This document shows positions 1-64,000 of a stretch of DNA of 64,000 nucleotides, piece by piece. The position numbers and the translations under genes were made by a program. The notes under the pieces were generated by a model. That model saw only the letters and a program-made list of their open reading frames with translations, did no database searches and was not told the DNA's origin. The stretch's first letter is position 1, and each line of letters opens with the position of its first letter. The DNA comes from Ailanthus altissimus (Eukaryota; Streptophyta; Magnoliopsida; Sapindales; Simaroubaceae), in the NCBI GenBank assembly GCA_946807835.1, contig CAMPEX010000001.1:8013001-8077000 (forward strand). The letters run 5' to 3'.

Positions 1-839
1 AAACCCCAAAAAGGTCATGAATGTACCCTATGGTAGGGGTTAAGGGAATTTAAGAGGTGGCAAGGGGTATGCTGGCCTTCAAGGCTATTGAGTTTGTGAT
101 GGCCAAAGAGGAGGCCATGGTTATAATATCCTGGGAAGGGTCGAGGCTATAACAGCCCAAGAGATGGTCATGGTCATGATAGTTCTAGGGGTAGTAGGGG
201 TAGTTCAAGCCCAAAAGGGCCAGCTCACGAATCTCTTTTCATGACAGCTAGCAACCAGACCTTAGAGGCGACTGATGTAGAATGAGTAGTACCTATGAGG
301 AGGATTATTCAATCTTTTATACCCCTTCAAGTTTCACAGAGGTCCACGCTATTAATTGGGGCTTCAAGCTCGAGGATGCCTTTAATAGAAGATGTTCAAG
401 AACATGTGGAAGGGCCTTCTCTTATAGTGACCTCAATATTTTAATCTCAGATAGGCATAACGACTTAGAGTTCATAATCCCTGTGATACATTGGGTGAAG
501 ATACATAGAACCCATTTAGGCTGAGCAGATAGTTGACTTGGACTCAATCACTAGGTTCAATGTTGCATTGAGATAAAAATAAACGTAAGTTTGTACTCTC
601 CTCAACGTTTTTAATTTAGTAAGGTTATATATCTTATGGTGCTTATGTCGCTCTTTTTAGATGGCCTATGCTTTTTTCTCGATGCTATATGGATGAGATT
701 CACATGCTGTTGAATCCTTGTTAGCACGAGGAAAGCCTTCATTAGGTTAGACACAAGGTTCAGCAAGCTAGGCGTAAATTTGACTAGGCTTATCGTAAAG
801 CCAAGGAATTGGTGGCTTAGATAGAGGCATTCGACATGT
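1..839. other. Unassigned decayed repeat DNA
   Basis: No intact gene is visible. An 80-codon open stretch at 282-524 (+) has no recognisable motif. Around 715-830 the plus strand, ignoring stops, reads like a charged helical segment (for example RHKVQQARRKFD), which would suit a decayed retroelement gag or coiled-coil protein. The minus-strand gypsy similarity to the right fades out near 840, so a junction between two old elements probably lies there. Assignment is inference. Confidence 0.3.
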
Positions 840-1170
840 CGAGTTTATACAAAGTCTATCTCAGTGGTTGGTTAGTGAGCACTATGATAGTGTGGGCCTA
901 AAAATAGGGACATAACTTTTGCCCTAACATAACCAACACTAAGGTCAGGTTATCCATCAGTGGGTACTAATTCTCTATGTCAAAAAGGACTTGTTCACGA
1001 AGTGCGCTGGTCTTTGAATTCTAGTTTCCTCTTTAACTAGCACCGAGCTCACTGCTTGAGCTGACATACCAAGTTATATGATCAACTCATCCCCCTAAAC
1101 CAGAATAGTAGTGAATGGGTTGTGCAAGATAATCTTTAAGTCGCTTAAATGCTTCCTTACACTCTGGAGT

Positions 1171-2220
1171 TCATCTATTCTTTTCTTTCCTCTTAATGGC
1201 CTGCAAAATTTTGAAACACTTATTTGTTGCGCTAGTGATGAACTGACTTAGGGCCACAACTCTATCCATTAGTAGCTGATTTTTTTTAACAGTGTTGAGG
1301 GACTTCATTTCTATGATGGTTCTTATCTTGTCGGGGTTTGCCTTTATCCCCTTTTTGCTAACCATGAAACCGAGACATTTCCCCAACTTCACCCTGGAGG
1401 CATATTTTTTAGGGTTCAATTCCATCTTTTGCTTTCTTAATATCTTGAAAATCTCCTTTAAGTCTTTCAACGATTCCTCAACCTAACCAACTTCGTGATC
1501 ATGTCGTCCACGTATACCTCCACACTTTTCCTTATCAAAGGCTTAAAAAATTTATTCACAATCCTCTAATATATAGCTCTAATATTCTTGAGGCTGAACG
1601 ACGTCACCTTATAACAGTAGGTTCCTTGATGGGTCACAAATGATGTCTTTTCTTAGTTAAGGAGCAGAGAAAGGGTAACATCCGAATCTAGTTATATCCT
1701 TAGAAATCGTCAGAAAGCTGAACAACTCATGTCTCACCGTTGAGTCCACTAGTTGGTCAATTTTTGAAAGTAGAAAGTTATCTTTCGGGCACGTTTATTC
1801 AAATTTGTGAAATCCGTACAAATCCTCCACTTCGTATTAGATTTCTTGACCATTACCACATTAGCGAGCCAGTTTAGATAATGGACCTCTCGATGAATCT
1901 TACGGTTAGCAATTTCTCAACATCCGCTGCAACCGTTTTGTTTTTTTTTCTTACTTTAAGATTCTTCTTTTTTGTTAAATAGGTTTAAAATTGGGGCTAA
2001 AGGCTAGAGCATGGGACATTAGTGATGAATAAATTCTTGGCATATCCTCATGTAACCATGCAAAGATGTTAGAGTATTCCTTTACTAGTGCGAACAATTC
2101 CTCTTTGACCTTGAGCTTTAGCTGTGATCCGACCTTCACTACCTTCTCTAGTTCATCTGGTGTAACATGCATTAATTGCAATTCTTTAATAAGCCTCGGT
2201 GATTGAACTTCTCTTCTCAC
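1171..2220 (-). pseudogene. Gypsy reverse transcriptase remnant (copy A)
   Basis: Three fragments of a Ty3/gypsy RT lie in successive frames. At 2220-1975 the segment just upstream of the RT has FAWLHEDMPRI. Near 1855-1790 lies the first conserved block, KWRICTDFTNLN. Near 1523-1500 the catalytic block reads VEVYVDDMITK. At 1470-1171 the thumb/connection region contains LGFMVSKKGIKANPDKI, a hallmark of plant gypsy polyproteins. In a live element this enzyme copies the element RNA into cDNA in virus-like particles. Several stop codons and frame changes separate the blocks, so this copy is dead. The two catalytic aspartates of YVDD survive. Confidence 0.82.
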
Positions 2221-2413
2221 AGATCAATAATAGAGATATAGTATATTCTCTTAGCCGATGCCGATACCACATACCAACTCTTCCCATTTTCTGATCTTCA
2301 GATATGATCTTAATTCTTTCTCTTACAAGAAATTTGAGTTTCAAGTAATTTATGAAAAGAGCTAAGTTAGTATTCCTTATAAAATGTTGTCCATACAAAA
2401 TATTGCATAGGAA

Positions 2414-2743
2414 TTATTGATCCATTACTAAAAAATTGGTCATGATGATATTCACATAAAGTCTTTCACCAAAGATAATTAGTAGGTTCACTACCTTGAG
2501 TGACATGATGCAATTGTTCTCGAACCCTTGTATGAAGGTTTGTGTGCTTTCCATTCTCTGATCCATGATCCTCAACTCGTCTAAGGCATCCTTAAATATA
2601 ATGTCAACTGAGCTCTTCAGATCTACGAATACCCGATTTACCTTTATGCTAGCAATTTGTACTGCAATCGCCAATGCATCATCATGTAGGTAACTTATTT
2701 CTCTCGCATCTTCCTTAGTGAACATGATTGGAGCCTCTTGCAT
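2414..2743 (-). pseudogene. Gypsy aspartic protease remnant (copy A)
   Basis: A 109-codon open stretch resembles the retropepsin of plant gypsy elements: FTKEDA near the start, RVFVDLKSSVDIIF where families have VLVDTGSS.DILF, then LDELRI and the flap-side segment. The catalytic D-T/S-G triad is changed to D-L-K, so proteolytic activity is not expected. The corresponding part of copy B at about 38,800-38,990 aligns over DIIFKETLDEL and CIMSL, showing both derive from one family. Confidence 0.75.
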
Positions 2744-2879
2744 TCATAACTTATTGCATTAGGCATGTTGTATTTACTTAATGTCCCATCATTAAGTACC
2801 TTGAATAATTCTTCCTTTATAGATTAGAGTTCCTAGCCAACATTCGTCTACCTAAAATGATCATTGTTAACTTCGGCGA

Positions 2880-3990
2880 GGTGTTTCTAGGAGTTTCAAG
2901 CTTCTTTTTACTTAAGTGGTCCGCTCAACATTTTCTTAAATAGTTATTTCTTATCAATTGGTTAATTATTTCCTTAAGGTGACACACCTTATCATGGTAT
3001 GCCCTATGGGTTAGTGAAAGTCATTTCTTATCCTCGGCTCCCATTAGTTTAAGGGTGTTCTGATGGCTAATGACCTAGTCAGCAGGCCCTGATCTTTTAT
3101 GGCTTCAAACACAATATGAAGCGGGACCGTCAATGGTACAAAGTTGTTAATTTAAGCCACCTGGTGTTGTATCCCTATTGCTTGATGCCCTGAGTTAATC
3201 TTTTTAGTTTCTCAAGTTTGCCTCAACAGACCTGCTCGCTGGTAATGTCGATCTCATCGACCTAACTGTAGATATTTAGGTCTTTGGGGTGGGGAACTTT
3301 CTCGTCATCCTATGAATATCCTCATTATGGATCTTTTCCTTCCCGTATCTTAATGTTGTACATGTTTTCTAGAAATGTCTACCGATATCATCCTCTTCCT
3401 CTATTCCTTTTCTTAAAGGGTAATAGATTTTGGTGCTTCATTAAAGGTGGTTGCATAGCTCAGGATGTGATTCTCAGAAAGGTAATACGAAAATTAATTC
3501 AGCCTCAACCTGTTTTAAAGTCTTCCAAAGCTATAGGTTAATCAAATGTCCTAAGCTGAATCACCTCTCTGTAGAACCTTTTTAAGTACTCCCTTAAGCT
3601 CTTTGTTTGTGCCCATTTCATCTTTTTTAATTGCCGGGGGTATTTGATTATTTCATAAGACCTACAAAAATGCTCGATGAATTTATTGATGAGATACTTT
3701 TCTACTTTAGCCTTCGGTACCAAAATAAGGCCCTTCCAAGTTCATATAAAATAATTGGCAAAGTTACTCTTACTTCAGGCATGATATGGATAGTGGATCT
3801 GTAACCTGATCTATATAATGGTTTAGGTTTGTCATACATCGATATGAATAAAGGCTAGGCAACCTAAACCCTTTAGGAAATTCCATGTTCCTTAGTTCAT
3901 CAATTAGAGGAAATTTTCTTTCCCTCTCTAACAGGTTACTCTTTTTTCTCCTTTTCCTTCAGCAGGTTACATAGTTGTTCCTCCAATCCC
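2880..3990 (-). pseudogene. Gypsy gag remnant (copy A)
   Basis: Minus-strand fragments fit a plant Ty3/gypsy gag. The 61-codon stretch at 3723-3538 contains KSLREYLKRFYREVIQL, the usual ESLR.YL.RFN block of Retrotrans_gag. The segment near 3000-2915 reads HDKVCHLKEIINQLI, which follows gag in Tat-type elements. Stops and shifts interrupt the rest. This would have been the capsid protein. Confidence 0.65.
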
Positions 3991-4560
3991 TTGACTTTCT
4001 CCTCAAGGGGTAATTCAACTTGGGATCTTCTTTGAATCTTCTCTTCTTTTTACTCTTCTATTTCTCTTCACCTCTGAGTTTTTTTCTGTATTGTTCTGTG
4101 GTCTGAGTCTTCAATTTAAGACTGATCGAGTTCCTCTCTAGTATGGTTGTATCTTGATCCACTTATTGAAGGATGAAAGGCCTCAGTCCCCTACCTCAAG
4201 CATTTCTGACAAAGGGTCCATTCCGTATAGTTAGGCCCTCGAGGTTTGGTCGTTCTCCCTGAAGACTAATTACTTGGTGCTCTCATCTTCCATTGGTTTC
4301 CCTATTGCTTTAGGATTTCAATCAGTGGCTTGTTTATCTTTTCTATTTCCTTTCTTATTATACATAACTTTTCATGAATTCCTTATTGCAATAGAGCTCC
4401 GATCTGTGGCATCATATTTACCTAGGGATTCGTTAATCGAATTATGTTGTTTTGATCTGGATGCTCTGTTAGCCGTGAGTTTTGGTGTTTCTCAGCACCG
4501 TTCTGCTAGTGATTCACTATTTTGTCTTTGGTAAACATCTCTAAGGCTTTTAGTTCAGCT

Positions 4561-4580
4561 TCCTACAAACAGTGCCAAAA
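4561..4580 (-). other. Primer-site-like sequence after the LTR of gypsy copy A
   Basis: On the minus strand this reads TTTTTGGCACTGTTTGTAGG, a mutated form of the TTGGCGCCGT..GTGGG segment that follows the 5' LTR in many plant gypsy elements. It sits directly inside the LTR edge at 4583 and upstream of gag, where a primer binding site belongs. Confidence 0.55.
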
Positions 4581-4582
4581 AT

Positions 4583-5300
4583 TGTTAACCAGAAAATCTT
4601 ATTTTTTGGGACAACGAGATTTGAATTTTTTTCAAGGATCGAAATAGGTTTGTTAAGCTAGGGTTATGCTAAAAATAGATCTCAAATTTAACTATTTTGA
4701 TATCTTTACAAAAAAAAAATTGTTTTTGTAAAAATTCTCTGATGCTTAAGTTAATGTCTAGAGAATAGGAAGTTCTTAGAGTATTGTGTGAAGGAAAAGT
4801 TTCATTACCCATTTATGTTAACCACAAGGTTAATAGGTAGGAAATAAGGCCATTGCTCCCTAATTTCTCTGTGTGCTTCACGTGATTGGGGTTTGAGATG
4901 ATGGCCACTTGCCTTATTAGTAGCATGCTTTAACCCATTTTTGTGATTTGTGGGGTTGGTGAGCATTAGTCACCTCAGGGTTGAATATAGGTATTTTTTA
5001 TTAGAAAAGCCCCATATAACTTTTATATAATGTATCATCAATTTATTACGAACTGATTCCTAAAAAGGGTTATAGGTCACATTTAGGGCCCATGCCTAAT
5101 CAAATTAATTTTCTGAAAGGAATAGGCTCCAACATACTAAAAATAATCTTTTTTTAAAAAAAAAATTGTCTTTTAGACATAACATAGCATAAATGTTTTT
5201 TTAGCACTAACTTTGTTAGGAATCGCACGTCACAAATTTGGAAGAAGAAGTACATTGCACGCCTTTAACTATTAGGTTATAATCGCAAATATTTTAGCAT
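4583..5300 (-). repeat. Probable 5' LTR of gypsy copy A (outer end not resolved)
   Basis: The plus strand starts TGTTAACC at 4583, that is, the minus-strand LTR ends in GGTTAACA, immediately before the primer-site-like sequence. The inner edge is supported by position and the TG/CA rule. The outer edge is a guess because no second LTR or target duplication was found. No coding potential is visible. Confidence 0.4.
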
Positions 5301-5423
5301 AACTTTTGTTAATTATTGTATGCCATTCATTAAGATATTTTTACAATTAATATGTATTTCAAATGATTTAAGAAAAATTGATAGTTTCCCCTTATTATTT
5401 TATCGAAGTAACAAAATTCCCCC

Positions 5424-5442
5424 ATATATATATATATATATT
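5424..5442. repeat. (TA)n microsatellite
   Basis: A run of nine to ten TA dinucleotides within otherwise non-coding DNA between the gypsy LTR and the coiled-coil pseudogene. Confidence 0.9.
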
Positions 5443-5928
5443 TCACTAATACACTCCACTATTGAGATTCACCATGCTAAACTATTAGCAGTTGATATGC
5501 CAACTACTATGACCCAGTAAAACAGATACGACCCTAAATGCCTTAGATGCTGAGAGTTATTCAATAAAGAATACCTCTTACAAAAGTTCATCGAAGGGCA
5601 ACCAAGGCATAAAAAATACCTAAAAAATAGTAAAGGAGTTCAAAAATATGTCAATATAGTATTCTAAAATAGTTCAACAATAAAATAGGCAAGTTCATGA
5701 AAGTAAAGTGAAAGGTACCGAAAAATTTATCTAGAAGCAGATAGGTAAGCAGTAACAGAGGACCCAAGACTTAATAGATGACAGTTATGGGAGTTATTGA
5801 GAGATGTCGATCACCACCATCTTTGCCATCGTCATCATCTTTACCTCTCTTAGCTTGGTGAGCAGTGGAGTCTTGATGAGCATAGACATCAAAGGGATCG
5901 TGGTTCGATCCTCCTTAGTTGCTTCAGG

Positions 5929-6698
5929 TTATAAATGAGTGGCATGACTAACTAAGGCCTTGATTGTATTATTCTTTTTCTTTATATTCGATGCTGAGGC
6001 AGCAGGAATACCAAGCTTTAAGAAGCTGAAGTCCAAGTCAGAGTAGGCATCAAAAGTTTTACAATTAGCATAGCTAAGCGCCTTCTACGTTGTCTCCCAA
6101 AGCCATTTCTCTAGCAAGTCAATAGCACTATTCAACTTCTCGTTGGTCTCATTCAGCTCTTGATTAGCCAGTGCCATTGCCCTTTTCTCCTCCTGGCTCT
6201 GAGAGATTTCTTCCTTTATTATAGAAAGGTCATTGGTAACCAAGGCAAATTTATGTTTATATTTGTTATTTTCAGTCCTTAGAATATTTTCACTCTTCCT
6301 TTCAATGACCCTTAGGATCTCTAGGTCCTCAGGGCTCTTTTAAGTGCCTCTTTGTGTTCCCCCAAGATAAAGGCAACTTGTAGTAAGGAAAAGTGCTAAC
6401 AACTATAAATGATGCAACATAGAAAAAAGGAATACATGAATCAAGAGGAGAAAATAGCTAAAATTACCTCGTAAGACAGACTCGATACTCTAGATAGAGC
6501 ATTTAGTGAATCTTGATAGGAAAAGGACGAAGCCAGGTCAGTAAGTATGGCCTTATTAGCATGTTGTATGTAAGACAGCAGGTACCCAGCTTTTCTCCTC
6601 AATCTAAGGCCTAAATCCTTTGAGTGCATGGAACTAGTAGAAGTTTGACTAAGTTTGAAGACCTTCATTTGCTTAGTACTAGAGTGCCTAGCATCCAT
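5929..6698 (-). pseudogene. Decayed coiled-coil protein gene, unknown family
   Basis: The minus strand opens at 6698 with MDARHSSTKQMKVFK and runs 85 codons to 6441. After a gap it continues from about 6340 to 5929 in one frame with a strongly heptad-like, Glu/Lys/Asn-rich segment (for example IIKEEISQSQEEKRAMALAN, then NEKLNSAIDLLEKW). One internal TAG lies near 6090, and a final segment YSDLDFSFLKLGIPAASASN precedes a stop at 5929. The gap could be an intron or a deletion. I do not recognise the family. Long coiled-coil ORFs are common as accessory or gag-like ORFs of plant retroelements, and the neighbours are retroelements, so a transposon origin is the likeliest reading. Confidence 0.5.
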
Positions 6699-6745
6699 GA
6701 ACTTAGAGGCAGGGAAGGCATTTGAGCTTTCCCTAACAGAGGTAC

Positions 6746-8778
6746 TGTTAGGATATATGCTTACATGTCATACCTGAATGTACATATACTTGTGTATTTA
6801 TACAAGTGTACATTCATATTGAATTGCTAATATTTATTAATATGATACTATGCAATGTAACATTACAGACATTGTAGATCTGAAAGAGTTTAGATCAAAT
6901 CTAAAAGAGTTTAGATAAGGACTCACAGTTAGCTATGTTGAGAGATATAAATGTTAAATGTTAGTACAGCTAAGTGTTAGCTAATTATAATACTCAGCAG
7001 ATCCAAGAGTTGGAGCCTTCTTTGTAATGGGACATAGACCTGGGAATATACTAGTAACTGCATAGTTGCAAGAGTTGCAATCGGGTGCCAGGAAATGCTA
7101 GTTGCGTAAGTATATTCTCGAATAATTATCCATCATCTATTTCTACCGATGAGGGTCTATCGGTGGATACCTTTTCAATATAGATCAGTATATATCGTAC
7201 CTATAAGGTATAGATGGTCGTTCCTAGCCGATTGTGAGCTTGGAGCTCGTATTGACATATGGGTATCTAGTTAGGATTAGATATAGGACAGACTCACGAG
7301 AGCCTCTGATAGACATCCTATATAAGTCGTCAACGAATGATCTTCTCGAGTTGAGTAGTATACGTGGTCCTTTGACTTGAGTGCTACAGTGGGCTTGTAA
7401 GTGATCGACCATACTTTGGTTCCACGCATGTCACAGACTTTTCATGGTGTGACCGCTGGGTGTCGCTGGGTATGGTCCGATGCTTATAGAGGTCGGTGCG
7501 TACAGATATGGGATCCGTCAGCTCCCATATGGAGTTTGATATCCAAATACTTTGAGACTGTATCTCAAAAATTGTTATGGCCATAAGCAATTATCCCGGG
7601 AAAGAGTTCTGTCAGGGTAGAACAATATGACAAAGAAGTTTGCGCATATTGTTCAGTGAGATACAAGTCTATAGATAGGACATGGATGAGCATAAGAGGA
7701 TTTGACTGTGACAATCTATATCCCCGCACATCCAAGATATCATGACGGAAGGACTATACGTATACGTTGTAACCTCATCTTGTATGGTTCAACGCGCTGA
7801 TTTGTATGTCCATGACATGTACGTGGGGCATTGCTCACGGACTCATGGAATAGTTTCATTTGACAAATCGAGCGTAAGACCTAGGAAGTCCCGCGATATA
7901 GAGTGTACTCGTTGTGCACCAGGGCAGCGTGCCGGATTAAATTGTTTAATCTAGCAATATTCAGCATACTACGAGAATACGTGCGTGTCTGTATTTAAGT
8001 GTTAAATACAATAATTAGTTAATAATTATTATTTACTAATTATATTATAACACGTAGTGCATTATGGGCCCTCTATTGAGTTTACCCAAGTGTAAAATTT
8101 GGTGGGACTCACTAAAGAGTGAACTTGGTAACTATTCTTGAGGGGTAAAATGGTCATTTTCCATTTTGATTATTTAATTGTTAAATAATTAAATATATTT
8201 CTTTTTATATTATATAATATATTATTATATATTATATTATTATTTATATTATACAATATATTATATTATATATTATTATATTTTATTATATATATATAAA
8301 GAAAGAAAGAGAGAAAGAAAGTGCGTGCAATGTGTGGGGCAAAAATTGCCCGAAAAAGAAAGAAAAGAAATAGAGAAGGAGGAAGAAGAAGAAGAAGAGA
8401 AAAAAAAAATGAGGGAAAATGAAATTGTTTTATTTTCACTATACCTCTAATTGGAGCAATTGTGAATTACTTCAAACTCTCTATTTCTTATTCTTTTGAA
8501 GAAAATGATATAAACACAATCCCGACCATTTTGGGGATTAAGAGTTAATCCCAAGCTGAATACAAAGCTGTTATTCTAGCTCACCAAGCCCACTGTGTTG
8601 GTAACTAGAACTGCACACGAGTTGGTCTCCATGCAGACTCCGAGGAAACATGTGGGCTATTAATATATTAATGTAATTAATATATTTATTTATTACAAAA
8701 TATATGCACTTCCGCAGCGTTAGGCAATAGACACAATTGCACATACATACACCCAGACGTGTCTTAGATCCGCCAACA
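6746..8778 (+). repeat. Probable Copia-type LTR of about 2.03 kb
   Basis: The interval starts TGTTAGGATATATGC and ends GATCCGCCAACA, so both ends obey TG...CA with short inverted ends (TGTTAGG/TGTTGGC on opposite strands). Near the right end, CTTCCGCAGCGTTAGG resembles the U5-terminal CTTCCGCTGCGTT of plant Copia LTRs, giving a plus-sense LTR. The interior is non-coding, with an AT-dinucleotide tract at 8200-8300 and a purine tract at 8300-8410. I found neither a matching 5-bp target duplication (GGTAC left, CTTCT right) nor a primer site after it, so it may be a rearranged or solo LTR. Short ORFs inside are chance. Confidence 0.5.
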
Positions 8779-9965
8779 CTTCTCTCCCTAGTGGATCTCC
8801 TTAATGGCACTTTCAGTTGAAGTTGTTGTTGTTACTCCTCTACATGAGTATGATTAGGTTCTTTAATATTAGCAAGAGCTATCTCATGAACATCTTGATT
8901 ATCTGTATTTGCATCATGTATAATGATATGTGTAATTACCTAGTCATTAACAATTGCAATATTGAGAATAGTAATATATTCATCTTCAAAGACAATGTTC
9001 CTGAGTTTAGAACTCCCACTATAATCAACATCCATAATGAATTTAGCATTCCCTGTCTCGAAAACGACTCTGCTTGAGGAATCATAAAACTTGAAACCCC
9101 TCGATCTCTTTGAGTATCTAATAAAGTAGTAGCTTATAAATTTTAAGTCAAACTTCCTTTCATTAGGCCTGTATGGTCTAGTCTCAGTTGGACAACTCTA
9201 GATATGCAAATGTCTAATACTAGGCTTCTTTTCATTCCATAGCTCAAATGGGGTTTTTGCTATTGCTTTACTTGGAACTCGATTAAGGATATACACTGCA
9301 GTCTTTAAGGCTTTGTTCTAAATGACATGTGCAATTACCTAATCATTATCATGCAATATTGAGAATAGTAATATATTCCTCTTCAAAGACAATGTTCTTG
9401 AGTTTAGAATTCCCACTATATTCAACATCCACAATGAATTTAGCATTCCCTGTCTCGAAAATGAATCTGCTTGAGGAATCATAAAACTTAAAACCCATCG
9501 ATCTCTTCGAGTATCCAATAAAGTAGTAGCTTATAAATTTTAAGTCCAACTTCCTTTCATTAGGCCTGTATGGTCTAATGAAAGCTGGACAACTCTAGAT
9601 ATGCAAATGTCTAATACTAGGCTTCTTTTCATTCCATAGCTCAAATGGGGTTTTTGCTATTGCTTTACTTGGAACTTGATTAAGGATATACACTGCAGTC
9701 TTTAAGGCTTTGTTCTAAAGAGATTCTGATAAAAAAGAATGATTTATCATACTTCTAACCATATCCTTTAGGGTCTGATTTCGTCTCTCAGCTACACCGT
9801 TTTGACTTGGAGTCCCCGACATGGTATATTGAGGAACGATGAAATATTTTTGCAAATATCTCGTAAAAGGGCCTGGACGTTGTTTACCTAATCCATTATA
9901 TTTACCATAGAATTCACTACCACGGTCAGATTTAACGACTTTAACTTTCTTGTCAAGCTGATTTT
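8779..9965 (-). pseudogene. Ty1/copia integrase fragment with internal tandem duplication
   Basis: From 9960 downward the minus strand encodes a Copia integrase: KVVKSDRGSEFYGKY (second catalytic Asp), GTPSQNGVAERRNQTLKDMV (catalytic Glu region), then WNKALKTAVYILN and KTPFELWNEKKPS. A TAG replaces the usual Trp after HLHI. The 9549-9349 stretch carries the C-terminal block YYFIGYSKRS and ETGNAKFI. Near 8810-8780 the integrase-RT linker VPLRRSTRERS appears, and it stops exactly at the LTR-like edge at 8778. RT and RNase H are missing. A 399-bp segment is duplicated in tandem (8922-9320 and 9321-9719), so the C-terminal block appears twice. The fragment is non-functional. Confidence 0.85.
8922..9719. 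repeat. Tandem duplication of 399 bp inside Copia integrase
   Basis: Unit 1 (8922-9320) and unit 2 (9321-9719) both start AATGAYATGTGYAATTACC and end GCTTTGTTCT. They differ by scattered substitutions and one 2-base indel. The duplication repeats the integrase C-terminal coding segment, so it happened in an already defective copy or inactivated it. Confidence 0.9.
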
Positions 9966-9989
9966 CAACTTTAGTTTTCTTGGCTCTTA

Positions 9990-12900
9990 AAGTACTATGT
10001 TATTTTTTATTGGGTGCTTTTGTGTAGGATTCAAGTGGAGGAAGGCCTGGTAGCACAATGCCTTCTCTGTGCTGAGGTATAGGGCTACAACTAATACAGA
10101 TTTGTCTCACTTAATTCTAAACAAACTCTTGCTTTATGTTGATTGGAAAACAGAGCTCTAAAAAAGGTTGACATAGTGATGTGGCAGTGGCCCTTTAGAA
10201 TTATACTTTTACATCAACTCTTATCTTCTTATTTAGTAGTCTTTAAAGTATAATTGACTTGGCATTTTGGTAGTGATGGCCATGACCACGGAGCCTAATG
10301 ATAATGTAGGCGTGGTTGGGTTTGATAGTGATGGCCCTATCTAAGGCCTGACGCTAACATAGACCCTTGGGTCGGTCTCTTGGGACATGTCAACAGTTCT
10401 AGGGCAAGATACATTTCGATTTTGCCCTTGGCTCAGCTCATTAGTACAATCTTCTTTTAAACTAAATATTCTATTTGAGAGTATGAGTGGCTATAGAGTG
10501 CGCTTGGAAAGGCTATGTGTCCCATAAATATCTCCCCCCAACCCAAACACTTATAAATTTTGTTAAGCTGTTAACAAACTAGTTAAATCAATTTTTTAAC
10601 AAATAATTTTAGTGTTGATGATTTTGGATGAAATTAAATAAATAGTCCATATTGTTTTTTTAAAAGGAGTTTACATTTATTGCAAAAAGGTAGATCCAGT
10701 TTATTAGCCAATTAAATAAATTAAGATTAAATTCAAATTAATCTCAATCTATTTTATAGTATCTCATTTTGTATTTTCGCTCTCATCTTGTCATTTAATC
10801 TTAACTTATTTATTATATTTTTATTTTCGCTCTATATTTTACATGTTTTAAATTTTCACTTATTTAATATTTCAATTAAATTATTATTTAAGTTTAATAA
10901 ATTGAAAAAACACCATTTTGATTATGTGCTATATCAAATTGTAATTGAAAAACAAAATAATGTGACAAATATAAAATTTAAAAGGCAATGCTTTACTTAC
11001 TTTGTATATCAACTTTATATCTATTATGATACTAATTAAAGAGTGTCATGTAATAATTTATTAATCTTTTTATTGCATTAATAATGCTGTAATTTTATTA
11101 CATTTATCAGTGAATGTTATGTCATAGTAAGAATACTAATTTGAGATACAAGATAAATAAGTATAGCATTACTAAATATAAAATAGTTATAATTAAGTTA
11201 ATAAAATTGTCAATTTCATCACTTTACATTAATTTATCATATTACAAAAATATTTTATCTCAAAAAATTTAATTGAATTATTGATTTATAAAATTTATGC
11301 CATATTTAGCTTATAATCCATACACATTAAAAAAAATTACAAATTTTCTTGTACATACAAAATTAATACATAACACTTTAGTAAATAATTTATCATTTTT
11401 TTTATATTCTAATAAAACTAATTTTATTAGTTGAGATATTTGAAAATATATACAACTATAAAGTTAATTGATTATAATCTTTTGAAAAATAATTGATTAG
11501 TAATATAGTATGCTTCTAATTAATCAAAACATACAATTAGTTGATAATATTATATATTTTAACTAAAGTGATTTCTGACACTTCAAAATAACATCACAAT
11601 GTGCTAATTCAATTAAGATGAATTGATCCTTTAATAATAATTTTTCGTGTCTAATTCTTATTTTATTATTAAATTTTGTAGTATGCGTACTATATATATA
11701 ATTTTATTACAAGTTGCATATCATTTAAGTATTAATATTTGCATCAAAAAAAATTTATTTAATATGTAAAGATATTTATTTTTTCAAAAACATTATACAT
11801 AAATTCTTATTGATTAATTCTTTGATACATCACTAATTGTTATGTATTCAATTGATTTGTTTTTAAATGGATGACAAAATTTTTAACTAAATGAATGTAT
11901 CATTTCTTCAGATTTTGGATCATTTAATGTTTGTAACATAGAATTGAGAATGAAATTTATAAATAGAAAATAAGAATAAAATTTTAGATGCAGATTAAAA
12001 GAAATCACAATTTAAATACTAAATATTTTGTATATATATATATATATCTTGAATTTATATCTATATAACATGTAACTTTAGTACTTTAACTTGAAAGTCG
12101 TAAATAGCAATTAAAAAAATTATTTTATTTATAATTTTTGAAAAGTAAATGTATTTTCTTTAGAAAGATATACATTTTAAACATTGATTTGGTAAAATAT
12201 ACAAATAATATTTAATAACACAATATGTATAAATTAATTATACAAACTACATATGACACGATGTGACGTAACATGAACGAAAGAATATTATATAAAATAA
12301 TAAAACACTAAAAGAAATAGATAATGTGATAATAAATTAACCAATCACATTATGTCATGTTAAGTAATACGAGTGAGTTTATACGATTTAATTTGTATGT
12401 GTTGTATTATTTAATAATATTTTATGTATAAATCTGCATTGCATAAGTTGTAGCAAGCTTAGTATATAGTCTATGACCTTTATTCCATTTCATATTAGTA
12501 TTAATGATCATTGAAACCAAATTTTATTTTTCTTGATATTTGTTTTAAATTCTTGTATTTTGACTATTAAGGATATATATTTTCCTCTAAAACATATAAG
12601 AATGTATTTTAACAAAATTCTTGATTAATTTCTGTTTCACTCAAAATAATATATAAATTTTATGTGTATATGGCTATTTATTTTAATACTTTTGATGTTG
12701 ATAAGTATTTTAATAAACTAAATAAATTAAAATTTTCTAGTTGATAAATATAATTTATTATTTCACTTTCAAAAAATATATATATAACTTATTATTTTCA
12801 AATAAGAATTTAAATTAACTTGTTACTTAAAGAAGAAGTTAGCATCTATTTATAAGAACTCAAGAGTGCAGATTTTAAATATTTAATCGAAAGATCAATA

Positions 12901-14600
12901 AAAAGATAACGTATTGATGACGTAAAAACTCTCACGACATGATAGAATTTTTCATGTGATGATATAGCATAAAATATTAGACCAATTTTAATATATATAA
13001 ATAAATATATATAAAAGAAAGAACCAAAGAGAGGACATAAAAATTGTAGGACAAATAATTAAAATAATAATTATTATATCATTCTTTTAAATAATTATTA
13101 CCAACATAATTTTTTTTTAAATACCTTTTATTCTAAAAATAATTATGCCTAATTATATTAAAAAAAACCCTCCAAAGGTTATTTTCCTCCGAGCTCGACA
13201 TACTAAAGCTGTCAATCTAAACAAAATAAATAAAAGAATTATTTCATGCTAACGACTGTGAGATTCATATTTCTTTTTCCTTTTTTTTTTTTGAAGTTAG
13301 AAGTCAAGTGTCACTTTTTGTTTTTACTTAGAAGTTAAGGTCACAAGTGAACGTTTATACTTGAAGCAAAATTAATTTATTAGATAATATTACTTATTTA
13401 TTTATTTATATATATATTTAAAATTTATTTAATTTTTATTTATATATATATATTTAAAATTTACTTAATTTTTATTTAATATAAAATACGACAAAAAAAT
13501 AAATATACAGCATTTTACCTCCAAATAAATTGTGAACTAGGCAACCATTTTTTTGTCTCTACTTTTTTTTTCCCTTTTCTCCCTCTTATGTACTTTTTTT
13601 TATTTATTTTTTTGAGAAATTTTTGAAAATAGTCAAAATTGAAACGCCAGCCATCATTTTAACTTTCTTACTTTTTTAATTAAACAAATCACTTTTAAAC
13701 GAAAATATCCTTTTTATATATATTAGTTCATTGATTAAAAAAAAAAATACACTCAATCTATCTAATTTTTTATTTTTATTTATTCAAAAAAAAGCACAAA
13801 TTTTTTTTTTGAACAGAGTAATCACCAAAATCATTTTTCCAAATAAATAAAAAAGATAAAAATACATTGATGATTTATGTTGTAATTTTTAAATTAAAAA
13901 CAAATTTTAAATAGTTGAATAAAAACATATATTTACTTATTGTAAATAAATTTATATATAAATGAGATACATTGTGTAACTGATTCACAAATTAACAAAA
14001 ACCTAAAAACATATTGTGCTGATTGAACAAAAATCTATTGCGCAAATGTAAATGGCATGATAGGTTTCTATCATGCGATTTATATATTGCGCCAAAATTA
14101 ACATTTTATTTTTTAAAATATTTATTAATAATTTTCATCGTAACCCGTCACCCACTGTGTCATTGCTGCCTTGCCGTCACTGTCCCAAATGTGCCTCACG
14201 TTTTGAGAGAGAAAATGTTTTGAAAGTAAATGTGTCCAAAATTAGTTTGATTGGCTAAAAAAGTTAACAGTTTAAAATAGTGGCTAAAAAAATAAAACCC
14301 CTCAATTTTGGCTGTTTTAAAAAATTTCCCTTTTTTTCTCGTAATTTTCTCACTTTGGAATTCAGATTTCCCAAAGGCATTGCTTCTTCCCTACTGCAAA
14401 AGCACGTCATGATAGTTCTCTATACAAGCACAATCACTAGGGACCTCAATGGTTCAGTCTGAATTTTCTTACCAAAGACCAAATCATAGAAGGATCTTGA
14501 AAATTTCCCTCAATCAAAACGCTCAGAGCTGTAAACACCAGCCGTGGAAACAAACAGGTACAAGTTTAGAAAAAATTAATGACAGAAAGATCGATGAGAA
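9990..14600. other. Gene-free AT-rich intergenic DNA
   Basis: From 9990 to about 10560 the composition is mixed, with no recognisable domain; the Copia similarity ends abruptly near 9970. From 10560 to 14260 it is very AT-rich, with poly-A/T runs and a short TA microsatellite at 12032-12048. The open stretch at 10788-11039 (83 codons, Phe/Ile/Leu/Tyr) is a composition artefact. I see no gene, RNA or terminal repeat that I can support. The end near 14280-14600 may hold downstream sequence of the GATA gene. Confidence 0.6.
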
Positions 14601-14672
14601 TCAACAGATCATTGAAACCAGGTCCAAAGTATCAAATGATGAATAAAAATGAAGAGAGATACTTATTCCACC

Positions 14673-14678
14673 TTTTAT
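14673..14678 (-). promoter_or_regulatory. Candidate poly(A) signal of the GATA/ZML gene
   Basis: AATAAA on the minus strand, about 440 bases beyond the stop codon at 15114. It fits a 3' UTR of normal plant length, but the choice among AT-rich motifs is uncertain. Confidence 0.35.
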
Positions 14679-15113
14679 TCTCTGAAACTACCAAGAATGA
14701 ATAATGCACAACAAATTCTGTGTTTTGTCTAGACATCTTCAAGTTCAAAACAACAGTTTCTCTAATCACAAAAATGTCTTTCTAGGAGGGAGAAAGAAAA
14801 AAAAAGAGAGAACAGTTTCTCTTTAAGTAAACAACACTTCTTACCAAGTAAATTTTAAAGACACAAAAAGTTATTCTGTTCAAACCAATTACAACAACAG
14901 GGGATCAATACTGATACCAGCAGCCTCGTGCAAAAATTATATGAATAAGATGCATCTGATAGACCTGTTTCTCTAACAAAGGGTAGGTTCTTCCCAGTGC
15001 ACAGTCAGAACAACCCTTTTAATAACTTATCTAAATGAGATAAGATGAATACCCCTCAATTAAGTTTTGAGTCTATTATATTCAACACAGTAGCCCAAAG
15101 CCAAAAGTGGCTA

Positions 15114-18100
15114 TCATGTGGAGCCATTAATGTTTCCCGCAATTCTAACAATTTGGTCAGCCTTAAAATTTCCATTCTGCTATACATGAACATGAGAGAA
15201 AAAATATAAGAAACTTAATGGTAGAAATATAAAATTTTGAACCCATATGCAGGCAACAATTATCTTCATAACTAGTACCCATTTGTGGGTTACTCACCTC
15301 TTCATTCCTGTTTAAGGAAGAACTCTGTCCAGTCTGGGGTGCTGCCTTGGAGAGATCCCTCAAAGTTCCCTAAGGCTCAGAAGTTTAAATTGCATATCAA
15401 CAAACACATAAATAAATAAATAGAACAAGCTACAGTAATGCCACTAAGAAATGAGAGATTAATGCCTGGACAATAAATTTGTTACAATCATATGTGTACA
15501 GTAAACAACAAAAGCATTGAACAGATGCAAACATGAAGGCAAAGACAATCATTGGCCTGCATAAAATCGACAGGACCAATGAGTAAAATGCACTATTTAG
15601 TCTCTACCAAAAAAAATAAATAAATTAACATGATAAAAAAACTGAATCAAGTGAAACCAAGAAGAAGCATTCAAGGTCATGGTTTTTCAACATGACTTTC
15701 AACGCACAAGAAAAGCAAAACAAATTTCATATTATTCATCCCTGCAGCTGAAAAACCTCACATTTCTAGATATCAATAAAAATCTCGGATTAACCATTTT
15801 ATGCATGAATTTTTGGTAGTTTTCTTGAAATCTTTCTCAATAATTATACAGAGACATCCAACTTCCCACTTCCCTGCCTGCATACTCATGCCTATACATC
15901 TACACTTGAACAAAAAAGCCAGAAAGTTGTACATACACATACATAAACATCAATGTAGAAAGTAAAAATTTTGGACAGTGTTCATGGAGTCGTCCACTAA
16001 TATTTAATGAAGAAGTCAATAAAGTATGCTGACATACAGAGTGAACAAATCTCTTGCACAAGAATGTGCAACCATGTCCTGTATGGGGCAGCATATTTTA
16101 AAGAATTTAAGATCATTTATATCTATCAACTTCACAACATTACTTTACATTGAATACTATTTAATATAACAAAGTTTAGTGATTAAATAAGAGATGATAG
16201 AGTGAGAGTCAATGTAAATACACTGCAGCTATATTGATACAGATACAAGTGCTTTACCTTGTTTGCCCACATAAGTCCACAGGCATTGCAAAGGGTCCTT
16301 GGTCCTTCCGGTCCACGTCGCATCATTGGTGTCGACTTCTCATTGATACCACAGTGGCGGCAACTGACAATTAAACATTAGAAATCATGAAATTTCATAA
16401 TTATACAGATTGATCAATGCGAACAAGGTTAAATAGATTTTTAATGCTATGAGACAGATTGCATTACATACATGTGGAGACTAAGATCCTACAGAATTTG
16501 CTCCCATCTCAATGAGATCTAAAGTTTTCAACGAGGCCCAAGTTTTCTGGTGACATTGTGCAATGTGCAAATACTAATCAGTATTCACAACTCAATGCAT
16601 CCACTAGTAACAAGGACAACTTAATTAATTCAACTCCTGTATCTCTTGTTCTAATTTGCCAATATATTCTTCTGAGATCTTTTACTTTAAAACAGCTTAT
16701 TTTGTCCTCTTAATATTTTAGGGCTCGTCTTCCACTCCTGGACGGCTTTGAATACCTCTACTAAAGCTACTAATCTGATTCACTTTGTTTCAGATGTTGC
16801 TGGGTCAACAGAAAACTAAATTTACATATACAGCTCAGGATGATTTCAAAATCCCTGGTATAAATTGCACTTAGATTTTACAAAAGACCAGAAAGAAAAT
16901 GTCTACTTACACAATCTCTTGATTTTGGGATCCATTACCATCCCCACCCCAGCTCTGATTTGAACCCCAGCTTGAAACTGCTGATGCAGAATCATCATTG
17001 TTGGACTTAGAAGAAGTAAACTGACCTTTATTTCGCTGCATCCTACAAGAGCAACAAAAAAGGGGACAGAGAAATAGAAGTAAACTACTTTTTCTGTTTT
17101 CCTTCTAGTAATTGTGATCTTATGCAATATAAGCAGCAACAAATGAGAAGTAGGAGAAAGAAAGAGAAATAGAAGCAAGGATGATCTGTAGAACAACAAA
17201 CTCTAACTCTTGGTCTTTCAATCATGTCACCTCTGCCCTAAAAAAATTACCCCAGAAATTTCTAAAAGGATAGGAAACATCATATCAAGCAGGTAAGAAA
17301 AGCAACTGACATCATAATAAGACCAGTTTAGGGAATTCGATATCAAGGTAGGACAAGCTTGAAAAAGTAATTTGGTAACGCATTAAGTCAGCTGGAATAG
17401 AAGATGCCTACATCGAGAGGCATCTTGACATATATATGGCAAATTTTTCAACAATAACGGAAATTTGATAGCCTCATTCCTCCGCTAAATTTATTGCAGG
17501 TTGTATTTTAACTGTGGCGGAAGGGATGCAAATTGTATCCTCACCTTTTAGGAAGTTTTTGTGTTTGTTTGTTTTTTTATCTTTTAGTAATGTTGTTCCT
17601 CAAAGAAGTGGAATTTATTTTCTCATTTAATTTATATTAGAAATTATAATACTTTCTTCGGTAGTTTTCCTTAATGTCGAGGGTTTGAGAATTAAAATAA
17701 TCCTTTGTTTAATTCTTCTCACTTCTATTATGTTTTGAGATTTTACTTTAAATAAAAGCAAAACATATGTCAAATCATTAGTATTGTAATTTGTACTATC
17801 AATAAAATATTTCTCTTTTTCAAAAGATTTTTATTATTTAATTATGTATCGGTACTTTATCACATTACGTCTTATGCTTAGGTAGCAGTGAACTGCTCCT
17901 CAATTACTGTTGGCCAGGTGAGATTTACTATCACAAAATTACTCATGATACATAGAAGAAAACCCTTATTCTTTTTACAGTTTTTCTTCGGCCTTTTCCT
18001 CTTACAATTTCCAACAATTTTAAGCAGCTTGTTTGATATTGTGTTTCTAGGTCTTTACTTTAGTAAACAAATCAATTTAAATTTCTAAATAGTTTTATTT

Positions 18101-21100
18101 TAAATTATTTTATGCAAGAGGCATACTTATATTTATGCCATCATATTTAGTTATATTAAAGAGCATTCATTGTAAAAACCTTTTCTTTTCACTTTTTTTT
18201 TCCTAAAGGTTTTTATGTAATGGGTTATAAATTTGATGGCATAAATATGATTTATTAATCTTGAAATTGTTAGCTAAGATATTTTTTTATTAAGACATGA
18301 ATTATGATTTATGTGATGGGTTAAAAATTGGATGGTAAAAATATGAATCGTTAATTATGAATGGTTAGTTTGTATATAACTTTTTTTTTCTAGACCTTTT
18401 CAAATTGTATAAAATTTTGTTTATAACTGACATTATTAAATTTACAAAATCGCAAAGGAAAAAAAAAAGTCTTGGAGAAGAAAACGATTATCTTGAAGAA
18501 TTGAAAGATGAAGATATTGCTACTTTAGCTCTTACTTGCATGAAAATTAGAAAAATATATAGTAAAGTGAAGAATAATTTACATAAACTAAAAATGAATT
18601 TGCAAAAAGATTAGACAAATAATTTTTTTATATAATAATCTGTGTGCAATTTATATTCTTCTAATCTTCATGCAAATTAGCCTTCAATTTGTTTGTCTAT
18701 TTTTATAATCTTCATGTAATTAAGAGGTAAAGCAAACAACAACCATTATCTTTTGAATTTTTCTCCATGACTTTTTTTCCTTGGTAATTCTGTAAAGTGA
18801 ATCTTTGAAGAAATGTCAGTTATTAACAAGATTTTATGTACTCTAAAAAGGTTTTTAAAAAAAAATCTACTCAAAAAAAAGTTGAAGTTGCATCTAAACT
18901 AACCATTCAAGATTCATAATTCATATTTTTACCATCCAATTTCTAACCCATCACAAAAATTATATTTAAAATCATCATTCATATGTCTCAAACTAGAAGT
19001 ATCATAGTTAACAATTTCATGAATCATAAATCATATTTATACAATCCAATTTTTAAGCCATCACATAATATATTTTAGAAAAAAAAAGTGAAAAGTGAAA
19101 GTTCTTTACAATAAATACTCTATTATATGTGTAAAATAATATAAAGTAAAAACTATTTAAAAATTTAAGTTGATTTATTTGCTAAAGTAGAAACCTAAAA
19201 ATATGATGTCAAAAAAGTGCTTTATAATTGTTGAAAAATGTAAGAGAAAATAGGTGAACAAAATAGAGAAAAAAAAAAAGAGTTTTCTACTTTGTATCAT
19301 GAGTTAATTTTGCAATGGTAAATCTTAATCGGTTGGCAACAACTGAGGAGTTCACCACCATCAAGGAATAAGACGTAATGGGATGAAACAAAGATAAAAT
19401 ATTAATAGTAAAAATCTTTTGAAAAAGATAAAAGTTTTATTGATAGTATAAATTACAATATTATTGATCTAACATATGTTTTGCTCTTATTTGAAGTAAA
19501 ATCTCAAATCATAATAGAAGTGAGAATTAAACAAAGGAGTATTCTAATTCTCAAATCCTTGACATTAAGAAAAACTACACAAGAAAGTATTCTAATTCAT
19601 AATATATATTACCTATTACAATAACCAAAGACGAGAAAATAAATTCCACTTTTTTGAGCAACGACATTATTTTAGGGAAAAAAAACAAACACAAAATCTT
19701 CCTAAATTTGTCTTTAAAATCTGCAAAGCAATTCTGATCGCTTAGACAGACAATAATTTGGCATCTTTTAAGAGGGACTAAAATCTTAAGTAGGAAACCA
19801 CCACTTTATGGAAGGGGAACCCAAGAAGGAGAAAAAGGGAGAAGTTAATTCTAGTTATCAAGAAGATTGCATTTGTCTATAGATATCTTACACAAACGTG
19901 TTTTCTCTCCTACCTTAATAAATGTAGGAGTTGAATGCACAACCATAACAGAAGTCACTGGCATCTGTCACTTAGGCTATACACCAATGTGTAATAGCTA
20001 ATACTACAAATTAATGGATGCCTTTCATCCCCAATCAATGGTGAGGAAGAACAACATAACTCAATAAAAAAATAGGCAATTAACCATTCATAATAAGACT
20101 TAAGAGTTTAAGAAAGCAGATTCCTTACCGAAGTGCTACTTCTTTACGGACAGTATAACGAATTTTCTTCTCAAAATTTCGCTCTTTCCGCTTTTCGCGA
20201 AATCTAATTAGTGAGGCCAATCTTTGTGGGACACTTAACCGTTGTGGAGTATCAGGTAGGCCCTGGTTCAACGATTGGTTAGCAAAATAATAAAATAGAA
20301 AAATTTATTCAACCAATTACTCGAGTCAACTACAATACCCGATTGTTATGAGGACTAGTAATTGGGATAGCAGGCATAGTTGGTGGTACTTCTTGCCCCC
20401 CCAATAATAAGAGTACCGCTTGAACCTACAGAAGATGCACAAAAAGGATTAAAGCTAACACCATTTTTTTTAATGAATATGCCATGAAGAAGGATAACCA
20501 AACACCAAATAGTTTAGTTAGAGAGAAATTGCATCTAAAAGTAACAAAAAGGCATATCTTATATAAAATTTCTCTATCTAGCAAAAAAGAATTATCGCAA
20601 CTTTATGGCAGTCTAATCAAACAACAGAATAGTAGACCTACCTTTTTAAGATGTTAAAGTCCTACCCTTAATAAAATTAGCTTGGATTGGAAAATTTTTC
20701 AAATTGGAAAATTTCCCAAAATATCTAAAGGGGAGGTGGAAAAGCAAACCCCTCAACATAAGAACTCAAAACATAAAAGGCCCTTCATAAAGAGGAATAA
20801 TATCACATAAAGACATATCCTAAAAATCAAAAGCTCTCCCATATCTCTTATACCAAATGCACCATCATGCTAAGAGTGCAATTTTCCAAAACATCCTTTT
20901 ATACATATCTCAAAAACACCCACACCATCCTTTCAACAAGCCTAGAGTAAGATAAGAAATAACCACTCTATAGTAGAATGAGCACAAAATAAGATTCCAA
21001 AACTCTCTAGCAAGAGTTTCAGTCATATTATATTTCCAGAAACACATGCAAGAAAAAGGTGCATACCACAAAGGAGATATGGGATATAAAGTAATAAAGC

Positions 21101-22666
21101 CACTTTCAGATTTTCTATGAAAAATCAATGATGCAAAGTAAAAAAGAGTTGAGACAAAAACTTAAACTCATTTTGGTAGTACGTTGTCACATTGAGAACT
21201 AATCTTTTGTTGTTCTCAATAGCTAAGTATTAAAGCACGTGACTTTAGTCATGGGTTTATACCTACTTATGGAGCTTTAATTGACAACGAACTAGAAAGT
21301 TCACAAAAAGAAGGGCTCAATTAAACCACTCACTGTTTTTTTTAGAGTAGACCTCATAATCCATTATGTAGACTCTGCTTTGGTTAATATAACAAGCCTA
21401 GAGCTGGTCACTTTGAAGATGAAAGTACATGTACTACTTACAAGAATCTGAACCAAGAAATTGATATATTGGTTACTTAAGATACTAATAGAAGCTACTC
21501 AAATTTGGGAATGAGCACATTGGTTTGCAAAGTTTCACACCTCTTGTGTGATTTGTTTATTGTGCCAAAAAGTCTTTACAAGAAAAAACGTGTGATATAT
21601 CATCTGGTAGAACCTAATACATGGAGCTCAATTAGTCTTATACTTCATCCATATAGGGTACCCTGCAACATGGTATTCAAGACATGAATCCCTATTATTT
21701 GCATTGGTCTTAAATCAAACACTAATGCGCTCTCTTACATTTTTCTACATCATCAACCTATCTCATCTAAGATTAAATTTTAGTGACCTATATAACAATA
21801 TGCCAGATTGTTTAAGAGTTACCAAGGGTATCCTTCCCATGTTTGTCAGTTTGATCCTAATCTGATGCAACAGTTCCAAGATGATCCTAAGGAAGCACTT
21901 CCAATGTAGTTCAGATCATGTGCTAAACTTGGAACCAAAAATAATTTTACCTCACAGACTAATTATTTGTCATACACGAGCCCACAACATTCTAACAATT
22001 AGGGCATGTAAAAGCCTGTAATAATGACATCCCTTTCTTACAATTTTTCACATCCACATGCACTAACAAATACTTTTTCCCATAGCCGTGCATGTCCCCA
22101 CATATTGGCACACAAGTTCGCCAATTAAACTAAATTGAATTAATTTGATTGTAAATTTTTGAATGAACGACATAGTATTCAGTTCACACATCACATCCAA
22201 TTTTTGAATTTGTATGACATTATTCACAGTAATGTTCAAGGCATAAAAGGTAGACTTATGGCAAAGAATCTCGATACAGTTCATGCTATACTAGAATATA
22301 TCAAAAAATCAAACAACACAATGAAAGTAATAGTAACTCAAAAAATATGAATTCAACAGAATCAAAAATCACCTTTTCGGGTGAAACAGAGTCGAACACG
22401 TAAACTTGACCCTGGAAAGACAATGTTAGTTGGTCCCTATTATCACCACTGCCACGATTATCAGAAATACTCCCAGGATCAGACGGCGCATCCCCGTCCA
22501 CAGCTTCACTCCCTCCGACACCATTACCTTCATCATGCTCATCATCCATCATACTCCCATTGCTCATATGATTCAGTTCATGCTCTTGCACGTAATTGAT
22601 GGGATGCATCGAATGCTGCCCGTCACTCATTTGCATTCGGGCATTGCTCCCATGCATTCCATCCAT
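15114..22666 (-). CDS. ZML: TIFY-CCT-GATA zinc-finger transcription factor, ZML type (seven coding exons)
   Basis: Coding exons on the minus strand are 22666-22373, 20425-20339, 20262-20129, 17042-16911, 16363-16258, 15369-15298 and 15176-15114. All have GT/AG borders and matching phases, summing to 888 nt (295 residues). Residues 1-78 are Met/His/Asp/Gly-rich and acidic. The TIFY domain (about 79-115) has the ZML form TLSFQG, followed by VYVFDSV and [10 protein letters not shown]. The CCT domain (about 135-173) includes [19 protein letters not shown]. The GATA finger is C217-X2-C220-X20-C241-X2-C244 with [18 protein letters not shown]. Proteins of this family (Arabidopsis ZIM, ZML1, ZML2) are nuclear DNA-binding regulators; ZML1/2 have been linked to light and photoprotective responses. 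The TIFY part mediates protein contacts and CCT supports nuclear location and contacts. No lesion is visible. ZML1 and ZML2 orthology cannot be separated by eye. Confidence 0.95.
17545..19706. mobile_element. Whole-element palindrome (foldback transposon) in intron of ZML gene
   Basis: The left arm starting TTTTAGGAAG at 17545 is the reverse complement, with substitutions and small indels, of the right arm ending CTTCCTAAA at 19706. Matching blocks include GTGGAATTTATTTTCTC (17610 area) against the 19640 area, ACTCATGATACA (17941) against 19300, GATGGGTTAAAAATTGGATG (18315) against 18940, and TAACTGACATT (18425) against 18815. The match continues almost to the centre near 18625, so each arm is about 1.05 kb with little unique core. 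The arms look roughly 20-25 percent diverged. No clear target duplication was found. The 69-codon stretch at 18405-18614 has its mirror image in the other arm and is probably not a protein. It lies in intron 17043-20128 of the GATA gene. Confidence 0.85.
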
Positions 22667-23570
22667 CCTCTCTTCTATACTTAAAAGACAATACAACAAA
22701 ATTTAAAGACCATCCCTCTTTACATATATGAATAAGCACACATATTGCATGTGCTCACAAGACAACCCAGACACAAGCATATGTAGATATAATAATTGTT
22801 TAATCAATTCAGTTTATAGCAACAAGCTGCTTTTGCATTCAAGTTGATGCAAAAGCTATCATTTGCTGAATCAAGTAACCTAATGCAGTTTCTTTTAGTT
22901 TAAATAAAATGTATTCACCTATTAGCCACATCCAACTTCACAGCTTAAGGCTCTGTTTGGTTACTGAGAAAATGAAAGAGAAGTTTCTCAGCACAAAAAC
23001 TCCATTCTTTTGAACCTAAAAAGAGCTTTAACATATCTCACAAACTAAGGTAAGGTCAAGTTTCTTCAAAATTGACATATACTCAGAAATAAAACAAAAA
23101 GAAAAACGGCTTCCGTTCTAATTTTCTAAACTTTCTCGGCAACTAAACAAATTTTTTTAATTTAAAAACTTAAACAAATACTACTTTAAAGATTTTTTTT
23201 TCAAAAAAATTTAATAATAACGATGTTTTTAATCCTTCTATTCGTTCAAATTTCAGTAGAAACTAAACAGGTAATTAAACAATAAATAGATATAAAATCA
23301 ATGAAAATTTAATTTTAAGTACCATTCGAGTGTATGAGTCATGACGAATCAAAAACCGGATTACGAATATCCGACACTGGAAGAAGGAGCTGAGAAATCA
23401 ACGGCGATTATTAATCAAACCGGCTGAGAAAGGGAGAGTGAGATCAGACAGGAGAAATTTCTGGCCGTCGAATGAGGATCGAAGGAGCTGAGAAATCAAC
23501 GGCGACGATTAAAGCGCTGGGAGACGAAGAAGGGGGTTGATGATTGCAACTTGGAAGGTGGTGGGAAGTT
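22667..23570 (-). promoter_or_regulatory. 5' UTR exon and 5' UTR intron of the ZML gene (predicted)
   Basis: An acceptor TTTTAAGTATAG ends at 22675, eight bases before the ATG at 22666, and a donor GAATG|GTACTT lies at about 23322. The segment 23323-23570 is GC-richer than its surroundings and pyrimidine-rich on the minus strand, as expected of a plant leader. It contains an upstream ATG (MTHTLEW...) close to the donor and an internal 24-bp direct duplication. The transcription start is not determined; sequence beyond 23570 is AT-rich, as in promoters. Confidence 0.5.
23383..23504 (-). repeat. 24-bp direct duplication in the predicted ZML leader
   Basis: The block GAAGGAGCTGAGAAATCAAC followed by GGCG (plus strand) occurs at 23383-23406 and again at 23481-23504, 98 bases apart, inside the predicted 5' UTR exon. 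Confidence 0.85.
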
Positions 23571-24399
23571 AGCTGTTTTATTTTATTCTTTTTTCTGTTT
23601 TTTTTTTCTCGCTTTGGTCAAGATTTTGTCTTTGACCACTTAAATTTGTAATCCTATGTTAATAGATTATGAAAATTCTTTTGTAACTTTTAACTAAAGC
23701 ATAATTGTTCCCGGAATAAAAATATTATTATTTTCTTTTCAAAATAATAATAATTTGATGATTAAGCTTTTTATTTAAACCTCTCATTTTCACTTTTTAA
23801 TTAAATATTTTTTTCTTATAATTTTTTTCCCCGTAAACTCCATTATTCGACGAACGTCACAAGTATATAGTAAAAGTACCAACATAAAAACACCTTTAGT
23901 ATCATAAATTGTCTGAACAAAAAATTTTAGGTCAAGGAGATGAGTAATGATAAATATTTTGAATTGTATCATAAAATTCATGTCTGGCATGTGTTCTGAT
24001 ATTTATTAAGTGAATGATAAAATTTTATAATTTTTAAAATAATTTGTTATACTATTTTACTACCTAATAAGATTATATTATGTTGATTTGAAAATTTGAG
24101 TAATTTTAAATCAACAAGTTAAATTTATTTCTTTTGATAACAGAACTAATAAAGTGACTTGATTTCATGAAAACGGGGCTAAACTAATTTGCTCTAAAGG
24201 TGTTAGTGTTTAATAAGAATTCTACAATGACAAAAAATGCTAGGTAACACTATTTTTTTTCAATGATGGCACTCTCATGGTTAAATCAATAAGAGCCAAA
24301 AAAATAGAGTAAAAAGATAATAAAGAGCAAAGAGAAAGAGGCATATTTAAAAGTGCAAAAAGTGATTTCCAAAAAAGTCCCCCTTAGCTCAACAATTCA
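23571..24399. other. AT-rich intergenic DNA upstream of the ZML gene
   Basis: No coding or terminal-repeat signal is supported. It probably contains the ZML promoter at its left side. The 66-codon stretch at 23990-23790 (-) shows no domain. Confidence 0.5.
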
Positions 24400-24829
24400 A
24401 ACCTTACTTATAAGGTTACAATGTAAATTCAATTCATAGTCGTAAAATCTCACTAGAATTAAAAAGTATTAAGGTTTCCCTTTCTTGGATTCATTTATTA
24501 GAGTTTTACTAAAATAAAGATTGATCATTTTTTACCATTATAGGACTTCTATCAAAATTATAGGAGTTGTATTTATAGATGAAATCTTAGATCTTGTAAT
24601 TCTTGATGGCAAGTCTGTTTTAGGTCGTTAGCATATAACTAGGGTGGTCTACTTAACCTAGGAAGATGGTTGGTTTGGCCAAGGAGGGCATCCAATGTCG
24701 AGCACCTAATACCGAGGACTCCTTTAGAAAAAATCGAGGACTTATAAGCTAGTTTGAGAATGTCTCTTGTTGGACTTTATTGAGGATAGTAAGCCTCAAC
24801 CGATGTATCCTTAAAGTATATGGGCTTAC
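24400..24829. repeat. Older LTR-like sequence split by the young retrotransposon (left part)
   Basis: Joining 24829 to 34079 restores a continuous sequence across the CTTAC target site. The combined piece has no coding signal but has LTR-like U3 character (GAGCACC, ACCGAGGACTCC type motifs) and a TATA element on the far side at about 34557. It is probably an LTR of an old gypsy-type element. The outer limits are not resolved. Confidence 0.35.
24825..24829. other. Target-site duplication, left copy (CTTAC)
   Basis: Five bases directly before the left LTR, repeated exactly at 34074-34078 after the right LTR. Confidence 0.9.
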
Positions 24830-27543
24830 TGTCACGCCCCAGACCCAAAAGATTTGACACACGACATCACTTACATTCATTCAATAATACTTAAACATTC
24901 ATTTTAATTTCTTTCAGAATTATAGTAATTGAATTATGACTGGGACAATTAATAAATCGGAGATACGCAGAGTTTTCTCAGAGATTAACACTCTACTACG
25001 TCACCAGTAGCAACTTTATTACCGGAAGCCCAGAATATATTCATTGCAAATTCTTACTTAAAATCAATCCATTACTACACTTGGTGAAACTTAAACTAAA
25101 TCCAACCACACACAATAAAATAATACATAAGTATTTATTCACTAGGGACAAATCAAATATCTTATCCCACGTGTCCCCAAATGAAACACTTAGCAACCTA
25201 ACAACTTAGGGAACCCAAGGAACAGCAGAAGCCTTGCCAAATCCGCTAAGCACACATGTACCTTATTTACCTGAAATCACCATAAACTATAATGAGTATA
25301 AAACTCAGTAAGCATACTAGTTTTTCATATATCAAATACAAATACATATATGTACACAATGCATATGTATGATATGCTGTGATCAATCAAAATCATAATC
25401 TTATCAAATCACATATCATGTAAGTGCTTACACATTCTTTCAAAACACATAATAGGTATACCATTACTCGACTACTACTTAGTAGGACTTACATATCACA
25501 TATCACATAATGAGCCAAATGTCACTCGTAGGTGACATACTGTATGAGAGGAATAGTACAAGTGAGGTCTTGAATAACACATATATAATGCTTATGCCCG
25601 AAGGTAAAAGCCAAACCCTCACCCTGATCATCGGTGAGTCCTCTCACATGCACCAATACGCCACCACACGAATGTGATGACTCACTCTTCCTTTAGGTAC
25701 CAATAGGATCCTCCCTACATACGGAACACATAACATATACCAATCCCAAAGGAAAGGCCACACATAAAGGCTCCATAATCACATAAAATGCCTACTAAGT
25801 TAACAGTGAGTTCAAGTACCCTCTAAATACAAAATATTTCTCATGGACATATTACACTTCAAAAGCTTTCTTTATTAAACACATCTTATTTTGAAAGCTC
25901 ACTTACAAAAACACATGTATGTCCATGCTCAATGTCAATGCTCACATTCAGAAACATATATTCACATTTCATATCAAAATATACTTTGACATAACATAAA
26001 CATATTCTTAACCCCATTTGCAAAATCATACAAAACAATTACTATGTTTATTGTGATTTCAGTAAAAAGTCTAGTATACTTACCTCTTAACACTTTCAGC
26101 TACAAGGCTTAAATCTCCTTAACCTATCAATGGAGATTAATCCTTTCATAAGCCTCACAATTCACACAAAATACTTTAAATAGCTTACAAAATTATACAC
26201 AATGCATTTATCACATCAAATTGGTCTAAATATTTGGTTTCTCAAAACCTGTCATTCTGACCACTTACACTTAACAAAAATTTCTAATACATCAAATGAT
26301 GTCCAATTACTCCAAAATCAGAATATACCATTCTTGACTCATATATCCTTCTTATATATGAATATTATATCAAATTTTCTACACAATCCATTCCATACAC
26401 ACCATCGAATCCAAACTACAAACCTGACAGGATCAAGATACTTACTGAACAGTATTCAATCTCCCAATTTTATAAAATCATATACTAACTCAAAAATTAT
26501 AAAACTACCACATAATTACTCTTAACACATATCTCAGTCCATGATAAATATTTCACTTTCAAATCACTGCCAAAAATATTTTAAAACTATTTTATTCTAT
26601 AACTTTAAAAATCTGTTAATCAAATATTGCAATGAGCTGATACACTTTAGAAATTCATAACACTTCAACCACATTGATCTAAATTCTCAATTCCGAGTAT
26701 ATCATATTAGACATATAAAATTATCATATTTCACAAATTCATAATTTTTGAAGATCATTCAGTAGGACAAAAATTATTTTTCACTGTACTATACTGTTTA
26801 CACAGGAAATTTCCAGAATTTCAGGGTTATTTTGGTAAATTCACTATAAATTCAATTTCCAGAATTTTCAATCGATTCAAAGTCTCAGATGATCCTTAAC
26901 ATGTCTAATTTCATATACTCAAAATTCAAAACCAGAATCGAATCACAACAATTTATAAAATTCCTAGATCAAGAGGTTATCCAGCAGAAATTCCATAATT
27001 CATCATGATTTATCAAACTATCTTATAGATTATCATCAATTCTCATATGATCTAACGAAATACACAACAAATCCTCAATTATACATATTTTCAGAAATCA
27101 AAACTTAAAGGAATTAACTTAATTAATACCAATAAATTGAGAAATACGTATGATATACCTCTTGAAATTCAAAATTCCAATTTCTTCTTCTTTTTCTTCT
27201 TCTTCTCCTCTTTCTCTCTCCTCTATTTCTCTCTTCTCTCTCTTAAAATGGGTAGCTCGACCTAAAAATGGTAAATTAGGGTTTAAAAGTGTATTTTTAT
27301 ACTAAGAGGCTAATTTTTGGTATTTACAAATTTACCCCCAAAACTTTCAAAGTATAACAATTTGGTCCCTAAAATAAATCTAAAGTCATACAAATAAACC
27401 CAATACTAATCGTATATCCTTAACCTATAAAATATTACTAATAACAATATATAATTCAAATATCACCAACATACAAATAAAATACGTATATTTATACATA
27501 TATAAATACTTATTCTTACCAGTCGTGGATACTGGTTACTACA
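24830..27543 (-). repeat. 3' LTR of the young retrotransposon
   Basis: 2714 bp, same length as its partner, differing at about 19 positions by my reading with no length change. The left end of the interior is the polypurine tract, so on the element's own strand this is the 3' LTR. It contains a pyrimidine tract (27181-27240). The 107-codon stretch at 26202-26525 occurs in both LTRs and shows no domain. Confidence 0.95.
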
Positions 27544-27558
27544 ATTCTCCCCTCCTTA
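27544..27558 (-). other. Polypurine tract
   Basis: On the minus strand AAGGAGGGGAGAAT directly precedes the LTR start TGTAGTAACC, the place where plus-strand DNA synthesis primes in LTR retrotransposons. Confidence 0.85.
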
Positions 27559-27564
27559 TAAGAA

Positions 27565-27680
27565 TTTCGTCCTCGAAATTCATGACTTAAGCAAACATAT
27601 GGGGATACTTAGATCCCATTTCTTATTCTCATTCCCAAGTTTCCTTTTCAACAATATGGTTTATTCATAAAACATTTACA
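27565..27680 (-). pseudogene. C-terminal remnant of gypsy (chromovirus) polyprotein
   Basis: On the minus strand, allowing stops, this reads HIVEKETWE then EMGSKYPHMF and NFEDEIL. That resembles the VEEATWE.E..M...YPHLF end of chromodomain-bearing plant gypsy polyproteins, followed by the conserved NFEDEIL segment just before the polypurine tract. It shows which family supplied the element: a Tekay/Del-like chromovirus by inference. Everything upstream of it has been lost. Confidence 0.7.
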
Positions 27681-28289
27681 AAGCAATCTTCCTTGTATAT
27701 AGGATTTGCTCATTGTGGTCCAAAATCCTGATAAACAGTCATTCATATGTTCGATTATCTCTAAGTTGGCTCATAGCTTAGTATATGAGAGAAGTACGAA
27801 ACATTCATCCATAAAATAAACACATGACACACATTATGGACTTATAAAATATACACACATATTTTTATTCTTTTCTCTCATTCATTCAATATTTAATGGG
27901 CATCTATACACTTCACCTTTTATTCATTAAAGAATAATATAGATGTAGAATACACATACTAATCTCTTACATAAAATTCTTAACTCCTCTAAAAATTTTA
28001 ATCCCTTCAACATATACTCATACGTCATAATATCATTCACTACCTTGATATCATTCAAAAAAAAAATGTAACATTTCTACGCAACTAAGTTGTCATTCAA
28101 ATCAGAATATTGAAGGCATTATCTTAAACGATCAAAAATCAACTTCAATAAAAAGACCTTTAGTTCAACTGATTCTTAAACTATAGATCTTAACATTATA
28201 TCTCTTACTTTAACTCTTAAAAAAAATAGTCCACCTTATTGGACATCATTTTCTCATTGAGATTGACATGTCTGCTTTTTTTTTTTTCT

Positions 28290-28933
28290 TCTAATATGCT
28301 CAATTTCAAACAGAAAAGATTCTACTAGCACAATTATTGCGATGGCAAATATGGTTTTTCAACTATTCCTTTAACGTCATCCACGTAAAAGAAAAGGACA
28401 AAACGATTATTGATTTTCTTTCACAAAACTCTATAAATAGCCTAAACCTCATAATCACTTTTCTAGCAATAAAGAAAACCAACCCTCTTACCATCTTCAT
28501 AATGAATCCCATTATCATAACTCCTCATGTTCCTTTTACTCCACCACAATTTTCAGACCTAATCAGAACCAGAACACTCCATTCCCGTGCCAAAGAATTC
28601 ATCAGACACTACGCCATCTTGGCAGTCCAAGAACACGGCCTCACAGTTCTTGGTGGCCCTTCGTTCAACTTGGAATACCCTTTCTTTCACCTGCACTATT
28701 TTTTCCCATTTTCTCAATGGTCCAAATCTGTCCTTTACTTGTTATGGTACCTATTGGATCTGTATACAATCGTCATGGAATTCCCATTACTTAGAACCGT
28801 CCAAAAATTAGAAAAATGTGATGAAGATCATCCAGCCCTGATTTTTCTCCAATGGTTTTACCCAAAGACATGGTGGATAACTAAATTTCAACACATGATT
28901 ACAAACAACACAAATGCTGCAGTCCCTAGATAA
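28290..28933 (+). pseudogene. Endogenous caulimovirid-like fragment: RNase H tail and start of downstream ORF
   Basis: The reading frame enters near 28290 and at 28337-28425 shows the end of a pararetroviral RNase H domain (RWQIWFFNYSFNVIHVKEK, then DKTIIDFLSQ; compare the usual HIKGKDN..ADFLSR). The same frame continues past an ATG at 28502, which may be the original start of a separate downstream ORF, into a Trp/Phe/Tyr/Leu-rich segment (FFPFSQWSKS, YLLWYLLDLY, FYPKTWW) I cannot assign. A TAA at 28931-28933 interrupts it. Movement, coat, protease and most RT sequences are absent, so this is a dead relic. Caulimoviridae (florendovirus or petuvirus side) is my best reading; a divergent retrotransposon is possible. 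Confidence 0.6.
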
Positions 28934-29662
28934 CATCTTTGGTCTGTTTTACTTCTCCAACGAAAGGGTATGATTGTTTCAGATCATGAAATCCATTATT
29001 ACCCCACTGTCAAGGATTACCTCACCTTTACCCTTTCACTAAAGGGATCAATTAAGCTCTGGCCTGAAGAAGTAATCCAGCAAAAGAGAGAACTTGAAAG
29101 AATTCTTGCTCAAGAAAACCAGATAATTCCTCCATCCGTTTGGATCTCCCCAGAAGATGCTGCACCTTGGGAACAAGTTGAAGATGACTTTGCAGAAGAA
29201 CTGAATTTTGCCAATATACTCAAATTTCAACAAAGACAAAAACATCATCTTTCACATCATAGAAATACAAATTACTCTACCCACCATCACCATATCCCAA
29301 ACATGACTTATTATGCCAGATACAGACAAGAAATCGATAACCTTCACCAATGGCCTCAGCCACCTGTCCCGACAGAACCTACTCAATCTCAGCCAGTTGT
29401 CCCGACAGAACCTGACCAACACCAACCCAATCTTGACTTATCCCTCTTTCAAGACTCCCAACCTTATCCAACCGACACCCAAATCCAAGAGGAAGCCAGC
29501 ACATCCCTCATCCAGACCAGCTCACCTGGAGAAGATCAAGATATGGTAGACCCACATTCCACTCAGCCAGAGCCCTCATTCAATGCATGGGAACAACAAC
29601 TCCATAAGTTCCTCTCTCACGGATACGACACAGATGAAAGCGACCAAGGAGACTCATTTTGA
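28934..29662 (+). pseudogene. Continuation of the caulimovirid-like downstream ORF (acidic, Pro/Gln/His-rich C-terminus)
   Basis: This is in the same frame as the preceding fragment, separated only by the single TAA. It has a 230-codon run from 28970. The first part has YYPTVKDYLTFTLSLKGSIK and helical KRELERILAQE, then WISPEDAAPWEQVEDDF. The second half is low-complexity and hydrophilic: a His cluster, two VPTEP repeats, and an acidic tail ending DTDESDQGDSF. I do not recognise a domain. Florendoviruses are described as having a second ORF of unknown function after the RT-RNase H ORF, which this position would fit. The length of preserved frame suggests recent decay. Confidence 0.55.
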
Positions 29663-30259
29663 CCTACATTGCTGTTTTTATTTTCACAGAAACTAAATCC
29701 GTGTTGCTCTATCACATCAAAGAGAGACTGACTACTGCTTTATCTTTATGTCAAGTGTGCTTTATTTTTCTTTATGTCTGCTTTTAATCTATCGGTCAAA
29801 AATCAATGTTAAGACCACAAAAATTCTTGAAATTAATAAAGTTAATTTGGCCTCATGTCCAAAGTCCAATTGTTCGCTCAAAAAGTCTTCAAGTCATAGA
29901 TGCATTGTCGGCCATTAGTGCCAAAACGACAAAGTCCCTAAATCCATAAAATAGGCCTTTATTGACTTTTCTTAATTATCTTACCTAACTCATCACGCTT
30001 CCGACACAATTTTTATCACACTTACATATCAACATATATTTATTCAAGATTTTGCGGCCTATTGTCCCTTATAAAATGATAAAGTAAAACTGATTCTTTT
30101 TTTTTTTTTTTTTGCCTCACAAGAATCGAGAAAAATATATACTTGAATATACTTACACATATGCTCCATAGCTATTATCAATTTGTTTCTCTATAAATAC
30201 ATTATTTTTACATCCTTATACAAACTCAAAAATATTCAAAGATTAGGGTGAGCGTAACA
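29663..30259 (+). promoter_or_regulatory. Spacer with promoter-like signals ahead of the LOG ORF
   Basis: No coding signal. A TATAAATA box lies at 30192-30199, about 60 bases ahead of the LOG start codon, with a T-run at 30098-30113 upstream. AATAAAG at about 29835 could end a transcript from the viral ORF. Whether this is a viral intergenic promoter or the promoter of the gene that donated LOG is not decidable by eye. Confidence 0.45.
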
Positions 30260-30913
30260 ATGGAGGAAACCTCAGCTCGTCGATTTACAAAAATTTGTGT
30301 CTTTTGTGGATCCAACCCTGGAAATACTGAAGAGTTTACAAAAGTTGCAGAAAATCTTGGTAAGGTATTAGCTGAGCGAAATATACATTTAGTATATGGA
30401 GGAGGTAACTGAGGGTTAATGGGGTCTGTGGCAAAAGCTGCACATAATAAAGGTAGTCGAGTTTTGGGTATTATTCCAAAACCTCTAGCTATTGAAAATA
30501 TTGTAGGAAAAACAGTTGGGGATGAGTTACAATTCTCATCTATGCACGAGCGAATGGCTCAAATGCTTAGGCATGCGGATGCTTTCATAGCTCTACCAGG
30601 AGGTTTCGGGACCTTGGAGGAAATTTTTCAAATTGTCTCATGGGCACAATTACAAATCCACCAAAAATCCATTGGTTTGTTAAATGTTAATGGTTTTTAC
30701 GACGGGTTGATATCTTTCCTTGACTATGCAACGGGAACACAATTCATCCCACTTCTAGCACGACGGATTCTTATTTCAGCTCCAACTGTTGATCAATTAA
30801 TTGATCAATTACAGTCTTTTATTCCTCTGTCTAATCCAACATTGCATCAGTTAGATTGGTCTACTCATGACAGTCAGAAGAAGCGCAAAATAGACTTAAA
30901 TCTCACTCCGTAG
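30260..30913 (+). pseudogene. LOG-like: LOG-family cytokinin riboside 5'-monophosphate phosphoribohydrolase, intronless, one nonsense codon
   Basis: LOG enzymes release free cytokinin bases from cytokinin ribotides in the cytosol and nucleus. The ORF starts MEETSARRFTKICVFCGSN at 30260 and covers the full family length, 217 codons. Visible hallmarks are ICVFCGSNPG near the N-terminus, YGGG at about residues 46-49, SSMHERMAQM, and the nucleotide/phosphate motif PGGFGTLEE. Codon 51 is TGA (30410-30412) in the second glycine loop, where relatives have a residue such as Arg or Val; a CGA-to-TGA change fits. Otherwise the frame is clean. Plant LOG genes normally have several introns; this copy has none. 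The C-terminus KKRKIDLNLTP combines a basic patch with DLNxxP, the form of an EAR repression motif. A poly(A) signal AATAAA follows at 30968. It lies inside, and antisense to, an LTR retrotransposon. Confidence 0.9.
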
Positions 30914-31339
30914 CCTCTACTATATTTTTGTTGCTGCTATTGTTGTTGTGTTGTTGTTTTCCTTTTCAATAAAAGTTGTTTCAATTGATGTCTTCAATAC
31001 TCTACTTCTCTATATTTTGTCATTGAGAAAATTATCTCAATTTGCTCTATCACATGCAAATTATCATTATAAGATATTCAACATCACTTTTACTAAGCAT
31101 ATGAGTCATAACTAAAAAACAAAATCTAAATAGTAACATTAAGATCCACAAGGTACCATTATCCACAACAACAACAATCTTAGCAGCTCTTGGATAATGT
31201 GTCATCTTCACAAAATCATACAAAATTTAAGGAATATGTCAAACTTTTACACAACAAAGCTACAAATACAATCCTAAGGATTTGGCATCTGCTCGGTTCC
31301 CTTGACTCGACACTTAAAAGTCTACAGAATCATATCTTA

Positions 31340-31351
31340 GCTCTGATACCA
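31340..31351 (-). other. Primer binding site (initiator tRNA-Met)
   Basis: TGGTATCAGAGC on the minus strand, eight bases inside the 5' LTR, complementary to the 3' end of plant initiator tRNA-Met. It fixes the element's orientation as minus. Confidence 0.93.
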
Positions 31352-31359
31352 ATAAAAGC

Positions 31360-34073
31360 TGTCACGGCCCAGACCCAAAAGATCTGACACACGACATCAC
31401 TTACATTCATTCAATAATACTTAAACATTCATTTTAATTTCTTTCAGAATTATAGTAATTGAATTATGACTGGGACAATTAGTAAACCGGAGATACGCAG
31501 AGTTTTCTCAGAGATTAACACTCTACTACGTCACTAGTAGCAACTTTATTACCGGAAGCCCAGAATATATTCATTGCAAATTCTTACTTAAAATCAATCC
31601 ATTACTACACTTGGTGAAACTTAAACTAAATCCAACCACACACAATAAAATAATACATAAGTATTTATTCACTAGGGACAAATCAAATATCTTATCCCAC
31701 GTGTCCCCAAATGAAACACTTAGCAACCTAACAACTTAGGGAACCCAAGGAACAACAGAAGCCTTGCCAAATCCGCTAAGCACACATGTACCTTATTTAC
31801 CTGAAATCACCATAAACTATAATGAGTATAAAACTCAGTAAGCATACTAGTTTTTCATATATCAAATACAAATACATATATGTACACAATGCATATGTAT
31901 GATATGCTGTGATCAATCAAAATCATAATCTTATCAAATCACATATCATGTAAGCGCTTACACATTCTTTCAAAACACATAATAGGAATACCATTACTCG
32001 ACTACTACTTAGTAGGACTTACATATCACATATCACATAATGAGCCAAATGTCACTCGTAGGTGACATACCGTATGAGAGGAATAGTACAAGTGAGGTCT
32101 TGAATAACACATATATAATGCTTATGCCCGAAGGTAAAAGCCAAACCCTCACCCTGATCATCGGTGAGTCCTCTCACATGCACCAATACGCCACCACACG
32201 AATGTGATGACTCACTCTTCCTTTAGGTACCAATAGGATCCTCCCTACATACGGAACACATAACATATACCAATCCCAAAGGAAAGGCCACACATAAAGG
32301 CTCCACAATCACATAAAATGCCTACTAAGTTAACAGTGAGTTCAAGTACCCTCAAAATACAAAATATTTCTCATGGACATATTACACTTCAAAAGCTTTC
32401 TTTATTAAACACATCTTATTTTGAAAGCTCACTTACAAAAACACATGTATGTCCATGCTCAATGTCAATGCTCACATTCAGAAACATATATTCACATTTC
32501 ATATCAAAATATACTTTGACATAACATAAACATATTCTTAACCCCATTTGCAAAATCATATAAAACAATTACTATGTTTATTGTGATTTCAGTAAAAAGT
32601 CTAGTATACTTACCTCTTAACACTTTCAGCTACAAGGCTTAAATCTCCTTAACCTATCAATGGAGATTAATCCTTTCATAAGCCTCACAATTCACACAAA
32701 ATACTTTAAATAGCTTACAAAATTATACACAATGCATTTATCACATCAAATTGGTCTAAATATTTGGTTTCTCAAAACCTGTCATTCTGACCACTTACAC
32801 TTAACAAAACTTTCTAATACATCAAATGATGTCCAATTACTCCAAAATCAGAATATACCATTCTTGACTCATATATCCTTCTTATATATGAATATTATAT
32901 CAAATTTTCTACACAATCCATTCCATACACACCATCGAATCCAAACTACAAACCTGACAGGATCAAGATACTTACTGAACAGTATTCAATCTCCCAATTT
33001 TATAAAATCATATACTAACTCAAAAATTATAAAACTACCACATAATTACTCTTAACACATATCTCAGTCCATGATAAATATTTCACTTTCAAATCACTGC
33101 CAAAAATATTTTAAAACTATTTTATTCTATAACTTTAAAAATCTGTTAATCAAATATTGCAATGAGCTGATACACTTTAGAAATTCATAACACTTCAACC
33201 ACATTGATCTAAATTCTCAATTCCGAGTATATCATATTAGACATATAAAATTATCATATTTCACAAATTAATAATTTTTGAAGATCATTCAGTAGGACAA
33301 AAATTATTTTTCACTGTACTATACTGTTTACACAGGAAATTTCCAGAATTTCAGGGTTATTTTGGTAAATTCACTATAAATTCAATTTCCAGAATTTTCA
33401 ATCGATTCAAAGTCTCAGATGATCCTTAACATGTCTAATTTCATATAATCAAAATTCAAAACCAGAATCGAATCACAACAATTTATAAAATTCCTAGATC
33501 AAGAGGTTATCCAGCAGAAATTGCATAATTCATCATGATTTATCAAACTATCTTATAGATCATCATCAATTCTCATATGATCTTACGAAATACACAACAA
33601 ATCCTCAATTATACATATTTTCAGAAATCAAAACTTAAAGGAATTAACTTAATTAATACCAATAAATTGAGAAATACGTATGATATACCTCTTGAAATTC
33701 AAAATTCCAATTTCTTCTTCTTTTTCTTCTTCTTCTCCTCTTTCTCTCTCCTCTATTTCTCTCTTCTCTCTCTTAAAATGGGTAGCTCGACCTAAAAATG
33801 GTAAATTAGGGTTTAAAAGTGTATTTTTATACTAAGAGGCTAATTTTTGGTATTTACAAATTTACCCCCAAAACTTTCAAAGTATAACAATTTGGTCCCT
33901 AAAATAAATCTAAAGTCATACAAATAAACCCAATACTAATCGTATATCCTTAACCTATAAAATATTACTAATAACAATATATAATTCAAGTATCACCAAC
34001 ATACAAATAAAATACGTATATTTATACATATATAAATACTTATTCTTACCAGTCGTGGATACTGGTTACTACA
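31360..34073 (-). repeat. 5' LTR of the young retrotransposon
   Basis: 2714 bp, ending TACTACA and followed by the target duplication CTTAC at 34074-34078. It is near-identical to 24830-27543. As the upstream LTR on the element strand it would carry the active promoter. Confidence 0.95.
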
Positions 34074-34078
34074 CTTAC
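34074..34078. other. Target-site duplication, right copy (CTTAC)
   Basis: Exact match to 24825-24829. Confidence 0.9.
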
Positions 34079-34990
34079 TCTTATGGGTCATAATCTAAAG
34101 GGAACAGAGATCTCTCAATTTTTAGTATAGACTTATTGATATCAAAAACTTTATAAATAAAGTCTCTAAATTAACTAGTTTTTAGAGTGCTTTCTAAAAT
34201 ATTATGACGATTAAGATCTCGGTTTGACGACCTAACTAGGTGCTCAGGATCGAAGATCGAGTCTTTATAGACAACTCAATTTGTTGATCAATGATACACT
34301 CTTTATTGATGGGTTTTAGGTCCACTAAGTACATTTAATATTGGAGACCTTTCGAGAAATGTGCATTGTCAAGCTGCTAAATGAACAATCAAGTCTTTTT
34401 TGAAATTTTGATGACGTGGTCTCATCTTGGAGCATTAGTGTTGATCGAATAGGTGTGTTCTCTGGAGGTACATGTTAGCTCAAGAAGATGTTTTGCTTTT
34501 GAAGGTATTCCAACCTTTGAATTTTAAGTCAAAGGCCATAATTGCTTTGAGAGTCGTATATATAAAGGAGCAATCTCTTTAGTTTACCATTTTGATTTCA
34601 TTCAATGGGTTTTAAGAGAGAAAAAACTTGGTAATCTAAAGAGAAACTCGTCGTATTCTAAAGCACATTTCCATGTGGTTTTTGATTCTTCCAATTCATA
34701 ATCTTCATTCAAGTAAGTATTTTGTAACTACCTTTTGTCTTTTAATGCTTGCTTTTTCCATTGTTTTGGTATACTTTTCTATGCTTAGTGTATTCTTTAT
34801 TTGTGTCCTTCAAAACTTGAGTGTTCATTTTCACTCCTCAACTTGAGCATTCATTTTCATTGTTCATCAAGAAGACACTGTCAATAAAGGTATATTGTGC
34901 TGCCTTGTATCTCAGTTGACGTGCTTCTAACTTATCCTACAACAACTTTCTATTTTTATATATATTTGAATTAGATCTATCCAGTTAGGA
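34079..34990 (+). repeat. Older LTR-like sequence split by the young retrotransposon (right part)
   Basis: Continues the sequence interrupted at 24829. GTATATATAAAGGAGC near 34555 looks like an LTR TATA region followed by a leader-like stretch. No coding potential. The limits and the family are uncertain. Confidence 0.35.
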
Positions 34991-36570
34991 TGTGGATCAA
35001 CTTGCATGATGATGAACACATGAAAATGCATGTTGTTAAAAGATTCAATCACCATTTAATGTCACTAATTTTAGTATTTTCTGTATTTTTAGCTTGAAAT
35101 AAAGTGTTCTCCTTAAATTGTGATTAATGAATGTTATTTGGACAGGTTTAGGTAAATTGGACATAACTCTCAATGTAGAAATCGAAATGAAGAAATTCTT
35201 GAACCTGGTGCAACATGACTCAATCTTACACAAATTTGAAGAATAGTGGAAAAGCCAAATCTAACATGTTATGGGCCAAAAATTGAGATACAACAGAATC
35301 GGACTACAACTCTTACCCAGCTTGACCCAACTCACGTATTTGAACCGTATCTCCCAAAATACGTACTCAATTGGTATAATTCTTAAAGCTGTGAATTTCT
35401 GACTTAACTATCAATAACTCGTATGTTTATGGTAAAGTCCAAATCAGCCGTTATCATGGACCAAATCGCATTGCAAGTGGGTAAAATGGTTGTTGGCCGA
35501 ATTCTGATGTATCTTTGGAATTTTGCTCATATCTCATTGGATACTCATCCAATTTGCATGAAATTAGTGCCTATGGAAAGAAGAGTCAAAATTATACAAC
35601 TTTCATGTCGGCTGCAGAAGCTAAATTGATCATTTACATTATCAAAAACGTGCTGCAAGTGGATACACGAGTTATTGGCTTAAAATTATTGAAGATTGAT
35701 GTCATCCATGACATATGACCATTTATTGCCTATATAAGGAGACCCTTAGGACATTTTTAATAGAAAATTCTCTCTTCTTTTATTCTCATTAACATGTATT
35801 GTAATTTAGGCTAGAGTTCCTAGCAAGGCTAAGAGATGAACTTTTATGTGTAATAAATCTACTTCCATGCTTTGATTCGGTGTCAAGAGCTATAAATGTT
35901 GTAAGTTTGGTTTTGATTAAACTCTTATCTATTTTATTTTCTATAATCCAGAGGTTATAATTCTCATATCTCATATATGTTCAGTCATGCTTTTCTTATG
36001 TGATTCATGTTGATTTATAATTGTTACTGGTTACATTGTTTTATATGTTAATCTTTTACTGCAGTATTGTCAATTTGATATATTGTCGATCTTGGATAAC
36101 ATGTAAGGGCAATAAATGTTTGATATTCAAGTTAATCTTTTACTGCAATATTGTCAAAATGATATATTGTCGATCTTAAATAACTTGTATAAATAACATG
36201 ATGTGTGTTAATGTTTGCAAAGAGTTTAACTAAATCAAATACATGTGTTATCAAATGTGCTATATATTACATACCTTCTGATTGATTGTTTGGGATGTGA
36301 AACTTTCAGTTGAGTTATAAATATCGAATCAAAGTATAGAGTAGATTTATAAAGCATAATTGTGATTCTCAAAGCCTTGCTTAAATCATCATAAGATATT
36401 TTTCTCAATTCATAGACAATTCTATCTCATCCGTTTAAATCAATTAACCCTTTGCTACTGCTTTAATATTTTACTTCACTGACCTATTTTGCCAAGAGCT
36501 TCCTCGTGGGATCGACACCTCAATCTATACTGCGATAGCCGCGTTATATTTTAAGCGTAAACACATGACT
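34991..36570 (+). repeat. Gypsy-type LTR-like sequence
   Basis: A TATA region CTATATAAGGAGACCC at about 35730 is followed by a leader, and near 36500 there is CCTCGTGGGATCGACACC, a phrase that recurs close to the 3' end of plant Ty3/gypsy LTRs. The interior is non-coding. I could not fix the termini or a target duplication, so solo LTR and truncated element are both possible. Confidence 0.4.
36048..36195. repeat. Local tandem duplication, period 83 bp
   Basis: GTTAATCTTTTACTGCAGTA at 36048 recurs as GTTAATCTTTTACTGCAATA at 36131, each followed by ATATTGTCGATCTT about 30 bases on. Confidence 0.8.
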
Positions 36571-36793
36571 TATTCGATCTCAATTTCTTTTATGCTTGGT
36601 TTTAGATGGACTTAAGAGGAATAGATCGTAGTATTCGAGCTTCTTTAGTCAAAGCTATTCGCATCAATACATTAACCCTGTAATTTTGTCTCAGTATCTG
36701 TTGGATCGACCTTCTCGAATTATTTTATCAGCTCATTGACTTTTAGAGATAAGTGGTCATGTGATCTCCCAGTACCTCAAAATCCTAATTAAC

Positions 36794-37087
36794 TTAGTTG
36801 ACAACGAGCTGCGAGTTACTTTTGATGATGATTCTTTTGGCAATGAGTAACTGGGAAACTCTTAATTTGACTAAGAGGGCTTTTGTACTCTGTTTCATTA
36901 TTCGAAGTGAGAAAGTCGAATCTGGCTGCGTAATTAAGCTCATTTCTCTATAGGCTAATGAATATGATGCTAGTGCCACTGCCTTAAGAATTGGAGGCTC
37001 CATCAATGAAGAGTGTCCAAGTTGAAGTAAGGGGCTATGTGTTAGTTTGTTCATATGATGGCTCATTAGAGGGATTTTTTGGTACAA
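36794..37087 (-). pseudogene. Plant-type RNase H remnant of gypsy copy B
   Basis: A 97-codon stretch aligns by eye to the RNase H type in Tat-like polyproteins: a central HSSLMEPPILKAVALAS where families have DGSSN..G.GAGVIL, then SLRIMKQSTKALLVKLRVSQ for the FKATNNEAEYEALLAGLRLA helix, then AKRIIIKSNSQLVVN. Several catalytic acidic residues are lost, so it is inactive. Confidence 0.7.
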
Positions 37088-39020
37088 CTACATCACCGTA
37101 GGTACATTTCGTAACAAAACCTATACGGGCTTGTCCCTTAATGGCACTTTCGGCTTGAATTGAGTTTGACCACCCATTTGATCAATCATTTAGAGAGATT
37201 GGGCTTATAAAGAATCTATCTTAAAGGTTAGTTCATAAAGACGATTATGATGTGGGCCTGAAAGTATGGTCGTAGTTTTCATCCTACAATGACCAATGTC
37301 AATGCCAACTTCTCAATTAAGAGGTAACAGGTCTTAGGATCTATGAAGGCCTTAGTGGAAAAGTATATAGGTCTTCAGGCTCCCTTATCCTCTTTAACCA
37401 ATATTGCACTTATTGTTTATGCTGAGACCACTAGGTATATGATTAACCAGTCCCTAATCTTCGATACTACAAAGTGAAGTGAATGGGCTAGGTACGCTTT
37501 AAGCTTTTGAAAAGAATCCTCTCACTTAGGAGTCCACCTCGTCTTCTCTTTGCTCGTGATAGTCTGAAGAAAATTCAAAGTATTTGTTAGTAGCTTTAGA
37601 AACAAACCTACTTAGAGTAATAACTTAGCCTATTAGCCTTTGAAATTCTATGATAGTGCTTAGGGATTTCATTTTAAAGATTGTCCAAACTTTATCTGAA
37701 TTGGCCTCAATTTCTTTCCAGCTCATCATGAATCTCAACCATTTCCTTGATTCAACCCCAAAGGCATACTTCTCAGGATTCAGTGTCATATTGCATTTTT
37801 TTCAAGATCTCAAATGTGTTCCTCATTATATCCACATGATTTTTGAGCTGAATTGATTGTAATCATATCGTCAACATACACCTTCATACTCTTTACAATC
37901 AATGGCTTAAACAATTTATTCACAAGCCTATGGTAGGTGGCACATGCATTCTTTAGCCTAATTGGTATGACCTTGTAATAGCAGGTCCCCTAATGGATTA
38001 TGAATGATGTATTCTTCTGGTCGAAAGGAAACATTCTAATCTAGTTGTATCCCAAAAAGATATTCATCAAGCTGAGAAGGGCATGCCTGACCGTAGAGTC
38101 CACTAACTAGTTTATTTTTTAGAGTGAAATATTATATTTGAGGCAAGCCTTATTCAAATTCGTGAAGTCTTTTTGTTGGCTTTTTCAACCATCATAAAAT
38201 TAGCCAATTATTTAGGATAGTGAACTTCTCAAATGAATTCTTTTTATTAAAAGCTTCTTAACTTCAGTTGTGATAGCTTTATTCCTCTCCTAGTTGAAAA
38301 CTTATTTCTTTTGCTTAATCAACTTGAAAGACAAATCGACATCGAGTGTATAAGATATCAAGACGAGATCTATTCCCAACATGTATTCATGCTACTAAGC
38401 GAAGATATCTGAGAACTCCTTAACTAATGTGCTCGGTTCTTCTTTAATCTTTAGTCCCAACTATAAGCATATCCTTACCACCTTCTCAGGTGACTCAAGT
38501 TTAATGGGAACCAACAATAATTCCCCAACAGACTTTGGAGACTTTGACTTATTCTCTTATATCTCTTCCATCATTGAGATGTATAAGGTTTTTTTTGACG
38601 AGGTTGCATAACAGCTACTAGCTGCCTTCTGATCGCCAAAAAATGATCCCAACCCCACTCTAGTTGAGAATTTCAATTTTAAATAATGGATAGACATGTC
38701 TACATTCAAATTTCTCATAAAAGGTCTTCTCAGCATAATTTTTATAAGGCATTGTCTAGTCGACCATCATAAAGCTCATCATTAAGGTTTAGACCTAAGG
38801 CATTTCTCCCAAAGATATGAGAAAATTGACTCCCCCAAGTGACATGATGCAACCATCTCCAAATTTGTATATCGGAGTTTATGTTCTCACAATCTTTAGG
38901 TTTCTGATGTTGAGCTCATCTAATGTCTCTTTAAATATTATATCCACTACACTTCTGATATTGACAGCACTAATTTATTTTCTATTTAAATTTTCTCTCA
39001 ATCTTAGCTTAAATTAACTT
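36794..39020 (-). mobile_element. Decayed Ty3/gypsy (Tat-like) retrotransposon, copy B
   Basis: From high to low coordinates on the minus strand are protease-end similarity (about 38990-38800: DIIFKETLDELNI, CIMSLGGVN), RT blocks including KVYVDDM near 37870, the RT-RNase H connection (37600-37100; for example KLRPYFQAHIIIV), and an RNase H domain at 37087-36794 ending IIIKSNSQLVVN, the SDSQLVV motif with its first Asp changed. Stops and frameshifts are frequent. gag and integrase are not seen. It shares the protease and RT architecture with copy A at 840-4582. Confidence 0.78.
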
Positions 39021-39263
39021 GAGATCATGAAAATTAATTTTTATTCTTTCGTATGGTATTATTTGTGGCTTGTTGATTGTTAATCTCTCAACAATCTCGA
39101 GCTCTTTTAATTTATTTCTCATGTTAATAAGTCATAGTGGATGCTTTGAAATTTATCTTTGATCCTTACCCATTTTATTCATATTATTAGATCTATTTTC
39201 ATGAATTTCGGTGATTGATGACTGTTCACTTAGTTTCTATTCGAACTCTTCATTTTTATTTTA

Positions 39264-39732
39264 GATAATTTGAAATACCACCCTGAATTTTGGAGCGAAT
39301 TTACATTATTCCAGTAACTATTGAATCATTTGACATATTCTCAAAATTTGAATAAATCCTACATACCCCCCCTTGAGTTGTACTCCCATTACAATATTAC
39401 TTATTCTATATAAAATGATTAACTTATCCCGGGGATATTAATGAAAAGTGAGAAGATATTTTATCTTATATATATCAAATTAATTACAAATAAATATGCA
39501 TGGTAATTTTATCAAATAAATATACAATTAATTTGGTATATGAGGAATAAAATTATCTTTTCACTTTCCATTAATGTATCCATGGGTAAGCTAATCATTG
39601 TGAAGCAGAAATTTAACGGAAGTACAACTTCAGGGGATTTATTCAAATTTCAAGGAGTATACCAAATAGTTTGATAGTTAGTGGACTAATGTAAAAATGC
39701 TTCAAACTTCAGGAAGTGATGTCAAATTATCC
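39264..39732. mobile_element. Palindromic MITE / foldback element
   Basis: The left arm beginning GATAATTTGAAATACCACCC is the reverse complement, with mismatches, of the right arm ending GTGATGTCAAATTATCC. Pairing continues through TTTGAATAAATCC, GAGTTGTAC, ATGATTAACTTA and GAAAAGTGAGAAGATA to a centre near 39500, so the arms are about 230 bp. AT-rich flanks (TTTTATTTTA left, CTTTTATTTA right) may hide an 8-9 bp target duplication. No coding capacity. The transposase family that moves it is unknown. Confidence 0.8.
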
Positions 39733-40155
39733 CTTTTATTTATTTCATTTTCTTTGATTTGTTGACTTTGATGAGTAATATTCACCTTTGCATGCTTCCA
39801 GCTCGGTTTTTCTTTGATATTGTAACCTTGACGAAGTGATATTCCATGGCCAAGTTTAAGTGTGTTTATTTAAGTCTATCCAGATCCATTTCATGGTAAG
39901 CTTATGGCCATTGAATGTTAAATCAAAACAAGTGACAAATGCTGCTGATTCTCTTTCGTTTACCAAAAGACAAAACGCTCTCTCTCAAAACAAAAAAAAA
40001 AAAAACAAAAACCTTAGTCGTTACAAAATGCCTCTCCCATCTCCACTGGGGAGAGGGATTTTTTGCCCTTTGACCGGTGGACACACGTTCCCTTGATCTG
40101 TGTTCCGTTCTTCTTGTTTTTGTTTTTTTCTGTTTTTTCTTCATCCTTTATTTTA
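39733..40155. other. Left flank of the CACTA element, 5'-UTR-like
   Basis: It contains CTCTCTCTC and A-rich leader-like sequence and a pyrimidine-rich run ending TTTATTTTACAG at 40158, which resembles a splice acceptor. With the element removed, the sequence runs directly into the low-repeat, codon-like DNA after 55127. A broken host gene is possible, but I recognise no protein. Confidence 0.3.
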
Positions 40156-40158
40156 CAG
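40156..40158. other. CACTA target-site duplication, left (CAG)
   Basis: CAG immediately before the left CACTA terminus, repeated at 55125-55127. Confidence 0.8.
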
Positions 40159-40179
40159 CACTAAAGAAATTTAATTCTT

Positions 40180-40930
40180 AACCAAAACTATTTTTATAAT
40201 TAAAACTACAAATTTTATGATTAAAATTTATGATAATAAAAATATTTCATGATAATTTTTGTCTCTTATAATGCGTGACAAATTATATTTAACCACAAAA
40301 TTTACATTTTGTAGCTAAATATAAATAGTCACAAATTTTTTGTCACAATATATTATAATTAAATATAATATTTATCCACAAATATTATGTGATTAAATGT
40401 GATATTTATCCACAAACTCTTTATAACTAAATGTATTTTGTATTATTTATATCGAATATTTTGTAGCTTAATGTATTATTTAGCCATGAATATTTTGTGA
40501 TTTAATGTATTTTTTAACCACGAATAATTTATAGATAAATAACACATTTAGTCACAAAATATAAATTTTTTAAATAAATATATTTCGCCACGCACTATAA
40601 GAGATGAAAATTGTCACGAAACATTTTCGTGACAAAATCTTTAACCACGAAAATTGTAGTTTTAGCCACGAAAATAATTGTGGCTAACTGTACAATTTAG
40701 CCACATATATTTTGTGGCTAAATGTTTGTGATTAATTATATTTAGTTATAAAATATAATTTTATGTATAGATATAATCTATCACGTATTATATAGGAGAC
40801 CAAAATTTTTAGAAAATATTTTTGTGGCCAAAAGCTTTAGCCACAAAATTTGTATGTGTGGCAAAATATTCTATTTTTTTGCCATAAAATATTTTGTGAT
40901 TAAATATTGTATTTAGCCACAAAAAAAAGT
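40180..40930. repeat. Left subterminal repeat cluster of the CACTA element
   Basis: Many direct and inverted copies of a motif close to GCCACAAAATATTTTGTGGC, each pairing CCACAAA with TTTGTGG around a short AT core and often followed by TAAAT. In En/Spm-type elements such clustered subterminal motifs bind the TNPA-like protein. Confidence 0.85.
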
Positions 40931-40989
40931 ATAAAATAAAAATAAAGATTGACAATCATGCTTGAGATGGTTGTAAAAATTGCTCCAAT

Positions 40990-42836
40990 GATAAAAGTAT
41001 ATTACTCAGAAGGAACTTATTAATAACAATCTCGAATTGTTTAAGTCAAGTAGATAAATTATCAATAGTACTCTGTTGGGATTGCACAATAGTCTTAGTT
41101 TGCTGCAGCTCTATCTTTATTGTCTCTAACTCACTATTTATTGAATCTAATTCATAACGTAATGCTGACTCATTTTGACTAAATGTTCCATGTAAACGTG
41201 ATTGCTTCCTAATTCCTAGTTCCGAGTAGTATGCATTTTTCTTTTCAAAAAACTCTTGAGATAAATGCTCATCACTGAATTATTCACATCCCTCAATATT
41301 TCTCTCCTCCTGAAGTTGCTTTATCTTCTCTTATAAATTATAAAAGTAAAATATTAAAAAAATAATAACTTCTCGCATTAACATATGAATTAATTAAAAA
41401 TATTATGTTGAACATGTAAAAATAATAACAAAAATATTTACATATCGTGATTATACTTCAAAATTCACCCATTCTTTATTAGCACTATAATGGATAGTAA
41501 AAAATAAATCTGAAAAGCTTTGTACTTCACTATTTTCACCCTATGTTTGAACTAAATATTTAAAACATATGAAAAACTTGTGAAATATTGTTAAGATATG
41601 AAAATGAAGAGACTATTTTACCTTAGAGTTCTCACGATGAATAACAAATGATTTAGACCTATCACGATGATTATATGGGAGTTTCTTCTTATTTTTTACA
41701 TTTTTCTTGCACTTTTCCTGAAAACAAAGAGAATATATTTTTGTACAATATTTAATAAATATTTAAATAATAGCATTTCACAAATTTTAAAAATAAAACT
41801 AATCTACCAAAATTTTGACAACAACTCCCATATATTTTAGATATAAACACTCTATAATACATAAAAATTAAACATTCATAATATTCACAACTCATAATAA
41901 TGGTATCAAAATCTCATATCCCATCAATATACTGTAAACTTCAACAATAAAACTCAAACACTATCAACAATGTTAAGCTTCTTCTTTTTTAAAGTTGATA
42001 ATTAAAATATTAATACATTTAAAAGAAAATTAATTAAATATAAAATTAACACGTAATACTTTTCTTGATCCCAAAAGTCACATAAATACTCTTAATCTTC
42101 AATAGAGATCTTATTTGGAGGATGTTTAAGTGCCTCCTCATGTGACGAAAACTTAGCATAACTTTTCTTCAATTTATAATGATGACTACGATAACGTTCA
42201 CCCATAATATCATTCACACACATTATGATATGGTGTTGGTCCAAATCCAAATCTATTCTATTATATATTAGTGAATGAGATTGTAATACTTGTAAGTAAT
42301 AAAATCACACATTAATAAAAATATAAAAAATAATAATTAAAAGAAATTTATACCAAAAGCTTTTTGAATAACTTCATCCTCTCACTCTACGGTATGTGGA
42401 TCCAAGACTTTACATGAAGGAGAGCAAAATTTTGAACGATATAATCACACTCACTAGATAGTTTTGATGCTAATGGCCTTGTGGTTTTTCGGTGTTGTGC
42501 TGAAATAGTCAAAACTATTTGCCTTGATAATCGCACAATATAATCTAAACCTACCCCTCTTGTAGGACCACGACCTTTTTTAATAGATGGATGTAAGTCT
42601 ACAAATGTATAAAATAATAAGTAAGAATAATAAATTAACATGTAAAAAAAATTAAAATAATAAATTTGAACAATAAACTAACATGTAAAAGTGAAATACA
42701 AAAATACACTATGTTACTTGTGCTACTCCGTCGACTTGAAATAATCATAGGAGTCATATCGATAATCGGACTATATATTGATGTCGAAAGCAACAATTGT
42801 GATCATTTATGTCCACCTAGAGCCATATGAAAATAA
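40990..42836 (-). pseudogene. Transposase_24 (Ptta/En/Spm, TNPA-like) gene, decayed, multi-exon
   Basis: Proteins of this family are the second product of plant CACTA elements and bind the subterminal repeats. The minus strand shows consecutive exon-like blocks: MALGGHK then SPIIDMTPMIISSRRSST (42836-42720); KKGRGPTRGVGLDY and ASKLSSE...VKSWIHIP (about 42600-42390); DLDQHHIIMCVNDIMGERYR and KFSSHEEALKHPP (about 42250-42080); NKKKLPYNHRDRSKSFVIHR (about 41700-41620); ENSEVQSFSDLFF (about 41545-41480); and a coiled-coil end SALRYELDSINSELETIKIE (about 41190-41060). Between blocks are intron-like AT-rich gaps. In-frame stops (for example GHK* and IED*) show decay. Confidence 0.8.
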
Positions 42837-43084
42837 TGAAATATTATTATATTTAAGTAATTAAAAATTAAAATACATTAAAAAATGAGACCAAAATATA
42901 AATAAAGATATAATAAAAATATTTTAATAATACAAAAAATTATAGTATGTTTGTCTCGACAATACTATCTTCTTTTGTGTCGGTATCACTATATTCTTCA
43001 AACATATTTTCGTCGTTGTTGTCATCATTTGAAGTGTCAGAAATAAATCATGAATCGAAATATCTATCACATTCCTTTAAATAT

Positions 43085-46000
43085 TCACATTCCACTATCA
43101 ACCATAGTTGAAGCAATATTATCTCTAGCAAATAAATGTTCATCAAGATTGTCTTTTTGAATTGTCAAAATATTATAATCTGTCTCATATTGTTGATACA
43201 CTTCCGATTCATATATGTCATCATCATTTTCAGTATCTTCTTCGATCTTCTCTTGAATATCCCATACCCCCTTATGTTCCACTTTCTCTACTACCTTCCA
43301 CCCTTCACCGAGTTTAGGATTAACAATATACATTACTTGTCGTGCCTGAGTTGCAAGCACAAAAAGGTGTTCATCATACCATGTTTGAGTGACATTAACA
43401 GAGATAAAATAGTAATCTCGTCTTATTCTTTTTCTTTTAGGGTCAGTATCAAACCATTTACATTTAAACAATACAACTCGATAACCAGAAATATACTACA
43501 ACTCAATGACATTTGTCAAAAACACCCAAAAAATCAATTTCTTCATTGTCATATTCACCTGATACTACTATTTCACAATTTTGAGTTATTCTTTCACAAG
43601 GTATCATACTCCATTAACATTGCATTTAGAGTAATAAAAAAACCCTTAAATCAGGCCCACATGCTAAGGAATATAATTGGTCAGTTGCTTCCCTATAGCC
43701 TTCATAGCGCAAGCACTTTATCTAAAGCAAAATTAAAAATTATGTCAATTAAAATTATATCATATAATTTTACATAATACTTTGTTTGGACAATACTTGT
43801 AAAATAAACTTACATATGATGCAAACCATTTTGGAAAAAGTTGTTGATATTTTTCATTTATATTTTCAACCATTTTTGTTTGCAATAAAGCAATATGCTT
43901 TTTATTAAAAACATTATATGAAAAATAAAAAGTACCAAAATTTAAATTTATTCACTTTAAATATAGTTGCACCTATTCACAATTATTTAATATATACCAA
44001 TGAACTTTATCTATCTCTTGACAAGTAAATTCTTTTATTATAACTCCTCCAAATGGTCAAGTATTATGAGAAAAACCGATATCCTATCAATTTGGTTCCC
44101 TTCATCATCATTTCGCTCAGTCCATGTGAATTTTGTTTCAATTTGTCGATGATACATTAAGCAAAAAATTAATGACTCGTTTGCAATGTATGCTTCTGCA
44201 ATGAACCCTTCAGGATGAGCTTTGTTTTTTTACATATGCCTTATATTTTTCCAAAGCCCTACCAAATAGCATTAATTATAATTGAATATATATCAAGAAT
44301 TATTATAATTCAACATAAATTCTAAACAAAATTAATTTTACAAAATAATAATATTAGCATGAAGTTACCTTTCAATTGGATACATCCATCTAAATAAGAC
44401 AGAACCAGCGTAGTTTGTCTCTTGAGGTAAATGTACCGCTAAGTGCACCATTATATCAAAAAATGCAGGGGGAAAAATACGTTCAAGCTTGCACAATATT
44501 GTTATAATTCCCATTTGAATAATATCCAAATCAATCTTGGTTATTGTCTTGGCACATAATTGCTTGAAAAAGTTACATAGCTCTAAAATTATTGTGCACA
44601 CATTCTTTAGTACCAAAAAAATGACGTTTTTTATTTGGAGTATTCGCTTTAACAATACATGACAATCATGACTCTTCAAACCCAATAACTTACCATCTTT
44701 TATGCTTAAACACTTAGCAATATTTATTGCATATCCATCAGAAAATTTAACTAACTTTAATAACTAAAAGAACTCTATCTTTTCACTTGTGCTTAAAGTG
44801 TAACATGCATGAGGCGTCACAAATTTATCACCATCTCGTTGCAAATGCAACTTTTTTCGAATTTTCATCTTTTTAAGATCTAATCTGACCTTAGCAGTAT
44901 CTTTTGTCTTGCCCTCAATATTCAACAATATTCCAACAGGACTTTCACATATGTTTTTCTCAATATGCATCACATCGAGATTATGATGAAGTTTTAATGT
45001 TGGCCAATACTCTAATTCAAAAAAGATACTTTTTTTAGTCTAGTTCAATTTTTCTGGTTTTTGTTTCCTTTTCACATCTTTATTGTTATGATTCTTCCCA
45101 AGTGAAAGTTTTGGGAGAACATCATGCTGCTTTACAATATCATAACCAGGATACTCAATTAGAGCAATTCCCAATTCTCATCTACCATTATGCAGTCTGC
45201 TCTTTCACCATGGATGATTATCTGGTAAGAATTGACGATGTCCCATGTAACATATTTTACCATTCAACAACTCTGAAGATGTTTTCTCATTATATATAGG
45301 ACAAACCATATACCCTTTAGTACTCCATTCAGATAAATTGTCATAAGCAGGAAAATCATTAATAGTCCACAACATAGCTGCATGTAATATGAAATTACAT
45401 TTTGTTGAAACGTCATATGTCTCAACACCAACATTCCATAATTCCTTTAGTTCATCAACCAAAGGTCTAATAAACACATCAAAGTATTTCCCTGGTGATT
45501 TTGGTCCTGGAATAAGTAATAATATAAATAAATATGGCTCTTTCATTCACTTTCATGGTGATAGATTATAAGGCACAAGCATTATATGCCATAAGCTATA
45601 TTGATTATACATGTTAGCAAAAGGATTGAATCCGTCAATTGCTAGTCTCAATCTAACATTCCGTGAATCATGTACAAATCAAGGATGTGACATATCAAAT
45701 GCCTTCCAAGCTTCACCATCAGCTGGATGTCTTAACATGCTTTCTACAGCAACCGTTTTTCTTCAGCTGTCTCATATCTTTTGTAGTGTATCACGACATA
45801 AACAATCGTTGTAAACGAGGCTTTAGAGAAAAATAGAGTAATAATAATTTAGGAACCTTTTTACCTCTACCAACGTTTGGTTTATATCGCGGTTCACCAC
45901 ATACAAGGCATCTATCAAATGACTCATTCTCTTTCTAAAACAAAACACAATCATATTTACATGCATAGATAGTTTTATATCTCAATCCAATCCTAAATCC

Positions 46001-46630
46001 TTTAACATTTTTTTTGCATCATAAGTTGAGGTTGGTAAATATGCCCCTTCAGGTAAAGTGGTTTTCAATATATCTAGAATTAAATCAATTGACTTGTTGC
46101 TCCACTTATTAAGGACCTTTAAATGCATTAAATTAAAGCTGATAACCTAGCTCCAGGAAATAGCATCCTCTGAGCTTCGCTTAACAAACCAATTATGTTT
46201 CTCATTTCTCTATCTTTCATGTTAGGTAAAGGTGTGAAATTCCTCTGATCGGCTTGTTCTGAGGCAAGTACTTGTGAACTATGTACATCATGTAGCATAT
46301 CACACATCTCGACATATTGTTCTACATTTTTAGTATTTCCATCATCAGTTATTTCAGTTTCTTTTACTAATTTATTCTATTGCGAGAAGCAACCTCATAT
46401 TTTTCTGTTTGAAAAACCCACTTTTGATAACTACATGATATACCTGGCTTATACATATGAGCTTCAACTATATTTAAAGGATGAGAAAAAGCATTTTGAC
46501 ACTTTTGACATGGACATCGAGCATTATTATCCTTATCCAAATAATTTTTTGCAACATCCATAAATGACTTGACACCATCAATATACTCTTTACAAAGTCT
46601 ATCTAGAAGTCGCATCCAACTTCTATCTAT
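43085..46630 (-). pseudogene. TNP2-type CACTA transposase, decayed
   Basis: This is the DDE transposase that cuts CACTA elements. Going down the minus strand: the Transposase-associated domain (46630-46367; RLCKEYIDGVKSFMDVA, RCPCQKCQN), whose expected initiator is ATA, not ATG, ahead of DRSWM; the TNP2 domain (about 46135-44765; KWSNKSID, YDAKKMLKDLGLD, DGFNPFANMY, LIPGPKSPGKYFDVFIRPL, NDFPAYDNLSEWSTKG, CYMGHRQFLP, MMHIEKNICES); DUF4218 (44685-44365; GLKSHDCHVLLKRIL, CKLERIFPPAFFDIMVHLAV, LFRWMYPIER); then FIAEAYIANESLIFCLMY; then DUF4216 (about 43600-43300; SGEYDNEEIDFLG, MFKCKWFDTD). Many stops and frameshifts separate the blocks, so it is inactive. The order and coverage are those of a full-length protein. 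Confidence 0.9.
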
Positions 46631-46639
46631 TGTTTACCT

Positions 46640-47640
46640 CCTGCTAAATAATAATATATTATTATTTTCCTAAAAATGAATGTGCCAATTATAAGCATAA
46701 TGAATTCTACATTTTTTTTAACACTAAAGGCATAATGAATCCTATGTTTTTTTAACACTAAAGGCATATTACATATTATGTCACTTAACACATTTAGCCG
46801 TACTTTCAAATTTATAACTTATTTAGTGAAATACAATACATTTATTCTAGCCGCTACAATAAGCAATGTCGCAACTGTGCCTTTTATTTATTCAAAATTA
46901 ATATTATTTATTTATTTATTAAAATTATTTTTACTATAAAAATTAAAAAATAAAATAAGTGGATCAATTAGTTATGTGCCTGAAAATTTTGGCTATTTGT
47001 GAAATTTTCACAAATATATATCACATAAAACATAACAAAGCAAGTTCAAGATTTTTCTTCCATAGAAGTTTACACAATATAATGTATTATACAACAGAAA
47101 AATAATCTAAGAATGGTCTCCAAGTACTCAAATAATGTTTAGACATATTATGCTTCATTATTTGTCTCTAAAAGACAAATAAAAAAAATATGATAGATGA
47201 TTATAAAATAAATAAAAGCTAACATCTAACAAAAACCTTATGCAAAATTTGATGCGCTTGCAGCAAGCAAAATTTGAGATGACGTTTTGCTTCTTTGATC
47301 GATTAAACTTCAAGCTCTATTAAAATTAAAAACAAATGAAAGTGAGTTATAAAGCATTTGATGATTAACAAATTCTATCAAAAATATAAAATCTTACCAA
47401 AGAATCAGATTGGAACACTTAGAGAGTCAAAGAGAGTTATAAAAAAATGAAACTGGGTGTTTAAGGTTAGAATTTTGTTGTAAAAACTTAAAAGTAGAGA
47501 CAGAGAGAGTTAAGGTTTAAAAAAAAGAGATAGAGAGAGTTAAACGTTTGATTTAAGTTATTCGTATGTGGAATAATGTTCAATTTTAGTTATTGATAAA
47601 TTGTTATTGATTTTAGTTATCTCAAATCTGTTTCTAGGGA
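46640..47640. other. Non-coding 5' region of the CACTA element
   Basis: AT-rich and without a protein signal. It probably includes the leader of the TNP2 gene. A local duplication around 46690-46770 repeats AACACTAAAGGCATA. Confidence 0.45.
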
Positions 47641-49640
47641 TACTTACCTTTCTCTAGTAATTATGAAGACAAAAAAAAAAATTAAATTTGAGACTTTACA
47701 TTAGAAGAATGGCCAACCACATGGAGCGTTAGATTCTTAATATTTCCACTTTAAGTAAAACAATAACATGTAAAAATAAAGGATGGTTGCTTTTTGTTTA
47801 AGTATGCAAACATTTTTCATTTTTTCTTTTCTTAGTAAGTAAATATCAACTCACGAGCTTTGCTTTGCTTGGTCATTTTTTACTTTTCTCTTTACTTTCT
47901 CCTTCTTTCTTCATCTTTCTCTTATGTTTTCTTTCTTTCTTCCTCTTTCTCTTCTCTTCTTCTTTCTCTCAAGTCTTAACTCATAATCAACATGTCTCAA
48001 AAAAGAAACAAAAATTAAAATTATTTTTATTCACGTGCAGTGTACATTTTCTGGTTTACGGGATAAATTTGGAATGATGGCTTTTGGGACAAATAGCATT
48101 ATTTATTCACAAAATAATTTGAAGATCAAGTCAACTGAAATAAAAAGAAAGAAAATAATGTGAAATAAAATTTTTACTCAATAAAGATCACGAGGAGCAA
48201 TATTTATGTCACTATGTTTTTTGAGATCCTCATCTTCTTGTAATAATTGTGAAGGCCAAAGAAAGAATATGAAATTTGAGACTTTACATTAGAAGAATGG
48301 CCAACTATACGCTTGAGGAGAATTGGATTCTTAATATTTCCACTTTAGATAAAAAAAAAAAATAACATCAAATGCTATGAAATAATAATTTCACTCAACA
48401 AAGGTCTTATGATCACTAATCTGAAAGCTCTTTTTTTTAGAGATTCTCATCTAATAATTATGAAGACTAAAAATAGAATATGAAATTTAAGGCTTTATAA
48501 TAAAAAATTGATTAAAGCGTTGGATTCTTAATATTTCCACTTTAGGTAAAAACAAATATCAAATGCTAAGTTATAGGTAAAAAAAATCAAGGCTTTGCTT
48601 TTGTTAATTAAAGTGCCAAAACATACAAACATTTTGCATGATTTTCTTTTCTTGACCAAGAGACTAGAAGCACTCTCTCTATTCTTTTTTTTTTTGTTCT
48701 CGTACATGCAAAGCATATACTATCTTTGCAATTTAAATAGTTATGATAAATTGAAGAAATATTCATTTTATCATAACTCATCTAAAAAGTGTCAACTATG
48801 AATGTTTATTTAAAGACAAGTACAAGATACTTGTTAACAATATGTTTCAACAAAGATCAAGTACCAAAAGGCACTTCCATAATTCTCCACTAATATTATT
48901 TTAATACTTAATTATTAAAATATTATTTAAATAAACTTAAAGAATTTAAGTTTTGTGATAAAGTTTTTACATACTTATTATTTGTGGAATATATTTAGAC
49001 ACTTGTTCATTTTTTTAGTAATAATATGCATAAGTGTCAAACATGTTTTAAAATTTGGACACTTGCAATTTGAGATTAAATGTGATTTGACAAGTGTTTC
49101 TTTTAAAAGTTAAAATAGTTAAATCTACACATGTTTGTCTATTGTCTTAAAGAGGAAATTGTTCACTCACTTTTGTCCATTTCTATATTTTTTATTAAAG
49201 AGAAAATGCAAGTGTTACATTTTTATTTAATTTAAAAAGTGTAAAAGATATACTACTTGACTAACAAATGGTCGGTGGTTGAATTTGTTTTGTCTAATTA
49301 TTTATTTAACTAATAACCATCTGATTAACTTTATTTATTTGTCATCATGAAAACAGAAGCAATTGGTTTGAAGAAAATATTTAGATCATAAGGAGCAGTA
49401 TTTAAACTTTCACTTTACTAATAATTTCACTCAACAAAGATCACGAGGAGCTATATTTAGATCATCAAGCTCAAACCCATTTTTGCTTTTTTTTGAGATC
49501 CTCACATTTTTGTAATAATTGCGAAGACACAAAAAAGAATATGGAATTTACATTAAAAGAATGGCCAACCAAAGACATAGTCATTTATCACATAATTTTA
49601 ACATTTTTACCTTATTCGTAATTGCTTCCTACACTATAAA
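47640..49640 (+). repeat. Imperfectly repeated upstream modules ahead of the captured kinase
   Basis: A set of phrases recurs in the same order at about 47665-47830, 48245-48360, 48470-48660 and, partly, 49430-49580: GAAGAC/GAAGGCC, then AATATGAAATTTGAG, ACTTTACATTAGAAGAATGG, CCAAC, GATTCTTAATATTTCCACTT, AGGTAAAA, and further on a CATTTTTCTTTTCTT block. Copies differ in length and are diverged. A pure pyrimidine tract lies at 47878-47970. No ORF here is convincing. The modules end just before the kinase's start codon, so they may be its duplicated promoter region. Confidence 0.65.
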
Positions 49641-49691
49641 AAGTTGATTTTAGTTTTTGATTTATTTTTTTTTCATTCAGTTCAACAAAAA

Positions 49692-51101
49692 ATGAGAATG
49701 GAGGATGTTGTTTTGTATTCTATGGTTTTTTTGCTTATGTACTTGTGCATATGGATTTCTTCTCTGGTGGAGGCAAAGACGTAACCAATAATAAATCTCC
49801 ATTGATGTTAATGGTTAGTGAAATTTATATTTGACACTTGCAAAATACTAGCATCTTCAAATAGTTGATAAAAACAACTTAAGTTTTTCTCTCAAAAATT
49901 TTAAAACAACATTACGAAGAAATTTGTCTAAGAAGCTTGAAGACTTTTCACTTCAAAGAACTTCAGATTGCCACAAACAATTTCAATAAGAAGAACTTGG
50001 TTTAGAAAAAGTGGTTTTGGAAATGTTTATAAAGGATATATCCAAGATAGAACTGTTGTAGCTGTAAAATGGCTCAAAGATAGAAATGCCATTGGAGGTG
50101 AAATTCAATTCTAGACTGAAGTTGAGATAATCAGCTTTGCAGTTCATTGAAACCTCCTCAAGCTCATTGGATTTTGCATGACAACAACAAAATAGCTTTT
50201 GGTTTATCCCTACATGTCCAACAGTAGTGTTGCTTCTCGTCTCAAATGTAGCTTATAATATCTCTTAGAGTTCTTATATTTAACTGAAAATTATGCAATT
50301 ATAAATTCACTTTGTCGAATTGAAAGTTACAATGATTTGAATACATGACCATAACTCTTATAGCTCTTTCTTCCCTCTTGTAGCCAAACTGACTTTGGAT
50401 TAGGGTACTAGAAAAAGAATTGCCATGGGATCTGCAAGGGGTTTATTATACTTGTATGAACAATGCGACCCCAAGATAATTCACATAGATGTGAAGGCAG
50501 TAAATATATTGCTTGATTATTACTGTGAGGCTATGGTGGGAGATTTTAGGTTGGCAAAGTTGTTGGATCACTGAGATTCACATATAACAATAACTGTGAA
50601 TGGCACTGTAGGGCATATTACCATAGAGTATTTGTTAATTGGCCTGTCATTGGAGAAAACAAATGTTTTTAGCTTTGGGATCCTTCTACTTGATCTAATA
50701 ACTGGCCTAAGAGCTCTACAACTGGTGAAAACAATGAACCAAAAAGGAGCCATACTTGATTGGGTAAGTTAACAAACTTTTTGTACTTGTTAAAAATATT
50801 CTTTGTTGATTCAAGTTTGTTATTTTAGCTTTTTTTTGATTCATTTGAGTTGTTATAATGATTATAGGGGAAGAAAAACTACCAAGAAAATATGTTTGAG
50901 ATGCTAGTTGATAAGGACCTGAAAAATAACTACGAATGAATTGAGCTTGAAGAGATGGTCAAGTAGCTCTCTTATGTACTCAGTATCTTTCAAGCCATAG
51001 ACCTAAAATGTCTGAAGTGGTTTAGATACTCGAACGCGATGAACTTGTAGAGAAGCATACAGCTTCTCAAAGAGCTGAAGCAACAAGGTTGAGCATTTAG
51101 T
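49692..51101 (+). pseudogene. NIK-like: NIK-type LRR receptor kinase fragment captured in the CACTA element
   Basis: The first exon (49692-49783) encodes a signal peptide (MRMEDVVLYSMVFLLMYLCI). All LRR exons and the transmembrane part are missing. From about 49990 the kinase domain follows: SGFGNVYKGYIQDRTVVAVK (P-loop and catalytic Lys), then GGEIQF, LLVYPYMSNSSVASRL; after an intron-like gap (about 50250-50384), [56 protein letters not shown]. An intron with GTAAGT at 50766 and TAG at 50868 is kept before the last exon (LLCTQYLS-like, RPKMSEVV). NIKs are plasma-membrane kinases in antiviral and defence signalling. HRD is HID, DFG is DFR, and several TGA/TAG codons occur, so it is catalytically dead. 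Kept introns imply capture at the DNA level. Confidence 0.85.
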
Positions 51102-51349
51102 GGAGGTGGCAACATGGGACACTTGGTGGAAATAAAGTTTGCTTTATTTTTTTTTAGTTGTTAGTGGAGTTAATAGGTCTAATTTGTTTCATTTGCTTTC
51201 GTTAATAGAGTTAGTGGATTTAATTTGTTTCTTTTACTTTTGTTGCTCCTACTCTTTAGAATTATTGTCATATTTCTTTAATATATATGTAGTATGACCG
51301 AGTGGAATAAACCATTAGTTAATTTTATCCAATAAAACTCTCATTCCCG

Positions 51350-53650
51350 CTTCTCTAAATTAATATCCTGACTTCTCCTATATTCTCAAATTAAATTATA
51401 TTAGATATCAATCTATTTTGATATTATCCAATATGATATATTTATTTGTAAGACTAATTAATTTAATAATATTTATAACATATAAATACAAGTAAATATA
51501 ACACTTTAAGGACACAATTATCAAATAACTATTAGTTTTAAAATATTTATAATTCATAAAAATAGTTTTCCTAAAGCTTATATTCAAAAGGTTATCAAAA
51601 GAAAAATTAATATATTATTGAGATATATGTATTAAAATCTATTTAGACTTTAATTGAATTTAAATTCTAATCATTACATTTCTTAAAAGAAAAATAAATT
51701 ATAAATACAATTTCAATTATATTTAGAGTTACATACCAATTACAACTTCAATTCTAATTACATGTATAGTTATTACATTTTAAGTTCAATTTTAATTTTA
51801 ACTTTTACATGATTATTTCTAATTAGTATATTTTCAATTACAATTACGATTTCAAATCTAACTTTAAATACATACAATTCCAATTCCATTAAGTTTATAA
51901 TTATTATATTTTCTATTCAATTTTCAATTCTTATGATTCATTTTCAATTATGATTATGATTTCAATTATAACACCAATCACATACAATTACAATTTTAAT
52001 TACATTTATAATTATTATATTTCTAATTTAAATTTAAATTATAATAATTAAATTTTGGATTATAAATACAATTTTGATTATAATTACAAGTACATACTAG
52101 TTATAATTTCAATTTCAATTATATTTTTAATTTAATTTTAATTTTTTATTACATTTTCAATTACAATTATGACTTCAATTCTAACTCTAAATACATACAA
52201 TTCCAATTCTAATTATGTTTATAATTATTATATTTTCTATTCAATTTTTAATTCTTAAAAATTACATTTTCACTTACAATTATGAATTTAATTCTAACTC
52301 AAATCACATACAATTACAATTCTAAATAAATTTAAAATTATAATATTTTCAATTTAAATTTCAATCTAATATTTACATTTTAGATTATAAATATAGTTTT
52401 GATTATAATTTCAATTACATACTAGTTACAATTTTAACTCTATATATATTTATAATTATTACATTCCAATTTAAATTTTAATTATGATACTTACATTTTT
52501 AATTATATTTTACTTTTATGTTATTATATTTTGAATTATAATTACGAATTCAATTCTAACTCCAACCAAATACAATTACAATTCCAATTATGCTTATTAC
52601 GAATTCAATTCTAACTCCAACCAAATACAATTACAATTCCAATTATGCTTGTAATTAATACAATTCTAATTTCAATTTCAATTCTAATAATTACATTCCA
52701 AATTATAAATACAATTTTGATTATAATTCTAATTACATACAAGTTACAATTTCAATTCTAATTATATTTATAATTATTATATTTCCAATTCAATTTTAAT
52801 TCTAATTATTATACTTTTAATTACAATTATGTTGTTGAGCTTCGGTTGCTAACTGAATTGGTTAGCACCTCAAAGCTCACCCCCTCTGACCATTAGGCCG
52901 GAGGGGTTTGATTCTCTCCTCCACTTGAGTGCGGTTTTGTTTGCGTGTGTTATAAATATGTATCAAAAATTATATTTATAATTTTAATTCTAACTCCAAA
53001 TACATACAATTACAATTACAATTCTAATTACGTTTATAATTATTATATTTTCTATTCATTTTTAATTCTTAAAAATTACATTTTCAATTACAATTACGAT
53101 TTTAATTCTAACTCCAAGCATGTACAATTATAATTATAATTATTAAATCTTCAATTTAAATTTTAATTCTAATAATTACATTTCAAATTATAAATACAAT
53201 TTTAATTATAAGTCTAATTATATAATAATTACAATTTAAATTATAATCATATTTAAAATTATTACATTTCCAATTCAATTTTAATTCTATTTATTACATT
53301 AATTTTGAGTTACAATTATGATTTTAATTCTAACTCTAAATGCATACAATTCCAATTCTAATTCTAATTATGTTTATAATTATTATATTTTCTATTCAAT
53401 TTTTAATTCTTATGATTATATTTCAATTACAATTACAATTTCGATCCTAACTCCAATCACATACAATTGCAATTTCAATTACGTTCATAATTATTATATT
53501 TCTAGTTTAAATTTCAATTATAATAAATATATTTCGAATATATAAATACAATTTCAATTATAATTTCAATTACATGCTAATTACAATGTTGTGACTAAAT
53601 ACTAATCATAATTCGATTATAAATACAATATTATAAATATAATTTTAATT
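51350..53650. repeat. AT-rich degenerate repeat block with 320-480 bp higher-order period
   Basis: About 2.3 kb consists almost wholly of short variants of AATTACAATTCTAATT and TTTATAATTATTATATTTC. A longer order is visible: phrases like ATTATAAATACAATTTTGAT recur near 51690, 52066, 52389, 52706, 53190 and 53540, each followed by TTACATACTAGTTACAA-like sequence. A 56-base segment around 52545-52655 is repeated exactly twice (GAATTCAATTCTAACTCCAA). The open stretches at 52945 and 53318 (Tyr/Asn/Ile-rich) are products of this composition. Confidence 0.85.
52832..52955 (+). mobile_element. tRNA-related SINE-like insertion
   Basis: An island of normal base composition inside the AT-rich block. 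TTGCTAACTGAATTGGTTAGC (52846-52866) resembles an A box, and GGGGTTTGATTCTCTCC (about 52903-52919) resembles a B box with a short stem around it, about 50 bases apart as in Pol III promoters. It ends GGTTTTGTTTGCGTGTG, T-rich as in some plant SINEs. It cannot fold as a complete tRNA by my reading. No clear target duplication is visible in the repetitive surroundings. Confidence 0.5.
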
Positions 53651-53659
53651 ATAATTCCA

Positions 53660-55115
53660 ATGCTAAATGTCACCTTTAGCTACGAAAATTTTTCGTGGAT
53701 AATAATTGGGTAGGAAGTAAAAAACTTTGGTGAAAAATTTATTAGCCACAAATAAAGAGTTTGCGGCTAAATGTTGCTACTTTTAACCATGAATCAAGAG
53801 TCTGTGACTAAATGTTACTACATTTTACCACGAATCAAGATTTTGTGGCTATATATTGCTACTTTTAGCCACGAAATTTTGCTACTATTAACCACGAATC
53901 AAGTTTCGTGGCTACATATCTCCACCTTTGACCACACATTAAATTTTTGTGGTTAAACACAAATTTAGTCACAAACTAAAACTTCGCGACTAAATATCAC
54001 TACTTTAATCACCAAATAAAGCGTCGCGGCTAAATGATATTTAATTTAGAAACCAAATATTTATGGCTCATAATGGGCACATATTTAAATAAATAAATTG
54101 CCACGAAAAAAATATCGTGGCTACAAATTACATTTAACCACACAAAAAATGTGGCTAAATAATTTTTTTAAATATTTAATTAATGTCTTATATTATTTAG
54201 TCTCAAAACTTAATTTTGGTGGCTAAATATTACTATATTTAGCCACAAATCCTCAATTCATGGTTAAAATGTCACTATATTTAGTCCCAAATCTTGTAGT
54301 GATTATAGTTATAATTTTAATTCTATTTATTATATTTCTAATTATAATTACAAATTTAATTCTAATTTTTAATTATTATATTTTTAATTTAGATCTTAAT
54401 TTCAATTGTTATATAATATTATAATTCTAATTAAAATTATATACAACTAAATTGTAATTACTAATTTTAAGTCAATTATATTTATAATTTGAATTTTTTT
54501 TGCAACCAATGTATTAGCCACTAAATATTAATGGCTAAATACATTTAGCTATACAATTTTCTTGACTAATAGTTTTGCAGGAAGTGAAAATTTTGGTAGA
54601 AAATAAAAAAATTTAGGAAAAAAACTTATTGACCATGAATTAAATAGCCATGGCTAAATAATACTATCTTTGGCCACGAATTAATATTTTGTAGCTAAAT
54701 ATTACTATATTAGCCACAAATTCAAACTTTGTAATTAAAAGTCACTAACTATTATTTGTGGCTAAATATTTTGATAATTAGCCACAAAGTTTTATATAGT
54801 GGCTAAATATAATGATATTTAGTCACGAAACTTTAATTTATGGTCAAATGTAGTGCATTTTAGTCACGAATTGTAGCTTCGTGGCTAAATATCAGCTCAT
54901 TTGACCACAAAATTTTATCTCATTGCTGAAAGTCTATATATTTAATTACAAAATTTTATTTTGTTGCTAAATGTGACACATTGTGCCACGAAATAAAATT
55001 TTGTGGCTAAATGTATTGACTTGTTGCCATAAACCAAATTTTTGTGGCTGAATATCGCTATAGGCCACAAAAAAAATATCATGGCTATATATATTTGTGA
55101 CTAAAAGTCAAATTT
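53660..55115. repeat. Right subterminal repeat cluster of the CACTA element
   Basis: Dozens of copies of TTAGCCACAAA / TTTGTGGCTAAA-type motifs in both orientations, spaced about 25-60 bases, in two groups (53660-54300 and 54500-55115) split by more of the AT-rich repeat. They match the motif type of the left cluster at 40180-40930 and are the presumed binding sites of the TNPA-like protein. Confidence 0.85.
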
Positions 55116-55124
55116 CTTATAGTG

Positions 55125-56640
55125 CAGCTATCGAATTTCGGCACCACCGTTATCTCCACTAGTTTCCATCGCTATCTCTTCTTTATTCCAACCACCACTG
55201 ACCCATCCCTATCTTCATCGATCCCCTATCTCTATTGGAATCCGGCCTCTATGCCATGTTCGTGAAGACTTTGAATCTTCTCTGCCGCCATAATCCCCTC
55301 TACTGCCACCCTAAGAAAGCAACCTCATTGTCGCCCCATATACGCTTGCTTGATTTGGTGGATCAGCATTTCTTTGGATCCTTCAAACTACTCCACCATC
55401 GATCGGAGCAAGCAACCTTGACGCCATTCCATGCAAGTATATTATAACAACTAGCAGTCTCAGTTTCCTGCGTAGTTGCTTGATGTTAAGTGTTGTTTTG
55501 CTATTTAGAAGACTGCAGATGGTTGGTTGTGAGATTTGTGGTTATGAAATATTAAAGGAGAATCATAATTTGCGTGATAGTATTTTGAGTTGTCTTTCAT
55601 GCGTAAGGGTAACTTTTGCTCCTTTTATCCGAGGATAGTTTATCTTTCTTATATCAACGCAGATTTTTATCATTTCTATGTAAAGGTCTTTTTCTTAAAA
55701 GGACTTGTGTGATCTAGTTTAAGGTCTATTCCTTAATAGAAGATTTAGTTGATTTTCTTCGTAAAAAGAATTTAAATTTGAGCATATGTTAATATGTAAA
55801 TGTATTATATTATTTTGATAATTTTGATAATTGGTCCCTTTCTTGAAAGGCTTGTGTACTCTAGTTTAAGGTTTATTCCTTAATAGGTGGTTTAATTGAT
55901 TCTCTTTGTAAAAAAAAATTAAATTTGAATGTATCTTAATATGTAAATATATTATATTATTTTGATAATTCTTTGATTATATATCAAGTTATCTGATGTA
56001 ATATCATTTATTTATTAATGACATAATATGATTTTTTTTTTTAAAAAAATTCTGTCCAGGTCCATTTCTTTCTTTATTTTTGATTTGGTCGATCCAGATC
56101 CACTTTCCTTTATTTCATTTGTCGTCTAGCTTGGGCTTTCTTGGCAAACGATTTGAATTAATTGCAGGAGTTGATCAAGAAATTATTTGCCCGCCAGCTT
56201 TTATCTTTACAATTTTTCATGATTGCATGGCCATTAAGTGTGATTTTCCCAATCCACTCCTGTTCATTGATTTATGGATTAGCTGCTGATTTTGAATATG
56301 ATTCAGCTGCTGTTTTTTTTTTTTGGTCTGCTATGACCCCTTTTTTAGTGCATTTAAAACTTGATTCAGCTATTTATTTTTAAACTTGATTCAGCCTCAC
56401 AAATTAGATAATAAAAAAAAAAAATCTCTGATAGCATATTTTTTTTGGTCACTTTGTCTTGAAAAAAAGTCAGATATGAAATTTCTTTTGTCACAATATA
56501 TTTTGCACAATTTTGATGTGTACACTTTGTTGAAAATTTGGTGGCTAGCACATTTCATTCTTGATTTGCTTCTTGTGTGTGTGTGAATCATGATAAAATG
56601 TCAAATTTGAACTACTTCCAAAGTCAATGATATATCTCTT
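55125..56640. other. Right flank of the CACTA element, unassigned
   Basis: Starts with the CAG duplication. The stretch 55128-55447 is GC-richer, Pro/Ser/His-rich in the plus frame at 55235, and ends CATGCAAGTATATT, like an exon followed by a donor. I recognise no protein. 55560-56640 is AT-rich, with a partial duplication: TTAAGGTYTATTCCTTAATAG appears at about 55720 and 55865. Short ORFs at 56080-56590 overlap in opposite strands and look like chance. Confidence 0.35.
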
Positions 56641-56962
56641 CAACAACATAATCATGTTCTTGAGTTGCGAGAAAATGCTTATAATCCACATATTGCCCCA
56701 CAACTCATTGCACCACAAGTTGTTGCGCACAACAGGCTATACCACAACTTGTTACAACACAACTTGCTACAATACAACTCGTTATACTTTCAAGCCCTAT
56801 CCCACAAGTCGCAATTTAGATTCAGCTATATAACAAAAGCTTGATGCACAAGTGCAGCAGATGGAACAATTAACCAAAACTTCCATTAAGCAATAAACTT
56901 ATGTTCAGGAGGTTTTCGAGCAAAATGAGGACCTAAATATTCAATTGGCTACGCGTCGTGAG
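56640..56962 (+). pseudogene. Gag-like Q-rich coding remnant interrupted by the hAT element (left part)
   Basis: The plus strand at 56840-56962 reads, allowing one stop, LDAQVQQMEQLTKTSIKQ, then YVQEVFEQNEDLNIQLATRR. It continues after the hAT element at 62056 with SPNSVQAAAPQATLTQLVHP. A helical Gln-rich stretch followed by a Pro/Ala spacer is typical just before the capsid domain in plant gypsy gag proteins. Upstream, 56690-56800 has a run of repeats around CACAACTTGTTACAACAC. The family assignment is inference. Confidence 0.45.
56955..56962. other. hAT target-site duplication, left (GTCGTGAG)
   Basis: Exact eight-base match to 62048-62055. Confidence 0.95.
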
Positions 56963-56979
56963 TAGGGGTGGGCATAAAA

Positions 56980-57130
56980 ACCGAAAACCGAACCGAACCG
57001 AGTGAACCGAACCGAACCGGTCCGGTTCGGTTCGGTTTACTCTGAATCGGTTCGGTTTTCGGTTTTTAATAAATAGAAAACCGAATTTTCGGTTCGGTTC
57101 TCGGTTCTTAATTAAAAAACCGAGAACCGA
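56980..57130. repeat. Left subterminal CCGAACC/GGTTCGG array of the hAT element
   Basis: Alternating direct and inverted hexamers around CGGTTCGGTT, including a palindrome near 57018 (CCGGTCCGGTT). A similar array lies at 61830-62035. They are presumed transposase-binding or hairpin-forming sequences. Confidence 0.85.
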
Positions 57131-57237
57131 ACCGGTTAACCAAAATTTATTTTAAAAAAATTTTTAAATGCCACATGGCATATTTTGATTAGAGGATGTA
57201 AACTATTATAATGATCATGGTTACACTAAATCTATTC

Positions 57238-57255
57238 TCTATAATATATAAGGGC
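57238..57255 (+). promoter_or_regulatory. Candidate TATA region of the hAT transposase gene
   Basis: CTATAATATATAAGGGC lies about 50 bases ahead of the pyrimidine-rich start of the first exon (near 57300). The position relative to the exon suggests the promoter; unproven. Confidence 0.45.
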
Positions 57256-57430
57256 TAAACAGTAAACCCTACTCTCAAATTTCAATTCTCCAAAATCCAA
57301 ATTGTAAATATTTCATTCTCTCGTCTCTCGTCTCTCGGCGGCTCAGCCTCTGCTTCACCGGTCGCCGTCCACGACTCCACACCGGCGTCCACGTTGCTGT
57401 TTTTGTCAACCACACCGGCGACCTTCGACT

Positions 57431-58124
57431 ACCACGACCACGCCGCCGTCCAAGCCACTGTCCACGCCGCTGTCCACGCTGCCGTCCCAGCCGCTGTCCA
57501 CGCTGCCGTTCACTGCTGTGTTGTCCACGTTCGACGACCACGGTCTCACCGCTCGGGTCCGCATCCACGCCGCCGTCCCAGCCGCTGTCCACGCTGCCGT
57601 TCACTGCTGTGCTGTCCACGTTCGACGACCACGGTTTCACCGCTCGGGTCCGCATCCACGCCGCCGTCCCAGCCGCTGTCCACGCTGTCGTTCACTGCTG
57701 TGCTGTCCACGTTCGACGACCACGGTCTCACCGCTCGGGTCCGCATCCACGCCGCCGTCCCAGCCGCTGTCCACGTTGTCGTTCACTGCTGTGCTGTCCA
57801 CGTTCGACGACCATGGTCTCACCGCTCGGGTCCCTGCCCACGCCGCCGTCCCAGCCGCTGTCCACGCCGCCGTCCCAGCCGCTGTCCACGCTGCCGTTCA
57901 CTGCTGTGCTGTCCACGTTCGACGACCACGGTCTCACCACTCGGGTCCCTGTCCACGCCGCCGTCCCAGCCGCTGTCCACGCTGCCGTTCACTGCTGTGC
58001 TGTCCACGTTCGACGACCACGGTCTCACCGCTCGGGTCCGCATCCACGCCGCTGTCCACGCCGCCCTCCAAGCCACTGTCCACGCTGCCGTTCACTGCTG
58101 TGCTGTCCACGTTCGACGACCACG
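57431..58124 (+). repeat. 91-bp minisatellite in the first exon of the hAT element
   Basis: TGTCCACGTTCGACGACCAC starts at 57522, 57613, 57704, 57795, 57910, 58001 and 58104, giving periods 91, 91, 91, 115, 91 and 103. The two longer units hold an extra 24 and 12 bases of a smaller nested repeat (GCCGTCCCAGCCGCTGTCCAC). The unit has no stop codon in any plus frame, and 91 is not a multiple of 3, so long overlapping open frames appear on both strands. The array ends at a donor CACG|GTATTT (58124). It is probably expanded 5'-leader or N-terminal exon sequence. Confidence 0.9.
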
Positions 58125-58909
58125 GTATTTACTTCATGTTAATGCGTTAAAGTTTAAACTATTATGGATATGAATTGAATTCTTTTGCTATTGCTTTGTT
58201 TTTAATTTTGCGCAATCTATATCTTGCTAATAATTGAACCGTGTCATGATTTAGCTTAGGAAGAAAAACTAAGAAACAAAATAAGTTATTGGGTGATAAA
58301 GTATAACTTCTTTTTTTCTAAGTATTTGTGGTGGTCATTTCAGTATTTTTCAGCTTATCTTGATCAACTTAAACCTGGGTTTGATGTCTTCTTGTGTGTG
58401 AATATGTAGCTTTTATTTATCTTGATCGAATTAAACGTGAGTTTGGTTTCTATGGCTGTTTTTACAATGTTTTTGTTTTCTTCAATGTACAATTATTAAA
58501 TTTAGATCCAAATGTAGATATCAAAGTTGGTATTTTGCGTCTTGTGAGTGCTTAACTTCAGAAAGCTTCAATCTCAAGTTCTTAGTGTCATTCACACCCA
58601 TCTTCAATTTTCTGTTTTTTTTTTTTACTTCTGAACCATGCTGTGCTTTGTATTGCCATCTTTTATGATTATGAAGCTTTGTGCTGAAGAAAGTGCTAAG
58701 TTGAGATAGATATATTTCTCATAAAGTTTCTTATGAAATAGATGGATGTGTTGTTTAACAGTTTAACTAATTTGTGTTGCCTTGGTACACTTTGCTTAAT
58801 TTGGTGCATTGTTAGGTCAATATTTGTTAATATTGTTGTAGTTGAGTTGTAAATTTGTTAAGTGTTATGACTTATGAGTTAGTAACTTGTTTGTGTTAAT
58901 TTAATTTAG

Positions 58910-61242
58910 GAAGATAGATAAAAGGATTGAACAAGAACAAGAAAGTGTTGACAAACCCCAAAAATCAAGTGGCCTTAAAGTTTCCGATAGTTGGTCTCAT
59001 TTTGTGAAGATTGAAAATGATAGAGCCAAATGTATTTATTGTGGTAAAACTTATGTTGCTCATTCTGTTAAGAATGGGACCTCTAATTTAAAAAAGCATT
59101 TATTAATTTGTACGAAGTATTTGGCCACCATCATAGATGAGAGTCAAGGGGTATTAAGTCAAAATCCAATTGCTAAAGGTTGTGCTAGTAATGTCATGTC
59201 TGTTACATATAATAAGGAGGATTGTAGGAAAGCTTGTGCCAAAATGGTGATTCTAGATGAGCTGTCATTTAGTTTTATTGAGGGTAGAGGATTTCGCTAT
59301 TTCTGCCATGTTGTGTGTCCAAGGTTCGATCCCCCATCTAGAAGAACCCTAGTTAGAGATATATATCAGTTGTACCTCGATGAAAAGATTTTGTTGAAGA
59401 GTATTTTTTCTGCAAATAAGGTGAGGGTGTGTATTACTACTGATACTTGGACTTCTATACAAAATATAAACTACATGGTAGTAACTGCTCATTGGATTGA
59501 TGCGGATTGGGAGTTACAAAAAAGAATTCTAAATTTCTCTCAAATCACAAATCATAAGGGAGAAGCAATTGGAAAATATATTGAGAATGTGTTACGTGAA
59601 TGGGGCATCCAAAGGGTATTCACAATTACTGTGGATAATGCTAGTGCTAATGATGTGGCAATTAGCTACATGAGGAGGAGATTAAAGAGTTGGGAAGTTG
59701 ATGGGACATTTTTGGATGGGAAATATCTACATTTGCGGTGTGCTGCTCATATTATTAATTTGATTGTTGGTGAAGGATTGAAAGAAATAAGTGATTCAAT
59801 TGCTAGTATTCGAAATGCAGTCCGATATGTTAGATCATCTCCCATGAGATTAGAAAAATTTAGAAAGTGTGTTGAACATGAAAATATTCAAGGGAAAGGG
59901 CTTGTGGTTATGGATGTCCCTACTAGGTGGAACTCCACCTACTTGATGTTGAGTAGTGCTTTGAAATTTCAAATTGCATTCGAGCGTTTAGAAGAGGAAG
60001 ATGGACACTATTGCAACTACTTCAACAATGGTGATGATGGGAAGGGTAAAGCGGGGCCTCCCAAATCTGAAGATTGGGAAAATGCTCAAGTCTTTGTTGA
60101 ATTTTTGAAGACATTTTATGATGCAACTTTGAAATGTAGTGCCTCTTTGACGCCTACATCTCATTTGTATTTTAGTCAGGTTAGTAAAAATTTGTTTCTT
60201 TTTCAGTCACAAATAAATTAATTAAATGTTGAATATATATGTGTTTTAGACTTTTATAATTTGTATTTTTTTTTAGGTAAGCAAGATTCAATTCCAACTT
60301 ACAGGATTGAGTGAGGAAGGTGATGATGATAATTTGTTAAAGAGAATGGCCATTAACATGAAAACAAAGTTTGATAAATACTGGGGTTCGTTGGATACTA
60401 TGAATAAATTGTTGATTATTGCTGTTGTTCTTGATCCCCGATACAAGATGGAGTATGTAAGTTTTTGTTATGGGAACTTGTATGCGCCAAATCTAGTTAA
60501 GAGTATGCAAGAAGGGATTAAGGAGTTGTTGTTCTCCATGTATGATTTTTATCGTGCCCAATATTGCATTTTATCTGTTAATGTTCCTTTATCCAATTTA
60601 AAGGTAGAAGACAATGACTTGGATGTGAGGAATAAAAGAATGAAATATGATACAGAGGAAGCTTTTAAGAGACAAAAGGCAAAATTGCAACCAATTATTG
60701 GAAAGTCAGAAGTGGAAATATATTTTTTGGAGCAAAGTGAAGATTCTCATAATCTTCATTTTGATATTTTGGGTTGGTGGAGGAACAATTGTACTAAATA
60801 TCCTATTTTGTCTCTTATTGCTAAGGATTTACTTGCAATTCCTATTTCTACAGTGGCTTCTGAGAGTGCATTTAGTACAGGTGGACGCATTCTTGATCCA
60901 TTCAGAAGTTCATTGACTCCAAAAATGGTAGAAGCTCTGATTTGTACACAGAATTGGCTTCAATCTTCAATTAGAGATAGAGAACTTCATGTTAGCATTG
61001 ATGCCTCTGATATTCAAGATTTAGAACTTTACGAGTCAATTCAATCTGGTAAGTACATTTAAATATTTATCATTTACATAAATTTAAGTTATTAATTTTT
61101 TTTACTACTATGTTAATACTTAATATGTTATTGATATGTTATAATTTTATGTTATATAGAGGTGGAGAATTCTGTGCTTACATCATTGGATATTGCAACA
61201 CATGTGAATATGGAAGAGAGCTACGGTGATATTGGGGAGTAA
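58910..61242 (+). CDS. hAT transposase (zinc finger BED, RICESLEEPER/DAYSLEEPER-like)
   Basis: Three exons, 58910-60179, 60277-61048 and 61160-61242, have GT/AG borders and continuous phase, giving about 708 residues after the first-exon junction. Order: BED zinc finger (KCIYCGKTYV ... LKKHLLIC), the RNase H-like catalytic core (ITTDTWTS with the first Asp, TVDNASAND with the second Asp, HLRCAAHIINLIV, DVPTRWNSTYLML), an hAT-type domain after the second splice (VVLDPRYKMEYV), and the C-terminal dimerisation block (LAIPISTVASESAFSTGGRI). It acts in the nucleus, binding and cutting the element's ends. No ATG lies upstream in the frame that enters the BED finger: the compatible first-exon frame opens only at a TTG (57394). 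So the initiator is missing, non-AUG, or in an exon I have not found. No stop or frameshift is visible downstream. Confidence 0.88.
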
Positions 61243-61829
61243 TGTTATGTACTTATGTTGCTATATCACAAATATTAAAGATTTGATTATTGTTGATCTT
61301 ATTATGGACTTTTAATTGTGTTTGTTTTTTTATGGACTTTTGTTGTTTGTGTTGATATTCTTATGAATTTTTATATTTTACTTGTGTTGATATTCTTTTT
61401 ATGGATTTTTATAGACATTAATTATTAACCTTTCGAGTTTTTTTATTTTTATGTTATATTGACATTTTGCTTTTAATTTAAGGTTTTAAATTTTAATTTT
61501 AAATTTATATTGTTATATTTTATTGTTATTTGGTTATGTTATAAATTATGTGTTGTTATATTATATAATTGTATTTGTATGTTATAAATTATAATTGTTA
61601 AGTCAAAGTATAATTATAATTGCTTTTAATTTAAGTTGTTTTTATTTTTATTTGTGTAATATATATTATTTTTTATGAGATTTTTTTTAGTGGGCTTAAT
61701 ATAGTATTTAAAAAGATGATTTGTTAACTAAATGGCCCAATAAAAGTGAAGAAATTGATTTTAATGGAGCCCAATTAAAAAAATTTTAAAAAGCCCAAAA
61801 AAATTCAGAAAAACAGAGTTTAAAATTTG
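61243..61829. other. 3' region of the hAT transposase gene
   Basis: AT-rich sequence with TTATGGACTTTT / TTATGAATTTTT repeats at 61300-61410; no coding signal. It presumably contains the transcript's 3' end. Confidence 0.5.
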
Positions 61830-62035
61830 ATCCGAACCGAAATCCGACCCGCTAACTGAACCGACATCCGACCCCAGAACAAAATCGAGGAACCGAACCG
61901 AACCGAATCGAACCGACCCGGTTCGGTTCGGTTCGGTTTCATCTACCCACGGTTCGGTTTTCGGTTTTACTTTACAAAAACCGAACTGTTCGGTTCGGTT
62001 TTCGGTTCCCCTCAAAAACCGAACCGAACCGAAAA
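61830..62035. repeat. Right subterminal CCGAACC/GGTTCGG array of the hAT element
   Basis: Counterpart of the array at 56980-57130, with tandem CCGAACCGAACCG and its inverse. ORFs crossing it on the minus strand (rich in Thr/Glu/Arg/Gly) are artefacts of the repeat. Confidence 0.85.
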
Positions 62036-62047
62036 TGCCCACCCCTA

Positions 62048-62055
62048 GTCGTGAG
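62048..62055. other. hAT target-site duplication, right (GTCGTGAG)
   Basis: Exact match to 56955-56962. Confidence 0.95.
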
Positions 62056-62622
62056 TCTCCGAATAGTGTTCAAGCTGCTGCTCCACAAGCTACTCTGACA
62101 CAGTTGGTGCATCCAAAAATTCGATCTTGCACATAATGCAATAGCTGTATAGGCATTTTTCAAAGAAGTTGCTTGTCAACAACTCTTTCCACCGAGTTGT
62201 CCTAGCCATTGTTACTTCAACTGATCTTGGTCTTTCAACTACCAAACTATTTGCTGTGACTTGTCTGCCAAAGTAAGCATTCAGAGTTCACGTCCAAGAA
62301 ATATTTGATGAGTAAATGCACAGCCATTAACTTCACATTCTTGGCACTTCTTGTTCATTTGCTACTTAGAAATTCCAAAAGTCTCCATTTGTAAATAAGA
62401 TAGAAGACAGAAGAAGTTGCTAAATTTTCACATGCCTTACTTCAGATCACTCGATAATAACTCTAATCCAGTGACTCACATGCATTCCTTCAAATTAGTT
62501 GTATCTCTTAAAAATTATAGTGATGCTCTCAAATGCACGTTATTCTCTTTAACTTTGACTCACATTGTAATGACGTAGTTTTAAAAACTACCACCCAATC
62601 AATCAATACCTTTAATGGATTG
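62056..62622 (+). other. Continuation of gag-like remnant, then unassigned DNA
   Basis: 62056-62115 continues the plus frame broken by the hAT insertion (SPNSVQAAAPQATLTQLVHP). After that, no frame stays open and no motif is recognisable up to the LTR edge at 62623. Confidence 0.4.
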
Positions 62623-62980
62623 TGTTGGTTTAGTAAATAAAAATTTTCTATTTATAAAAAATAAACACAACGGAAGTCAGATCGTCTTGTTTATAATTAT
62701 ATGTATAGGAATAAAGGATTACATCAATTCTCACTATGGTAGATCTTGAATTGACTGGTTGCAATATACTCTACTATCTTTAATCTTCAAACTCAACGCG
62801 TGTAGGCGTGTGGATCTTTCTTAATCTCTAAAATCACTAATACCCAAATCTGAAATAATGGTATTAATTAAATTCTTTCCCATGTAAAAATAGGTAAAAT
62901 AATTTTTCTCTATGTGAATATGGTTACTTTTTCTTATTACATACTTCCCATATATATGAGAATCTCTCTTGGGTATTTAG

Positions 62981-63072
62981 AATTTGATTAGAATTAGAAA
63001 ATTAGAGTTTGATTAGGATTAGAAAATTAGAGTTTGATTAGGATTAGAAAATTAGAGTTTGATTAGGATTTG
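62981..63072. repeat. 25-bp tandem repeat, about 3.5 copies
   Basis: Unit ATTAGAGTTTGATTAGGATT plus AGAAA, with the first copy diverged (GAATTAGAAA). Confidence 0.9.
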
Positions 63073-63677
63073 AGCTAGTAGAGGGGTTGCAAGACCCATG
63101 AGCTTCATAGCTCCAACTTAAAAGGTCTAGTCCTTATTATCTCATAATACACCAATTCTTTTAAGTTAACCCCAGACTATTCCACTAAAAGTTAAGGGCT
63201 ATACTTTAGTAACCTATGTTATAAAATAAAAGCCCATTTAATTAAAACTCTTTTTAATTAAATTGGACTTAGTCTTTAGACCAATAATAACCACTTAATT
63301 GACCCTCTAATTGATGTCCATAATTAAAGTTAGGTTTTAAAAAAATGTCTTTCTTATTTAATTACTTATTTTTTCCTAAGTTATTAAATGCTCTAATGAT
63401 CATTTTTAATATATCTATATTTGTAAATAAATTTACAAATAAATATTATTGTTCAATAAATTATTTATTGAATAAACCGTGACCATAGATTCTAATGATT
63501 AAGTACTGCAAACATCTTAGGTTGATATTAATTATTAGATTCTATCTTGCAAATATATGTTCCTACAACCCATGAAATTATATTTCCAAGCTATCGAGGT
63601 TTTGATCGTTTATATGGATCTCACTTCGTGATAGCTCAAAAGATACAATGCATGAATGTAAGTTCATTACCTGCTTA

Positions 63678-64000
63678 GGATCAAGATCAATCAAGTTTAT
63701 TAAAGCTTTTGTGAATTAAGATCTACGACATTGAGTTAACCAGATTGAAATTCACAGTAGTCCCGTTCAATGTAACATAGACAATAATTTTTATACTCGA
63801 AGTCTCTACTTCGATGATCAAGGTAAATCATCCACCATAAGAAGCAAAACAACTACAAGCTTACATAATAAAATGCCATTTTTTATTAATGCAACCTCGG
63901 GATTAAGATCAATCAAGTTTATTAAAGCTTTTGTAAATTAAAATCTACGACATTTAGTTAACCAGATTGAAATTCACAGTAGTCCCGTTCAATGTAACAT
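63678..64000. repeat. Direct duplication inside the LTR, offset 222 bp
   Basis: The roughly 100-base segment from GGATCAAGATCAATCAAG at 63678 to GTTCAATGTAACAT recurs at 63900-64000 with four or five substitutions. The second copy runs off the window. Confidence 0.9.

Follow-up and report, generated by a model that had tools for sequence, protein, structure and literature searches.

A LOG-type (YgdH) domain has been reported in Ty3/gypsy elements of Citrus and Populus, according to the sections seen of PMC9289625, which cites Steinbauerova 2011. Extra ORFs in antisense orientation are frequent in gypsy elements, and the antisense gene of Grande is reported to have a promoter of its own (excerpts of PMC7264820 and PMC11963269). 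Among caulimovirids, the ORF2 product of florendoviruses is given as 45-58 kDa, and in most of these viruses ORF2 lies in a frame other than that of ORF1 (Geering et al., PMC4241990, in the pages available). For eBSGFV in Musa, Gayral et al. have suggested a chimera of retrotransposon and caulimovirid (as summarized in part of PMC10377300). In a partial check of the literature, a link between LOG and retroelements was found in the portion seen of PMC9289625 alone; the sections seen of PMC10606437 mention both PF03641 and retrotransposons and draw no link between them.

The 64,000-nt stretch of DNA analysed here (the window) carries a retrotransposon on the minus strand, 9.2 kb in all, whose 3.8-kb interior lies between LTRs that differ by 19 substitutions and no gaps in the LTR alignment and have the termini TG...CA. 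The earlier note had described matched LTRs, a target duplication, a tRNA primer site and a minus-strand polypurine tract, and all of these, by which an LTR retrotransposon is recognized, were found again. The primer-site sequence occurs as an exact match only once on the two strands of the window, and we take it to be of the Met-tRNA type. Also right was the note's central observation, that a caulimovirid-type relic and a LOG gene (cytokinin riboside 5'-monophosphate phosphoribohydrolase) lie between the LTRs. The features are as follows.

24825-24829, unstranded: left target-site duplication CTTAC, from sequence reading.
24830-27543, minus strand: 3' LTR, 2714 bp, 99.3% identical to 31360-34073.
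27545-27557, minus strand: polypurine tract AAGGAGGGGAGAA, adjoining the 3' LTR, read directly.
27558-28294, unstranded: interior of unrecognised origin, 29% GC, with no recognised domain (ORF and Pfam scan, composition).
28295-28501, plus strand: open stretch beginning with a caulimovirid-type RNase H C-terminus (about 34 aligned residues) and sharing the reading frame of the ORF that follows (phmmer match to 8r0s, shuffles).
28502-29662, plus strand: ORF with no assigned function after the RNase H tail, with a nonsense codon at 28931-28933 (comparison with P0001).
29663-30259, unstranded: spacer of 597 bp, 31% GC, with TATAAAT at 30192 and a run of 17 T at 30097 (composition and motif search).
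30260-30913, plus strand: LOG pseudogene with an intronless reading and the C-terminus KKRKIDLNLTP (PF03641, P0002).
30914-31339, unstranded: interior from LOG to the primer site, with AATAAA at 30968 and no recognised domain (Pfam scan, motif search).
31340-31351, minus strand: primer-binding site TGGTATCAGAGC, 8 nt from the 5' LTR (sole exact match in the window).
31360-34073, minus strand: 5' LTR, 2714 bp, from the LTR comparison.
34074-34078, unstranded: right target-site duplication CTTAC, from sequence reading.

The note had described the element as having lost almost all its genes, and the minus-strand scan agrees with this. Every stop-to-stop piece of at least 35 residues in the interior was scanned (n = 18); none had a gag or pol domain in Pfam at E up to 1, and 17 of the 18 had no Pfam match whatever at that level. 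The remaining piece, which lies antisense to LOG, gave a weak match to a DUF (E = 0.071). The gag-pol of an autonomous Ty3/gypsy element, with reverse transcriptase, RNase H and integrase, was not found in any of the 18 pieces, so that the window element is at most a non-autonomous derivative of such an element. With complete ends and no recognisable gag-pol, it presumably depended for its movement on proteins supplied by an autonomous relative. The primer site and the context of the purine tract may resemble those of a Tekay-type chromovirus; it is on such end features and on the LOG literature, rather than on pol sequence, that a Ty3/gypsy assignment would be based.

The reading that we favour, with moderate confidence, is of a recent non-autonomous gypsy-type element in which an antisense LOG gene has long been resident and to which a pararetroviral fragment was added separately. 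The two interior genes and the spacer between them are taken in turn.

LOG was identified by the Pfam family Lysine_decarbox (PF03641, 1.4e-38 for the larger piece) and by the motif PGGxGTxxE, present as PGGFGTLEE in the window copy and in P0002, an intact relative that is 98% identical to it; the next relatives are 74% and 73% identical. The predicted fold of P0002 matches 2a33, and comparison with PDB sequences likewise points to LOG. The gene had been called a full-length ORF, and the whole length of the protein is indeed covered, but the reading is broken by a single in-frame nonsense codon at 30410-30412. Prokaryote genomes scanned with a Populus LOG gave four bacterial LOGs at 42-48% identity and no plant-like match.

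The window LOG type groups with largely multicopy plant LOG proteins from Populus, Reevesia, Paulownia and other sources, and P0002 falls inside this tailed group. Dispersal is indicated by the 120 best-listed relatives, 20 of which are gene models of Reevesia pubescens with 12 different chromosome numbers among their locus tags, and by clusters of up to 205 members among the LOG matches listed. An LxLxL C-terminal end, mostly after a basic stretch, was present in 103 of the 120, which are the best listed of 7954 hits, so that such counts describe the nearest relatives of the window LOG rather than plant LOGs in general. The window type, P0002 and P0004 end instead in DLNxxP. Both kinds of end resemble EAR co-repressor motifs, and in P0002 the tail is predicted to be disordered (pLDDT below 50 at residues 196-217). 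Trees were made from 24 of the 120 listed proteins, hand-picked from 80% clusters (at least 205 residues, 20 clusters) with three shorter proteins added, P0075 and P0114 representing the cluster of P0048. With the tail columns left out, all 18 of the LxLxL-tailed rows counted stood apart from three untailed rows (support 98/97); P0002, P0100 and P0005, the last having a tail that continues into other sequence, are left out of this count. A literature search, in part superficial, found no published account of an EAR-like C-terminal tail on LOG proteins, and neither "EAR motif" nor "transpos" appears in PMC11593424, on LOG evolution. Location inside an LTR element was seen for the window LOG alone, the Citrus and Populus cases being taken from print (PMC9289625, in the part seen), and some of the dispersed genes of the clade, known here as proteins, may have arisen as duplicates or retrocopies of host genes.

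The window LOG does not have the appearance of a newly captured mRNA. The first of the two models in the earlier note, in which a host LOG mRNA and a viral RNA were recently captured by template switching within the element family, is weakened because the gene sits within a clade of largely multicopy LOGs, and we regard it as unlikely. It agrees with the absence of introns from the window LOG, but the nearest relatives of this gene are other tailed LOGs, with the three untailed rows outside them, and a TATA-like box (TATAAAT at 30192) stands 68 nt upstream of the LOG start where a copied mRNA would lack one. The viral block has the same 13-nt CTTTTTTTTTTTT at either edge (at 28275 and at 30096), as homopolymer template switching could leave. 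There are, however, 36 homopolymer-type runs in the window, which makes two within the interior ordinary, and as template-switch scars the edge runs were given no weight.

With E values of up to 1 allowed, the RNase H tail matched a single PDB sequence, the C-terminus of the CaMV reverse transcriptase (8r0s, E = 0.0024 with phmmer), and none of 20,000 shuffled tails reached the score of the real one against the 8r0s fragment. The tail ends in RWQxW...DFLS, the same as the CaMV protein, and is of caulimovirid type over about 34 aligned C-terminal residues alone; it gave no Pfam match. A pararetroviral RNase H tail on the strand opposite to the element, as first described, is thus upheld. The long ORF assigned to 28290-29662 is present behind this tail but is not open, the stop at 28931-28933 dividing the reading of tail plus ORF into two pieces, 28295-28930 and 28934-29659. 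It has an intact relative, P0001 (397 aa, 46.7 kDa), that is 91% identical, and the single-sequence structure model of P0001 (pLDDT 38.8) was too poor for a fold search. The window copies of LOG and of this viral-type ORF are therefore both broken, by one nonsense codon each, and intact relatives of both exist.

As protein and Pfam searches detected no relative of the ORF besides P0001, its viral nature rests on the 34-residue tail match and on its position. P0001 falls within the size range of florendovirus ORF2 and corresponds in position; the window ORF shares the frame of the tail. The ORF might instead be a non-viral accessory ORF of the retrotransposon, in which case the rest of the favoured reading may still hold. 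The want of other relatives would fit this, as would the antisense ORFs lacking known relatives that gypsy elements often carry (PMC7264820 and PMC11963269, in the passages seen), but the ORF is preceded in frame by a tail that ends as the CaMV reverse transcriptase does, this being the tail's sole PDB match, and we think a non-viral origin rather improbable.

The second model of the earlier note, a caulimovirid that had already acquired LOG and whose ORF and LOG entered the retrotransposon together by recombination, draws on the arrangement of the two genes. They have the same orientation, 597 bp apart, and are alike in GC content (40.4% for the ORF and 39.1% for LOG, against 29-31% in the LTRs, the spacer and the other interior stretches). 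The spacer had been called promoter-like; it does hold the TATAAAT, and an AATAAA follows at 30968, but motifs are no proof of function. Against this model, the wide clade that includes the window LOG is placed in gypsy elements by the literature, and the plus strand of the interior has no primer-site match at fewer than 3 mismatches. IMG/VR gave no relative of the ORF and no close relative of LOG (one match, L006, at 40% identity), although this collection may be poor in plant pararetroviruses, since a DNA pattern for the caulimovirid RNase H motif picked out five stretches there, none of them caulimovirid when the translations were inspected by eye. We judge this model improbable. Chance nesting, in which an unrelated viral fragment and a LOG retrocopy inserted after the element did, is very improbable, for although plant genomes often contain caulimovirid sequences (PMC10377300, in part), with LTRs only 0.7% diverged two further insertions would have had little time to occur, and nested insertions with their own duplications were not found, the chosen flanks of both blocks giving only a 9-nt word and the T run of 13 nt.

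In the favoured reading, then, the window element would be a recently inserted, LARD-like element of Ty3/gypsy type with complete ends. Its antisense LOG would come from an old clade of LOGs, serving as an accessory gene of gypsy elements with promoter-like and poly(A)-like signals of its own. The RNase H tail and ORF would be a fragment of a florendovirus-like caulimovirid, probably taken up when two reverse-transcribing genomes recombined or a template switch occurred between them. In working relatives, LOG would release active cytokinin in the cells that express the element, which would favour dividing, meristem-type cells and thereby new insertions that are inherited.

A further proposal is tentative, and we give it little weight. 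A gypsy-borne LOG of single origin, with a basic stretch resembling a nuclear import signal and an EAR-type end, might activate cytokinin and also work in the nucleus by way of TOPLESS, and would here form, with the pararetroviral ORF, a mobile two-gene antisense cassette in an LTR shell devoid of the element's genes. If mobile elements have long kept a working cytokinin-activating enzyme, the hormone must benefit the element, and this, if true, would directly link a selfish element to the control of plant growth. The shared tail makes co-repressor binding and nuclear entry of the enzyme cheaply testable. The chimera is relevant, too, to the possible role of LTR elements in bringing pararetroviral pieces into chromosomes.

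The earlier note had known of no such arrangement, but with LOG in gypsy elements, antisense ORFs and a caulimovirid chimera already in print, the locus is less isolated than it seemed. The Citrus and Populus YgdH elements resemble it in having a LOG-type gene as an extra, and Populus proteins belong to the clade of the window LOG; their consensuses, in the text seen, were built around reverse transcriptase, whereas the window element has no recognisable pol and has a caulimovirid-type block beside LOG. Grande, RIRE2 and Retand likewise have their extra ORFs in antisense. The domains given for Retand are TRP28, Smc and others, with no LOG listed, and its LTRs are 315-1194 bp long compared with 2714 bp here (for all three, PMC7264820 and PMC11963269, as excerpted). 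In florendoviruses, as in the window, a second ORF stands behind the RNase H end, with a product of about 45-58 kDa that has no known relatives; the window has the last 34 or so RNase H residues and the ORF alone, the likeness being one of place and size, and its frame differs from that of most florendoviruses (PMC4241990, pages available). The eBSGFV chimera also joins viral sequence to Ty3/gypsy, but in that case the element flanks the virus, whereas in the window complete LTRs enclose a viral fragment along with an enzyme gene of plant type (PMC10377300, in part). Because LOG-type genes are already known from gypsy elements, the window element is a striking variation and not a new kind of system.

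The element carries, antisense to its own direction, a viral-type block and a LOG gene (for cytokinin riboside 5'-monophosphate phosphoribohydrolase); both cargo genes are broken.

24830-34073, minus strand: complete LTR retrotransposon, the sole such element reported in the window
28295-29659, plus strand, antisense to the element: viral-type block, by translation a single reading frame with one stop at 28931-28933
30260-30913, plus strand: LOG gene, by translation and Pfam read without introns and with one stop at 30410-30412

All the terminal features described in the earlier note were found again: matched LTRs of 2714 bp, flanking CTTAC target duplications, a primer site and, beside the 3' LTR, a purine tract. 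The LTRs have TG...CA termini, and the primer site, an exact TGGTATCAGAGC, lies 8 nt off the 5' LTR. Pairwise alignment of the LTRs gave 19 internal differences and no gaps (0.7%), a 20th mismatch coming from the 4 flanking bases included. With plant substitution rates taken as between about 2.5e-9 and 1.3e-8 per site per year, the insertion dates to roughly 0.3-1.4 million years ago. In the interior, a scan of the 18 stop-to-stop pieces on the minus strand with at least 35 residues turned up no recognisable gag or pol domain; its single domain match was a weak one to a DUF (E=0.071), antisense to LOG.

A minus-strand ORF with a tify domain (22301-22699; PF06200, 4.7e-9) is probably one exon of a TIFY/ZIM-type gene, with the element about 2.1 kb away on the gene's upstream side. 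Elsewhere, two plus-strand ORFs at 59004-61062 encode a hAT-type transposase (zf-BED; hAT-like RNase-H plus Dimer_Tnp_hAT). A GC-rich-looking array of 91-bp units (57473-58126; rest of the window 31% GC) is open in several frames. The remaining repeats are a foldback at 17547-19706 matching its own reverse complement over its full length (71%), a tandem pair of a ~397-bp unit at 8922-9719 (94% identical) and a diverged, mostly AT-rich array at 51631-54497.

The viral-type block had been described as an open frame at 28290-29662; its RNase H-type start held up but the frame is interrupted. That start aligns with the RNase H C-terminus of CaMV reverse transcriptase (8r0s, E=0.0024), and no other PDB entry matched it at E up to 1. 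The alignment scores 90 where 20,000 shuffles reached at most 45; Pfam gave no match for this tail. From 28502 onward the ORF matches P0001, an intact protein of 397 residues (46.7 kDa), at 91% over its whole length, and two word-based searches of 5.8 billion proteins returned no further relative.

The LOG identity was likewise borne out, although the "full-length ORF" reported earlier contains a stop. The larger piece matches PF03641 (1.4e-38) and Arabidopsis At2g37210 (6.6e-44), and PGGFGTLEE is retained. P0002, a relative with no such interruption, shares 98% identity with the window copy; its predicted fold (mean pLDDT 79.8, 13 relatives aligned) superposes on 2a33 with a TM of 0.91 by target length.

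LOG relatives were the best 120 of 7954 matches, scoring being confined to the 8000 candidates sharing most words. Among those listed, 86 have 215-217 residues, and many come from dispersed, multicopy families in Populus species, Paulownia fortunei and Reevesia pubescens, the last contributing 20 rows with tags of 12 chromosome numbers; clusters hold up to 205 members.

An exact LxLxL end is present in 103 of the 120, and likewise in representatives of 16 of 20 clusters (80% identity); among the 103, 99 carry three or more K/R between positions -13 and -7. Only one listed relative has LxLxL upstream of the last eight residues. DLNLTP, which fits DLNxxP, stands in its place in the window copy and in two of the 120, P0002 and P0004. 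Across the 20-cluster alignment the tail's leucine columns have entropies of 0, 0.31 and 0.31 bits (P0002 has P in the third), against 1.34 and 1.93 between them and up to 2.9 in the preceding linker. The P0002 tail is predicted to be disordered. LxLxL and DLNxxP are two forms of the EAR motif, which binds TOPLESS co-repressors. Judged from sequence, a terminal LxLxL or DLNxxP, mostly behind a basic stretch, is a mark of the listed plant relatives of the window copy; as a marker of the clade the tail is tentative, three untailed rows supplying the whole of the contrast.

In a tree of 24 listed relatives and two Arabidopsis LOGs, all 18 counted LxLxL-tailed rows fell on one side of a branch supported at 98/97 with tail columns excluded, and at 95/90 with these columns and a bacterial row included. 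P0002 falls inside the tailed group; untailed P0042, P0075 and P0114 (the last two both Xanthoceras) sit between it and Arabidopsis. Because of the multicopy relatives and the placement of P0002, the window LOG most likely derives from an old, mobile-looking lineage and not, as one earlier proposal had it, from a fresh copy of host mRNA captured by the element.

We lean, with somewhat better than even confidence and with LOG clade members outside the window known as proteins only, towards a non-autonomous gypsy-type element with a long-resident antisense LOG. Such an element would have been moved by a partner, the pararetroviral fragment would have been taken up separately, and cytokinin activation may benefit elements expressed in dividing cells. 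That the pararetroviral ORF and LOG, which share a strand, formed one unit and recombined as a block with a retrotransposon is a less probable reading. At the level of protein sequence, the intact P0001 and P0002 are evidence for close full-length relatives of both cargo genes, though not for their lying in one element.

The element is a real, unusual chimera, and its chief interest lies in the tailed LOG clade; its kinds of component are each known singly. Florendovirus ORF2 is described by Geering et al. (PMC4241990) as a 45-58 kDa product with no known relation, behind an ORF1 ending in RNase H. The window ORF is a candidate counterpart by place and size; its frame relation to the RNase H tail is unlike that in most florendoviruses. 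PMC9289625 records a YgdH (LOG-type) domain in Ty3/gypsy consensuses from two species of Citrus and also, when no filter was applied, from Populus trichocarpa; LOG in such elements was therefore already known.
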